Positions 1 to 64,000 of a stretch of DNA of 64,000 bases are shown here, one piece after another. The notes under the pieces were generated by a model. That model did no database searches, was not told where the DNA came from, and saw only the letters and a program-made list of their open reading frames with translations. The stretch is from the NCBI GenBank assembly GCA_016748015.1, contig JAAOMT010000436.1, forward strand, positions 1,541,596 through 1,605,595, in the 5' to 3' direction. The position numbers and the translations under genes are program-made. The DNA comes from Geosiphon pyriformis. Its lineage: Eukaryota > Glomeromycota > Glomeromycetes > Archaeosporales > Geosiphonaceae. Each line of letters starts with the position of its first letter. Within the stretch, counting starts at the first letter, position 1.

Positions 1-1000
1 ATTAAAATATTATATTAAGATTAATTATTTTTAATTTACAATCTGTATAATTAAAACATTTGTATTTTTATTCAGTAAAAATTACAGATTTGAAAACTTT
101 TTTTATATTAACAATAATTCTATTAAATAATATATATTATTATATATATATAATTATAAATTATTTTAATATTTTGAAAAAACAAAAAAATTGTTGGTTT
201 TTAAGCAAAAATTAGCTTAAATGTAAATTTTATAAAAAAAATAATCAAGTTTTATTAAAAGCATAAAAATTATAATTAGCAAAAAACCAAAACTAAATTA
301 TTAAAGTTAAAAATTAAAATTTTTCAATTAATTATTATAAAAACAATATAACAATTTTTATTACTTGATTAATATTATAATAAAAATAAAATTAAATAAT
401 AAAATTAATAATTTATTTAATAAAAATAAAATATAACATAAAAAATTATTAATATATGTTTATTAAAAAACATAAATAATAAAAAAACTTAAAATATTAA
501 TAATAAATATATAAAAAATCACAAAAAAAACATAACTTAAAATATTTGATAATAAGTATTTTAAACATACTTAAAATATTAATAACAAATATTTAGAACA
601 TTAAAAAAACAAAAAAACCATATGACAAAAAAATTAATTAATTATTGTAAAATTAACAAAAAATTGATTAAATTTAAAACTTTAATTATATATTAATAAT
701 ATTAATTATAATTATAATTAATATAATCAAAATAAATTAAATAATTACATTTTTTAATAACAATTTTTATTTAAAATTACAAATCTAAACTATTAAATAA
801 ATTAGTTAAATAATTTTGATTTAAGATCATATATTAAATAAAATTTGTTCAGCCAAAATGTTTTTTTTTTAAATAATTTTTGTATAGCTTTAATCTTTTT
901 ATTAGGAATTAGACTAATTAGTTTTTAATCTTTGAAAAAAAATAAACATAATTTATATTTATTGCTTAAAAAATAAAAAAGATAATTGTATTAACATTAA
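1..1000. other. AT-rich stretch without recognisable gene
   Basis: Almost only A and T, with poly-A/poly-T runs and no open frame of useful length. It lies just outside the part of the inverted Ty3/gypsy copy that I could match (from about 1.0 kb). It may hold the RT-to-integrase part of that copy, too decayed to read by eye. Confidence 0.5.
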
Positions 1001-4000
1001 ACATAGAAACTATGTTTTTAATAGTTTTATCTTATTTTTTTTCTAGATTGTTATCTGAATATTCTTTTAAAAATATTATAATATAATTAATAAATAAGTT
1101 TTTTATTAACAATTAATTTTTTACTGTTAGTTTATATATTGTTTAAAAATTTTTCATTATTATTAAAGATAATAAAAATTAATTCAGCTTTTTTGTTTTT
1201 TTTTTTATTCTTTTCAGAATTTTTAAAATTATTAAAGTTGTTATTATTATTACTTTAATGCTATTATTGTTGTATTATAACAAAGAAAACAGTCTAATAA
1301 TAAGATTTGATTACAATTGATTAGGTTTTATTTTGAATTATAAGTTTTTAAAATATATAATTCAAGAAAGTTTTTGCTTTTTTAACTATTTATTTTCAAT
1401 AATTATAGTATAATTTTTTGTTTTTGATATTTTTATATTAGTTTTAATACAAACTTTATTAATTTAAATAACAACAGCTTTAACAATTTTTAAACTTTTT
1501 TTCTTGTTTTTATAAATATTAATTATAAATTTGATTAATAATTTATTGACTTTTCTTTTAATTGTGTTTAAAATACTGGATTAAAATATTAATTAATAAA
1601 TTATTATCTAATATTAGATTTATAAATATTCAATAATTTAAGCCTTATAAATAAAGTTTTAACTTTTAAATAATTTTTAGTGATTTTAATTTTAATAGAT
1701 TTTTAAATACTTTTAGTTTAAAAATTTTATTATTGTTGTTAAATATTAAAGCATTAAAATTAAGATTCAAATTAAAATTTACTTTTTGTTTTTTGAATTT
1801 GGTGTAACTTAATAGTTTGTTACTATTTTTATGTTATTATTAATTAAATTAAAACTAAATAAAAAATTTTCTTTTTTTTGGTCTGTATTCTTACTTTTAA
1901 AAATTGTGTTTATTAGTTTAAAAATTAATATTTGAATTAAAATTTTGATTATTGTTTTTATTATTTGACTAATTATTGTTTTTTAAGATTAAAAAAAACA
2001 TTGGAAAATTATTGCAATTTTATATTATATAACCAGTATTTTTACATTAATAGCAAACAAAAAGACTTTGGTTTTTAAGTTTTGAATTATATTGGAATTA
2101 TTAAAACTAATTATATTAAGTTAATATTAGGGCTTTGAAAGTCTTTAGTTTTTTTGTACAGCTCTTGTTAATAATTTTAAAAATTGGATTAAATTTATTA
2201 TTAGTTTATATATTAATTGTTTATTAGAATTCTGGACAAAAACAGTAAAGAAAATAATAGCTAATTAAGAAAAATAATTAAAAATAAATGCAAATATTGA
2301 AAATAAAATTATATTCTTAAATATATTTGTTAATTATTTTTTACTTATTGTGCTATTTTTATAGTTGTATATAAAATTATATTATCTTTAATGATTAAAA
2401 AAGCCATATAGCATAAAATAAATTTGTTTTCAATTTTTTGATACATAAATATATTTTCTGTTTATTTGTTTAGTTTTTTTTAAATTGGGTAGTAAAAAAG
2501 TTGTATTTTGTTTAGTATTTTTAGATAATTATAAACTATTTGTTAAACAACTTTATTATTGGTTTTTTAAATAAATTATATAACAAAAAATTTTTGAAAA
2601 TATTTTCTAATTATTTGAAACTTATAATCATTGTCATATTGGTTTATTGTAACAACTTTTTTAAAATTTTTGAATTATTTTATAAGATCTTAAAAGTTTT
2701 TTTGAAATAAAAATAAAGAGCTTATATTTTAGCAACTTAAAACAATTTAAATGTTTTAGGGTACTAATAATATGTTTGCTTTATCTTATGTTATAATAAA
2801 AGTTGGTATTTAAAATAAAGAGTCTAAATTATTTAAGAAAAGTTCAAAAACAAAAACTGTTTAATAACTTTCTTTGTTTTCAGTTTTTAAAAGTGTTTTA
2901 AATTGTTAATAAATAATTATCTAATTATAGATTTGCTAATTTAAATTATCAAATTTAAGAAAAAGTTAACTAAAAATAACTAAAAATATTAATTGGTTTA
3001 TGTAATTCTTTTTTGTTTTAAATTCTATTTTAATATATGTTTCATCAAAAAAATAAATAGTATATACTAAATAAGTTTTGGGTGAATATTCAACTAGAAG
3101 CCAATTCCAAAAATTTTGAAATTTTCGGCTAGACTGTTTTTTAATTAAAAAACAAATAAAACAAGATTAAAAAAGATTGAGTTTAATATATATTAAATTA
3201 TTTTAATTATGTATTATAAAATAATTTCAAGTTTTTTATTGTCTATATAATAATAGATGTTCTAAAATTTTGACAATCTTATAGGAAGCACTACTTTTAT
3301 ATTATATTTAAATTAATAAACTAATAAAAAATTACAAAAAAAAACAATATTATATAATAATTAAATAATAAAAAAAACAATTTAATTTTAATTAGTGAAT
3401 TGAATTAGTAAAAATTTAATATGTAAAATTAGTCTTATAAATATTTTAGTTATTATTTTTTTTATAAGATAACAAAAAAATCTGAAAGTAGAAAGATAAT
3501 TTATACAGTTAACAAAAAATAATATATTAATATAATTTTATATTTTATATTAGTACTCTTAGAATTTAATATTAAATATTAATTATACTTTTTAATAAAT
3601 ATTTATTAAATATATTTCACAAAATTAATAATTATATAAATCAAAAAAAATAATAGTAAAAAGAAAATAAAGAAGTTAATATTATTGTATTAATCTAAAT
3701 ATAATTTGAATATAAATGTCTTTTTATAAATTTAAAAAATTTTGCTTATATATTATTAAAAAAAATTAATAATTAAGTCAGTAATTATATTAATAATTTA
3801 GTTAATAATTTAGTTAATAATTTAATTAATAATTAAACCAATAATTAAATTAATGGTTAAATTAATAATTATATTAATAACTTATTTTAAAAATGAAATA
3901 ACTAATATATATAATTAATTATAGTTAAATAAATAGATAAAAATTAAAAAATAAAAGTTTTATCTATAATAATACTATTAAATATTAATAAAATTTATTA

Positions 4001-4100
4001 AGTTTTATAATTAAAATAAATTAATTATTAATATACTATTTTTTTTATAATTTTATTATTTATTTTATAAATAAAATCCAATCACTATTTAATATTTTTG
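1000..4100 (-). mobile_element. Decayed Ty3/gypsy retrotransposon, inverted copy (5' half)
   Basis: This stretch matches, in reverse complement, the 5' half of the + strand Ty3/gypsy element to its right. Pairs I could align by eye are 1235-1330 with 9945-10065, 2020-2240 with 8195-8410, 2900-3010 with 7300-7410, 3140-3240 with 7190-7290, and 3660-3860 with 6870-7040. Since the right-hand copy carries protease just after the region matching 1.2-2.2 kb, the left copy should hold its LTR near 3.6-4.0 kb, gag at about 3.3-2.0 kb and protease at about 1.9-1.0 kb on the minus strand. All frames are broken. It lacks the Tc1 insertion found in the other copy. The outer limits are uncertain. Confidence 0.6.
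3660..3900 (-). repeat. LTR segment of the inverted Ty3/gypsy copy
   Basis: Low-complexity blocks built from variants of TTAATAATT separated by single-codon-size spacers, followed by the complement of TATATAAG. The same arrangement, reversed, occurs at 6870-7050 and 14230-14510, the two LTRs of the + strand element. I take this as the 5' LTR of the minus-strand element. Its outer boundary could not be fixed. Confidence 0.5.
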
Positions 4101-4379
4101 ATTTAAGTAATAATATATGTGTTCATATAAGTATATTATATTGATTTGTTTGGTTTAAATAGCTGGCTATATATAATAAAAGTGTAAGTTATATTTAATT
4201 TAAACCACTTAGTCTGATTTTATATACTAAATAGCAGTTAAATTTTACTTATTAATTAAAAAAAATTTAATATAATATAATTATCTGAAATTTTAAATTA
4301 AATATAATATATGTACTATATATAATTAGTTATTTAATTAATAAAAACAATATTACGAAATTATATAAACATATATATT

Positions 4380-4585
4380 AATAATTATATTTAAAAAAAA
4401 CATATAATTAATTCTTAATTCAAAACTAATAATATTGCTATAAATAAAACTTTTATTTTTTAATTTTTAATTAATTATTTAGTCATAATTAATTATATTT
4501 ATTAGTTATTAATATCATATAATTAGCCAGTTTTTTTTTAGAATAAGTTATTAATGTAATTATTAACTTGATTATTTTTTTTTAT
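4380..4585 (+). repeat. 5' LTR of Ty3/gypsy, left part (interrupted)
   Basis: Aligns with 14100-14265 of the 3' LTR. Shared blocks include the sequence around 4440-4460 and the one around 4530-4560 (matching 14200-14240). The match stops near 4585 and resumes at 6868, which marks an insertion of about 2.3 kb within the LTR. Confidence 0.55.
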
Positions 4586-4704
4586 TGCTTAATAAGTACA
4601 GCCCAAAAGCTACCTAGAATAATACATCAAAGAAATAATCTAAACTAGACATTAATTATGTATTTTCTATACATGACTAATTACTCAGACCAATCAAAAA
4701 CACA

Positions 4705-6868
4705 CTATATTAAAGTCTTAAGAAAAAACTTACTCAAAAAAGAGATTTTCTGAACAATACTAAACAAAGTAACATTATTAGGAACCAATCTAACCAGCCA
4801 TTCAGCTGTTTTTAAGAGATCAAATTTGATATGAACAGGCTCATAAGTCCAAAGAGACATCAAGTTAGAAAATATATCATTATTCATACCAATTGGATGT
4901 TCTAAATCACCAAACATATCAATATCTTTTATATAACACTTTTTTTTCAAAAAGATCACCTTTCTTCCCAGCTTATTAACAGTCCTACTAAAGAAATCTA
5001 TATGCACTAAAACTTCATTGATCCTAAAACCAAGAGCACTACTTGAAACCAAATTACCATTAATAAACTGTTCAAAAGTTGTGACCAAAGAGCCAATAGG
5101 CTTAACAATAGACTCAATCAAAACAAAAAGCTTAGTTAAATCAGATTTCAAAGAAGACAATCAAAACAGCACCAAAGAATTACTAACAACAACTAAAAAA
5201 GAGGCAAAAGATAACAGAGATAGAAATTCAGAAGAGTTCAAGAGAGCAGAAGTCTTGACATAAGACTTAGAACCAACAAAATATGAAATAAACATCTTGA
5301 GAAACTTGGAAAAAAGAAATGAAAAAACTTTATAGTCTACAGCCAGATAGTCTAGCTCTTAATACTTGAAACAATGCTAACAACCAGAAGTTTCTCACCA
5401 AATATGATATTTTCTTAGCATACCAGTTTTGACAACAATAGAATTCAAATCAGCTTGGGAACCAAATATAATCAAAGCAAACCGGAAACAATAACTAGAT
5501 TCAAAAAAATAAGAAATAAAACATGTCTGACCACCAACTTAAGAAATCATATCACTAATTTTAAAAGCTGTGCATCTAAAAAGAAGATTGACCAACTTGG
5601 CCTTAAACTTATCATGAAACAAAATAGTCTTATTTTGATTCATCAGAGAAAAAATTTTAATACTATTCTTACCTACCAAGACTGACCAATGATTTAAAGC
5701 AGACACAACAGAATCCAACTTCTCAAAATAAACCACCACATACTGCCAAATACCAGCAGACTTCAACACAACATGAGTGATACTATTAAACACACTAAAA
5801 ACTGCCTTAATATTAGTAACAGACACATCCAAGAGCACATCATACAGTACAACAATAGCAAAAAGGGAACCAGACTCAGAAACCACTAAAAACTTGGCAA
5901 TTTTAAGAGTGGCCAAATATACAAAACTTGTAAGCTCAACCAAAAATACAGCTTTTAAAGACACTTGAGAAGCAAACTTTATACAAAACAGCTTTACATT
6001 GTCTTTTAATACTGATTTTACATCCAAAAAACCATGTATTAACTAAAAAATAGTCTTAACATAAGCCAATTTAATTTTAAAAGTAGCACTAAGCACCAGA
6101 GTAAAGGCCACTCACCCAGCAAACTTTTGATAACTAGTAATAGTTTTCTAAGCACCACTAGTGACAACACTAGAAACCAGAAGAGAAGATGATTCAGTTT
6201 TTATTTGGTCAGCCCAGTTTTTAAAAACAAGTAACATCACAGAAAATAGTTGTTTTGCTTCTAAAACCAGCAATGATCTGCCAGAAGACACCATATTTGA
6301 CAATACAGCCAGTGGTTTATCTTGGTTCATCTTGAATAATATGCTGAATGATATAACAGAAATTATATTTAAGATCTCATTTGGAACCACAAAGAGATTC
6401 AGTGTAACAATAGCAGAGGCAAGTGACTGCCCCCACTTTTCTGAACTTTTGGTCTTTTTGACTATTTTTTTTGAAAAGAAGGTGCTAGAAACATCAGACA
6501 TTGAAGCTATAAAGAAAATACTAGCTTATTAACTGGTTTATTATTAAACACTTTTGGGCTCTTAGTAGGAGTGGAGGCAACACTGAAATTAACCCAAGTG
6601 TGTCTTTTTAAAAGAACTTTAATTAGTGAAAAATCAGCCAAAAATGAGAAAGTTGTTTTAATAGTTATTAAAAGCAGCTTTTTACAATTACTAAGTAAAG
6701 GAAAAACTTCTAAAATATTCTGTCTAGTTGTTTTTACAACAGAAAAAACTTTTCTGGTTAAAATTTTATTAGATATCTCAGGAAAAATATCAGGTACAGC
6801 TTTTTTACTTTTTGCTTTGGTTGTGGTTATAAAATTAAGAAGACAAAGAGTTTTTATACTTGATTATT
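4705..6868 (-). pseudogene. Decayed LINE-type ORF1 (RRM-like and zinc-knuckle)
   Basis: Read on the minus strand from 6868 down to 4705, one protein of roughly 700 residues can be followed through several stops and a frame change. The N-terminal part (6868-6148) is rich in Ser, Thr, Lys and Pro-site residues. The middle (6027-5539) has an RRM-like beta-alpha-beta-beta-alpha-beta pattern (VVLYDV near its start, QYVVVYF in the middle). Near 5400-5340 there is a CCHC-type zinc knuckle in which Cys and His positions read Tyr (CFKY then a stop then ELDYLAVDY). The C-terminal part (5160-4705) is a hydrophobic/coiled segment. I recall similar proteins from non-LTR retrotransposons of glomeromycete fungi; this is from memory. 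No RT/endonuclease ORF2 follows: LTR sequence resumes below 4585. Confidence 0.55.
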
Positions 6869-7085
6869 GACTTATTTATTAATATAATTATTGATTTAAT
6901 TACTAACTTAATTATTAACCAAATTATTGATTTTTTTTTAATAGTATATAAGTAAAATTTTTTTAAAAAAGCATTATTTATACTTAAATTATATTTAAAT
7001 TAATACAATGATATTAACTTTTTTATTTTTTATTTTCCTTTTTTTTTTAATTTATATAATTATTAGTATTTATAATGTATATTAA
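6868..7085 (+). repeat. 5' LTR of Ty3/gypsy, right part
   Basis: Matches 14230-14510 closely: repeated ATTATTAATATAATTATTAA-type units, then TATATAAGTAA, then a GCATTATTTATACT block, then a T-rich run ending near 7085. TATATAAG at about 6935 could be the TATA box of the LTR promoter. Element 2 has the same blocks reversed at 3660-3860. Confidence 0.6.
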
Positions 7086-7089
7086 ACTT

Positions 7090-8940
7090 TTTTTAATCTG
7101 AGTGTAACATAAAAGTAGTGCTTTTTGTAAAATTGTTAAAATTTTTTAAATTATCTACTATTGTATAAATAATTACTTTTTTTAATATAAAAAAACCAAG
7201 ATTATTTTATAATCTATAATTAAAATAATTTAATATATATTAAACTCGATTTTTATTTTATTTTGTCTTATTTGTTTTTTAGTTAAAAAACAATTATATC
7301 AATTAATTAATATTTTTAGTTATTTTTAGTTAACTTTTTTTAAATTTAATAAATTAAATTAACAAATTCATAATTAGATAACTATTTATTAACAACTTAA
7401 AAATTAAAAACAAAATAAGCTATAAAACAATCTTTGTTTTTAAATTATTTTTAAGTAATTCAAGCTTTTTATTTTAAACACCAATTTCTATTATAGCACA
7501 AAAAAGAGCTTAAAATAGAACAGACATATTATTAGCATCTTAAAATATTTAAACTGTTTTAAGTTGTCAAAATATAAGTTCTTTATTTTTATTTTAAAGA
7601 AATTTTTAAGACTTTATAGAATGGCTCAAAGATATTAAAAAGCTATTACAACAAACCAATATAATAATAACTACAAATTCTAAATAGTTAAAGGATATTT
7701 TTAAGAATTTCTGCTACATAGTTTATTTAAAAAACTAATAGTAGAACTGTTTAACAAATAATTTGATAATTATCTAAAAATACTGAACATAATACAAATT
7801 TTTTTACTATTTAATTTGAAGAAAAATTTTATATTGTAATTTTAATATCTAAATAGAGAATAGAATTAGAAAAAAGAGTACAAGTTTCAAGAAAAATAAT
7901 TACTAAATATGTTAAAACAATCTGAAAATTAATAAAATAAATTAACTTAGAAAAAAACTAAACAAAAAAACTAAAAATATATTATTTACCAAGAGATTAA
8001 AAACAAATTTATCTTATACTATTTGGCTTTTTTTTACTATTTAAAATAATTTAATCTTAAATACCACTATAGAAATAACACAGTAAATAAAAAATAATTA
8101 ATATATACACTTAAGAAATATGATTTTTTCTTTAATAACTGTTTCTGTTTTATTTTTTTTTCTTAACTGGCTGCTATTTTTTATTGCTTATGTTTAGAAT
8201 CTTAATAAACAATTAATAAATAAATTAACAATAAATTTTGTTTAATTTTTAAAACTATTAACAAGAGCAATACAAAAAAACAAAAAATTTTCAAAATCCC
8301 AATATCTAAATATTAATTTCAATATAATTAGTTACAGAAGTCTTAATATAATCCAAAACCTAAAAATTAAGGTTCTTTTGTTTGCTATTAATGTAAAAAC
8401 ACCAATCATATAGCATAAAATTATAATGATTTCTTAATGTCTCTTTTAATTCTGAGAAACAATAATTAATTAATTAATAAAAACAACAACAATTAAACTC
8501 TTAATTTAAACACTAATTAAGCCTATGTCAATTTTTTTAGAAAAAATCTCTTAATTAAAACCACAGAAGATTAGTTTTTAAATTAATAAGTGTACTTTCT
8601 AAGAGTAAGAATACAAACAAAAAAAAATCTCTTATTTAGTTTTAACTTAACTAATGATAACATAAAAATACAAAAAAATAATAACAAGCTATCAAGTTAT
8701 ATTAGATCTAAAAAAACAAAAAGTAGATTTTAACTTGGATTCTAATGCTATTGTTTCAACATTTAATAGCAAAAATAAAATCTTAAAATTAAAAATATTC
8801 AAAAACCTACCAAAATTAAAACTGTCAAAGATTATTCAAAAATCAAGTTTTTATTCAGTTGTAAAAGATCTAATAAAAACATCTGTCTATATTACATTTG
8901 GTCAGTTCATGACACATTTACAATTTTGAAAAGACCTTAA
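7090..8940 (+). pseudogene. Decayed gag and gag-pol linker of Ty3/gypsy
   Basis: This sits between the 5' LTR and the protease remnant, where gag belongs. Only the last part still reads as protein: 8735-8929 gives a 64-residue open frame with YSVVKDL and ITFGQF. I associate these with the stretch just before the protease in glomeromycete Ty3/gypsy elements, from memory. The rest is broken by stops and was identified only by position and by its inverted match to 1.9-3.3 kb. No gag zinc knuckle could be seen. Confidence 0.45.
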
Positions 8941-9011
8941 AAAATTATTAATTTAAAAAAAACAACAACCAAAAACCAATAAATATCTTTAACAAACAAT
9001 ATTAGCTCTTA

Positions 9012-9038
9012 CAGAGGGTGTCCAAAAGTTTCCGAACA
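9012..9038. repeat. Left terminal inverted repeat of Tc1/mariner element
   Basis: 27 bp beginning CAGAGGGTGTCC, the exact reverse complement of 9591-9617. Preceded by TA at 9010-9011. Confidence 0.9.
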
Positions 9039-9119
9039 AGATTTTATTTAACAATAATATTTATTTTTTTATAAAATAAAACAAAATAAACAACATATTT
9101 ATAATTTTATAGTAATTTT

Positions 9120-9368
9120 CTAAATTTTTCTATTAAGTGTTACTAAACGTTTAAGTCGGCGATATTTTTGGTGAGTAAATAAACGTGGACGTCCTGAACA
9201 AGGTCTTGAATCAATTGAACCAGTTTCTTTAAATCGTTTTATTGTATCCGAAACTGTTGTCAAGCTGCAATTGACTATGTTGGCAATATCACGATATTTC
9301 TTGCCATGCTGTTGTAATAAGCATATAGTAATACGTTGAGCAATCATTAATTCTTTTTTTGCTCCCAT
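9120..9368 (-). CDS. Tc1-like transposase, N-terminal DNA-binding domain only
   Basis: 82 residues with two helix-turn-helix units as in the paired-like domain of Tc1 transposases. The first (about residues 8-50) has QRITICLLQQHGKKYRDIA and TTVSDTIKRF. It is followed by the GRPR-type linker motif CSGRPRL (about 57-63) and the beginning of a second helical unit. In full Tc1 transposases this domain binds the inverted repeats and is followed by a DD34E catalytic domain of about 200 residues; here the frame ends after the DNA-binding part, about 80 bp inside the end of the element. The product, if made, could bind element ends without cutting and so act as an inhibitor; that role is inference. 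Confidence 0.75.
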   Translation of the reverse strand: MGAKKELMIAQRITICLLQQHGKKYRDIANIVNCSLTTVSDTIKRFKETGSIDSRPCSGRPRLFTHQKYRRLKRLVTLNRKI

Positions 9369-9590
9369 TTCGTTTTAATAAAAACGACGAAAAAATCTTA
9401 TATGCGCGTTACATTTCATTTTTATAAAAAAACGAGTATGAATAAAATCGATTATGCGCGTCGCGAAAAAACATTATACACGCGTGTTTAAAAAATAAAA
9501 AACCCGTAATTAAATAATTAACTAACTTAATTTAGTAATAAACTCGTGCTTTTCTAATTATTCAAGCATGTGGAATGTTACTCCAAAGTT

Positions 9591-9617
9591 TGTTCGGAAA
9601 CTTTTGGACACCCTCTG
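9591..9617. repeat. Right terminal inverted repeat of Tc1/mariner element
   Basis: 27 bp ending CACCCTCTG, exact reverse complement of 9012-9038, followed by the TA duplication at 9618-9619. Confidence 0.9.
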
Positions 9618-9619
9618 TA

Positions 9620-10060
9620 GTAATAATGTTACTCTCTTTATTTGTAAGACTTAGATTATTGGGTATTTTATAGATCTAATATTAAATAGTGATTTATTAG
9701 TTAGTGTTATTGCTCAACACTTTTTAGACACAATTAGAAAAAAGATAGATAAACTATTAATCAGATTTATGATCAATATTCATAGAAACAAAAAGAAAGA
9801 TCTAGAAATTGTTAAAGCTGTTCTTATTTAAATTAATAGAATTTATATTGAAATTAATATAAAAGCATAAAAAGCAAAAAATTATACTATAATTATTAGA
9901 AATAAATGGCTAAAGAAAACAAAAACTCTTTTTAATTATGAACTTTGTAAATTTATAATTTAAAGTAAGGCCTAATCAATTGTGATCAAATATTATTATT
10001 AGACTATTTCTTCTGCTGTAATTCAATAACAATAGTAGCAAAGCAACAATAATAACAACT
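9620..10060 (+). pseudogene. Decayed Ty3/gypsy aspartic protease
   Basis: Directly after the Tc1 insertion the + strand reads through NSDLLVSVIAQHFLDTI, which fits the DSGAxxSVI active-site segment of retroviral-type aspartic proteases with the catalytic Asp changed to Asn and the Gly lost. Further on come MINIH, KNYTIII and NKWLKK, the usual strand and flap pattern of this family in Ty3/gypsy elements. In-frame stops interrupt it. The end (9945-10065) is the part that matches 1235-1330 in inverted orientation. Confidence 0.6.
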
Positions 10061-10429
10061 CTGATAATTTTAAAAACTCTAAAGAAAAAAAAACCAAAAA
10101 TATCCAACTAATTTATTTGAAGCCCTACTAATTAAATTAACAAAATAATAAGTTTATCAAAAAAATAGATTAAATAAAAAAACTCGAATTTATATAAAAA
10201 ACCAAAAATAAATAAGCATTTTCTGTTATAGTAATATATATAAAAAAAAAACTTTATGAATTTATGTAAATTATTAACAGCTAAATACAATTACCAAATA
10301 AGATATATATTTTTTTTCAAAAGTTAATAACACTCTTATTGATTTAAAAGCTTAATATATTTTATAACTATTAATTTAACTATTGAATTTTAACAAGTAA
10401 AAATAAATTCTACCAGCAAAAAAAAAACT

Positions 10430-10720
10430 ATATTTATTATAAAATACAAAACCTATAAATTTACAGTAATTTTCTTTAGATTAATAAATGTTTCACTCAT
10501 ATTTCAAAGATTAATAAATAAAGTATTCGGATCAGAACATTAAAAATTTTTTTTTGTGTATTTTGATAATATATCTATATACTTGAAAACTTAAAATGAA
10601 CATTTAAAACACTTTCAAAAAGTTTTTGACTTCCTAAGAAATACTAAACTCAAGATTAATTCTATTAAATTATTTTTCAGAAAACAGTTTATCCAGTTTT
10701 TAGATTATTTTATAACAAAA
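10430..10720 (+). pseudogene. Decayed Ty3/gypsy reverse transcriptase (palm region)
   Basis: On the + strand, VYFDNISIYLKT near 10557-10592 corresponds to the YxDD box and following strand of Ty3/gypsy RT, with the second catalytic Asp reading Asn. Upstream, TTTCAAAGATTAATAAATAA is consistent with the conserved FQRLMN segment before it. Downstream, a match to the LRNTKLK segment that follows the palm can be read with stops. Only this central part is legible. Confidence 0.6.
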
Positions 10721-11089
10721 AATAGAATTTTTTCAGACTTAGTCTAAGTTAAAAAAGTACAAAAGCTTAAACAATCAATGAATATTTCCAAGCTATAATT
10801 TTATCTGAAATTAGTCTTATATTATTAAAATTTTATTAAAAGTTTCTTTAAAATTGTACGTCTATTTAATTAGCTCTTAAGAAAATATGTTAATTATTAT
10901 TAAAGTACTTTTTAACAAAAAATATTTGAAACTTTCAAAAAAAAACTAACTACTAAACCAATTTTAAAGCAATTAAACTTTGACAAGCCATTAATTTTTT
11001 ACACTAATATCTTTAATGTTTTTTTGAATGCTGTTTATTACAAAAAAAAGAAAAAAAAACAATTCATAACATATAGTAGTAGAATCTTT

Positions 11090-11345
11090 TAACAAATGAA
11101 AAAAATGATATAATAACCAAAAAAAAATGCATGGCAATAGTATAATCTGTTAATTATTAAAACAAATATCTTATGAAAAAAAATTTGATATATACATGGA
11201 TTATTAAGCTTTAGTTTAATTAAAGAATAAAAGAAAGTAAGATTATAAAAGACTTTTTCAATAAATTATTTATTTAGATAAATTTGATTATAATATTAAA
11301 TACCAAAAAAAATAAGCAATCAAAATACAGATGTTCTATTCTGAT
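11090..11345 (+). pseudogene. Decayed Ty3/gypsy RNase H
   Basis: The + strand reads TNEKNDIITKKKCMAIV then a stop where Trp is expected, then SVNY and a stop. This matches the conserved Ty3/gypsy RNase H segment Y-x3-T-x-E-C-A-V-W-A. The catalytic Glu position reads Lys (KKKC). Further on, IYTWII corresponds to the TDHxAL strand, and NQNADVLSR-like remnants end near 11345. Replacement of Trp codons by stops and Glu by Lys fits G-to-A decay. Confidence 0.65.
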
Positions 11346-11639
11346 TAATTACCCAGTAAAAATTAATTAACAAAATTAATCAAATTGATTATTAATAAAA
11401 TGCTTAACTAAACAAATGACAAATAGATTTAGAAAACTATTTAGCACTTATTAAATTTTTAAGTAAAAAAAAATACTTACTAAAATATAATTGGCAACAA
11501 AAAAAATATTTATAAAAATAGTTAAATTTTTATTTGATTTACTAAAACCAATTATATTAAAAAAATTAAAAAGATTCTAATTAATTACAAATAGTTATCT
11601 AATTTAAAAAAAATTATAATATACAATATGCATACCGAT

Positions 11640-12330
11640 TTTTTAGCATAATATTTCAGAAAAACAAAGATCATCCAAAAAATATAAGCAAAATATTATT
11701 GATTAACATTAGAGAAAGATATAACAAAATATATAGAGAATATTCATTAGTTAATTTTTTAACAGAATTGGAATTAATATTATTGGATCTTTAACAGTAA
11801 TTTCTAATGAAAATAGATAAATTATAATAATAACTGATTATTTAATATAATAGATAAAAGCCAGAGCAATACCAAACCGTATAGCTGTTTCAATTGCCAA
11901 CTTTATCTATAAAAAAATTATGTGTAAATATAGATGTTTTTGAAAACTACTTTTAGATAAAAAAAGAGCTTTTTTTAGCTCTTTAGTAAAAGAACTATTA
12001 AAAAAACTCAGAGTATATCATAAATTTTTATTTCTTTATTATTTACAAACCAATAGATTGGTGAAATATTTTAATTAAAAACTTTGTAAAACTTTAGCAA
12101 AAACCAGTAAAGCAACAAACTTATAAAACAAAGTCTTATTTTTAGTTTTTTTTGTCTATAAAACAATAAATCATAATATAACTAAATATAAACTCTTTTA
12201 CTTACTTTATGAATATATAACAATATTACTTATTAAAACTAATATCAAAACAATATTCTTTAAAAAAATAACTGAATTTAATTATAAAAACATTTTGCAA
12301 TAAAAACTTAAAACAATTTTAAATACTTTA
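11640..12330 (+). pseudogene. Decayed Ty3/gypsy integrase
   Basis: A zinc-binding-like segment at about 11640-11750 is followed near 11769 by GINIIGS, corresponding to the GIDIIGP motif that carries the first catalytic Asp (here Asn). Next come IIIITDY (second Asp kept, about 11825), ARAIPNR, then LDKKRAFFSSLVKELL (about 11950-12000), where D-Q-G-x-E-F is expected, and LQTNRLVKYFN (about 12045-12075) for the HPQTNGLVERFN motif. The order and spacing are those of a Ty3/gypsy integrase core. Several stops make it inactive. Confidence 0.75.
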
Positions 12331-12339
12331 GTAAAAACA

Positions 12340-14100
12340 TAAATAATTGTTTATAAAAAAATAAAAATCTTTCAAGAAAGACTCAAGAAAAAAAAAACAT
12401 ATAAAACACTTTTTCTAAGTATTAATGACTTAGTTCTTGAATACAGATCAGATTAAAACAATGCTTTTGGTAACAAATTTTCAAGTTAATAGAAAAAACT
12501 ATTTATAATTAACAAAGTTTTAAACAATAGATTTTATATTTTACAAACAATATTTAATGATCGACTTGTTAATGATATACGAATCAAAAAATATCATAAA
12601 AGAACCAATTGGCTACCAATTATTATAATACTATTACCAGCCGAAATTTGAAATATTAATTAGCATGAAATTATTCCTATAATTCTTATTACCAACTAAT
12701 ATATATTATTGTTTTAATTTATTACTTATTATCTTATCAAATTATCCTAATTATTATCTAATTAATAACTTGATTTGTACAGAACACAAATATAACCAAA
12801 TTGTGATAATTAGATTATGTAATACACCAAACTATATAATATTCAGAATTTGCTGAAATATTTAGTAATCCGACAAAATATTCAATAGTTTATCAAAATA
12901 ATTTATAGTTTGCAGAAATAACTTGTAGTTCAACAAAATGTATTTTTAGTTTATCAAAATATTAGGAAAAAAATGCTAAATCATAAAATAGTATTATAAC
13001 AAGTTGTATAAAAGAAAAGCTTTTCTTTTAAAAAAATGTATTTCAGTTAGAATTAAATTTCACTAGATATCTCTTTTATAAATTAACTCCAATAAAACTT
13101 ACTTAAAAAATATAAAATTCCTTAATTATTATTACTTCGAAATTAACCCTTTATACTAATATTTTGAAATTAATTAGTTACTAATTTCAATAACTGTTAA
13201 TGATTTCCAAACTTGGATTTAAAACAACTTCCTTAACATATTTTTTTACTTTTTTTTTTAGTTTATTTTCTTTTTCTTTTTTTATTCTTTTTTTTTATAT
13301 TATTAGGTAGTTTATAGTCGAGATTTTTTGTAGAAAAATTATTATTTACAGCAAAGTAATTAAACACAATTTTAAAGAACTTACAAACAAAATTATTTGG
13401 TAAAAAAGTCAACTTTTACTACAAAATAACTATACAAGTAATTAGTACAGAGTTAATTATTCTATTATAAGCCCAACAGTATACATAGTCTAAAGTATAG
13501 AAAAATATTTTAGAAGGAAAATTAACTTATTAAAGATTTATTAACTTCTATTAACAGCAGAATTAGCAGAAAAATAGTATTAACAATATTAAAAAAATGT
13601 AAAAAACTATCCAAATATTTTGCTTATTATTAAAGAACAAATAATAATTAAAAATAAAATTGGAGTACATTCTGTTATTAGCCTCTAAAGAACTGTTATA
13701 AAAAGACAAAAAATTGATAGTAAATTAGAAAGATATATGTTTAAATATATAACTACTAAAATAATTAATTTTTTTAACACAATTAAAAAAAATAAACAAA
13801 ATATTACTTATAAATAAAAATTTTTTATATAAAAAACAACTTAAAAATTATAGAAAATATAAAGCTTTTGAAAAAAACAACTTTAGAAATCTGGAGAAAA
13901 ATTTTGAATATTGTATATTTAAATGTTCTAAAAGTTTTAATTATTGCAAAAAAAGCCAAAACATTCATACAAAAATTTGATTTTTTAGATTTAAAACTAA
14001 TATTGTTTCTGTTTTTTTACATACTCTTAGTCAAAAATTTTAACAAATTAGTTAGCTTTAATATAGAAATTTTCAAGCTTTTCTTATATAATTTTATTTT
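12340..14100 (+). other. 3' part of Ty3/gypsy element, no readable gene
   Basis: Lies between the integrase remnant and the 3' LTR. It should hold the integrase C-terminus and an untranslated part. A pyrimidine-rich stretch at 13240-13310 shows no clear polypurine tract on the + strand. I see no domain in it. Confidence 0.45.
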
Positions 14101-14510
14101 ATTAAAGCTTAATCTTTTTAAAAATAATAATATTATAGATAAAACTTTTACTTTTTAATTTTTATTTATTTACTTAACCATATATATTAGTTATTGATAT
14201 TATATAATTAACCAGTTTATTTTTAGAATAAATTATTAATATAATTAATAATTTGATTATTGATTTGGTTATTAATATAATTATTAACTTAATTATTAAT
14301 TTGTTTACTAATCTAATTATTGACTGAATTATTAATATAATTATTAACTTGATTATTGATTTTTTTTAATAATATATAAGTAAGACTTTTTAAAAACTAT
14401 AGAAAAGCATTATTTATACTCAAATTATAATTAAATTAATACAATAATATTTATTTTTTTATTTTTTATTATTATTTTTTTCTCTTTTTTTTACATTGTA
14501 TAATTGTTAG
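14100..14510 (+). repeat. 3' LTR of decayed Ty3/gypsy element
   Basis: Continuous version of the LTR whose other copy is split between 4380-4585 and 6868-7085. It shows the run AACTTTTACTTTTTAATTTT near 14140-14160, the repeated TTATTAATATAATTATTAA units at 14230-14350, and TATATAAG at about 14375. The T-rich end near 14510 is the inferred 3' limit. The usual TG..CA ends cannot be recognised, presumably because of decay. Confidence 0.55.
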
Positions 14511-14514
14511 TTTT

Positions 14515-17500
14515 TGTAAAATATCTTACAATTATGAATAAACTTAATAAAGTAAAGATATAATATTTTAATATTTATAATTTGGTTATAAAAGCTAAAC
14601 AATTTTTGAATAAATTGGTTTTGAATATAAAATAAACTATTAGTCTTTAAAAAAATTTTTGTTTGTTATATTATCTATTAAGTTTTTTTCATATTAATTA
14701 ATTATAATTACTAGGGTTTAGTATTGTTTTTTTGTCTTTTTAATAAACTAATAAGATAAAATTAATATTTAATACTTAGAAAAAGCTTTTCTTTTTTATT
14801 AAGTTTTTATAAAATTTAATTCCAAAAAAGTTGATTTTCAATATTACTACTTTACAAAAAATAAAAAAATAAAATAAAACAAAAGAAAATAAAATAAAAA
14901 AATAGAAAAAAAAATTAATATTCTGTTAATTGTCATAATTAAAAACATATAGTTTAAGTTGTTAAAGTTTTAAAAATATCTATGCTAATTGTATTCGGCC
15001 TAGAACTAAAATAAAAAAAAACAATCAATTAGATTTTAACAATTAGAGTATTAGAATCATATACTTGTAAATTGAATAATAATATTTTATTTAATAAATA
15101 AGAAATATAAAAAAAATAAGAATATAGAATAAATTTTATTCTGGTTTGTTTTTTATCTGCTAAAACTATTTGTTTTTATATATTTTTTTTTAATTTTATA
15201 AGATTGTTTTTAATTTTTTATTATTATTAATTATTGCTTACTATATTGGTTATTACTTTATTTTTTCATATTATAATTAGATATTTTATATTATTTTTAG
15301 TTATTTTGTAATATTTTATATTAAAAAAACTTAAACCCAATAATTAAAATACTATTAAAGACATTAGATTATTATTAGTTAAAGATTTTCAAATAAAAAA
15401 TTACTTATTTAAAAACTTTTAACAAACAAACAAATTTGAATTACAAACAAAAATATGGTTTAAAAACTCCATTTTTTTTACAATATATACATAATATACT
15501 AAAATATTTACTATTATACAAATATTTTTTGATAATAACTAATAATTTTTTATTTACAGTTTTTATTAAATATGTATTTACACCAGTAATAAACTTGTTT
15601 ATAATATTAGCAATCATATAAAAATTAGAATATTAAACCAAAATAGTAAGATATTAGTTAATATTACCAATAAAAAACAAATTTACAGTTTTAAAATCTG
15701 AATTAATTTTTTATAAAAAATATTATTTGCTAATTTTATTAAATAATAGATATTGCTAAAAACTATTAATTAGTTATCATTAAAAATTTTTTTTTAATAT
15801 TTATAAAAAAACAAATCCAAAAATATTAACTTAATTTGTTAATATATTGGTTTATTTATTATCTAAAATACCAAAATAATCTTTAATTTTTATTTACTTA
15901 ATAAAAATATTTTAAATTTAATAAATTTTTAACATAATAATACTTAATTTAGCAATTATTACAAAAATCAAAAATTTTTAACAATATTTCAGTATTATAA
16001 ATATTTAAAAAAACTTGACTGTTAAAAAAAATTTTAATATTAAATAATATTAAAATATATTTAAGTGCTAAAATAATAATCTGTATTTCAATCAGAATTA
16101 AAAACAATAAATCATAAATTTTAATATCAGTTTTCAAATTAATATTAAGAAAATAAGTTATAGTATTACCAATAATATTAAAAAAACTAAATTTTTAACA
16201 AAAAAATAGCTTACAATTTAGATTAAATAAACCAAAAGCATTAGTATTTAACATATTTATATAAAAAAATTTTTCAAAAAAAAATAAAAAATTCTTAATT
16301 AAACTATTATTCAAAACAAATTTTAAAACATAAGTAAACCATAAAGAACTTAAGTTTTTTGGATTTATGTATTTTTAATAATTATTTAATAATTAATTAG
16401 TAAAAACAATATTAAAATATTTGAAAATTCTAACAATTTGAAATATTCTATAAAGTTTAATATGTTTAAAACAAAGATGCTATACTTAAAATAAAATATA
16501 TTAAATATATTGACAGCTAAAAAAATTTCATTGTTCAGAAATATATTTGTAATATTTGCTAAAAAATTGTTTATAAAGTTAATTCTTAGCTTAATTAAAA
16601 ACTGAAAAAGATTTTGAAAAATCCAATTCATTATCTGTAAATCTATTAATTTGTGTCTAAAAAGTCTATTAATAATTCTTTTAGTATTAACCAAACCAAT
16701 TACTAAAACCACTTTATTCTTAGTTTGAACTTAATTAAACAGTTTTAAATTATACAATAATAGATAATATATAGCTTTACTCAGAAATCTTTTAGACAAA
16801 TTAGTTTTATGTTTCAACTTTTTCTGATTAAATAATTTTATTTTTTACATATACTTTTGCTTACAAAACTGGATTGAATCCTGTAATTAACAATAAATTA
16901 CAACACAACTGAAACCAAATATATAAACTGTTTGTTAGAAATAACTTTATATAACATTATAAATAAATAAAAGTTTATATTCAAATAAGTTTTTTTTAAA
17001 CTCTATATATGTTTATTAAAATTCTTTTGATTATTAAAATAAACAATGAATTGATTCAAATAGTTTTTAAAAATATTATTTATTAATAATTAAAATGTAA
17101 TAAATATATTTATTAGATCAAGAAACATAATTAAATACTCAAAATGGCTATAAAATGTTTAAAAAACAGTTTTTTTTTGTTTATATATACTAAATTATAT
17201 GTACTTTAAAGATTGATTTTGGTAAATATTTAAGTAAATCACAATTAATTCAAAAAATTTGATAACGATTTTTAATCATAATTTAAATAAGATTCTAAGA
17301 ATTATTACAAAGTTAAAGGAACTATTTTTCTTTTTAATAAAAAGTATTTATATTTTTGTTAGAGATTTTTAACCACATATTTTTAAAAAAATTGTAAATA
17401 AAATTTTTTTAAAATTAATAAAACAAATATAAATAATATTCTAAAAACACTTTGGCTTTTTTTTGTTAAATATATTAATAAAATTTTAAGCATTTAAAAT

Positions 17501-19320
17501 AAAAACTAAGTATTCAAATACAATAATTTTTACTGTATTTGAATTTAGTTGTTTTTTAATAAACTAAATTAATTTTTTTAATTAACTTAGTAAAATATTA
17601 ATAAGTAATATAACTAAGTTTTTTATAACACAAATAAAAGTTATTGATTTAATAATAGAGTTTTTTGGTTTTTGTAAAAAACTTGAAATAAGTTGTATTA
17701 ATTAATATTAGATTATTACATAATAAAAATGTTAAGTGACTTATTGCTAAAAGCAAAAAAAGCAGAATTGATAATATATTTTTGAAAATATTATTTTTTA
17801 AAATATTTAAAAAATCAATTATTATAGTAAACTGTATTATTAATGGCTTTATTAAATATTGTAAAATTTAATGAAATTAATAAACAATCTATAACATAAT
17901 TGTAAAAACCAAAATAAAACTAATTAATCAAAGTTTTTTTATTCTGATTAATATTATATGCTTTTTAATAAAATTTAACTGCACAAGTTATAGGAAAACA
18001 ATTTTTTTATCCGAGATAACATATTTAATTGGCTAAAATCCAAGTTTTATCTGTATTATTAAAAGTTGATTTAAAATTTTTTAAAGTCTTAAAATAGTAA
18101 AAAAAATTGTTTAATTAAAAAAAGAAAAACCAAATAAAAACAGTTCTTATAGGAAATATGTTACCAAATTTAATATTATTTAGATAATAACAAGAATAAA
18201 ATAATATAACAAATTAAATTTAATTAACAAAATTTCAACAATTTTCATTGAATTACTTTATTGTATATAGTGTAATTCAGTTATAATTTAAATCCATCTA
18301 ATAAATACAGCTTATATTAAAAATATTATTATTATTATTATTATTATTATACTGTTATAAATTAAAATAATATATTAACAGATAACAAAAAAATATAATT
18401 ATTATATAACAACAAAATGATCAAAAAAAATTTATAAAAAATAATAAATTAAATAAGTAAGTAATTCAAATTACAGTTTTTGATCTTTTTAAAAAAATTT
18501 AAAAATAGAAAAATAGTTTATATTGTTAATAAAAAATAATACAGCTGCTATAACTATATGCTTTAATTAACATTTTTAGAATTAAATAACAAATATTAGT
18601 TTCTTTTTAATAATTTTTTATTTATTAAGCTTATCAATATACAAAAAGAAAATTGTAATCTTTTATCAAATTAAAAAAAATTGATTATTTAAATTGTTAA
18701 TGTTTAAATAGTCAGATTGATTTTTGTTGATCAAATGCTTTTCAACAACTTTGGAAAATCTCATTTAATAATTAAACTAATGATTTTAATCAATAATTTA
18801 TATTAATAATTGAATTAATAACTAAGTCAATAATAATAAAAATATTTTTTAAAAAAATTTTAATTTAAGAATTTTATATATACAAGTATTTATGATTTGT
18901 TAAAATTATAAATGTATGAATATCTTTACATATTATTTTTTAAGCAATATAATATTATTAACCAATTTCGGCCATTGAATATACATAACAAATATAGAAT
19001 AAAAATAAATATTTACAAATTTAGATCTTCTGATATATATTTTTTATTGCTTAAAAAACTTTCAGTGCTGTTTAAATACATCCAATATATACATGCTTTT
19101 TAAACGTGACTAGCCACTTAATATATTTACTTAAAATATTTTTTAGAACAATAATAAAAATGATTTTATCAAAGATTTTTATTTTTTACAAACTAATTAA
19201 AAAGCATTAAAAAACAATAAAATACCATAGTTGTTTATATATTATTATTATGAAATATGAAAATAATTTAAATAATTACGAATAAAAAAAAATATTATAA
19301 TAAAAAAACTTGATATATTA
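14515..19320. other. AT-rich gene-poor stretch
   Basis: No credible gene. Open frames of 60-108 residues (for example 15436-15621, 15949-16137, 16386-16712, 18912-19103) are made almost only of Ile, Leu, Asn, Lys, Phe and Tyr, as expected by chance at this base composition. A short stretch near 18770-18850 again contains TTAATAATT-type units like the LTRs and may be a solo or partial LTR. Base composition changes at about 19.3 kb. Confidence 0.5.
18326..18353. repeat. ATT trinucleotide microsatellite
   Basis: Uninterrupted run of about nine ATT units in intergenic DNA. Confidence 0.9.
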
Positions 19321-19425
19321 TTTATAATAATTAATTGTGCCTGAAGGAAAAGAATGTAATATTCACAAAAAGTAGTGCCACCATTAGTCTGAACTTAATA
19401 CTCCAATTTTAGGAATAAGTGCTTG

Positions 19426-19542
19426 ATGAAGAGACGCATTGATTGGGAGGACCGTCTTGGTATGCATCCAGATTCACACCTCGCTGCTGACTTGACTAGT
19501 CAGGAATATTGGTCTTCACACCTATATTATGAAGGCAATTGA
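19426..19542 (+). other. Short coding-like fragment, unidentified
   Basis: A 38-codon frame (MKRRIDWEDRLGMHPDSHLA near its start) with unusually rich codon and residue composition (Trp, His, Asp, Arg, Cys downstream) for this AT-rich region. It occupies the place where the gene body would follow the reversed Myb leader remnant at 19.6 kb, but it does not resemble the Myb family. It may be an exon or a relic of an unknown gene. I do not recognise it. Confidence 0.25.
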
Positions 19543-19616
19543 TGGGAGGCTCCCTGTAGCAAAACGGAAAAAGGTGAGATCTTTTGGTCGAATGGTAGAC
19601 TCTTTCTTTTATACCA

Positions 19617-19765
19617 GATTGTTATGGGATTTGTGAGGCCTACTTAATTTTAGTCTCCATAAAGTTGACATATGTAATGAGTAAAAAATATTTGTATTTG
19701 TGGTTTGCAATTTTAGCATAATTTTATAATATAATCAACATGAGAAGTAAGAAAATTGGTAATAT
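19617..19765 (-). pseudogene. Remnant of a Myb-gene 5' leader, gene body lost
   Basis: In reverse complement this stretch matches the leader found before every Myb/SANT copy in the window: the block with GCAAACCACAAATACAA, the TTTTACTC..TACATATG block, CAACTTTATGGAGA, and the GTAGGC..CACAAAT.CC block. No Myb repeat sequence follows on the minus strand, so this is a leader detached from its gene. It shows that the cluster once extended further left, or that leader segments move on their own. Confidence 0.7.
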
Positions 19766-19989
19766 AATCTTTATTTATAGCTTATATATTAGGTCACGTT
19801 ACTATTTAGAGATGATTGGTTCAATTGTCATTGATACTAAAAAATCATTTTGAACACTTTTACGGAAATCATATCGTTATAAAGCCGAAAGCGCTCAATG
19901 AAATGTATTCAGAGTTCTCAAGGCTTGGTTCCTTTGCCATTCTGCCTAAACATGTCTCTTACCTCTACTAATAATGTGACCTCCAAGCA

Positions 19990-20250
19990 AGACTTTTGCG
20001 TCGTATTCTATTATAGCCCCTATTGAGAACCTTTGGGCTATTTCAGAGTATAAAAGTAGAGAAAAAGCAAAAGGAATAGTGACAAAAAAAAGCTGTATCT
20101 CGAAGTCTTTATTGAAATATTAAAAAAGAATATGTAACCCTTCCAGAGGAGATGGTACTTAATAATATTCATAGTACATTTGCCCATATTTCAAGCTTAT
20201 ATAAATGCAGAACGAGGCAATACTACAGATTAGTTTATATATATATTATA
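19990..20250 (+). pseudogene. Tc1/mariner transposase C-terminal remnant
   Basis: The + strand reads PIENLWAISEYK at about 20016-20055, the motif that contains the catalytic Glu of DD34E Tc1-type transposases. A frame change later it continues as KKEYVTLPEEM and then SLYKCRTRQYYRL up to about 20240, the usual basic C-terminal end. Stops and frameshifts make it inactive. A shorter, reversed version of the same stretch occurs at 38990-39200, beside another Myb gene. Confidence 0.65.
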
Positions 20251-20768
20251 GTATTTAGTATTAAGGTATCTTGATTAAAAAAATCTCCTGGATTTGTGCT
20301 TAAAAATTATGCAATCCAAAAAAGTTTTCCACCAAGACTCTTAAAAGCTGGGTAATTTTTTAGCATAATTTTATAAACTAGATGAAGTACTTGCTATTTA
20401 TCTACATATATTACTATGTTTTGGCGTGTACTTTACTCAATTAAATTATACTTATATGCATTAATCATGAAGCCTCTTTAAATTAAGTCACTACCAGAAG
20501 AGAAAAAACTGGCAGTAAAATGGATAAATATGTGCTTGAATGTATAACTGCAACTATACTATCACCTTCCAACACACTTGGAAAAACAATTAAAGAAATC
20601 TTGCCTATTGACAAAAACTTGTCATATGGAAGACAACTAAAGCTCTATGGTTGACTGGTTCAAATTAGTTGATTATTAATGATTTGTGAAGCTTATTTAT
20701 TAATTGATTTTTTCAAAAAAAAACCCAGCTTAACAAACATGGACGATTTAGCCGTGAAACAAAAAGAT

Positions 20769-20798
20769 GATCGGCCTCATGGGTGTGTATATAAATAG
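20769..20798 (+). promoter_or_regulatory. Core promoter of Myb copy A
   Basis: GATC at 20769-20772, then 19 nt, then TAAATAG at 20792-20798 within TATATAAATAGAT, about 245 bp before the ATG. The same spacing between GATC and TAAATAG is seen at six other copies in the window. The left part (GATGATCGGCCTCATGGGTG) is shared only with copies B and F. Confidence 0.6.
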
Positions 20799-21044
20799 AT
20801 AAATGTAGTAGAAAAAAAATTTTATTTCTAATTTTCTTACTTTCCCATGTTATTTATCTCATTAAAATCATGTTAAAATCGCAAACCAAAAATACAATAT
20901 GTTTTACTCTTTACATATGGTTAAATTTAAGGAAATTGAAAGTAGGTAGGCTATCACAAATTCCGTTTTCAGAAGAGAAAATTTTTCATCAACTAATTTA
21001 ATTTTTACTATCAGTTAGCACTTCCCAGGAATAATCTATTATTA

Positions 21045-21938
21045 ATGAATCGAACACTTAGAAATACAAAAAATCCTTTATTAAGGGATAAAAATATTTC
21101 TTGCCCACAATATTCTCAGAAGTGGAGCCTTGAAGAAATTAAAGCCCTATTTGAGGAGCACGAAGAGTATGGTTCAAAATGGGAAATAATTTCGCAAAAA
21201 CACTTTCCATTAAGAACAGTAGAGGCTCTTCAGTCTAAATGGCATCGTTTAACAGCTAGTCTATTAGAAATTAATAATAATGTGAACCTAAACGCAAAGA
21301 AGTGGAAACCAGAAGAAGATAAAGAATTGTACTCAGCTGCTAAAAGCTATAAAAAAAACAACAAAGTTGATTGGAAAGGTATTTTATCAACTGGCCATTT
21401 CCCTGGAAGAAGTAGTGAAGATTTATGTCGACGATATAATAATGTTTTAGCACAACCAAAACGCGGCCCATGGACCAAGCAAGAAGATGAAAAACTTTTA
21501 GGCTTGGTGCAGAGTCATGGTAAAAAATGGAAAGAGATAAGTCATATCCTTCAAAGGCCTCTTCGTCAAATCAGCAAACACTATACCGAATACTTAGCGC
21601 CTGGAATCAAAAGGGGCCGATGGACTGGGGAAGAATTTAATGAATTGGCTAAAGCTTTTCAAAATCATGGTGAGAATTGGGAACAAATACAGCTATTAAT
21701 TCCGGGAAGATCCTTACAGCAGATAAAAGTTCATTGTCGTTACTCACCAAAAGTTCAAAACTATTATAATAAGGGGAAATGGAACTCAGTAGAGGTAAAA
21801 AATTTAAAAGAAGCATTTGGAAAATATGGGAAAAATTGGGTAAAAGTCTCAGAGGCGGTAGATACAAGAGGTTTAGAACAATGTCGCACCAAGATGCTAT
21901 CGTTGAGGAAAAGTCTCGTCAATAGGATTTGCATTTAA
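21045..21938 (+). CDS. Myb/SANT-repeat DNA-binding protein, copy A
   Basis: 297 residues, single exon. Five Myb/SANT repeats can be laid out by their spaced aromatic residues: R1 about 26-70 (Trp27, Trp46, Trp66), R2 about 86-132 (Trp87, Trp110, Tyr131), R3 about 142-181 (Trp143, Trp162, Tyr180), R4 about 192-231 (Trp193, Trp212), R5 about 245-285 (Trp246, Trp265). R3 begins with the typical GPWTKQEDEKLL. Tandem Myb repeats bind DNA in the major groove; a nuclear transcription factor or chromatin role is expected but no target is known. There is no activation domain or other domain. The start is set at MNRTLRN because the conserved leader upstream has an in-frame stop here. Most similar to copies B and F; F is an inverted duplicate including upstream flanks. 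Confidence 0.85.
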   Translation: MNRTLRNTKNPLLRDKNISCPQYSQKWSLEEIKALFEEHEEYGSKWEIISQKHFPLRTVEALQSKWHRLTASLLEINNNVNLNAKKWKPEEDKELYSAAKSYKKNNKVDWKGILSTGHFPGRSSEDLCRRYNNVLAQPKRGPWTKQEDEKLLGLVQSHGKKWKEISHILQRPLRQISKHYTEYLAPGIKRGRWTGEEFNELAKAFQNHGENWEQIQLLIPGRSLQQIKVHCRYSPKVQNYYNKGKWNSVEVKNLKEAFGKYGKNWVKVSEAVDTRGLEQCRTKMLSLRKSLVNRICI

Positions 21939-22880
21939 ACATCACTTTCAATTTTTGACACCTTACTTTATTTTATGATCTCTGAATTTAATTTAATCAT
22001 CCTTAAATTTAAGTTTTTCTTATGTCTTAATTGTTTTTTAGTCTATTTAGATTTAAGAACAATTTTGTTCCACGCATAAAAAATTTAGCTTTCTATAATT
22101 TAGAATATAATTTAGATAATAAGCTATGAAATATTCAGATTTAAAATAGTTCACTTAAACAAAACTACTCAAATCTTATTGAGATGAATAATTACATATT
22201 CAAAGCTTTTTAAAATTAAGATTTTTCCAAGAGTTTTAAGTAGGAATAGTTTGATGAATTTCATCAATATCATTGCTTTAGATTTTTGAAAAAGCTTTCA
22301 TATATATAATATTTTTAGAAATAATTTATAAGGGTTGAATAAAATTATTTACTCGTTACTGAAACTGGTTAACTAAACTTAGTTACCAATTTTACACACC
22401 TAATTTATAGATAGTAATAGGATATGAAAACATCAAGGTAGAGATAAACGATATTAATTTTGAATTTTTTTTGTTTTCGGAAAAATATATACAAACTAAA
22501 TATTAAATTCTAATTACAAATTTGTATAAAAATTCTAATTTAATAAATAAGATAATATCTATTAAAATAGACCATAACACTTAATTTTTGTTATCGTCTT
22601 TTTTAAAAAAATTTGTAATTAGAATTAAGAGAGATCTAAAATATTAAGTATTTAGAAAAATTATTAAAAGGATGAATTTTACAATCATTTTAATTAAAAC
22701 TTATACCTCTTTTTAAATAGGTATTTATGGTAGATTAGTTTCGATTATTATCAAGTAAAAAATAAATTTTCATTACATGTATTATATTAAATGTATTTTC
22801 AATGGCATGTATTAAGTCTGTTCAAATCAGTTGATTTATTAATTTTATTACCTGTGAAAACTATCAATCGCACCTAAACA
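21939..22880. other. Intergenic 3' flank of Myb copy A
   Basis: No gene. Parts at 21950-22080 and 22680-22760 reappear in reverse complement at 48110-48350, downstream of Myb copy I, so 3' flanks were duplicated with the genes. Confidence 0.5.
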
Positions 22881-22898
22881 ATGGAGTGATAAAAAGAT

Positions 22899-22928
22899 GA
22901 TCAGCCTCATGGGTGTGTATATAAATAG
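22899..22928 (+). promoter_or_regulatory. Core promoter of Myb copy B
   Basis: GATC at 22899-22902, 19 nt, TAAATAG at 22922-22928. Almost identical to the promoter of copy A (one difference in the GATCGGCC block). Confidence 0.6.
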
Positions 22929-23173
22929 ATATATGTAGTAGAAAAAAAATATTATTTCTAATTTTCTTACTTTCCCATGTTATTTATCTCATTAAAATCA
23001 TGTTAAAATCGCAAACCAAAAATACAATATGTTTTACTCTTTACATATGGTTAAATTTAAGGAAATTAAAAGTAGGTAGGCTATCAAAAATTCCGTTTTC
23101 AGAAGAAAAAATTTTTCATCAACTAATTTATTTTTACTATCAGTCAGCGCTTCCCAGGAATAATCTATCATTA

Positions 23174-23812
23174 ATGAATCGAACACTTAGAAATACAAAA
23201 AATCCTTTATTAAGGGATAAAAATATTTCTTGTCCACAATATTCTCAGAAGTGGAGCCTTGAAGAAATTAAAGCCCTATTTGAGGAGCACGAAGAGTATG
23301 GTTCAAAATGGGAAATAATTTCGCAAAAACACTTTCCATTAAGAACAGTAGAGGCTCTTCAGTCTAAATGGCATCGTTTAACAGCTAGTCTATTAGAAAT
23401 TAATAATAATGTGAACCTAAACGCAAAGAAGTGGAAACCAGAAGAAGATAAAGAATTGTACTCAGCTGCTAAAAGCTATAAAAAAAACAACAAAGTTGAT
23501 TGGAAAGGTATTTTATCAACTGGCCATTTCCCTGGAAGGAGTAGTGAAGATTTATTTCGACGATATAATAATGTTTTAGCACAACCAAAACGCGGCCCAT
23601 GGACCAAGCAAGAAGATGAAAAACTTTTAGGCTTGGTGCAGAGTCACGGTAAAAAATGGAAAGAGATAAGTCATATCCTTCACAGGCCTCCTCGTCAAAT
23701 CAGCAAACGCTATACCGAATACTTAGCGCCTGGAATCAAAAGGGACCGATGGACAGATGAAGAATTTAATAAGTTAGCTAAAGCTTTTCAAAATCATGGT
23801 GAGAATTGGTAA
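23174..23812 (+). CDS. Myb/SANT-repeat protein, copy B, truncated in R4
   Basis: 212 residues if started at the family ATG (23174). Nearly identical to copy A through R1-R3, then ends inside R4 because GGGAACAA of the other copies reads GGTAACAA here, giving a stop right after the second Trp of R4. The homologous DNA itself ends about 25 bp later, near 23838, where an unrelated inverted repeat begins, so R5 is gone. The leader is open in the same frame back to an ATG at 23000, because one A is missing relative to copy A, so a 270-residue product is formally possible. I prefer the conserved MNR start. It could still bind DNA through three intact repeats and compete with full-length copies; more likely it is a recent pseudogene. 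Confidence 0.65.
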   Translation: MNRTLRNTKNPLLRDKNISCPQYSQKWSLEEIKALFEEHEEYGSKWEIISQKHFPLRTVEALQSKWHRLTASLLEINNNVNLNAKKWKPEEDKELYSAAKSYKKNNKVDWKGILSTGHFPGRSSEDLFRRYNNVLAQPKRGPWTKQEDEKLLGLVQSHGKKWKEISHILHRPPRQISKRYTEYLAPGIKRDRWTDEEFNKLAKAFQNHGENW

Positions 23813-23837
23813 CAAATACAGCTATTAATTCCAGATA

Positions 23838-24760
23838 ATGTTTAAAAATGTATCATTACTAAAAACATTGAAGTTGCGAGTTTAAATTGCTATCTTAGTG
23901 ATTTAAAAGAATAAACCTCAATTTTGTATAATGCTCCAAATTACTTTCATAACAATAATCAAGCCTTTCTTCTAAATTTGGATCTATAAGTTTTTAAAAT
24001 TATTTTTTAGTGCAATTACTTTTGTTGCAAAAATGAGAATCCAGAAATACATTTTTCTCAATATCAAGATATGAAAAAACTTGAATATTTATAATAACTT
24101 AACAGCAATAGAGGAGGAAACTAGCCAATAAGAAATCAAATCTAACCAAGTTTTCAAAATATCCAAAACTTCGAAGACCTTGTTAGAAATTTTTGGCATA
24201 CCATCCTACTTGCGAAATTCTTTATCCAACTGACACAAGCCAATTCCTTCTTCCTGAACACGTCTGACTTGGCAAACTATGTTAGCCATATTTTTAACGG
24301 AGTGAGTTTCTTTTTCAAAGAAATTATCTTCAACCAAAGTTTGCAACGCCTAATCATTACATTTGTCAGCACACTCAACAACTTTGTACAAGTCCTATTG
24401 TAAAGGAGAATTAATCGAAATTATAAAAATTTCAAATTTATTCACAGATTATACCTCAATAATACCTTTTTACAGTTCCAGAGCATTGGTCCGAGTTTCA
24501 CTTGGGTTGATCCAAGTTTTAAAAGACTCATTTAAAATTGAGGCAAGTAAATATAGTCAAAATCTGCTGAGCACTTACTTGGAGAGCTTGACAGTACTGC
24601 CCTGTTGAATTTAATACCCCATAAAAGCAGCGGTGTTAGCATAAGGCTAAAATACTTAACAAATTGAAATAAGTTTTCAATTTTCTTACTTCTTAAAGCT
24701 ATATGCAAGCATTTACCATATTAATAAATGCATATCAAATCTATCATGAATATTAATTTC
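23838..24760. repeat. Inverted repeat, left arm (about 0.9 kb)
   Basis: Reverse complement of 27935-28800, with small indels. It starts exactly where Myb copy B is cut off. The arms enclose a decayed Myb copy, a Tc1 transposase relic and the intact Myb copy D. Each arm carries pieces of the same unidentified gene. Confidence 0.75.
24089..24394 (-). pseudogene. Unidentified gene fragment in inverted repeat, arm 1
   Basis: On the minus strand, after an intron-like GT..AG stretch ending at 24395, an exon-like frame reads LYKVVECADKCND, later VKNMANIVCQVRRVQEEG, then LCQLDKEFRK, a stop, DGMPKISNKVFEVLDILK and ends with a stop at 24089-24091. Composition is clearly protein-like. The internal stop (TAG) is a Tyr codon (TAT) in the other arm, so this copy is broken. 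More coding-like sequence (TWINPSETRTNALEL) lies upstream near 24470-24520. I do not recognise the family. Confidence 0.45.
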
Positions 24761-24769
24761 GGCTAGGAG

Positions 24770-25145
24770 TGAATTTAAATGTGATTTTCAGATATTTAAT
24801 TTAACAAAAAAATTTATTTAGCAATAATAAATCTAATATACCTTAAAGATATGCTTAAAAAGGTCTTTTATTTCACCAACAATAAATAATTTAAGCATTT
24901 CATAATTCTTCTGTTCATAATCATAACAAAACAAATTGAAAATAAAACATTAACTTTTTATAATTTGTCAAAAGTTTTAGTATAATAAAACTTCGTATAT
25001 TAAAAACAATAAAAATAATTTTTTGAAGTATAAAAAAATCTAAATAAAATATTGTTTAAATCTTGATCATGCAACTATTTATTTATTAATATATAGTCTT
25101 ACTTCCTGATGATAATCATGTTGTTAAAATCACACACTAAAAATT
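24770..25145. other. Intergenic stretch with similarity to 49.8-49.95 kb
   Basis: No gene. About 24840-24990 resembles, in reverse complement, 49780-49960, the sequence upstream of Myb copies I and J. It is therefore part of the duplicated 5' flank of the Myb units. Confidence 0.4.
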
Positions 25146-25301
25146 AAACATGTTTAACTCTTTACCTTTAAGGAAGTTAAATGTAAGCCACTATTAATTG
25201 TCTTAAAAACCCTGTTTTAGGAGAAAAGTCTTAAACCATCTTCAAATATTTGATTCGATTTTAACTAATAGCTGATAATTCCCTGTAATAGTTCACTACT
25301 A

Positions 25302-25540
25302 ATAAATCAAATACCAGAAAAAAGAATACCCATTATATCAAGGGATATTAAATTTCATGCTCGAAATATCGAAAATGGAGCTTTGAAGAAATAAAAGCCC
25401 TGTTTGAGGCATATCAAGAGTATAATTCATCAAGAGTATAATTCATCAAGAGTATAATTCAAAATGGGAATTAATTTCACGGAAATACCTTCCATCAAGA
25501 ACATTAAATGCTCGTTGGGAAAAATAGTATCTTATACAGA
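25302..25540 (+). pseudogene. Decayed Myb/SANT gene, copy C
   Basis: Leader sequence is recognisable from about 25110. The family start reads ATA instead of ATG (25302-25304). R1 follows (RKWSFEEIKALFEAYQEY) with an insertion of two extra units of a 16-bp sequence, giving three tandem copies at 25413-25460; this adds 32 bp and breaks the frame. Similarity continues through the KWELIS and LPSRT segments and stops near 25540 at a Tc1 transposase relic. Repeats R2-R5 are missing. Confidence 0.75.
25413..25460. repeat. Three tandem copies of a 16-bp unit
   Basis: Unit ATCAAGAGTATAATTC, perfect, three times. Intact Myb copies have one unit at this place, so it is a local duplication inside pseudogene C. 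Confidence 0.95.
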
Positions 25541-25559
25541 CCAATTTATATGAAAAATT

Positions 25560-26020
25560 TGTGCATATTATTATAAAGTGAACTTTACAACACGATCAAC
25601 CATTAAAAGTGAACGAAAATTTATAATAGTATGGATGTATTAGCGGATAAGGTTTGAATAGTTTGTTTCATACCTTCTCATATGACTGGTAAAACATATT
25701 GAAGGCTTAGGTATAGTTTACACAATGATTATGACTGCTGAAAAAGCAATATTTCAGAAAGACAATGCTCTAATTTACCAGTGCAAGCTTGTAAAAAAAC
25801 TCCATGATAATTATAAAATTGTGACTTTTGAATGGTCTCCACAAATCACTAGATATTAATCCCATAGAAAATATGTAGTGGGAAATTAAGAAGTGTATTT
25901 ACGAACACTATTTCATTAGAGGCAATTCTTTAATTTTTTTGACTTGATAACCAAACGTGTTAATGAAGTTATAAAAAGAAAGGATTATGTGAACCATTGG
26001 TAGATAGTGAAAATCTACTT
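25560..26020 (+). pseudogene. Tc1/mariner transposase C-terminal half, decayed
   Basis: Protein-like pieces in several frames: AIFQKDNALIYQCKLVKK (second catalytic Asp region, DNAxxH) at about 25745-25800, FEWSPQ at about 25825, SHRKYVVGN/NPIENMWWEIKK-like sequence at about 25860-25890 (catalytic Glu motif), then FDLITKRVNEVIKRK at about 25940-25985. This is the order of the DDE catalytic domain of Tc1-type transposases. Stops and shifts destroy it, and no inverted ends were recognised. It separates pseudogene C from copy D. Confidence 0.7.
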
Positions 26021-26081
26021 TCATTACATACATCGTGTAAAAATAATCACTCTCATTTTTTAATTTTGTGTATTTATCAAT

Positions 26082-26112
26082 GATCGGGTCTTTTGGTCAC
26101 GGAAATAAATAG
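26082..26112 (+). promoter_or_regulatory. Core promoter of Myb copy D
   Basis: GATC at 26082-26085, 20 nt, TAAATAG at 26106-26112. The sequence between the two blocks is unlike that of A, B and F although its length is nearly the same. Confidence 0.5.
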
Positions 26113-26327
26113 AGATAGAAAAAATTTTTATGTCCATGTTAATCATGTCAAAATTACAAACAAAGAATATAATATCTTTCACCCTTTGCATATGGTCAAC
26201 TTTATGGAAAGTAAGGCACCACAATCTTGCTAACAATGAGGTTTAAGAGAAAAATATTCCCAATTTTGGCTCAGCTAATTTTATTTTTATTATCCAGCTA
26301 ACACTTCCCTGGAGCAGCTAATCGTCG

Positions 26328-27200
26328 ATGAATCGAATACTGGGAAATCACAAAAATGCTATATCAAACGATAAAAAAATTTCTTGTCAGAAATATCGAA
26401 AATGGAGCCTTGAAGAAATCAAAGTCCTGTTTGAGGCACATCAAGAGTATGGTTCAAAATGGGAATTAATTTCACAAAAATACTTCTCTTTAAGAACGGC
26501 TGAAGCTCTTAAGATGAAATGGTATCAGTTAACAGCTAATGGAGAAATTATTAATCAGAAACTTAGACTAAATTCAACCAAGTGGACACCTGAAGAGGAC
26601 AAAGAGCTATACTTAGCTGCTAAAAGATATTTAATTAATAAAAAGGTTAATTGGAAAGCTATCGTATTAAACAGGCTTTTTCCTGGAAGAAACAATGGAG
26701 ATTTACGCATGCGGTATCACAATGTTCTCGCGTACCCAAAACGTGGCCCATGGGATAAGGAAGAGGAGGAAAAACTTTTAAGCTTAGTGCAGAGATATGG
26801 AAGAAAATGGGGACAAATAAGTCATATTCTTCAAAGACCGTCTAGCGTGATTCGCAGACACTATGAAAAACACTTAGCGCCTGGGATCAAAAGGGGCCAA
26901 TGGACCGAGGAAGAATTTATTAAATTAGCTAAAGCCTTTCAAACTCATGGTGAGAATTGGGAATTAATACAGCCATTAATTCCAGGAAGACACTTAGATC
27001 AGATAAAATACCATTGTCTTCATTCACCAAAAGTTCAAACCTATTATAATAGTGGAGAATGGAGCTCAGCAGAGATAAAAAGTTTAATTCAAGCATTTAG
27101 AAAATATGGGAATAATTGGGTAAAAGTTTCAGAGATGGTAATTACAAGAAATCGACAACAATGTCGCATAAAGATACGATCAAGAAAATGCTTTGAATAA
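26328..27200 (+). CDS. Myb/SANT-repeat DNA-binding protein, copy D
   Basis: 290 residues, single exon, all five Myb/SANT repeats present with their spaced Trp/aromatic residues (R1 from KWSLEEIK, R2 from KWTPEEDKELY, R3 from GPWDKEEEEKLL, R4 from GQWTEEEF, R5 from EWSSAEIKSL). It belongs to the second subfamily, whose N-terminus is MNRILGNHKN rather than MNRTLRN and whose R1-R2 linker is shorter (GEIINQKLRLNSTKW). It lies between the two arms of the inverted repeat at 23.8 and 27.9 kb. Likely a nuclear DNA-binding protein; no other domain. It is the only complete, ATG-started member of this subfamily in the window. Confidence 0.85.
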   Translation: MNRILGNHKNAISNDKKISCQKYRKWSLEEIKVLFEAHQEYGSKWELISQKYFSLRTAEALKMKWYQLTANGEIINQKLRLNSTKWTPEEDKELYLAAKRYLINKKVNWKAIVLNRLFPGRNNGDLRMRYHNVLAYPKRGPWDKEEEEKLLSLVQRYGRKWGQISHILQRPSSVIRRHYEKHLAPGIKRGQWTEEEFIKLAKAFQTHGENWELIQPLIPGRHLDQIKYHCLHSPKVQTYYNSGEWSSAEIKSLIQAFRKYGNNWVKVSEMVITRNRQQCRIKIRSRKCFE

Positions 27201-27930
27201 ATACTAAACCTTTACAATGAGCTTCTATCGAATACTGTTCATATTGTGCGTGTTTATCTAATCCCATTTTAAGTTTTATAATTTATTGATACTTTACTTT
27301 TTTATAAGGCTTTTACGATCTGTGAATTAATCATGCTTGAATTTCACATATTAACCTATAAGGTCTTTTTAGCCAGATATTTTAGACCCATAACACAAGT
27401 CTATTTACCTTACGTAAAAATTAATAGCATATAAAATCCTTCTCTCAATTTATTTTTAAATTTCTTTCTTGAGTCTTTCTATGAGCTCAGCATCTTGCTA
27501 ATTAATTTTATTATTCGACTTTATAACGTCTTGATATAATTCTTTATTAAAATTACTTGAACAATATATTAGACTTGATAAATCTAATTTTAATCTAATT
27601 TTTTAAAATTAGTTATGCAAAGTGATTATTTATCAAGTGATCTATAATTTAGCCAATCATATTCAATTATGTGTTCAGCAAATTAAAATTTACATATAAA
27701 ATATTCTTTTAGTCTATTAAAAATAACCATTTAAAAGTGTTGATACAGCCAGTGTGATGATTAATTATAAGTTTTTTATGGCTGAGCCCAGTGCTTAACT
27801 CCGTCTCTATAGTATAGATGGTGAAAAGGCTGATAATAATTATATCCAATGCAAAGTGAATGTAAGCAATTTACTGTCTATAGTAAGATTCATTGGTAAA
27901 AATATTTCTCATTGAATTTAATTAACTTAT
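27201..27930. other. Intergenic 3' flank of Myb copy D
   Basis: No gene seen. 27730-27860 is less AT-rich than its surroundings, but I recognise no element in it. Confidence 0.4.
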
Positions 27931-27934
27931 TACT

Positions 27935-28800
27935 TGCTATTCATGATAGACCTGATATGCATTTATTAATATGGCAAATGCTTGCATAAAAGATAATTTA
28001 GCTTTAAGAAGTAAGATAATTGAAAATTTATTTCAATTTTTTAAGTATTTTAGGCTTATGCTAACACAGCTGCTTTTATGGGGTATTAATTCAACAGGGC
28101 AGAACTGTCAAGCTCCCCAAGTAAGTGCTCAGCAAATTTTGACTATATTTATTTGCTTCAATTTTAAATGAGTCTTTTAAAACTTTAGGAAACTTGGATC
28201 AACCTAAGTGAAACCTGGACCCATGCCCTGGAGCTGGAAAAAGGTATTGTTGAGGTATAATCTGTGAATAAATTTGAAATTTTTAAAATGTCGATTAATT
28301 CTCCTTTACAATAGAACTTGTACAAAGTTGTTGAGTGTGCTGACAAATGTAATGATTATAGGTTGCAAACTTTAATTGAAGAGAGGGAATTGGCTTGTAT
28401 CAGTTGGATAAAGAATTTCGCAAGTATGATGGTATGCTAAAAATTTCTAACAAGGTTTTCGAAGTTTTAGATATTTTGAAAACTTGGTTAGATTTAATTT
28501 CTTATTGGTCAGTTTCCTCCTCTATTGCTGTTAAGTTATTATAAATAGTCAAGTCTTTTCATACCATGATACTTGAGAAAAATGTATTTCTGGATTCTCA
28601 TTTTTGCAACAAAAGTAATTACACTAAAAAATAATTCTAAAAACTTATAGATCCAAATTTAGAAGAAAGGCTTAATTATTGTTATGAAAGTAATTTGGAG
28701 CATTATACAACATTAAGGTTTATTCTTTTAAATCACTAAAATAGCAATTTAAACTCGCAACTTCAATGTTTTTGCTAATGATAAATTTTTAAACATTACC
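27935..28800. repeat. Inverted repeat, right arm (about 0.87 kb)
   Basis: Reverse complement of 23838-24760. Compared with the left arm it lacks about 75 bp near 28390, inside the coding-like part. Confidence 0.75.
28315..28544 (+). pseudogene. Unidentified gene fragment in inverted repeat, arm 2
   Basis: Second copy of the fragment described at 24089-24394. After an intron-like acceptor at 28313-28314 it reads LYKVVECADKCND, then has lost about 75 bp, and continues with LDKEFRKYDGM and ISNKVFEVLDILKTWLDL to a stop at 28542-28544. It has Tyr where arm 1 has a stop. The two arms are therefore broken in different ways, and an intact ancestor can be inferred. Family unknown. Confidence 0.45.
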
Positions 28801-28804
28801 TACG

Positions 28805-29595
28805 GATAATTACGGTTAGATCTAGATATGTCATTTCATCATGTCTAACCTGTGTTCTATAAATCACCGAGCAAATTTCAAAAAATTCCTATGAGCACTA
28901 TTAACATCTTTTATTTGTATATGGTTCATGTAAGAAATTTTGACTTAAAAAAAGTTTAATTTATATATATTTACTTTTTAAACCTAATTACAATTTGAAA
29001 TATTTAATTTCCAACAAGAAATTTTATTTCTTTGAAGAAAATATTGTGAATTTTAAACTTTGGTGATTATTTTTGAAAACAAATAATTATTGATAAAAAC
29101 TTCATTTTTAGACATTTAATGAAGCTATTGGCATTTTATCTTGTTACCAATATATATAAATCAAAATCATTTTATCAATAATAGAAAACTCGTTTATTAA
29201 TAAATTTTTTCGAAATTTATATTCGGTAAATTAATAAAAAGTGATTTTATTCTTTCCCTAATTTCTTAATTAATTACATGATACTATTAGTTATTATTTA
29301 TTAATAAATTTGATTAAACAGGATTTAGAAAATTATTTCGCTTTAGTCTCATATTAATAATTTTAATGACTTAAAACTCTTTAAGTTAGCACCGCTATAT
29401 AAACATGTTTTATATTTTCTATTTGCCATTTTAAATATAAATAAAAGATATTTTGATATCAACTTTTTACAAACTTCCCAATCAATCGAAAATGAAAGAA
29501 TGAAGTTCAAATAACTAATTAAAACTTATGACTCTTAAGCATATCTTTATAGTGTATTCCTAAATAAAACAATTTCTCAATATCATCTAATATAA
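28805..29595. other. Intergenic stretch upstream of Myb copy E
   Basis: AT-rich, no gene or element recognised. Confidence 0.5.
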
Positions 29596-29599
29596 CCAA

Positions 29600-29629
29600 G
29601 ATCTCCCTTATTATCACACATATAAATAG
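29600..29629 (+). promoter_or_regulatory. Core promoter of Myb copy E
   Basis: GATC at 29600-29603, 19 nt, TAAATAG at 29623-29629 within ACATATAAATAGAGA. The spacer (TCCCTTATTATCACACAT) is shared with copy J only. Confidence 0.6.
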
Positions 29630-29735
29630 AGACCAGAAAAATTTTATCCCAATTTTCTTATGTCTTATCTTGATCATGTTATAAAATTATGTTGAAAGCG
29701 CAAACTAAACACACAATATCCTTCACTCTTTACAT

Positions 29736-30758
29736 ATGGTCAAATTTATCGAGATTAAAAGTAGGCAGGCCCCGAAATATGCTGTTAATATTTCGGTTTA
29801 TAAAATTTTTTTACCTAATCTTGGATCCCCTAATTTATTTTACTATCAGCTAGCAATTCCCTCGAGGAGCCCATCGTCAGTGAATCGAATCCTGGGAAAT
29901 CATAAAAACAATATATCAAGTGATAAAAAAATTTCTTGCCAGGAACATTCACAAAAATGGAGCGTTGAAGAAATTAAAACTTTATTAGAGGCATATAGAA
30001 AGTATGGTTCACAATGGAAATTAATTTCACAAAAATACTTACTATCAAGAACATCACGTGCTATTGAGGCTAAAAGCTATCGCTTAACAGCTAATGGAAA
30101 AATTATTAAGCAGAAACTTACCCTAAGTCTTAATAAGTGGACACCTGAAGAGGACAAAGAGCTCTACTTAGCTGCTAAAAGATATTTAATCAATAACAAG
30201 GTTGATTGGAAAGCTATCGTATTAACCGGGCTTTTTCCCGGAAGAAACAATAGAGATTTATATAGTCGGTATCACAATGTTTTAGTATACCCAAAACGAG
30301 ACCCATGGACCGAGCAAGAAGAGGAAAAACTTAAAAGCTTTGTGCAGAGATATGGAAAAAAATGGGCAGAAATAAGTCATATCCTTCAAAGGCCCCCTAA
30401 TTACATTAAAAAACACTACAATAACCACTTGGTACCTGGAATCAAAAGGAACAAATGGACTTACGAAGAATACAATAAATTAGCTAAAGCTTTTCAAACT
30501 CATGGTGAAAATTGGGAACAAATACAGTTATTAATTCCAGGAAAATCCCTAAATCAGATAAAATACCATTGTCGTCACTCACCAAAAGTTCAATCCCATT
30601 ATAACAGTGGAGAATGGAACCCAGTAGAGACAAAAAGTTTAATTCAAGCATTTAGAAAATATGGGCGGAATTGGGTAAAAATATCCAAGGCCGTAAATAC
30701 GAGAAACTCAAACCAGTGTTGGAAAAAAATGGAATTCATAAAAAGGAGTGATGTTTAA
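29736..30758 (+). CDS. Myb/SANT-repeat protein, copy E, family start lost
   Basis: All five Myb/SANT repeats are intact and end in a normal stop. The conserved family start reads GTG instead of ATG (29880-29882). The leader upstream is open in the same frame back to an ATG at 29736, which lies in the conserved TACATATGGTCAA block. Translation from there would add 48 residues of leader-encoded sequence and give 340 residues. Other copies use this leader as untranslated sequence, so the extension is either a new N-terminus or a sign that the gene is dying. Subfamily as copy D (ILGNHKN). No stops or frameshifts in about 880 bp after the family start argue for recent loss or continued use. Confidence 0.65.
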   Translation: MVKFIEIKSRQAPKYAVNISVYKIFLPNLGSPNLFYYQLAIPSRSPSSVNRILGNHKNNISSDKKISCQEHSQKWSVEEIKTLLEAYRKYGSQWKLISQKYLLSRTSRAIEAKSYRLTANGKIIKQKLTLSLNKWTPEEDKELYLAAKRYLINNKVDWKAIVLTGLFPGRNNRDLYSRYHNVLVYPKRDPWTEQEEEKLKSFVQRYGKKWAEISHILQRPPNYIKKHYNNHLVPGIKRNKWTYEEYNKLAKAFQTHGENWEQIQLLIPGKSLNQIKYHCRHSPKVQSHYNSGEWNPVETKSLIQAFRKYGRNWVKISKAVNTRNSNQCWKKMEFIKRSDV

Positions 30759-33700
30759 TATCAAGAGTTTATAGTAGCCTTCTCCAGATTAGTCATCCCT
30801 TTTGAGTACTATTAATACTCTACACATTTTCACATTTAAGGATCTGAACTACTTTTTTTACAAAATTCTATAGCATGTAAATTTAATCTATTCCTGCTTG
30901 CATTCCGTCCTTCTCCATTTAATCGAGTTCGCCATAGAAGTATCGAATTTTATGCCGAAAATAAGTTAAATTGTTGAAGTTACGGAATATTAAAAACACA
31001 ATACCATGAAGTTTTGTGATTTAATTTTGGGGTGTAAAATGTTTTTAATGCACATTTTATGCTGTTTTTTAACTAAGAAATAATTATCATTTTTTAAAAA
31101 TATCACAAAAAACATAATAAAATTTTAACTTATTTGTACTATTTATAGTGTTAATACAATTTTTGTTAAAATTTGAATTTTGTTTGTCTTTTTTTAATTT
31201 ACTTGATAACAATATTGCCAATATTTTTTTGGTATATTATTAAATTAATAATTTTTTAATGCGTTGACAAACAAATTTTAAAAATTTTTAGAATGAACAA
31301 TTGTAGATATTCTAAGAACGTAAGCTATTTATTTAAATAAAATTTAAATAAAATCTTTCTCTTTTTGTTTATATGAGCCATTCCCTTTTAGTTTAACTAA
31401 CAATTAATGTTTTTCTTGTAATAAAAAGGTACAATATATATTAATATGCTTTAATTTAAAATAAATAAATCCCCCAGATTTTTTTAAGATTAATATTGCA
31501 AAAAAATTTTGAATATTGGATTGATTTGATAAAATGTCAAACTTCAAATATTCAAATTTGATATAACAAAATTTGAATATTTACAATAAATAAACACCGA
31601 GGTAAATACCATTTGAAATTTGAATTTTTTTTTACAAAAAATGAAAATATCACTATTTACATTTTTAATTTCAAAATTACTTTAATATGACTATTAATAT
31701 ATATATTTATAATTACATTCTTAAAAAATAGCAAAAAACAATAAAAAAATTAATCTATATCTTATTAGTAGTCTTAAATTTAAAAATCTAATTAATTTTG
31801 GAAAAAATTTATTTATATATTTTTCATCAAGTTTTATGAGTCACTAGTATTTTTTAGCTTAAGATAAAAGTTCTAGAAATAAATTAGTTAATTTAAAAAC
31901 AGTTTTATTTTTTAATGATTCAATATATTCGATTTTTAATATATATGTGACTTTTTTACTTTTATTTATGTCTTTCTTCATACAACAATTACAGATTGGC
32001 TTTATTAAATTTGGTTTTTTATATAACAAATGATCTAATAAAAATTGACTATTTTGACTATAGAAACACCACATTTAAAAGTTTTATAACATAATTTTAT
32101 TATTTTAATGAAGTTACTCTGAAAATACTTTAAAAATATAATTTGTATTTAACACATATTAAGCAGTAATATATAGTAAAAAACAGTTGTTATTATAAAA
32201 ATGTATTGTAATTTCTATTTGAGCAAAAAAGTTTCAATTTGGAATTTACATTACTATAACTGAAGCCACAGAAACTAATAAGATGTAGCTTGTTCAAATA
32301 TTTATTAAGATATTAAAACTATTAATAGAACTATTTAAAAAGAACAATACTTTAGTAAAAAACATTTTTTAATTGTTTAATAACTTATTACAGATTTCAT
32401 ATGTACTTAAAAGTTTTCAAATAAAAATTGATTACTATAAATATTGTCATAGCTTGTGGTATTTTTGAGATTTAAATATTTATTTGTAAAGATATGTATT
32501 CATTAGCCAAATGATATATTTGTAAGAAAACACATATTAAAAGATATAAATAATAGTTATCATATTTATTAAAAAATAAGATAGCTATTATAATTTATTT
32601 AATATGATTAAAGTAAGCCAAATTAAGGTTACTGCATAACTATAAAAAGTCAAATGTGTTATTTTAAAAAAATGTTAATTTCAAGCTATTGAACATTAGA
32701 ATTAATACATTTAAATTACTTGAACTTTTATCAACATTTTAAAATTATCATCAAAAAAATTTGCAAGAAATATATGAAAAAATATTAGTGAATAAATAAA
32801 TAAATAATAAGATATAAACTTGATATATTAAAATAGAATATAAAATAGCAAAGTAAATACTTTCTGTTCTAATATATTCACTGGAAATAAATAGATTTAA
32901 AAAGCTTTTAAGTTAATTTAGTCTTAAAAATCCTTATTAAGCTTTTTTCAGAACCAATTAATATGACCATAATTGGTTTTTTTTAGTATTAAATAAAAGA
33001 TAACCAAAAGTCAATACATTGTAAATTTAGTCTGCTAAAAAAAAACAAAAAAGATTTTGCATGTTTGATTGTATTTTGGAAGGCATAAAAAAAGTGCAAG
33101 ACAGAAAATAAAAGTAAGAAGTAAGTTAAAAATAATTCATTAAGCATGGTGCACAAACAGTTGTTTTTGTTTGCCAGACCTGTAATTTTATATGTTTACT
33201 TTGTCTGGTTTTGTGCAACATGTCCAATATAATAAAGAAACCATTAAGCAGTAGTTGACAAAATTAAGTCATTTTTAGAAATAACATAAATATTTTAGTT
33301 TGTTATTTTACCAATTATAAAACATTGGTGCTTGCTTATACTACATTCAAATAATGCGCAATTATAATGTAAAATTTCCAATTTATTATTTGTTTTTACA
33401 TAAGAAAAAAAAAATTTCAGTTATATTTCAATCTTATAGAAGCAATTATTTATTTATTTTGTTTAAAAAATTTTCTTTGAATGGAATGATTGTAACTGGT
33501 TAAAGAGTGACGTTGATAAATTGGACTTTTTGAGGAAATTCTTAAAATTGGAGATAGTGCTATTGTTTCTGGTAATTTTTAAAGTTTGAAAAGCATGAGC
33601 TGTCATTACAGAATTTGTCATCAAATTAATTTATAGAGTGAACTTTGATAAAAATTTATTCTCGTGAAAAAATTCAATTTCGCAAGTTCAAAACTTATAT

Positions 33701-34540
33701 TATTATTATCAGCAAACAAAATTTTTGTAATTTATACAATATGAAGCTTAATAGATTGAATTTATTAAAAAACTTCAAATATATTATTAACTTTAAAGAA
33801 AGAATTGCGACACAATTTTTTTAGAAATGTGTTACAAAATTTAAAACTGAGTTTTTTTTGTCACTTCTTTATAAGTTTTTCTAATTTTCTAAAGTGCTTT
33901 TTCTACAGAAAATTGATTGCCAAGTCTTCATTCAGAAAGTTATAAAGAATGTTTGCTTGAAATTTATGAGATCCAGCAATCAAGAAAATTAGAAAGTCAG
34001 GTAATGATCAAGATTTCATCAATTTTTGATCAAACGTGACTAAAATCTTAATTATATTATACACAATTTTGAATTGTATATAAGAACTAATTTACTACTA
34101 AAAATTATTTCCTATCTTCTAGCCAATATAATCACAAAAATATTAAACTTATATTCCCAATGATATATTTACACAAAACTCAACCGTCATCCTTAGTTTC
34201 TACTCAAAACAAAATATATTCTTTCCTCAAGCAATGCCAAAAATTTTATGACAAATTATTTTATGTCTTGAATATTAGATTCATAGCTCTTTCATACCAT
34301 ATTCTCGATTCCTTTTTTTTGTAACTATTACTTCTTCCACTTACTTCAAAAGTCAGTTATTCCCAATTTCTCTTGAGTAAAATTCTTTTAATTTACGAAC
34401 ACGCTTCAATCTTTTGTTTTCTGAAAGTTTTCTTGGTAATAATTAGTATAATCCGAAATTAGAACGTTGATTTGGAATATACGACTATAACCTTTTTCTG
34501 TTGATAATTTCCTAAGCATTTATTCGCTAATACCACTTTT
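30759..34540. other. Long gene-poor stretch
   Basis: About 3.8 kb without a supportable gene. An imperfect hairpin lies at 33147-33225, where CATGGTGCACAAA and GCCAGAC are matched later by GTCTGG and TTTGTGCAACATG, which could be a small decayed element. The 71-residue minus frame at 31859-32074 resembles nothing known to me. Confidence 0.45.
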
Positions 34541-34549
34541 AAATGGGTC

Positions 34550-35215
34550 AATGAGGGTAAGTGACTTTAAATTTTAAATTATTTCATTAAAATTATGAAT
34601 TTCAACAAAACTCTTAGGTATGGCTGAAAAGTCGGGTATAAAACCGCAATTTTGACACATCTTGGGATTAATTACATAATTTTTATATTGACAGCAATTG
34701 TATATTATCAAATTTTAAAATTTGTCTCTTCATCTCAGAAAAATCTAAAACTGGCTTGGATCGTAAATTTTCATAAGGCAAATGGAATATTGCATCACGC
34801 GAAAAGTTACACATTATATTCTAGTATTTTTTGTCCTATTGGTAAGGTTTAATTTTCTTAAAATGATTAACAAAAACTTTATATTCATTCATTTTAGCTA
34901 CCTTTTTCAGTGCATTTTTTATTATTGCTGAACGGGTGGGTTCTCATTTAAATACAAATGTTTTCTAAAGAATTTAAAGTATTCTGACTGCTAATTTGCA
35001 TTACCATGGATAGATCCAAGAAGTCTGGGTTTTTTGATCGGTGCTATAGGTCTGTTTTCATGTTATCAAGTCATAAATTCATTTTAAGTGAAACTAAAAA
35101 GTTTTAAATCATTTTTACATCTTCAAATAAAATAGCATTGGGTTTTGGTAGAACAGGAAACGCAATAGCTTATGCATTTAACAAAAAGGATAATATTCGT
35201 ATATTAAGAGTGATT
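34550..35215 (+). other. Possible exon fragments of a membrane protein
   Basis: 34661-34840 reads as a protein-like segment with a hydrophobic stretch (YIIFILTAIVYYQILKFV) followed by WIVNFHKANGILHHAKSY and SSIFCPIG. A GT..AG pair (about 34842-34899) would join it to ATFFSAFFIIAERVGSHL. Further on, WIDPRSLGFLIGAIGLF (about 35010-35062) and a piece near 35140-35210 are also protein-like, but the frames between them are not continuous. This may be a decayed multi-exon gene for a small membrane protein. I cannot name it. Confidence 0.3.
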
Positions 35216-36414
35216 CGTTTAAACCCTGCCAGTGGTATTATTTTGAAAGTAGAAAAGACTTGATAAAATGATGAAATCATCACTATAGATTGACTTCTAT
35301 ATATAGCTGATTTAAAGATCTCATCGATTACTTGCCAGAAAGGTTTATAGTGTGCTAAACAACACTCAATAAATTTAAATCCCAATATTTTATGAATTAA
35401 AAAGTAAATTATTTATTTGTGTGCTTTATCTTGTGTCATTATTTAAATAATACAATTAATTCATTTTTTCCATAATTTTGATCCCAATATTATAGATATA
35501 ATAATTAAAGTAATTTTTCGAAAATAATTTTCAAATTTCACCTTGCTCTGAAATTAAAAAAAGGCCAATATTTTTAACTTCCAAAATCACTGGACTTTTC
35601 TTGAGTTCCATTTTTTTTTGGTTTTTCTTATTAATTTGCGGTTTTTCTTTGGTTTTTGTTAAATTTTTATCTTGATTTAAAAAGTTAAAATCAATTAAAA
35701 AATTTTGAGATATTTTTTAATTGGTTTTTTATTCATCTTTTTGATCATTAGCTTAAATTGGTTACATTTTTTCTTTATTTTATTGTTTCATTTCTTTTTT
35801 ATTACTATTATTTTATCATTATCTTTTAATGGTATCATTAACTTAATTACTATTTTGATCTAAAATTTTTTTTAAGTATAAATTTTTATTTTTTCCTTGT
35901 TTTTTGTTTTATTTCATTTATTTTTACTGATTTTGTTTTTGTTATAAATTCTAACAGGATTATTAACAATTAAAAATGGTTTTATTAACAACAATTAATA
36001 TTATTTTGTAGCATTATTTTTGATTGTAAAGTTGTTGAAAAACTATTAAATATTTTAAATTGTTCAGATTTTATTTAACTTAATTTTATTTCATCAAGTT
36101 ATGAACTTTCTGTATATCTGTAAACAATGGACATTCTTGGTTATTTTTACAATTTTCTTAATAATTTTGTTTATTTCATGTATAAGAATTTTTATCAATG
36201 TGATTCATAAGACTAAAAAATGAATAATTTCGAAAATATTTAATAAACTGTAAGTTTATCTTGGTTTGTTAATTAAAATTTCAAACATTATTTTTTTGCT
36301 GCTATGCATCATATGGCGTTATATGGTTTAAAAACTTTCAAACAGATGCAAACTGGCAGTAGTTGGCGATATTAATGAAGTTTGCTAATGGTAATGGTGT
36401 TTTTACCAAATTTT

Positions 36415-36785
36415 CAGGATATGAACAGCAGAACTGTAGATTGATAAATAGTCAACCATTAAAATTTCGGAGGATCTTTTCAAGGTCAACACAATTCTTC
36501 TAAAAGTTTTCTTGCAGGTATCGTCAAAGTTCTCAAGGCTACAGATTTGTGGATTTCGGGGATGAACTTCCTGACACCGTTTCGTATAACAGACATGGAT
36601 CTTTGCATGAGATCTTGGGACTTGATGTTTCGGAAAAAGATGTAAAAATCTTAAGATTTATGCTAGTTAGCTGTTAAATAGGAGAAGAGAAATTGTTAAG
36701 CGGAGCACATAGTCTCGATCTGGATGATGTTGAAAGAGATATATGCTTCGCAGTTATCTCAGAAAAATTAGTAAAAACATAAACA
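36415..36785 (+). other. Possible exon fragments, unidentified gene
   Basis: After an acceptor-like TTTCAG at about 36412 a short segment reads GYEQQNCRLINSQPLKFRR. After a second acceptor (TTGCAG, about 36515) a frame reads SSQGYRFVDFGDELPDTV, then HEILGLDVSEKDVKILR. A third piece reads EEKLLSGAHSLDLDDVERDI and ends at a stop near 36782. The residue composition is that of a soluble protein, and the splice-like signals suggest a real or recently dead gene. Family not recognised. Confidence 0.3.
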
Positions 36786-36789
36786 ATTT

Positions 36790-37580
36790 TTCTTAATAAA
36801 GGCAAAAAGCTTTCGTATTGATTTCACTTCACTAATCTTGTTACAACGAAAGAAATATCGGGTTATGATACTCAAAAGAATTTTTAGACAAGTCTGAAAT
36901 TTTTTTTTGAATATAACAAATACTTGGCAAAACACCTATCATTTTAAATCAGAATTTAATCGGACTATATATAAAACAATTAAAAAAAAATTTTTTTTGT
37001 GAATTAGTACATAATTAGGGCTTTGGAAATGAATTTTCATACAAATATAACAATTTCCAGAAAAATATAATTTCAATTTGGGAGGCCTTTTTAAAAATGA
37101 GATCAAATATCGACTAATTTAATTTTAATCCACATGACTAATTGATCACATGAACAATTTCTTTAAAAATTACCTTTTATTTACGTTGTTTTTACTAGTT
37201 GCTTTCGACCACAGAATTGTTTTAAATTATGTAGGAAGTCAACCCTTTGATCATATTCTGAATTTATAGTTTTTTTTAGTGATCTCAAGCACAATAAATA
37301 CATTTTGTCAACAAAAACAATAAAAGCTTGAAAACAAAAAAGTAAAGTGCTATGTTCTTGCAAATTTGACAATAAAGAATCACTTTCCACATAAAGTAAT
37401 TTGACTTTTGTTTTAGGTTTCAATTAGCTGTTTAAGTGGAGTTTCTCACTGATAAATAAATTCACATATAATAATTGTCTCTCATAAAAAGTGACATCAA
37501 CAAATTATGAAGTTTTGGATTTGATGTATACACTTTTGAAATTAAATATAAAAATTTAATCACCCCATTTTAAAAATCGT
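36790..37580. other. Intergenic 3' flank of Myb copy F
   Basis: No supportable gene. The 80-residue minus frame at 37181-37423 has no recognisable feature. Confidence 0.4.
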
Positions 37581-37586
37581 ATTTTT

Positions 37587-38489
37587 CTATGACATCGCGG
37601 TGAATCTCTTGTATTTACTGTCTCTGAGAATTTCCCATATTTTTTTATAACATTGCTTTGAGTTTCTTGTATTTACCGCCTCAGAAATTTTTTCCCAATT
37701 TTTCTCATGTTTTTCAAAGGCATGTATCAAACTTTTTACCTCTACTGAGTTCCATTTTCCACTATTATAATAGGTTTGAACTTTTGGTGAGTGATGATAA
37801 TGTTTTTTTATCTGATCTAGGGATCTTCCTGGAATTAATAGCTGTATTTGCTCCCAATTCTCAACATTATTTTGAAAAGCTTTAGCCAATTTATTAAATT
37901 CTTCATCTGTCCATCGGCCCCTTTTTATTCCAGGCGCCAAGACTTCTTCATAGTGTCCGCAAATCGCACTAGATGGTCTTTGAAGAATATGACTTATTTC
38001 TGTCCATTTTTTACCATGGCTCTGCACTAAGCTCAAAAGTTTTTCATCTTCTTGCTTGTTCCATGAGCCGCGTTTTGGTTGTGCTAAAACATTATGATAT
38101 CGTCGCCATAAATCTTCAGTACTTCTTCCAGGGAAATAGCCAGTTGATAAAATACCTTTCCAATCGACTCTATTGTTTTTTTTATATCTTTTAACAGCTG
38201 AGTACAACTCTTTATCTTCTTCGGATTTCCACTTTTTTGCGTTTAGCTTCATTTTATTATCAATCTCTGATATAGTACCTGTTAAGCGATACCATTTACA
38301 CTGAAGAGCCGCTGCTGTTCTTAATGGAAAGTGTTTTTGCGAAATTATTGGCCATTTTGAACCATACTCTTCATGCTCCTCAATTAAGGCTTTAATTTCT
38401 TCAAGGCTCCACTTTTGGGAATATTGTAGACAAGAAATTTTTTTATCAATTGATAAAGTATTTTTTGGATTTCTAAGTGTTCGATTCAC
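37587..38489 (-). CDS. Myb/SANT-repeat DNA-binding protein, copy F
   Basis: 300 residues, single exon on the minus strand. Five Myb/SANT repeats are complete (R1 KWSLEEIKALIEEHEEY, R2 KWKSEEDKELY, R3 GSWNKQEDEKLL, R4 GRWTDEEFNKL, R5 KWNSVEVKSL). The N-terminus MNRTLRN and the long R1-R2 linker put it in the same subfamily as A and B. The region upstream (38490-39200) is the inverted counterpart of 19.86-21.04 kb before copy A, so a block of more than 2 kb was duplicated in inverted orientation. R4 and R5 contain small differences from A (for example NNVENWEQ), so it is not a brand-new copy. Likely a functional nuclear DNA-binding protein. Confidence 0.85.
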   Translation of the reverse strand: MNRTLRNPKNTLSIDKKISCLQYSQKWSLEEIKALIEEHEEYGSKWPIISQKHFPLRTAAALQCKWYRLTGTISEIDNKMKLNAKKWKSEEDKELYSAVKRYKKNNRVDWKGILSTGYFPGRSTEDLWRRYHNVLAQPKRGSWNKQEDEKLLSLVQSHGKKWTEISHILQRPSSAICGHYEEVLAPGIKRGRWTDEEFNKLAKAFQNNVENWEQIQLLIPGRSLDQIKKHYHHSPKVQTYYNSGKWNSVEVKSLIHAFEKHEKNWEKISEAVNTRNSKQCYKKIWEILRDSKYKRFTAMS

Positions 38490-38725
38490 TAATGGTAGGC
38501 TATCCCAGGGAAGTGCTAACTGATAGTAAAAATTAAATTAGTTGATGAAAAGTTTTCTCTTCTGAAAACGGAATTTGTGATAGCCTACCTACTTTCAATT
38601 TCTTTAAAGTTGACCATATGTAAAGAGTGAAACATATTGTATTTTTGGTTTGCAATTTTAACATGAGATGAATAACATGAGAAAGTAAGAAAATTAGAAA
38701 TAAAATTTTTTTCTATTACACATAT

Positions 38726-38755
38726 CTATTTATATCTACACCCATGAGGCCGATC
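38726..38755 (-). promoter_or_regulatory. Core promoter of Myb copy F
   Basis: On the minus strand GATC (38755-38752), 19 nt, TAAATAG (38732-38726). The spacer matches that of copies A and B. Confidence 0.6.
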
Positions 38756-38779
38756 ATCTTTTGTTTAGAATGCGATTGA

Positions 38780-39200
38780 TGGTTTTCGTCCAAATAACTA
38801 TTTGCTTGTATGCTTAACATAGTAATACATGTAGATAAATAATAATTACTCCTTTTGGGAATCATCTAATTTATTAATAATTACTCAGCTTTTAAGTGTC
38901 CTGTTTTTGGATTACATAATTTTTAAACGCAAATCCATGAGATTTTTTTTCAAAATACCTTAATACCAATACCAATACTATATATATTCTCAATAGGGGC
39001 TATATGATGGCCACTGTAGAACACGACACAGAAGTCTTGCTTGAAGGTAAGAGATGTTTGGGCAGAATGGCAATTGAGCCAAGCCTTTAGAGCTTTTCTC
39101 GAACAGTTTATTTGCTGACTTCGAACCCTGGATGCATTTCTTTAAGCGCTTTCGGCTACTATAACGAAATGATTTCCCTATACCACTTTGCTAATCTGAC
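38780..39200 (-). repeat. Inverted duplicate of the flank upstream of Myb copy A
   Basis: Reverse complement of about 19860-20450, including a piece of the Tc1 transposase relic (the ATAGCCCCTATTGAGAA block that encodes the PIEN motif). It links copies A and F as products of one inverted segmental duplication. Confidence 0.65.
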
Positions 39201-39459
39201 GGCGTTTGCAAGAAGTAAGCTTGTGAGTGGCCAGGACGATCAATATCCAAAACTTAGCCATTTTTACAAAGTAGGACGACGTAATGTTAACAGGAGCGAA
39301 GCGAAAAATTAGTTATTTACCAATTTTGGTTGCATTGCTTCAAAAGCATTTAGTGACTTCACGGTTCGATTTTACGGGATTAGACTGCACTAGATAAGTG
39401 AAAAAATGAGTTGTGTGACATAAGGCGTATCCAAAATGATATTTACGTGTCAGCCTTTC

Positions 39460-39685
39460 TTCCAACGAGGTTAGTAAGGCGAAAACTTTTGCCAATGGTA
39501 TTGTCGCCATTACTTTTCGCCTGTTCTTAAAGGAAAAATATCTGTAAAAACTGACTGCTATTTTGAATTGTACTCTTAAGCCCGTTTCTGATAAAGTTTT
39601 AGGCAAGAATTTTCACAATTTCTCAATATACCCATAGTTTCATTAAAAAAATTGGGACTTTTAAAATAGTTTTTCTAGTATTAAT
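39460..39685 (+). repeat. Direct repeat, copy 1
   Basis: Matches 46290-46530 in the same orientation, including the GTTCTTAA block, the GATAAAGTTT block and the CACAATTT run. The two copies bracket the 6.6-kb segment with the DUF2470 relic, the methyltransferase gene and the Tigger element. Origin unknown. Confidence 0.65.
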
Positions 39686-39932
39686 TATAACTGTACCGAT
39701 AGTAATGTGATCTAATTCCTAAGCTATAAATAGAAATTTATTCACTTATTATAACTTAAAATTATGATTAAATCACAAACCACAAATATAATATGTTTTA
39801 CTCTTTACATTTGGTCAACTTTATGGAGATTAAAAGTAGGTAGGCCACAAAAATTCCATAACAATTTGGTTTAGCAGAAAAAAATTTTAAGTTTACTACC
39901 AGCTGGCAATTTCCTCGAGCACCCCATCGTCA

Positions 39933-40175
39933 ATAAATCGAATGCTAGGAAATCATAAAAACGTTACATCAAGTGATAAAAAAATTTCTTGCCAGAAACA
40001 TTATCGAAAATTGAGCACTGAAGAAATTAAAACTCTATTTGAGGCATATAGAGAGTATGGTTCACAATGAGGATTAATTTCACAAAAATACTTGCCATCA
40101 AGAACACCATCTGGTATTCAGAATAAACGGTATCACTTAATCAGAAACTTACATTAAATTTTAATAAGTGGAGCC
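39933..40175 (+). pseudogene. Decayed Myb/SANT gene, copy G
   Basis: Leader blocks are present at about 39760-39930, with GATC..TAAATAG upstream near 39707-39731 (only 14 nt apart). The family start reads ATA (39933-39935). R1 is recognisable (STEEIKTLFEAYREYGSQ) but its second Trp codon is TGA. After the KNKRYHL segment some 20 bp are missing, and similarity ends near 40175 after NKWS. R2 onward is lost. The subfamily is that of D, E and J (LGNHKN). Confidence 0.75.
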
Positions 40176-40179
40176 GAAT

Positions 40180-41030
40180 TGATTAGGTTGTAAGTCTTCA
40201 TCGACATGATAGCACTGGAAATAATAAAGATGATCGCTTATCATCGAAATCGGCAAGCATAATCAAAGTATCCAGTTAAATTGATAATAAGACAATAATC
40301 TGTTAGCACTCTAAAAATCTAGAAATAACCTACAATAAGAGATTTGTAGTTTGAAAGTTTTATTAGAAGCCTTGAATGACTTCAATTAGACAATGTCATT
40401 TTATTATTATCTAACCTATACCTTATATAAAGATAGCAATGTTTTAGATATCATTCCATTTTTATTTATACATACTTTCTATTCTTTCAAAATTTGATGC
40501 TTTTATCCATAAAAATTATTTTTTAAAAAGTTTCCTTAAATGTTTAAATTACGAATAAAAACAATTTACAATAATTACAAACATTTTTCAAAACTGATTT
40601 ATAAGCCATAATTATTTACAACAGTTGTATGAATAATAATGAAATTTTATTTTGTCAATTACTTTTTTTTTAATTAAAATAAATATTTTTTCAAATATTA
40701 AAAAAAAATTAAATAATCAAATATTTTCTTTTATTTAAGAACAAACAATATTTAAAAAGAAGAAAAGTATTTTTGTGAACATTATGAAAAAACTTGCAAA
40801 TATATTAAAACTTATTAAAAATAATTAAAATTATTCTATATTATTCAAAGGATTTTATATTAAAAATAAATAAATAAATAATTATTAAATTAATGTATAT
40901 TTAAATATTTGTATTTCTTTATTTCTTATATATATGAATAGAGATATTTGTTTTAAATGTATTCAAATATATTATATCTCAAATATTAATTAAAAATAAT
41001 TAAATGATAAAATTTTAAAGTACATTCTTT
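40180..41030. other. AT-rich intergenic stretch
   Basis: No gene or element recognised. Confidence 0.5.
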
Positions 41031-41031
41031 G

Positions 41032-41033
<2 letters not shown>

Positions 41034-41081
<48 letters not shown>
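41034..41081. repeat. AAT/ATT palindromic microsatellite
   Basis: About eight AAT units followed directly by about seven ATT units, forming a perfect inverted repeat that could fold into a hairpin with almost no loop. Confidence 0.9.
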
Positions 41082-41089
41082 AGGTTCTG

Positions 41090-41560
41090 GAGCTATTTGG
41101 CAGTATTGCAACAAACGTTTTGTTGAAATATTATGCATACCAGTTTGAAGTATACCAATCAAATTACTGGTTGAAGAATCTAATGGTGGTTTAGTACTTT
41201 GTTAATAATTTCAAATCAGTAAAAAAATTCTAATGCTTCTTTAGGCATATATCTTCCAAAACTGGTCTACTTATTCGTACCCTTTTTAATCTTTGCTTAA
41301 ACTTGATCCTCCGGTGCCATCTTCGTTTTTAACTAAAGCAATAAATCCATTGGAGTCTATACTTGTCATTCGAACACTAATTGGCATTTTAGCTTCACCA
41401 AAGTATTTTGCGTAGGCTAGTAGCGTGGAAGGATCTATGTTCATCTAAGTTATGCGACGAGCCGAATGTAATGTAAGTGAATCTATAATGTCATTGGGAT
41501 TTTAAGATTTTTGACGATGCATCTTTATCAAGTGAGAAAGATTGGTGGTGGTAAAGAATC
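41090..41560 (-). pseudogene. Decayed DUF2470-like gene
   Basis: On the minus strand a frame reads MNIDPSTLLAYAKYFG, then ISVRMTSIDSNGFIALV and KNEDGTG. This fits the DUF2470 domain pattern of an N-terminal H-M-N-x-D-H helix, followed by the MTxID-x-x-G strand. The usual His-Met start of the domain is broken by a stop. Two frame changes later, IKFKQRLKRVRISRPVLED and KEALEFF correspond to the following (R-x-P-F, then helix) part. DUF2470 occurs in FMN-binding and heme-related proteins and in some fungal membrane proteins; the function of this family member is unknown. The gene is clearly broken. Confidence 0.45.
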
Positions 41561-42493
41561 TCAGGGAATTTTTTTGTAAAATTTAATAATTTTTTAATTT
41601 TAATACCGCCTGTTTGTCCACCAACATTTTTTTGTAATACCTAATACTTTTTGGATCATTCCGAATATAAATGCTGGATATCAATTTCTCCATTTGGAAG
41701 TTCCGGATTTATATCGTACGAAAAGAAATAAATTAAATTGGGGTATTTAAAATTCTCGAAGTATTAGCAAAAATGAACAATTTAACTAGGGTCCTAAATT
41801 TTAGAAAAGTTTACAATCTCAGCTTTATCTTTTTGTTCACTATTTAATTTACGTCATTTAATTTTAAATAACTTTTCGGATTATTCATTTGGTACTTAAC
41901 CCTCCATCTAAAATTCAGTTTAAAATGGGAAGGGGACACGGATTTCAGAAGTATTAATCTAATTTTTCAAAATTGAACAATATCAAAGTGAAATTAAAGA
42001 AACAAGGTATCAAGTGAAATATCAGAATAGTGGAAAAAGATTTGTGAAAAAAAGGATATTTTGATAAATTAATAAAAAAATAGTTTTTTTAATCATAAAA
42101 AGATTTTTTCACCAAAATTAATTGTATTCTTTCATTTGCTTTCCTTTTATTTTTTTTGGTGTTCTTCTATTTTTCGTCAAAGGCAAAGAAAACACTCTTA
42201 TTTGTGCAAGAGAGCAAGCAAACAAACAGAGAAACAAACAAAAATACAATGAAACAAAAGATTTAGCGTAAAAAAAAAACTTTAAAATTAGTTCTCTTGA
42301 GCAAAAAAGTAATTCAAATTGCGAACCTGAACTATCTTCTCAACGGGAACAGCTGATAATTTTAATAAACATAATAACAGACATTCGGTAAGTAATCATG
42401 ATGATGAGCATGGTACCAAGTACCAATAAAAAGAATTGGATAATTTTATTGGTTAAAAAAAACTTAGAAACCGGTTTCTATCATATATCTATT

Positions 42494-42517
42494 GTATGTA
42501 TGTATGTATGTATGTAG
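42494..42517. repeat. TATG tetranucleotide microsatellite
   Basis: Five to six GTAT/TATG units about 100 bp before the methyltransferase start codon. Confidence 0.85.
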
Positions 42518-42613
42518 GTATTTATCGATTTCAATTTTTAAAACAGTTACTCTTGGTGAAACTTTAATTTTATATAAATAATGATTAGGGTCAACTTTTA
42601 ATTTCAGAAAAAA

Positions 42614-42630
42614 ATGAAGAAATCCACATT

Positions 42631-42668
<38 letters not shown>

Positions 42669-43752
42669 CATCATTATCATCATCATTATTAAAAGGAAAA
42701 AAGGGTGAATTTTTTTCGCATACATATAGTAGATTACCATCTGCAAAATATGATTTTATACATGATGACGAAGAAATAGATAGGAATAATTTTCACCATT
42801 ATATGATTCGAGCTAAAACTGGAAGACTTTTTGAGGCCCCTATTGAAGAAAAATTGAAAGAAGGATGTATAGTTTTAGATGTTGGGTAAGAAATGATTTG
42901 AAAAAGATTTTTTTGGAAATCTACATATTTTAACCCTCTTTTTTTCCCACAAAACTAAAACTCTTTTTATTAAAACCTTATCACATTTAAATATATTATT
43001 AGTTGTGGTTCTGGAACTTGGATACTAGAAATGGCGGTAGAATATCCGCACTCTAGCTTTATCGGTTTCGATATCGCTAAAGTTTATCCACAACAAATAA
43101 AACCAAAAAATGTTAAATTTTTTCAGGCAGATATTTTGGAAGGTATAAAATTTCCAGAAGAACATTTCGACTACGTAAAAATGCGATTTCTCATACTAGG
43201 AATTCCACAACGTTCTTGGCCACTAGTCCTTGACGACTTAATAAGGGTAACAAAACCTGGTGGTTGGATTGAATTAGCCGAACCAGAAATAGTGTCTACC
43301 GTTTTAACCCCAAACTATCGTAGATATTTAACAGCAAGTAAGTAAAAATTTTTCTTGATTCATTTATTTTGTGAGTACAATTTTTTTTTCTTTTCAAAAT
43401 AAATAAATAAATATATATATAATTTTTTTATTTCAAAGTGCATAAACTTTTCGTTAAACGTAAATTAGATCCAAACATTTGCAACAAACTAAAAGATATC
43501 CTTTGCGATACCGGAAAATTAAGGTTTATTGAAAGTGGAACTTGGGAAATTCCTATTGGAAACATTGCCGATGAATTAGGTCAATTTAATGCCAGACATG
43601 TTTTAAATTTTGTACGAATTTATGGACCAAACCTTTTAGAAATTCTTGAAATGAATCAAAATGAATGGGAAAACTTTTTCCCAAAGATTGAGGAGGAGTT
43701 TGAAAATTTGAATGAGTTACAATGTTATCATTACGTTTATGGACAAAAATGA
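42614..43752 (+). CDS. SAM-dependent methyltransferase, three exons
   Basis: Exons 42614-42885, 43003-43337 and 43439-43752, with introns of 117 and 101 bp that obey GT..AG. The joined frame closes at 306 residues. After a Ser tract (about residues 7-24, encoded by TCA repeats) comes the class I Rossmann-fold methyltransferase: motif I LDVGCGSGTW at about 88-97, split exactly by intron 1; the acidic residue after strand 2 in FIGFDI; FQADILEG after strand 3; FDYVKMRFLILGI at strand 4; and RVTKPGGWIELAE before strand 5. This binds S-adenosylmethionine; the methyl acceptor cannot be told. Such proteins form large families in glomeromycetes (from memory). No membrane or targeting signal. It is the only intact non-Myb gene between 19 and 53 kb. 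Confidence 0.9.
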
Positions 43753-43939
43753 GATTAAGTAGCATATTGTTTAAAAAAAATTTAGTGCAAATAATTTCTT
43801 TTTTCCTTTATTATATTTTTGTAATTATTTAGTATTTTTTAAAATTTCCAAAATGAAATACTCAAAAAAGTTTTTAATCTTTTTAATCTTTTCTAATAAA
43901 AAGGGTTTAATGAAAACTTTTAATAAATCTCAGCCGTTA

Positions 43940-43970
43940 AATTAAATTAAATTAAATTAAATTAAATTAT
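43940..43970. repeat. AAATT pentanucleotide microsatellite
   Basis: About six units of TTAAA/AAATT downstream of the methyltransferase gene. Confidence 0.85.
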
Positions 43971-44490
43971 TAAATACAAGTTTAGCACCATAAAGGGCTT
44001 ACATAACTAGAACGAATTACATATAGATGATTATGTCAGAAAATTGTGAAACGTATGCATGAATTTTTTTTGCTTGTTTGGGATACGAGGATCAAATGTA
44101 TTTAGAAATTAAACCTGAAATTAATTTTAAAATCGCAAAAAAATTTTTTTAAAATAAAAAATATATCTCACAATATTTTTGTGAAAAGAAAATTAAAAAA
44201 TATTTTTTAAAATTAGCAAAATTGAGCTAGAATTTTGAAGCAAAATTATTTCAAAGGTATATGAACACCACATATATTGAAATCACAATGTGACAATTGT
44301 TTTAGCATATATCTACCTGTTACGTCATAAAACTCTAATACAGTCGGACCTCTATAAAAGAACACAGTTGGTACACGCAAATTATGTTCCATTTTAGAGG
44401 TGTTCTATTATATAGTTTTATAATTATTATCAAATAAACTATATTTATTTATTAAATCAATCAATTATTATTATTATTATTCTTATTAAA

Positions 44491-45887
44491 TTATTGATTA
44501 ATTTTTACCTGTTTTTTAGAATTTTCCTTCATTTTTTTGTATTCATATAATTTTTTTCGAAGTAAATTTTGGTTTTCTATACTAAAATTTTCTTTTGCTA
44601 ATTGCTCTTCAAATCTAATTACCTTTTTTAATGCTTCATATGCTTCTGTAATTGTAATTAAAGCAGGTGGAGATTTTTCTAATTCTTCTTCTGAGTCATT
44701 AATTTTATTGGTTTCAATTTGAGCATCGGCTAAAACTATATCTACAATTTCATTATTATCAAGAATATTTTCAGTTGCCAATAATTCATCAACTGCTACA
44801 GTATAATCTTCGAGATTTTTGACCAATTGTTGTGCATTTGATGGTAAATTGTTNNNNNNNNNNNNNNNNNNNNNNNNNNNNNNNNNNNNNNNNNNNNNNN
44901 NNNNNNNNNNNNNNNNNNNNNNNNNNNNNNNNNNNNNNNNNNNNNNNNNNNNNNNNNNNNNNNNNNNNNNNNNNNNNNNNNNNNNNNNNNNNNNNNNNNN
45001 NNNNNNNNNNNNNNNNNNNNNNNNNNNNNNNNNNNNNNNNNNNNNNNNNNNNNNNNNNNNNNNNNNNNNNNNNNNNNNNNNNNNNNNNNNNNNNNNNNNN
45101 NNNNNNNNNNNNNNNNNNNNNNNNNNNNNNNNNNNNNNNNNNNNNNNNNNNNNNNNNNNNNNNNNNNNNNNNNNNNNNNNNNNNNNNNNNNNNNNNNNNN
45201 NNNNNNNNNNNNNNNNNNNNNNNNNNNNNNNNNNNNNNNNNNNNNNNNNNNNNNNNNNNNNNNNNNNGCATTATATATGTCAGCAGGATCAAATTCGGAT
45301 ATAATGGTTTTTAATTTTCTTCATTCTTCTGGTAAACTTTTAGTTGATACACTTTCTGCTTCACCATGAAATCGGTAAACACGTAACTGGTTTCGTTTTT
45401 TGAATTTTTGAATCCATCTATTTGAGAATTGCATTTCATTTTCGTGTATATCAAGAAGTTTGGCAAATTTTTTTCCTTTCTCTTTAATTAGTTGATCATT
45501 GAATTCGATAGTGGCTGCCGTTACTTGTTCTACCCAAAAACTTAAAGCTTGGTCTAATTATGGAAATTTAATGCTTTTGTGTCAAATAGATCTTTTTGAG
45601 ATTTTATCAATTTCAATATTCAACCACTTTGCATGCTCTTTGATTATCTTGGAGACAGTTGGACGAGAAATATGAAGTTCTGGATATTTATGATTGAGGT
45701 AAGCTACAAAAAGCATCATTAACTGCTGCTCATTTTTGTTTTTTGAATAAAGGTTCCGACATTGTGATAATTTAGCAAGTCTGTTAGAAAATGTGCCTAT
45801 AATAATATTAGATTTGGTTTTAGCAAGCTTGAATAAGGGTAAGTGGCTGTACGTGAAAACAGACAAGATCAAAAAGAGTAAATCCAA
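44491..45887 (-). pseudogene. Tigger/CENP-B-type transposase, three in-frame stops
   Basis: Read from 45887 downward: a first HTH region (LHISRPTVSKIIKEHAKWL), a stop (45582-45584), a second stop (45558-45560), then the CENP-B type HTH domain (LSFWVEQVTAATIEF; KFAKLLDIHENEMQFSNRW; IQKFKKRNQLRVYRFHGEA), a third stop (45321-45323), and SEFDPADIYNA, which leads into the DDE domain (first catalytic Asp expected right there). The DDE domain itself falls in the run of N. After the gap comes the acidic C-terminal tail (44826-44491; EEELEKSPP, EAYEALKKVIRFEEQ) usual in this group. With three stops it cannot be active unless the stops are assembly errors, which the neighbouring gap makes worth checking. 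Confidence 0.8.
44854..45267. other. Assembly gap (414 N)
   Basis: Run of N within the Tigger transposase, covering most of its DDE catalytic domain. The real length may differ. Confidence 1.
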
Positions 45888-46289
45888 TGTAAATCGATTT
45901 AAAAGAAAGTTAGGATGAAATCAATTCAATACGTTCTAACTCTTTTCCCAATTACCAATTAACATATAGCACGTGATATTTGTTCTTATATGAAGGTAAA
46001 TTTCGAATAAACGTTTGATAAAATTATGTTCTTGTTCCTTTATAGTTTGTTCTTATATAAAGGGAAAATTGTTAATTAATCAATTGGTTCTATAGAAAAA
46101 TCTTCTTTGTAAGAGGTTGTTCTTTTATCGATGGTTCTTTTATGGAGGTCTGACTGTATTCTTCTTTTTTTCCCCATTTCTAACAACTTTTTTGAATGCA
46201 AAACAGTTTAAATAAAAAAAAATTAATATAAATTTTATCAATAATAAAAAGAAAAAATATTAGTATCTGGTTTTCAATTCAAGAAAATA

Positions 46290-46530
46290 GAAAAAGTTCT
46301 TCAACGAGTTTGGTAATGTGAAAATTTTTGCTAATCGTATTCCCGCTATTACTTTCCACCTGTTCTTAATGAAAATGTCTCTAAAAACTAAATGCTATTT
46401 GAATTGTTTACTTTAATCTATTTTTGATAAAGTTTCAGACAAGAATTTTCACAATTTTTCGATATATTCTTAGTTTCATTAAAAGAATTGTGACTTAAAA
46501 AATAGTTTTTCTAATATCAATGACAACAAC
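46290..46530 (+). repeat. Direct repeat, copy 2
   Basis: Matches 39460-39685 in the same orientation with scattered differences. See the entry at 39460. Confidence 0.65.
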
Positions 46531-46534
46531 TTTT

Positions 46535-47630
46535 TTAAATTATTAGCTTAATTTCGAAGATAAATTTTTAAGAATGCAGAGTACTTCTATTAATTGATAA
46601 ATAATCTTAATGCTTAAAATATAAATTTTTGAAGAATAAGTTTTCTTAATGATAAAATGTTTTTATTTACAAGTGTAGATCCTCAACAGTAATCAAAAAT
46701 TAATAGAAATTTTATTTTTGTTATGTGATCTGATAAAATATTTTTTTGGAAATTTTTAAAAAATATGAATTTCTTTAGCTTTATTTCATATAATAATCAA
46801 TACCAACAGATAATTTACTTTGCAGAATTAAATTAAATAAAGTTAAAACTTTTGTGCAGTTTTAATTTTGGTGAATTCTTAAAAGTTATTACTTTAAATT
46901 ATTTATCTTTTTTGACTGTAAAAATAAATGCATTAGAGACAAAATCAAAATTAACTTTGTCTTTGTTGATTTTATATAATTAAATAACTTGCTGGTTTAT
47001 TTTTTTATTTTCAAGTATATTTACTATAATAACAAACCAAAAGATTAAAATTTATTAATAAAAATTGATAACTGTAATCTTAAAACATCAATAGAAATTT
47101 TTTACTTATTCAATTTGCTTTTGTTGAATTCTTTTTGTTTGATTCTTATTGATATATAATAACTGTTTTTTCTGCTATCTGTTAACTTGTTATTGCAACT
47201 TGTAATAATATTTTCCACTGTCATTGCTGTTTTCAATCTAAATGAAAACCGATAAATTCATTTTTTGTAAGTTCAAAACACCTAAATAAATGATGCTGTG
47301 CAATTAGATAAAAAAAAGAATAGATAACACCTAAAAATATTAAATGGTAAACAATCTCAATTTTTAAAACAAATTAAGGTTTGACCTGCAGACTCAAGGC
47401 CTTAGTTCTTTATTGTTTTAGCAGACATTTAATGGGAAAAAAATAACAGGTTTTTTGAGCAAAAGGAAAAAGTAATTGTGATATTACTTAGTATCTATGT
47501 GTGTATGAAAGCTAGATATTTACTCTTGATTTATTTTGGTGTCAGAGCTAGAGTGTGAGAAAATTGCTGAAATGGCGTGATTTTTTATGTAAATTATGTC
47601 ATTTTTCACACTTCCTGTTAAAAACAGTTA
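46535..47630. other. AT-rich intergenic stretch
   Basis: No gene or element recognised. Confidence 0.5.
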
Positions 47631-47638
47631 AGATAGAA

Positions 47639-48070
47639 TGGTATAACTTAAGAAATTTTTAATCAGAAACTTAGCCTAAATTCAAAAAAATTGACACCTG
47701 AAAAGGAAAGCTGTTGTATAAACTGGGCTTTTTCCCGGAGAAGTAATCGAGATTTATTCTTAAGATATTATAGTATTTTGGCGCCAAGCTAGAAGAGGAA
47801 TAACTTAAAAGAGATATGGAAGAAAATGATTCAATCCTTCAAAGGCCACTCATGACGATTCTGAAATATTATATGATATAATTAGCGCCTGGGGTTAATG
47901 ACAGAAGAGTCTAATAAATTAGCTACAGCTTTTCAAAATCATGGTGAGAATTGGGAAAAAAACAGCAACTCGGTAGCGAATAAAAATTTTTATATAAAAT
48001 ATGGGAATAATTGGGTAAAGAGAAATTGACAAAATGTTGTGAAAAGATGTGATTAATAGAATACTTTTGA
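47639..48070 (+). pseudogene. Decayed Myb/SANT gene, copy H
   Basis: Remnants of R1-end through R5 with several deletions: the NQKLSLNS..LTPEK segment, FFPGEVIEIY region, the QRPL segment, LAPG, ES-NKLATAFQNHGENWE, and KYGNNWVK. R1 and the leader are absent. It is the most decayed member of the cluster, so one of the older ones. + strand. Confidence 0.7.
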
Positions 48071-48433
48071 ATAAAATTTTTTACCGACAGACTAAAATGG
48101 CATTCTAAAGAAAATAATTTTTATTTGGGAATAATCTAACTAATCTACCATAAATACCTATTTAAAGGAGACATAAGTTTCGGTTAAAATGATTATAAAA
48201 TACAAACTTTTTTATGCGTGAACAAATAATTCTTAAAAATAAAAGACTAGAAAAATAATTAAGAAATACAAAAAGTTCAAATCTAAGGAAGAATAAATTA
48301 AATTCACAGATTATAAACCTCTTAAAAAGTAAGGTATCAAAAAATAGAAAGTTAAAGGCAAATCATATCAACCTAACTTCCCCCTCTCAATATTCTGTTA
48401 TAAAAATTATTCAACCCATTTTATCGATCGCAC

Positions 48434-49268
48434 CTTTATGCAACATTGTTGTCGATTTCTTGTAATTACCATCTCTGAAACTTTCGCCCAATTTTTCCCA
48501 TATTCTTTAAATGCTTTTATCAAACTTTTTATCTCTACTGAGTTCCATTATAATAGGTTTGAACTTTTGGTGAGTGACGACAGTGGTGTTTTATCTGTTT
48601 TAAGGGTCTTCCTGGAATTAATAGCTTTATTTGTTCCCAATTCTCACCATGAGTTTGAAAGGCTTTAGCTAATTTAATAAATTCTTCCTCGGTCCATTGG
48701 CCCCTTTTGATCCAGGCGCTAAGTGTTCTTCATAGTGTCTGCGAATCACGCTAGACGATCTTTGAAGAATATGACTTATTTTTGCCCATTTTTTGCCATA
48801 TCTCTGCACTAAACTTGAAAATTTTTCCTCTTCTTCCTTATCCCATAGGCCACGTTTTGGGTACACGAGAACATGGTGATACCGCGTGCATAAATCTCCA
48901 TTGCTTCTTCCAGGAAAAAGCCCGGTTAATACGATAGCTTTCCAATCAACCTTATTATTGATTAAATATCTTTTAGCAGCTAAGTATAACTCTTTGTCCT
49001 CTTCAGGTGTCCACTTATTAAGACTTAGGGTAAGTTTCTGCTTAATAATTTCTCCATTAGCTGTTAAGCTATACCATTTATCCTTTATAGCACGCGGTGT
49101 TCTTGATGGCAAGTATTTTTGTGAAATTAATCTCCATTGTAAACCATATTCTTGACGTGCCTCTAATAAAGTTTTAGTTTCTTCAAGGCTCCATTTTCGA
49201 TTTTTGTAGCGTATAATTTTGGTATCCCTTGATATAGTGTTTTCTTTATTTTCCAGTATTTGCTTTAT
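48434..49268 (-). pseudogene. Myb/SANT gene, copy I, disabled
   Basis: Minus strand. The family start reads ATA (49268-49266). R1 to R3 are intact (KWSLEETKTLLEARQEY; KWTPEEDKELYLAAKRY; GLWDKEEEEKF). One base is missing near 48712 so that LAPGIKRGQW becomes LAPGSKGANG and the frame is lost in R4. A further deletion of about 14 bp in R5 (between TATTATAAT and GGAACTCAG, near 48550) is shared with copy J. Leader blocks are at 49280-49470 and a promoter-like GATC, 20 nt, TAAAATAG at 49530-49499. Head-to-head with copy J, 1.1 kb apart. Confidence 0.8.
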
Positions 49269-49498
49269 TGACGGTGAACTATTCCAGGGAATTGTCAGCT
49301 ATCAGTTAAAATCAAATCAAACATTTCAAAATGGGTTAAGATTTTTCTCCTAAAACAGGGTTTTTAGGAATATTAGTGGCTTACATTTAATTTCCTCAAA
49401 GTTAACCATATGTAAATAGTGAAACATGTTATATTTTTAGTTTGTGTTTTTAACGACATGATTATCATCAGGAAGTAAGAAAAATTTGTTTCCAATCT

Positions 49499-49530
49499 CT
49501 ATTTTATGTTCGCAGCGATACGGGCCGATC
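49499..49530 (-). promoter_or_regulatory. Core promoter of Myb copy I
   Basis: On the minus strand GATC (49530-49527), 20 nt, TAAAATAG (49506-49499). The extra A and the different spacer set it apart, but the architecture is that of the family. Confidence 0.45.
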
Positions 49531-49539
49531 TTGCTTAAT

Positions 49540-50110
49540 CAATCATATGAAATGATATTATAAAATTCCTTTATTCATTGGGAGTTCATCTCAAAAGTTA
49601 AACTATTTTCTTTAGATGATATTGGCATTTTATTATTATTAAAGACTTGACCAATTTAAAATCACTAAAAATTAATATCAAGATTTTAAAATTATTTCAT
49701 TTAGATTTTTTTATACTTCAAAACCATTCAAAATATTATTTTATTATTTTTTAATAAAAAAAGTTTTATAATATTAATATTTTTGAAACATTAAAACCAC
49801 ATTGCTCAAACAGGTTAATGTTTTATTTTCAATTTGTTTTGTCATGATTTATAATTAGAAGAATTATGAAATGTTTAAATTATTTATAGTTGGTGAAATA
49901 AAAAAAATAAAAGTTGAAATAACTAAATAACTTTTTTAAGCATATATTGGATTTATCTTTTCCTAAATAAAATTATTTGTCGGTTAAAATTTTGTTCGTT
50001 AAATTAAATATCCTCTAATATATCTCAATTTAGCAAAATATACTCCGAAAATATTTTTTAAATTCCGAATGTAATAGTAGTTATTATGATCAGTGGGCAT
50101 TCTAAACAGC
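49540..50110. other. Intergenic region between divergent Myb copies I and J
   Basis: No gene. 49780-49960 matches 24840-24990 in inverted orientation. Confidence 0.45.
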
Positions 50111-50116
50111 AAAAAT

Positions 50117-50147
50117 GATCTCCCTTATTATCACACATAATAAATAG
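50117..50147 (+). promoter_or_regulatory. Core promoter of Myb copy J
   Basis: GATC at 50117-50120, 20 nt, TAAATAG at 50141-50147. The spacer equals that of copy E with one inserted A. Confidence 0.6.
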
Positions 50148-50371
50148 AGATCAGAAAAAAAATTTCTTACTTTCTCACGTTGATCATAAAATTATGCTAA
50201 AATCGCAAACTAAAAATACAATATCTTTCACTTTGTACATATGGTCAACTTTACGGAGATTAAAAGTAGGTAGGCCCACACAAATCCCATAAAAATAGTG
50301 TAGAAGAAAAATTTAGATCCCCTAATTTATTTTACTATCAGCTAGCAATTCCCTCGAGCAGCCCATCGTCA

Positions 50372-51079
50372 ATGAATCGAATCCTAGGAAATCATAAAAG
50401 TGCTATATCAAGTGATAAAAAAATTTCTTACCAGGAACATTTTCGAAAATGGAGCCTTGAAGAAACTAAAACTTTATTAGAGGCACGTCAAGAATATGGT
50501 TCACAATGGAAATTAATTTCACAAAAATACTTGCCATCAAGATCACCAGGTGCTATAAAGGATAAATGGTATCGCTTAACAGCTAATGGAGAAATTATTA
50601 AGCAGAAACTTACCCTAAGTCTTAATAAGTGGACACCTGAAGAGGACAAAGAGTTATACTTAACTTCTAAAAGATATTTAATCAATAATAAGGTTGATTG
50701 GAAAGCTATCGTATTAACCGGGCTTTTTCCTGGAAGAAGCAATGGAGATTTATGCGCGCGGTATCACCATGTTCTCGTGTACCCAAAACCAGGCCCATGG
50801 ACCACGCAAGAAGAGGAAAAACTTAAAAGCTTGGTGCAAAGATATGGAAGAAAATGGGCGGAAATAAGTCATATACTTCAAAGATCGTCTAAGGTGATTC
50901 GCAGACACTATGAAGAACACTTAGCGCCTGGGATCAAAAGGGGCCAATGGACCGAGGAAGAATTTATTAAATTAGCTAAAGCCTTTCAAACTCATGGTGA
51001 GAATTGGGAACAAATAAAGCTATTAATTCCAGAAAGACCCTTAAAACAGATAAAACACCACTGTCGTCACTCACGATAA
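50372..51079 (+). CDS. Myb/SANT-repeat protein, copy J, truncated after R4
   Basis: 235 residues with R1-R4 intact (KWSLEETKTLLEARQEY; KWTPEEDKELY; GPWTTQEEEKLKSL; GQWTEEEFIKLAKAF). A stop appears at CGATAA, where the other copies have CCAAAA, so R5 is not translated. Behind the stop the sequence continues for about 60 bp with the same small deletion seen in copy I and then loses similarity. ATG, leader and promoter are in place, so a four-repeat protein may be made. Subfamily as copies D and E. Confidence 0.65.
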   Translation: MNRILGNHKSAISSDKKISYQEHFRKWSLEETKTLLEARQEYGSQWKLISQKYLPSRSPGAIKDKWYRLTANGEIIKQKLTLSLNKWTPEEDKELYLTSKRYLINNKVDWKAIVLTGLFPGRSNGDLCARYHHVLVYPKPGPWTTQEEEKLKSLVQRYGRKWAEISHILQRSSKVIRRHYEEHLAPGIKRGQWTEEEFIKLAKAFQTHGENWEQIKLLIPERPLKQIKHHCRHSR

Positions 51080-51134
51080 GTTCAAACCTATTATAATGGA
51101 ACTCAGTAGAGATAAAAAGTTTAATTCAAGTATT

Positions 51135-53480
51135 GAAAGAATTATTTCCGTTTTGAACTATGCTCTCTATAAGGCTTTAATTTTTTGAAGAATCGATATT
51201 CTATAATATTAGTGCAGGAAAATTCATTATCAATTGATATAGCATTGTTATTATTTGCGAATATTCAATTAATTGATGATGGGAAGTACCCATTGAAAGT
51301 AAATATTATTGAAAATATTTAAACGACTACAAGTCAAGAGTTTTATTCTAAATGTATAAATAAAAATGTATAATTTTGTTTACTTTGCTGAAAAAAGTGA
51401 AACATGATTTAATCCAAAATATAAGGTTATTTCAAAATTATAAGATCTTTAAATTATTACCACATAATTTAAAAATAAAGGAAAATATTTTGAGTATCAA
51501 TTTCTTTTCATATTTTTATGAATTATAAAGTATTAAAAATAATTTTTTGAAAATCACCATTATTTTTCTTGGACTTAATTAATTAATAAATGAAATTCAT
51601 TTTTTGAAAATCACGATTAGATTAAATTTTTGGTTAAAAGCTTAAAAATTGATCTTTACACACTAACAAAATTTTATAAAGGCAAAAAACTTATGCTCTG
51701 AGAATTTCGCAATAAATATTAACTTGAATACAACTTAAACTATAGTCCTTTTTTTAAAAGCTGATTTATCAAACGCTATAGATTTTATTTACATTTGACA
51801 TAATGTTTGAAACTTATTTTTAATCGCTCTCACGAGAAATTTAGCTTTAAGAAAAACATATGGGTAGGAAAACAAATATTTACTGTGTCTTAATCAAATT
51901 TCAACCCTTTTTGAATCCTAGAGAATTATAAAAGTGATAGTTGAACAAATCGATATCTTAATAAATTTCAATATCTGCGAAAAATGTTTTTGTCTAAATT
52001 ATCAGGAGATTGAAAATAATATGTTGAAAGCGCTAGATATTATAATAAAAATGTAGGCCTTATTTTATAAATTTGTATCCATCAATAAATTTTTTGCAAA
52101 TACAAACACAAGTAAATTAAACATATCGAGAAGAAATAAAATTTTGAATCTTGTTTCTTATATTATTAGCTTTTTACTTTTGTCTTTTAGAGAAACTTAA
52201 AAGTTCGATAGGCTTTAAAGAAACTTTAACATTTAAAATTTCTCAAAAACAAAAAGTAAATTATAATTTCATAACCTCGACGGCTTGGGAGAATTCACTG
52301 GAAGTTTCTTCACATATCATTAAATTTTTAATCATTTAGTTATTATATTAAATACAAATTTATGTATAATAATTTTTTAAGTTTAAAACCACACATAACA
52401 AAAAATTTGAAACGTCAATTCATCAGAAAATTATGCTTAAATGACTATTTATTGAAAAAAAAATTTAATTAATTACACAAAATGTAAATTAACAATTAAT
52501 AATTTATAAATTTGCAAGAATAATTTACTTTTAATATAATATTAAAGTTTTCGGGGGGGGGGGGGTTTTTTTTAATTTTTATTAATTAATTTTTTTATTA
52601 TATATGTAATTTTATATATATTAAGATATTTTTAAAAATATCATAAATGCAAGTTTTTTTTAATTAAAAAAATATTAATCAAATATAATAACATTATAAA
52701 AAATTAAATTAAATTTGTTTATTGTATAAAAAAAATTTTGAATTGAATAAAACAATAAAATATAAAAATATTGTATATAAAAATACACAATTTTATTTTA
52801 TTTTTATATACAAGTAGAAATTTAAAATTTTTTTATTTTTTTAATAAATTAAATTGAAAATTCTATTTATTTTTCAGAAAAAACTTTTGAATAAATGATG
52901 TTATTATTAAATAATAAAATTTTTTGATTGAAAATAAATCATATTAATAATATATTTACATTTTTAATGATTAGAATCTATTTATAATTTTTAAACTTTT
53001 TTAAATGTGAAAATAATAATATTTAATTAAAACTTTTACACATTAAATGATTGAATGAGAAACATAATCTTACTGGCTATGAAAATAAATTTACTTTTTA
53101 ATATAGAAATAATCTAATAGAATGGATTGACCATAAGAACCCTATATTTGAAATTTTAATAGGTTACATTCTTACAATATATATATATATAATTTAAGTT
53201 TCCTCAAGATCTACCAATTATGAAATAAATTTCATTTTCAAAAATAGAAAGTTTATTATTTGCTAAATATATTAAGAGAATATTATATCATCCGTTACTC
53301 AATAAAAAGGGAAGTTACAACTTTTGAATTATATTAGTAACGATATATGTTATTCTTCTAAATTTATTACGTTGAATTTTAATTTTACCTAAATGACTGA
53401 TAGTATATTTTTTTCTAAAAAATACCATAAAAATTTTCAATTCAAATAATTGCAAACTTTTGAACATCAAAAGAAATCAA
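51135..53480. other. AT-rich intergenic stretch between Myb cluster and lipase cluster
   Basis: No gene I can support. A 62-residue + frame at 52151-52339 has a somewhat protein-like middle (SIGFKETLTFKISQKQ) but no continuation. A run of 13 G occurs at 52553-52565 in otherwise nearly G-free DNA. Confidence 0.45.
52553..52565. repeat. Poly-G tract of 13
   Basis: Thirteen G in a row followed by T-rich sequence, striking in such AT-rich DNA. Length may be affected by sequencing. Confidence 0.85.
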
Positions 53481-53485
53481 ACTTT

Positions 53486-55642
53486 TCAAGGAATATTGAG
53501 CCGTATCGTCGGGTTGCAATTATTCATTTCAACACCAAAAATGGCGGAAAGATGATCATCGCTTTGCCCCAATCCCCAGAAGCTTCGTTGGCTCCCTTGG
53601 TTACAAGCCTTTGATAATATTCAGTTCAAATTATTAATTAAAAACAAAATGCTCATAATTTGTTGTTCAAAAACCATATCAAAAATAAAGATTTCCAAAA
53701 TAACTAACCGGATTTTCACGATAATCTCCTTCATCATTTTGTATCCCATTACAAACAAAAACGCCCGTACCACTTAAAAAGATTTCTGGTAGAATTCCGA
53801 TATATCCTTCTTTTAACGGCGGATATTGTGGCATCCAATCATTCCCATTTGTAAATCTTGCCACACGACCCGGTAGTAACTCGGCTACCAGGTTACCAAA
53901 ACCTCGGTCACCCATACGAGGAGAACCATATTGCAGAACCAGAGGGTTAAGGCCGGGATTTTTGAATTTCACCTCAAGGGCTGCGAAGAGTGCATAGACT
54001 GTTCCATAAAAATTGTTATAGGATTCAATGAAATAGGATGGAAAGAAGTCAGACAAAAATTAAAATTAGAGATTTTTTCATTATATGATCCTGATAGTAA
54101 GTTATTTAAATTTCTTCAGGAAATTTCATTCAAATTCCTTTGTTTTAAAAAAACTCAATTGTAATTCCAATTTATCACCTACCACCAGCAACCCCAGCTC
54201 CGATAAACCTCAAATTGAATTTAGACCCCTTGAACCCATTGACTTGATTTAAAGAACACAGAATATTTTCAATCAATCCTTCCTTATTCCTTTCCCAATC
54301 TGATAAAAATTCTCCATCTACATGTGCGTTATATTTATTACTTTCTCTTTGTGTGACAAGCTCAATTGACGGATAGTGAACTAGAAAATTTTGACGTTTT
54401 TGCCAGTCTTGTTCGGTTTTGTGATCGGAAGCACCAAATATCACGAGAATTTCACGAATGGATGAGGTAGATAGTTGGGCATTAGGTGAGTCAGAGTTAC
54501 GGGAATTAACGTTTTGAATATAGAAGTTTACTTTGGCTGAGATTTAAAATTTTGCAAGTGCAAGAGTGATTCATGTTAATGAAACTCTTCAATTCTGAAA
54601 TTATTTCTTCAAACTCACCTTTAAACTTTTTACGATCATTGCAATCACCCTCCGGTAAACAAAAACCTGCTTTAGCAAATGGTCCTAACCTCGTAGATAT
54701 CTGGATCAATTGATTATTAACGTTTAACTTTGTTTTTCCTAAACTTTCATCACGGGCCAATTCCAGAAAAGTATCTGGCCCGCTGGGTACTGGAAATTTA
54801 GTTCCTGGCTTCGAGTTGGTGTTTGATTGAGACGAAGATAAAAGGGGAATATTGATTTCTTCTGAAGTTGAATTTGAAATGTCGGGAAAATTTGTGTCCT
54901 TGAAATCAATATTTTCTGAATTATCAAGGGTCAAATCAGTTAAAAAACTATTGTCTTGATCTTTATTTAATTGTAATGATGGTTCAGTATCGAATGTAAA
55001 ATTTTTATTCTCAAAAGAGATTGAATCTAAAGCTTGTTCTGATGAGTCAAATCCTTTATTCTCAAAAGAATTGGAAAGTTCCGGAATAGCAAAAAATTCA
55101 TTCTCAAAAGAATTGGAAAGTTTCGGAATAGCAACAGATTGATCCTCAAAAGAATTGGAAAGTTTCGGAAGAGCAACAAATTGATCATCATCATCATCAT
55201 CATCATCAATACTAAAACTTCCTTTGAGTGGGATATTTTGATTTTCATTGCTAAAAGTCGTTTGCGTTTCGATCGAAGGTAGTGCTGATTCAATCTCTTC
55301 CGGTTCAACTAATATTTTATCCCAAAAAATTTTTCGAACACGATTAGAATCAAAATCTGGTAACGAATTTTCTTGCAATTCAAATTGTTGTATTATTTTT
55401 TCACTTTTTTGTTCCATCAACGGCTGTGAGCTGATTTTTACTGGTAGTCCATTTACTACTCCTCCCTCATTGATAAAACTTTCAAAGATTTGTAAAAATA
55501 CAATGCTAAAAATCAACAATAATATATGATATTGATAAAAGGGAAAAGAAGAAATTATTCTTCTATTCAATGGTGAAACGGAATGATAATTAGGTTGTAA
55601 TCTTTTTCTGGCTAATGAGTTTTGACGATGTTTTATCAGCAT
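53486..55642 (-). CDS. Class 3 lipase-like protein 1, catalytic Ser missing
   Basis: Exons on the minus strand: 55642-54619, 54536-54183, 53998-53709, 53608-53486. Introns are 82, 184 and 100 bp, all GT..AG, and the frame closes at 596 residues. N-terminal basic stretch, membrane segment at about 33-56 (signal anchor), then about 240 residues of acidic, Ser/Asn-rich disordered sequence with an eight-Asp run and three 14-residue repeats (LSNSFE). The alpha/beta-hydrolase part starts near GPFAKAGFC. Where active relatives have GHSLGG, it reads AGVAGG (exon 2/3 junction), so the nucleophile is Val. The Asp region (NGNDWMP) and a His (DDHLSAIFG) remain, as does FGASD in place of the oxyanion FRGS. 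The closest ordinary family is Rhizomucor-type triacylglycerol lipase. A secretory or cell-surface pseudo-enzyme is the likeliest reading. Confidence 0.8.
55062..55187 (-). repeat. Three 42-bp tandem repeats in lipase 1
   Basis: Units start at 55062, 55104 and 55146 and differ at a few positions. Each encodes 14 residues around LSNSFE in the disordered region. Directly next to a run of TCA (55188-55209) that encodes eight Asp. Confidence 0.9.
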
Positions 55643-55644
55643 AT

Positions 55645-57425
55645 TTAGGTGTATTTGATCAAATATTCACAAAGAATAATATCAAGGATTTCAAAGATCT
55701 AAGATAAATGACGCAAAAATGCTTTCAAGTTTGATAGATTGAAACTTAAAAAAAAAAAATGGCTTATTAATACTATCGTTATAAATATATTTAAACAATT
55801 TTTTTTTTCTCCTGTTACATGTATTTTTTATTAGTTTTTTTTTTTTAAATTTTGATCAACAGGATATTCAATATCTTTAATTATTTTGAAAATCACAATG
55901 ATTTGGTCGATTTTGCCATGATTTTTAAAATATTCGAAAGAAGACACCCTTTGTTTCAAATAAAATATAATTCTACAATCTAAAAATGAATAAAGATATA
56001 TATGTAAAAGAAGAATTTTTGTCACTTTGTAACAGAAAAAATAGTTTTTACAAGGAAAGGAGTCATCAAATAAAAAAGGTTTAATTTTATAATTTTTCAT
56101 TGATTACAAGCAAGCAAATTTTAATATGTTTTAAATATCCAATTATAAACATAATTCTTTTTCTAATTGATTTATGTATTATGTTAATGTATTATCTACC
56201 ATTTACTGTAATAAATTTTTGTAATGACAACAAATATTTGGAGATTTAAACTTATCTACATAATTCATTATGAATTTTTTTTCAATTCTTTGTTGTTAAA
56301 CTAGTGAAATCAACCTTGATAAAATTATATTCAAAGAGAAAAAGATTTGGTAAATCATAATATTGTATTGTAAATATTTGAGCTTTGAAAAAAAATTATC
56401 TTCTAAAATATATCATCAACCTTAAAATTAGAATATTATATTATATGTTAAAATGCAAAGTAGTAAAAAAAATATAATTCTCAAAAAAAAATTTATCTTA
56501 ATTTTTGAAGGAAAAAAAATTTTTAGTTGTGTTAAAAATTTTTCCTTTCTGTTTTGATAAGACCTTTTAAGATCATTTCGAAAATTATATTAAATATTTA
56601 TTTGAAAAAAGAAAAAGTTTCTATATAAAATTTAAACTCTTTTTGTTGCTAAATTTAGGTTCAAATATTTGTTAAAGAAATATATATTGTAAAAATTCAT
56701 TTTTTCACTTTTTCTCTTCATAGATTTTACTCAAAGTTTATGATAATAATTTACAAAAATTATTTTTTACTAAAAAAAAAAATTGAAAATAAAAGTGCTG
56801 TTTTTTTGAATTATGAAAAGTTTTTGTTGATTTTATATTTTGATTAAGATTTAAATAAAAGATATAATTTGGTTTAAAAAAAAATTATTAAAAATGCAAC
56901 TTTTTAAAAATATTTTAATTATTTATTGAATAGTAGTAATAGCTCAATTGAATAATGAAAAATTTATCAAACCATCTAGTTACAAAATTGGTTTGGAATT
57001 TATCATATAATAAATTTTTGCAAAGTTTTGTTTCTTATCTTATTTTTTTAAAAGTCCAATTTTGGATTGTTAAAAGACCGATAACTAAACTTTCAAACGC
57101 AGAATTTTATTAATTGATTATTATTTGATTATACATTTATTAATTGACACTGATTCAAACCCTAGATGCTCTCCCCCCCTCCCCGTGATATTAGATCGGT
57201 TATTTGTATTATATTTCTGAGGATCTATTTAACCATTCTAAGATTCGATCAAAGTTTTTCCAATAAAAGATTCACGTATATACAATATGAAACTATTTTG
57301 AAAATAAGCCATTAATAAACAATTAATAAAAGATTTTCAAGATTCCACGAACTCAGTAAGGTCATAGTGTAAGTTTAAACAATTTAAGTCCTTTGACCAA
57401 AACAAAGATTTCTTTTTCTTTTTAA
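55645..57425. other. Intergenic region between divergent lipase genes 1 and 2
   Basis: About 1.8 kb, AT-rich, holding the promoters of both genes. No gene seen. The minus frame at 55831-56100 is low-complexity. A C-run occurs at 57172-57184. No TATA element stands out above the background. Confidence 0.45.
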
Positions 57426-57426
57426 T

Positions 57427-59004
57427 ATGAGTTCAATAGATCATAAAAACCAAAGTAAATTTCCATTAAAATTTGAAAACAAAAAAAAGATTAAAATATC
57501 ACAAAATTATCAATCATTTCGACGGCGAAAATGCTCACTTTTTCTGATTTTAATATTTCCGATTGTAATATATTTGTCATTCTCACGACAAAATTTGTTC
57601 ATTGCACGAGCTAATCCAACATTCCCATATCTTAAAAGCAGAGATATTAACTTTCCATCAGTTGATAGTTATAACTTCGAAACTGATCCTTTAGAAGATT
57701 CAAATGTAATCGAAGAACCAAATTTATCATTATTTTCTGATAAAATGGATGCTAATGTATATTTTGAAGACTTACCATTTCAATTAGATGAAATACTATC
57801 TCATGAGCCTGATGCCATAATTAATCATACAATCTTTAATGAACCAAATTTAATGAGTTCAATTCCTTTTCCTGATTTGGCTTCACACAAAACTCCTTTG
57901 GCTACCACAGAGATTAATCGGATAGATGAGATGCCTAATTTAAGATCTTATGCAGCGTTGGCAAATATAGCTTATTGCAGTAAAAAGCGAATTCAACTTT
58001 CACCTAACGTTTATGGTAAGCAAGAAATATTTGTATATAATCGATAAAGATGAAGCTAAAATTTAGACCTATTTATTAATTTTTCTTTTGGTAAATAGTA
58101 CGAATTCAAGGGAATGGAAACGCAATATATTTGTTATTCAGTGGAAGTGAGACAAACTTGGAAAAGTATATTTATGAACAGAAAACTTTGACGGATTATG
58201 AAAATATTCCTGGGGCACAAGTACATTTGGAATTTTATCGAGAGTTTATAGAAGCCAAGCCAGCATTACTCAGCAAAATAAAACCTAATATCAAGGCTCA
58301 AACGAAAACTTTTTTAATTGGACATGGTCTAGGTGGTGGTAAGTTAGTCAAACAAAACTTTTACTTTATTCAAGAATATATATATATATATATTACTAGA
58401 TCGAAAGAAATAACATTTTTTTTAATTTTTAAACTTTTTCTTTTATAAATGTATCAAAGTATTTGCCGTTCTAGCAGCTTTAGCGATCAATGAACAGCCA
58501 CCAAAAGTATCGAAACCAGATGTTTATACATTTGGATCACCTAGAATTGGAAATCGAATTTTTGCTGATTATTCCAAAGAAAGACTTCGATTAATTCGTA
58601 CTACACTGAGAAATGATGATGTACCACGACAACCTGTAATTCATAATTATTTCATTTTTTTCGGAAATAAGTATACACATTTTGGAGCAGAATATTGGAT
58701 AAAAAATACTAGCCTAGTCTTTTATTGTACTCCAACAACTGGTCAATACGAGAGCAAGGTATTTGACATTATTTTAAATTTTTAATTTGTCTATAATTCG
58801 GGTATTGAGACGCAGAATTTGATGTTATTTGTAATCTATTTTTTTCAGAAATGCCTTAACAAAGAACCAGTGACTTCGTTAGCTTATCATGATGGACCTT
58901 ATTTCAGGGTACTAATGAAGAACTGTACAGGGATAAGCAGCCTAAAGAAACCAACTAATCCAATTAAAGCTGAAAATGCAAGATTTGATAGAATTTCTCC
59001 ATAA
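57427..59004 (+). CDS. Class 3 lipase-like protein 2, Ser to Gly at nucleophile
   Basis: Exons 57427-58015, 58099-58338, 58460-58758, 58849-59004; introns 83, 121 and 90 bp, GT..AG. The frame closes at 427 residues. Basic N-terminus, membrane segment at about 36-52 followed by ARANP, disordered region, then the lipase fold from YAALANIAYC. The nucleophile elbow reads LIGHGLGGG, one base away from the Ser codon of the active paralogues (GGT for AGT). The acid region (RNDDVPRQP) and a C-terminal His (YHDGPYF) are intact, as is the FGSPRIGNR block. FSGSE stands at the oxyanion strand. All splice sites and the whole fold are kept, which argues for a maintained protein without hydrolase activity rather than a pseudogene. 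Confidence 0.85.
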
Positions 59005-59845
59005 AGTTGAATTTTTTGGTTTAATCTTAATTAAAAAAAATTTTGAAATTCTTCATTAAATAAAATAATTTTAATTTTAATTTGAAAAAATCAATACAAA
59101 TAATTTCGAGAGGTCAGGAAATTTTTTTTTTTATGTAAAATATAATAGAGTATATAAATTTAATAAAGTTCACACGGTTTTTTGGTTTAAAAATTTTTTC
59201 ATATTTTTTACTCAAAAAAAAAAAGAAAAAGGTTACAAACTATTTTATTGAATATATAGATGTTAAGAATATTTTATAAAATGTACTCAATGAAACTAGA
59301 TTTTAATCCAATTTCTTTTCTAAATATTTGAATCTTTTCAAAGCTAAAAAATTTCATGGGGTGAAAAACTTAAATTTTAGACAAAAAATTTCAAAAAAGA
59401 CCGAGAAGTTTTATGTGCAAGAAGATTCAGGAGTATTAAAATTTCATGGCTTTTTTTAAAAATTTTCAATTTTCTTATCTAGATTTCCCCATCTTTTTAT
59501 ATTTTTACATGCAACTAAATCGAAATATATAGCAAATGAAAGAAAATTACATTTTTTCGTGAATAGAGCCATAAAAAAAAATTTATTTTTCCTAGTTAAA
59601 ATTATATGGTTCCTAATTGTAAATTAAAAATAACTGCTCTTTTTTCGAAGAAATAATTAGCAAAATTCAAGAATAAATATTACTATTAGATTTAAAAATT
59701 ATTTATTCGAATATTCGTCACTTTATTATTATTGAGCGAAAAAAGAAAAAATTAATGATAAAGGTGGGCTCTTTGAAATATATTCTTGTTAATATCGGAT
59801 ATAAGTATTTACCAAAATATCGTACATCTCGAGATTTAGTTTATT
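59005..59845. other. Intergenic region between convergent lipase genes 2 and 3
   Basis: No gene. The 3' ends of both genes face each other here. Two poly-A-like runs but no definite polyadenylation signal can be assigned. Confidence 0.45.
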
Positions 59846-59846
59846 G

Positions 59847-61586
59847 TCAGTCCATCGGAAGATCTCTTTGATAGTCTTCACATTTGTTCATCTGAATTCC
59901 CCAATAAGGGCCATAATGACTGTTTCTAGAGGTAAATTTCACAGCATTTATACAATTCTAGAGAAAATTTCAAAAGAATTAATTTTAAGATTGAAAATAT
60001 AAAAAAAATTCAAAATGTTTCTTTGATGATTCATCATACCTTACTCTCAGAAGTGGCATCCAATGAATTACATCTTCTGAGTTGATTTTCTTTTTTTGGG
60101 CCAGGTATATAATATTCCAATCCACAATGCATATATGCGTTACCCCATATCCAGAGGATAGTATGTGCAACGGGTTTTGTTGGTACATCGTCATTAAAGT
60201 ATGTGGCTCGAGAAATTTTCAATCTTGAATCAGCGTACTGTGCAAATTCTTTATTACCAATTCGTGGAATACCGTAGGTGTATACGTTGATATCAAGCAT
60301 ATTCGGTAGATCTTCGTGGAGAGCCAATGCCGCCAAAATGGCATAGACTAGAAGGGAAATTTTAAGAATATTTTTTGAGATTGCGATATTCAATTTAAAA
60401 TTGAGATTCGTGAAAATGTCTACATACCACCACCCAAACTATGTCCAATAAAAATTGGGATAATATTGTCAGATCGAATGAAAGCTAGGATTTTTGAAAC
60501 AATATAAATTCTTGCCGGGAAAAATTCTTCGTAGAAACCTTGGTTAACTTTTGCTCCTGGACATGATTTATAATCGGTTAAACCAGTTTTTTCTTGAATA
60601 AATTCAGTTAGATCGTCCTCATTTCCAGAGAAAATTATAAGAACTGAATTATCTTTTTCTTCAATATAAGCTGGAAAAAAATTGGTGAAATAGAAAATGA
60701 AAGTAATAATTTCAGATTAAAAATTTTCCCATTCCAAAAGTTCAAACCTTGAATATTTGGCCCGAAATTTATCCCGGTATTGGTACAATAAGCAGTATTT
60801 GCTAATTTCGCAAAGTTTTTAAGACTCATGATATCATAATTTGAGGAGCCTGTATAGTTTAGGGATTTTTCAAATTTTTTCAGATTTCCTGCTTCATTTT
60901 AATGAATTGAATTTTCACAAATTCTTAAATTTTTTTTTCTTTATTAAAGCTGGCAATATTTAAAAAAAAATCAGAAGATTTTTTTCAACTAATTATTGAT
61001 CATTAGTGGTAATGACATTACCTGAGTTTAAAATTTCAGATTCATCTGTTAATTTTCCTAATGGAAGACTCATCTTGGTCTGAGAATAGTCAGTAGCAGG
61101 GTAGTCCACGAGTAAGGGTTCATCATCAACCAAATTTTTAATATCGGAAAATGTAGTAGTTAAACCGATTTCCTCAGAGTTTTGAAGAATCTCATGATTA
61201 TTTTGATCATTGAAGTTGAAATCAATAATTTCATTATTGTTAGGAAAATCAAATTCATTCGGTTTTAAAGAAAGATTTTCGAAATTATTTCTTTGCAAAA
61301 GTGACGTAGCATTTGGACAAATTATTATCGAATCACAATAATAATTTAAAACTGGATTTGCTCGAGTGAAATGATTCGATATTATAAATGATAAGATAAA
61401 TATGATGATGATTAAATAAATTTGAAGGCTTGGAAACAAAAAGAAATTTCGCTTTAGCGAGTTTTGAAATTTCGAGAAAAAAAATAAATTTTCTTTAAAT
61501 ATGATATTGAAGATGATTGAAAATCCAGTGATAATTGATACGAATGTAAAAAACATTTTTTTTTTGTTTATAGGAATGAACGTCAA
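59847..61586 (-). CDS. Class 3 lipase 3, catalytic triad present
   Basis: Exons on the minus strand: 61586-61022, 60849-60748, 60670-60428, 60347-60040, 59957-59847. Introns are 172, 77, 80 and 82 bp, GT..AG; the frame closes at 442 residues. Two hydrophobic segments (about 11-30 and 56-74), the second followed by TRANP, then an acidic disordered region. The lipase part begins with LKNFAKLANTAYC. Nucleophile elbow FIGHSLGG with Ser present; acid in FNDDVPTKP; His in SHYGPYWGIQ near the C-terminus. The oxyanion strand reads FSGNE instead of FRGS/T. Ester hydrolysis of acylglycerols or similar substrates is expected, at the membrane or outside the cell. One extra intron compared with genes 1 and 2 (in the region after AYC). 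Confidence 0.88.
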
Positions 61587-61852
61587 AATGACGTTTGATC
61601 AAACATAGACAGTTTTGCTTAACTTTTTGATTTAAGAATATATCAACATTCAACTTTAGATCATTATCAGTTGTTCTTGGTAATCAAAAGATATATTTTG
61701 AATCCTTTTTTACAAGTTAAATTTACAGGAAAGGAGGCGAAGTATAAAGAATGGTGATCTGTCAAATGACGATCATTGACAAATTTTTTTAAGATCGGAA
61801 AATTATTTTTCAAAAACATTCTGAAACTGATCTATTCATGATTTGATTCTTT

Positions 61853-61853
<1 letters not shown>

Positions 61854-61893
<40 letters not shown>
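61854..61893. repeat. Poly-A tract of 40
   Basis: Forty A in a row between the divergent lipase genes 3 and 4, followed by GGGCCG. Could be a promoter poly(dA:dT) tract or the tail of an old retroposed piece. Confidence 0.9.
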
Positions 61894-61897
<4 letters not shown>

Positions 61898-62110
61898 CGA
61901 ATTTTTAGTGATAAATATTCTAATTTTAGATTCCAACATTTTTTAATGCCTTTTACCCTTTTACTGATAAGATACTTTAATTAAAAATAAACATCAAAAA
62001 AATATGATTTCGTGATTAATATAAACTTTTTGAGGAAAATTATCAGGAATAAAGTTAATCATGCTAATTTCTTTTGATTTTGATTTTTTTAGTTGTATTC
62101 CTTTAGAAAA

Positions 62111-62161
<51 letters not shown>
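62111..62161. repeat. AAT trinucleotide microsatellite
   Basis: About 17 uninterrupted AAT units, followed by three TTGTAA units. Confidence 0.95.
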
Positions 62162-62369
62162 TGTAATTGTAATTGTATCTTGACCCAGGTTCTATCCTGA
62201 AATATTCGTTCTGATAATCAAAATATTTGTTTGATAGAGTTGACTGTTAAAGATTACACGCTTCCTAAAATTAGGGAGAGAAAAATTTTTATCATATGAT
62301 CGTTTATAAGTAGTTTGAAAAAAATATCAACGTCCTTCGAAACAAACATTCTATCTAAAAAATTAAAAT

Positions 62370-63909
62370 ATGCAAAAGCGTAATTTTTTCTTTATAATTT
62401 TTTTTACTAGAGGAATTACGTTTGCTTTGATACAATTTTCTTTGCTTTTATTAGCGACACCAATAGACAAAAATTTAAATTTAAAAGAATTAACTTTCAC
62501 TGATTCTAGTTTCGATGATTATACTTCTTTAAAAGAAAATCAAAATTTCTTAGGTTTAAGTAAAGATGAAAATATTGAATTTAAATCAGTGAATGAATTT
62601 AATAATTCGGGACAAGAAATAAGTTTCATTAATAATTTATTAGAAAACCCAAATATTACTGATAATTACTTATTATTAAGTGAAAAATCATTATATGAGA
62701 CCCAAAAATTTCCCTCAGATTCATTAGAAACCAACTTTCTTGATTCAACGAATGATCAATCTCTTATTTTTAACACGCAACAGGAATTTGAAAATAATCC
62801 TTCCTCTGAGTTTTTATTGGCAGGAAATGAAAAAATGAAACCTGAAGATAAGGTAATAGATAATGATCAGAAACCTTATTTGATGAAATATGCGGTCTCA
62901 GCCGCCGATGCATATTGTGATCCAAGTGCTATTCAACTCTCGGAAAATATTTTTGGTATGTCAAGGAGTACTAGTACTTTAAAATTTCTAATTTTTTCAC
63001 ATATTTATTATGATTGAAAGTGATGTTAAATAATTTATTACGTTGAAAAATCTAGTCGTCTGGGATCTTCAAGAGCATGGTATAATTATCAAATTTAGAG
63101 CCAATGAAACAAAATTAGGAGAGTATATGTATCGGAAAACTGAATTAATTGATTATGAACATAATTATCCTGGAGCAAAAGTATTATTTTCAAATTTTTA
63201 AGATTTTTAGACTTTTTTATGCAAAGACAGCTTAATTTTTTTTAAAAAATAATTTTTAATTGATTGTTAATTAATAGGTTCATGCTGCTCTTTATAAAGA
63301 ATTTAGAGAAAAAGCAGGTTCTAAATTTTTAGAACAAATCATGCCATTAATTAAAGTTAATGATGATTTATTTAGAACTTATTTAGTTGGACATAGTTTA
63401 GGTGGAGGTAAGTTTTAAATTTTCACAAAAATTTAAACAAAAAGATAAAAAATTCTCATTTTTTTATTTTTTTTATTTTTTATTTTATTTTATTTTATTT
63501 TATTTTATTTTATTTTATTTTATTTTATTTTATTTTATTTTTTTACAAAGCTTACGCCCAATTTGCAGCATTACTCTTGGTTGATAAGTTTCCTGAAATG
63601 ATTCAACCAGACGTTTATACTTATGGATCACCACGTATCGGAAATATGGCTTTTGCAAGATACGCGAAATCCCAAATTCATTTACTACGTGTGACGATCT
63701 CCAATGACGAAATCCCACGATACCCTGTTCGTAATCATCTTATCTTTGGATTTACTGGGAACATTTATGAGCATTCTGGGGTTGAGTATTGGATTGAAGA
63801 ACCGGGGGGTCCGAATATAATTGTTTATAGGTGTACACCACAAGAGAGATCTTATGAGAGTAAGGTTAGTTAATGTTCGCCTTTCTCATTATATATTTGA
63901 TTTATCGTT

Positions 63910-63941
<32 letters not shown>

Positions 63942-64000
63942 ATACTAACAAACATCTAATTGTTCATAAAACTAAATTAGTCATGTGTTAATAAAATGGA
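62370..64000 (+). CDS. Class 3 lipase 4, catalytic Ser present, 3' end outside window
   Basis: Exons 62370-62955, 63056-63180, 63278-63407, 63551-63864 and a fifth starting at 63981 and running past the window end. Introns are 100, 97, 143 and 116 bp, GT..AG, and phases agree. Hydrophobic signal segment at about 6-29, then an acidic disordered region of about 130 residues, then the lipase fold from MKYAVSAADAYC. Nucleophile elbow LVGHSLGG with Ser; FGSPRIGN-type block YGSPRIGNM; acid in SNDEIPRYP. The His should lie in the missing last exon. FRANE stands at the oxyanion strand, the only member keeping FR. It has an intron between the PGAK and VHAALY segments that genes 1-3 lack. Probably an active secreted or membrane-attached lipase. 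Confidence 0.85.
63478..63540. repeat. TTTTA pentanucleotide repeat inside intron 3 of lipase 4
   Basis: About twelve perfect TTTTA units directly upstream of the intron's 3' splice site, giving an exceptionally long T-rich tract. Confidence 0.9.
63917..63941. repeat. AT dinucleotide microsatellite
   Basis: About twelve AT units inside intron 4 of lipase 4. Confidence 0.9.

Follow-up and report, generated by a model that had tools for sequence, protein, structure and literature searches.

Candidate pseudolipases in Geosiphon pyriformis: two class 3 lipase-like genes with glycine at the nucleophile site and the genome-wide family around them

Two class 3 lipase-like genes of Geosiphon pyriformis, lip1 and lip2, lack the nucleophilic serine found in the GXSXG motif of class 3 triacylglycerol lipases and carry glycine at this site (GAGVAG in Lip1 and GHGLGG in Lip2). 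They are not a local oddity but part of a very large genome-wide family, most of whose counted members are without this serine. At a probability of roughly one half, we read Lip1 and Lip2 as maintained secretory pseudolipases of the Lipase_3 fold, which would bind a lipid or an ester.

The lipase-like genes of the window

The window (the whole stretch of 64,000 nucleotides that was analysed) contains lip1, lip2 and their neighbours lip3 and lip4 (Table 1), the last exon of lip4 extending beyond it and being read in locus L009. On the minus strand, lip1 is composed of exons 55642-54619, 54536-54183, 53998-53709, and 53608-53486; on the plus strand, lip2 is composed of exons 57427-58015, 58099-58338, 58460-58758, and 58849-59004. 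In both genes the frame is uninterrupted and the introns are of the GT-AG type. The proteins score 31.2 (Lip1) and 65.3 bits (Lip2) against Pfam Lipase_3 (PF01764), for which the curated cut-off is 22. Lip1 has an N-terminal hydrophobic segment (approximately residues 32-59 by hydropathy), followed by a long acidic stalk and the lipase domain. Lip2 has a hydrophobic stretch from about residue 34 behind a basic leader (windows above 1.6), although its highest window is the elbow region at residue 268.

Table 1. Coordinates of the lipase-like genes and of their elbow and last-exon features
Feature	Position	Strand	Description	Basis
Lip1 gene	53486..55642	-	Class 3 lipase-like, four exons, 596 aa, Ser to Gly	Splice model, Pfam PF01764, hydropathy
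Lip1 nucleophile codon	54193..54195	-	GGG (Gly), spliced GAGVAG elbow	Splice model and alignment to 1gt6
Lip1 elbow intron	53999..54182	-	GTAGGT...CAG, 184 nt	Splice model
Lip1 last exon	53486..53608	-	Catalytic-type His (DDHLSAIFG) and Cys	Splice model
Lip2 gene	57427..59004	+	Class 3 lipase-like, four exons, 427 aa, Ser to Gly	Splice model, Pfam PF01764, hydropathy
Lip2 nucleophile codon	58326..58328	+	GGT (Gly), GHGLGG elbow	Splice model, genome-wide pattern search
Lip2 elbow intron	58339..58459	+	GTAAGT...AAG, 121 nt	Splice model
Lip2 last exon	58849..59004	+	Catalytic-type His (YHDGPYF) and Cys	Splice model; His aligned with His of 1lgy
Lip3	59847..61556	-	GHSLGG, Asp and His present, five exons	Splice model; Pfam 60.7 bits
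Lip4	62370..64000	+	GHSLGG, Asp and His present	Splice model; Pfam 78.6 bits

The catalytic Asp is found in the motif NDWMP in Lip1 and NDDVP in Lip2, and both the Asp and the His of Lip2 align with those positions in chain 1lgy. A first-pass annotation had stated that lip1 and lip2 keep their frames, splice sites, Asp, and C-terminal His while lacking the catalytic Ser. The splice models, together with the 1lgy alignment for Lip2, agree with this, the residue at the site being Gly in both. The elbow of Lip1, given there as AGVAGG, had to be corrected, as one codon had been read into the donor of the elbow intron. When the protein is joined at GTAGGT, the resulting F-IGAGVAG-VYALFAAL is gap-free there against F-IGHSLGG-VYAILAAL of Lip3, and chain 1gt6, which has GHALGG at this place, also aligns gap-free with Lip1 at the elbow. 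A change from Ser to Val in Lip1 is thus ruled out as an artefact of the read-through, and the replacement is Ser to Gly in both proteins. Lip1 has in addition exchanged the His before the nucleophile for Ala and lost the His of the YxH..EYW motif. For Lip2, the single-base difference noted there holds: its GGT is one base apart from the AGT (Ser) that encodes the nucleophile in the GHSLGG elbows of lip3 and lip4.

A genome-wide family mostly without serine

The family was counted over the whole genome with a strict DNA pattern (elbow plus intron donor), and the reversed pattern served as control. This yielded 200 matches versus a single one in the control, in which the Gly-specific elbow pattern had none. 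The nucleophile site is occupied by Gly at 128 and by Ser at 30 elbows, leaving 170 of 200 without Ser, so that the earlier framing as two odd Ser-less genes beside active ones was too narrow. Among the 100 elbows listed, the 62 Gly sites make use of all four codons (GGA 28, GGT 16, GGC 11, and GGG 7), which indicates that Gly is, for the most part, no recent arrival at the site; the other replacements among these 100 are Ala, Asp, Tyr, Cys, Asn, Phe, Glu, and Arg.

Retention of the aspartate and histidine

Conservation of the remaining catalytic residues was followed in a biased sample of 75 genes that were read across the elbow. The sample includes lip1 to lip4 (with Lip1 and Lip2 among the Gly members), and the last exon was located with a profile seeded with His-bearing sequences. 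The Asp is present in 37/37 Gly members and the His in 35 of the 36 whose last exon was found. These Gly members have a median pairwise identity of 0.31 and fall into 17 clusters at 40% identity, of which 15 keep the His, one has lost it, and in one it was not found. Members with neither Ser nor Gly retain the His in 7/12 cases (Fisher p 0.0024 against the Gly members, relatedness left in). All five losses in this group concern Arg or Tyr members (five out of six), whereas all six readable members with Asp, Cys, or Ala at the elbow keep the His. It seems, then, that the His is dispensable for the fold but retained in members with a small elbow residue, a rule with exceptions, since the Gly member L066 has Tyr and the Ser member L061 has Asn in place of the His. 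Since the 15 members that have neither Ser nor Gly all carry the Asp too, this residue may be retained for structural reasons. Judged from the sequences, the retention of Asp and His in the Gly members argues against simple decay, but it could also serve the fold or binding. If a full census confirms that the His persists almost always with a small elbow residue but is usually gone with Arg or Tyr, this contrast would bear directly on whether the Asp-His dyad still works without Ser.

Phylogeny and selection

Lip1 and Lip2 probably have separate histories, as suggested by their places in the tree. Lip2 is found in a Ser-rich group (nine Ser and one Gly) with an SH-aLRT of 84 at an open fork. 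Nine local Ser rows can be held together without Lip2 in a tree that stands (p-AU 0.63) and even scored higher, which means that Lip2 may be their sister. Lip1 is placed, weakly, with Gly members (support 90, end branch 1.17), and trees joining it with lip2 to lip4 and L044 (p-AU 0.33) or with eight local Ser rows (p-AU 0.31) stand as well. Lip2 looks like a young local loss of Ser, one base from its Ser neighbours; Lip1 seems to stem from an older lineage of Gly members, to which the tree lends weak support. A single origin of Gly is rejected under the model used (p-AU 3e-55 with 37 Gly rows of 75), and the rejection holds for the 35 rows that remain once Lip1 is dropped from the tree and Lip2 is no longer counted in the group (p-AU 2e-5). 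Parsimony gives approximately 10 synonymous changes of the Gly codon versus approximately 8 changes leaving Gly, a rough count on a poorly resolved tree with a midpoint root.

The comparison of Lip2 with its nearest paralogue L044 is saturated (NG86 0.31 at dS 1.5; ML dS 12), and among the matches no close relative of Lip1 was found for dN/dS. Within one Gly array, the 15 pairwise comparisons gave omega values of 0.35-0.79 by ML, 0.61-1.09 by NG86, and 0.77-1.49 by LWL85; these young pairs are under weak constraint and evolve fast.

Possible functions of the glycine members

Hydrophobic N-terminal segments and the Cys in the last exon suggest that Lip1 and Lip2 enter the secretory pathway. With its His-Asp dyad and small elbow residue, a putative open pocket could then bind a lipid, a fatty acid, or an ester, which would not be turned over in the ordinary way, and the proteins may serve to carry lipids, to sense them, or to compete with the active lipases. 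A rather doubtful alternative is relaxed decay, in which redundant lipases of a birth-and-death family lost their Ser by drift and Lip1 and Lip2 are declining without a special role. The variety of residues that replace Ser among the 100 elbows listed would be expected from such drift, as would the four loci with missing or cut exons (L080, L082, L083, and L088) among the 18 fetched by elbow position, the young pairs with some NG86 and LWL85 values of at least 1, and the one base separating Lip2 from its neighbours. Decay accounts poorly, however, for a His that nearly always persists in the Gly members across the 17 clusters, for the intact frames and splicing of lip1 and lip2, and for the recurrence of one residue, Gly, at 128 of the 200 elbows. 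The proposal of the first-pass annotation that these are pseudo-enzymes and not dead genes fits the frames, splicing, Asp, and His that are kept and the His of 35/36 Gly members in the sampled family. An assembly or base error at Lip2 is very improbable: GGT and AGT are indeed one base apart, but across the genome Gly occupies this site more often than any other residue, and Lip1 has GGG, two steps from AGT.

The retained His is likewise expected under dyad catalysis. The Gly members might be esterases of a different mechanism, in which the Asp-His dyad activates water in the cavity of a small elbow residue, with the lipase oxyanion hole; we regard this as improbable. It would agree with an Asp and His that are kept, bar one exception, in the members sampled with Gly, Ala, Cys, or Asp at the elbow, with the loss of the His in five of six Arg or Tyr members, and with a VDxEF sequence that in many Gly members replaces VHxGF, in a motif lining the acyl groove of the Rhizopus lipase. 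The D of this motif occurs in 23/37 Gly versus 2/22 Ser members, and the E in 20/37 versus 2/22. Against it, the link between Gly and VDxEF, with two supported independent pairs, is not significant and not evident beyond one clade, the E occurs in 1/15 of the other members, and no new invariant nucleophile was seen in the conservation across the sampled Gly members. It is equally a long shot that an Asp-His dyad combined with a Gly nucleophile site, in many cases together with the VDxEF groove motif, defines a large, repeatedly evolved class of the alpha/beta-hydrolase fold, whose Ser-free active site would attack esters with water. If true, most of the apparent lipase expansion in G. pyriformis would consist of hydrolases or lipid receptors of a novel kind.

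Comparison with known systems

The lip genes resemble the fungal class 3 lipases (PF01764; chains 1lgy and 1gt6, which we take to be the Rhizopus and Thermomyces lipases) in their fold-family score, elbow context, GxPRxG(N/D) motif, Asp, and C-terminal His; Lip1 and Lip2 differ from these by the change from Ser to Gly, and Lip1 also by the two further His losses mentioned above. Insect yolk proteins, in which Ser is likewise replaced by Gly, and non-catalytic neutral lipases belong to a lipase family different from Lipase_3, and the fold of the pseudophosphatase STYX is unrelated to the lipase fold. In the portion of the source used here, yolk proteins and non-catalytic neutral lipases are described as lipase-type proteins with an incomplete triad for which lipid binding is proposed, the non-catalytic lipases of a wasp being supposed to bind host lipids (PMC7240578). 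STYX is reported, in an excerpt, to have Gly at the position of the catalytic Cys (PMC10211241), as Lip1 and Lip2 have Gly for Ser. For the plant proteins EDS1, PAD4, and SAG101, the part of the source consulted describes a lipase-like domain that works without enzyme activity, EDS1 itself being a non-enzymatic scaffold (PMC8813719), and EDS1 chain 8b28 matches Lip2 at 7.9e-06. According to the same excerpt, the EDS1 family keeps S-D-H (PMC8813719), whereas Lip1 and Lip2 have lost the Ser; a general Pfam search of Lip1 to Lip4 found no second domain at E 0.001 and gave no sign of the EDS1-type C-terminal EP domain.

Very large PF01764 families have been described in Entomophthorales, with 348 genes in Entomophthora muscae (PMC10515909) and a large Lipase_3 family also in PMC8588673; in the sections of both papers drawn on here they are regarded as lipases, and a loss of Ser is not mentioned. 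In the present genome one SSU rRNA locus was found; primers AM1 and AML2 have no exact match, and on this locus AML1 and AML2 each show 1 mismatch and AM1 shows 4. In a thraustochytrid, nearly 30 Lipase_3 genes are all reported with the GXSXG kept, as far as the cited excerpt goes (PMC12054267), in contrast to the 170 of 200 strict-pattern elbows without Ser in G. pyriformis. Lipase_3 gene counts, which are used as a sign of fungal fat digestion (for example, in the cited part of PMC10515909), can therefore mislead.

Gene models and nucleophile elbows

The four lipase-like genes of the window (C330:1541596-1605595), lip1 to lip4, were reconstructed exon by exon. All have complete frames and GT-AG introns, lip4 extending beyond the window end, and 4/4 match Lipase_3; at an E threshold of 0.001 they match no other Pfam family. 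lip1 encodes 596 and lip2 427 amino acids, and both keep the catalytic-type Asp and the C-terminal His, in agreement with the first-pass annotation, which had described frames, splice sites, the Asp region and a C-terminal His as retained. The Asp and His of lip2 align with the corresponding positions of 1lgy, one of the lipase chains that are its best solved relatives in a structure-chain comparison and that we take to be Rhizopus and Rhizomucor lipases. These relatives hint at Mucoromycota as the organism's group but are no proof of it. The genome has an SSU rRNA locus, in which the sites of primers AML1, AML2 and AM1 show 1, 1 and 4 mismatches, respectively.

The nucleophile motif (elbow) is GHSLGG in lip3 and lip4 and GHGLGG in lip2, where the codon is GGT instead of their AGT, which bears out the proposed Ser loss by a single base (AGT to GGT). 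For lip1, the absence of Ser was claimed correctly, but the elbow is not AGVAGG: the last codon of that reading extends into the intron, and splicing at GTAGGT yields GAGVAG, which is gap-free there against both lip3 and the lipase chain 1gt6. Thus, Ser is replaced by Gly in both lip1 and lip2. lip1 has lost two further histidines, one just ahead of the nucleophile and one in the YxH..EYW motif, the latter presumably non-catalytic.

Features of the window and of one gene array elsewhere in the genome
Feature	Position	Strand	Observation
Low G+C region	1-16000		11-25% G+C
Long overlapping ORFs	4708-6867	both	no Pfam match in the two ORFs scanned (both minus strand)
Myb-like ORFs	20997-51076	both	array of dispersed paralogues; seven similar ORFs; 5/5 scanned match PF00249, 2 to 5 repeats each
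Methyltransferase-like gene	42602-43749		apparently several exons; PF13649 in middle ORF
Run of N	about 44840-45270		possibly a gap
lip1	53486-55642	minus	
lip1 N-terminal stalk	54619-55642	minus	run of eight Asp; 18-residue repeat (KLSNSFE...AIP) occurring about three times, spotted by eye
lip2	57427-59004	plus	
lip3	59847-61556	minus	
lip4	62370-64000	plus	
L072-L077	C358:866400-948150		six GHGVGG genes in an array, 71-91% identity over compared codons

Elbows across the genome

Since the intron comes right after the elbow in these genes, the elbow can be searched for as a DNA pattern (Gly, then His/Tyr/Phe/Leu, two free codons, Gly, Gly, then the donor). The genome (124.7 Mb in 406 contigs) contains 200 matches (96 + 104), compared with 1 in the reversed control; a match says nothing on the intactness of the remaining gene, and lip1-type elbows are absent from the count because the pattern is strict. 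The nucleophile position holds Gly in 128 of the 200 elbows (57 + 71), Ser in 30 (29 AGY codons, 1 TCN), and another residue in 42. Among 100 listed elbows, the tally is G 62, S 16, A 9, Y 3, D 3, C 2, N 2, F 1, E 1, and R 1. Profiles recognised the elbow and both flanking exons in 14 of 18 loci fetched by elbow place, which were hand-picked for close copies. The other four look damaged: the exon is cut before the elbow in L080, neither flanking exon was recognised in L082, and no post-elbow exon was recognised in L083 and no pre-elbow exon in L088.

Retention of Asp and His

The gene sample derives from 98 pre-elbow exon matches in the fetched loci and the window. One match was without a post-elbow exon and four were without a usable elbow (two being the first half of lip4), and the remaining 93 represent 75 distinct genes: 37 with Gly (including lip1 and lip2), 23 with Ser, and 15 others. 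A script selected the elbows, and its choice for L058 is doubtful. This sample is biased to relatives of lip1 and lip2 because these were the queries.

Asp is kept throughout (37/37 Gly, 23/23 Ser, and 15/15 others). The last exon was located in 69/75 genes by a profile seeded with four His-bearing sequences, which may favour His; there, His is kept in 35/36 Gly members (Tyr in L066), 20/21 Ser members (Asn in L061), and 7/12 others. Gly members differ widely from one another, with a median pairwise identity of 0.31, and of their 17 clusters at 40% identity, 15 keep His, one has lost it, and in one it was not located. Within the others, of which 3 of 15 are unreadable, Asp/Cys/Ala members keep His in 6/6 readable cases, and Tyr/Arg members carry Arg or Tyr at its position in 5/6. 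His retention differs between Gly members and others with a Fisher p of 0.0024, kinship among genes being ignored.

The GHYLGG members L085 and L086 both have Arg for the catalytic His. Asp occupies the nucleophile position in L015, L017, L018, L026, and L037 (GHDLGG, GFDSGG, GSDSGG, GHDSGG), as it does in Asp-nucleophile alpha/beta hydrolases.

Family history and selection

A tree of 75 rows and 149 columns, with elbow columns left out, is poorly resolved (35/72 inner branches open, 14 starred). The group that includes lip2 (84, open) has 9 rows with Ser and 1 with Gly, 8/10 of them from its own contig, and the smallest starred set containing it comprises 13 rows with Ser, 3 with Gly, and 2 with other residues. 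lip1 groups weakly with Gly members (90, end branch 1.17). It carries VDGEF, and many Gly members share VDxEF; Ser members mostly show VHxGF or similar at this position, and lip2 shows VHLEF. Without being a test, this motif supports a probable placement of lip1 among the Gly members. A single clade of all Gly members was rejected on the 75-row set, and on the starred branches alone the Gly label must change 4 times or more, so Ser and Gly were exchanged repeatedly; by parsimony, Ser turned into Gly about five times.

Pairwise omega was estimated on 33 gene pairs, the more distant of which are mostly saturated. The 15 pairs of one Gly array gave 0.35-0.79 (ML), 0.61-1.09 (NG86), and 0.77-1.49 (LWL85). 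ML values were 0.49-0.56 for three GHGSGG pairs, 0.53 for one GHGIGG pair, 0.46-0.56 for three Asp pairs, 1.00 for the closest Arg pair, and 0.83 for a young Ser pair. Young copies thus evolve fast with or without Ser. These values neither establish nor rule out a function of lip1 and lip2; the L072-L077 array is ready material for selection tests.

Possible use of the open site

Under simple decay, His should vanish after Ser is lost. This matches the Arg and Tyr members, but such loss is hardly seen in the Gly members of this sample. Because these nearly all retain His, unlike the decay prediction, the likeliest reading of the sequences is that the Ser-less open site has been put to use. It may serve as a binding pocket, which we prefer to Ser-free catalysis by an Asp-His dyad at the same site, a use ranked after it.

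The word "lipase" is absent from the main texts of PMC10234402, PMC10512289, and PMC10386755 and appears once in that of PMC4771724, on putative triglyceride lipases. No published Ser-less lipase family in fungi was recognised in the literature searched, mostly outside subscription journals. Precedents are EDS1 (PMC8813719) and non-catalytic insect lipases (PMC7240578), and STYX offers one in which Gly likewise stands in place of a catalytic residue, there Cys (PMC10211241).
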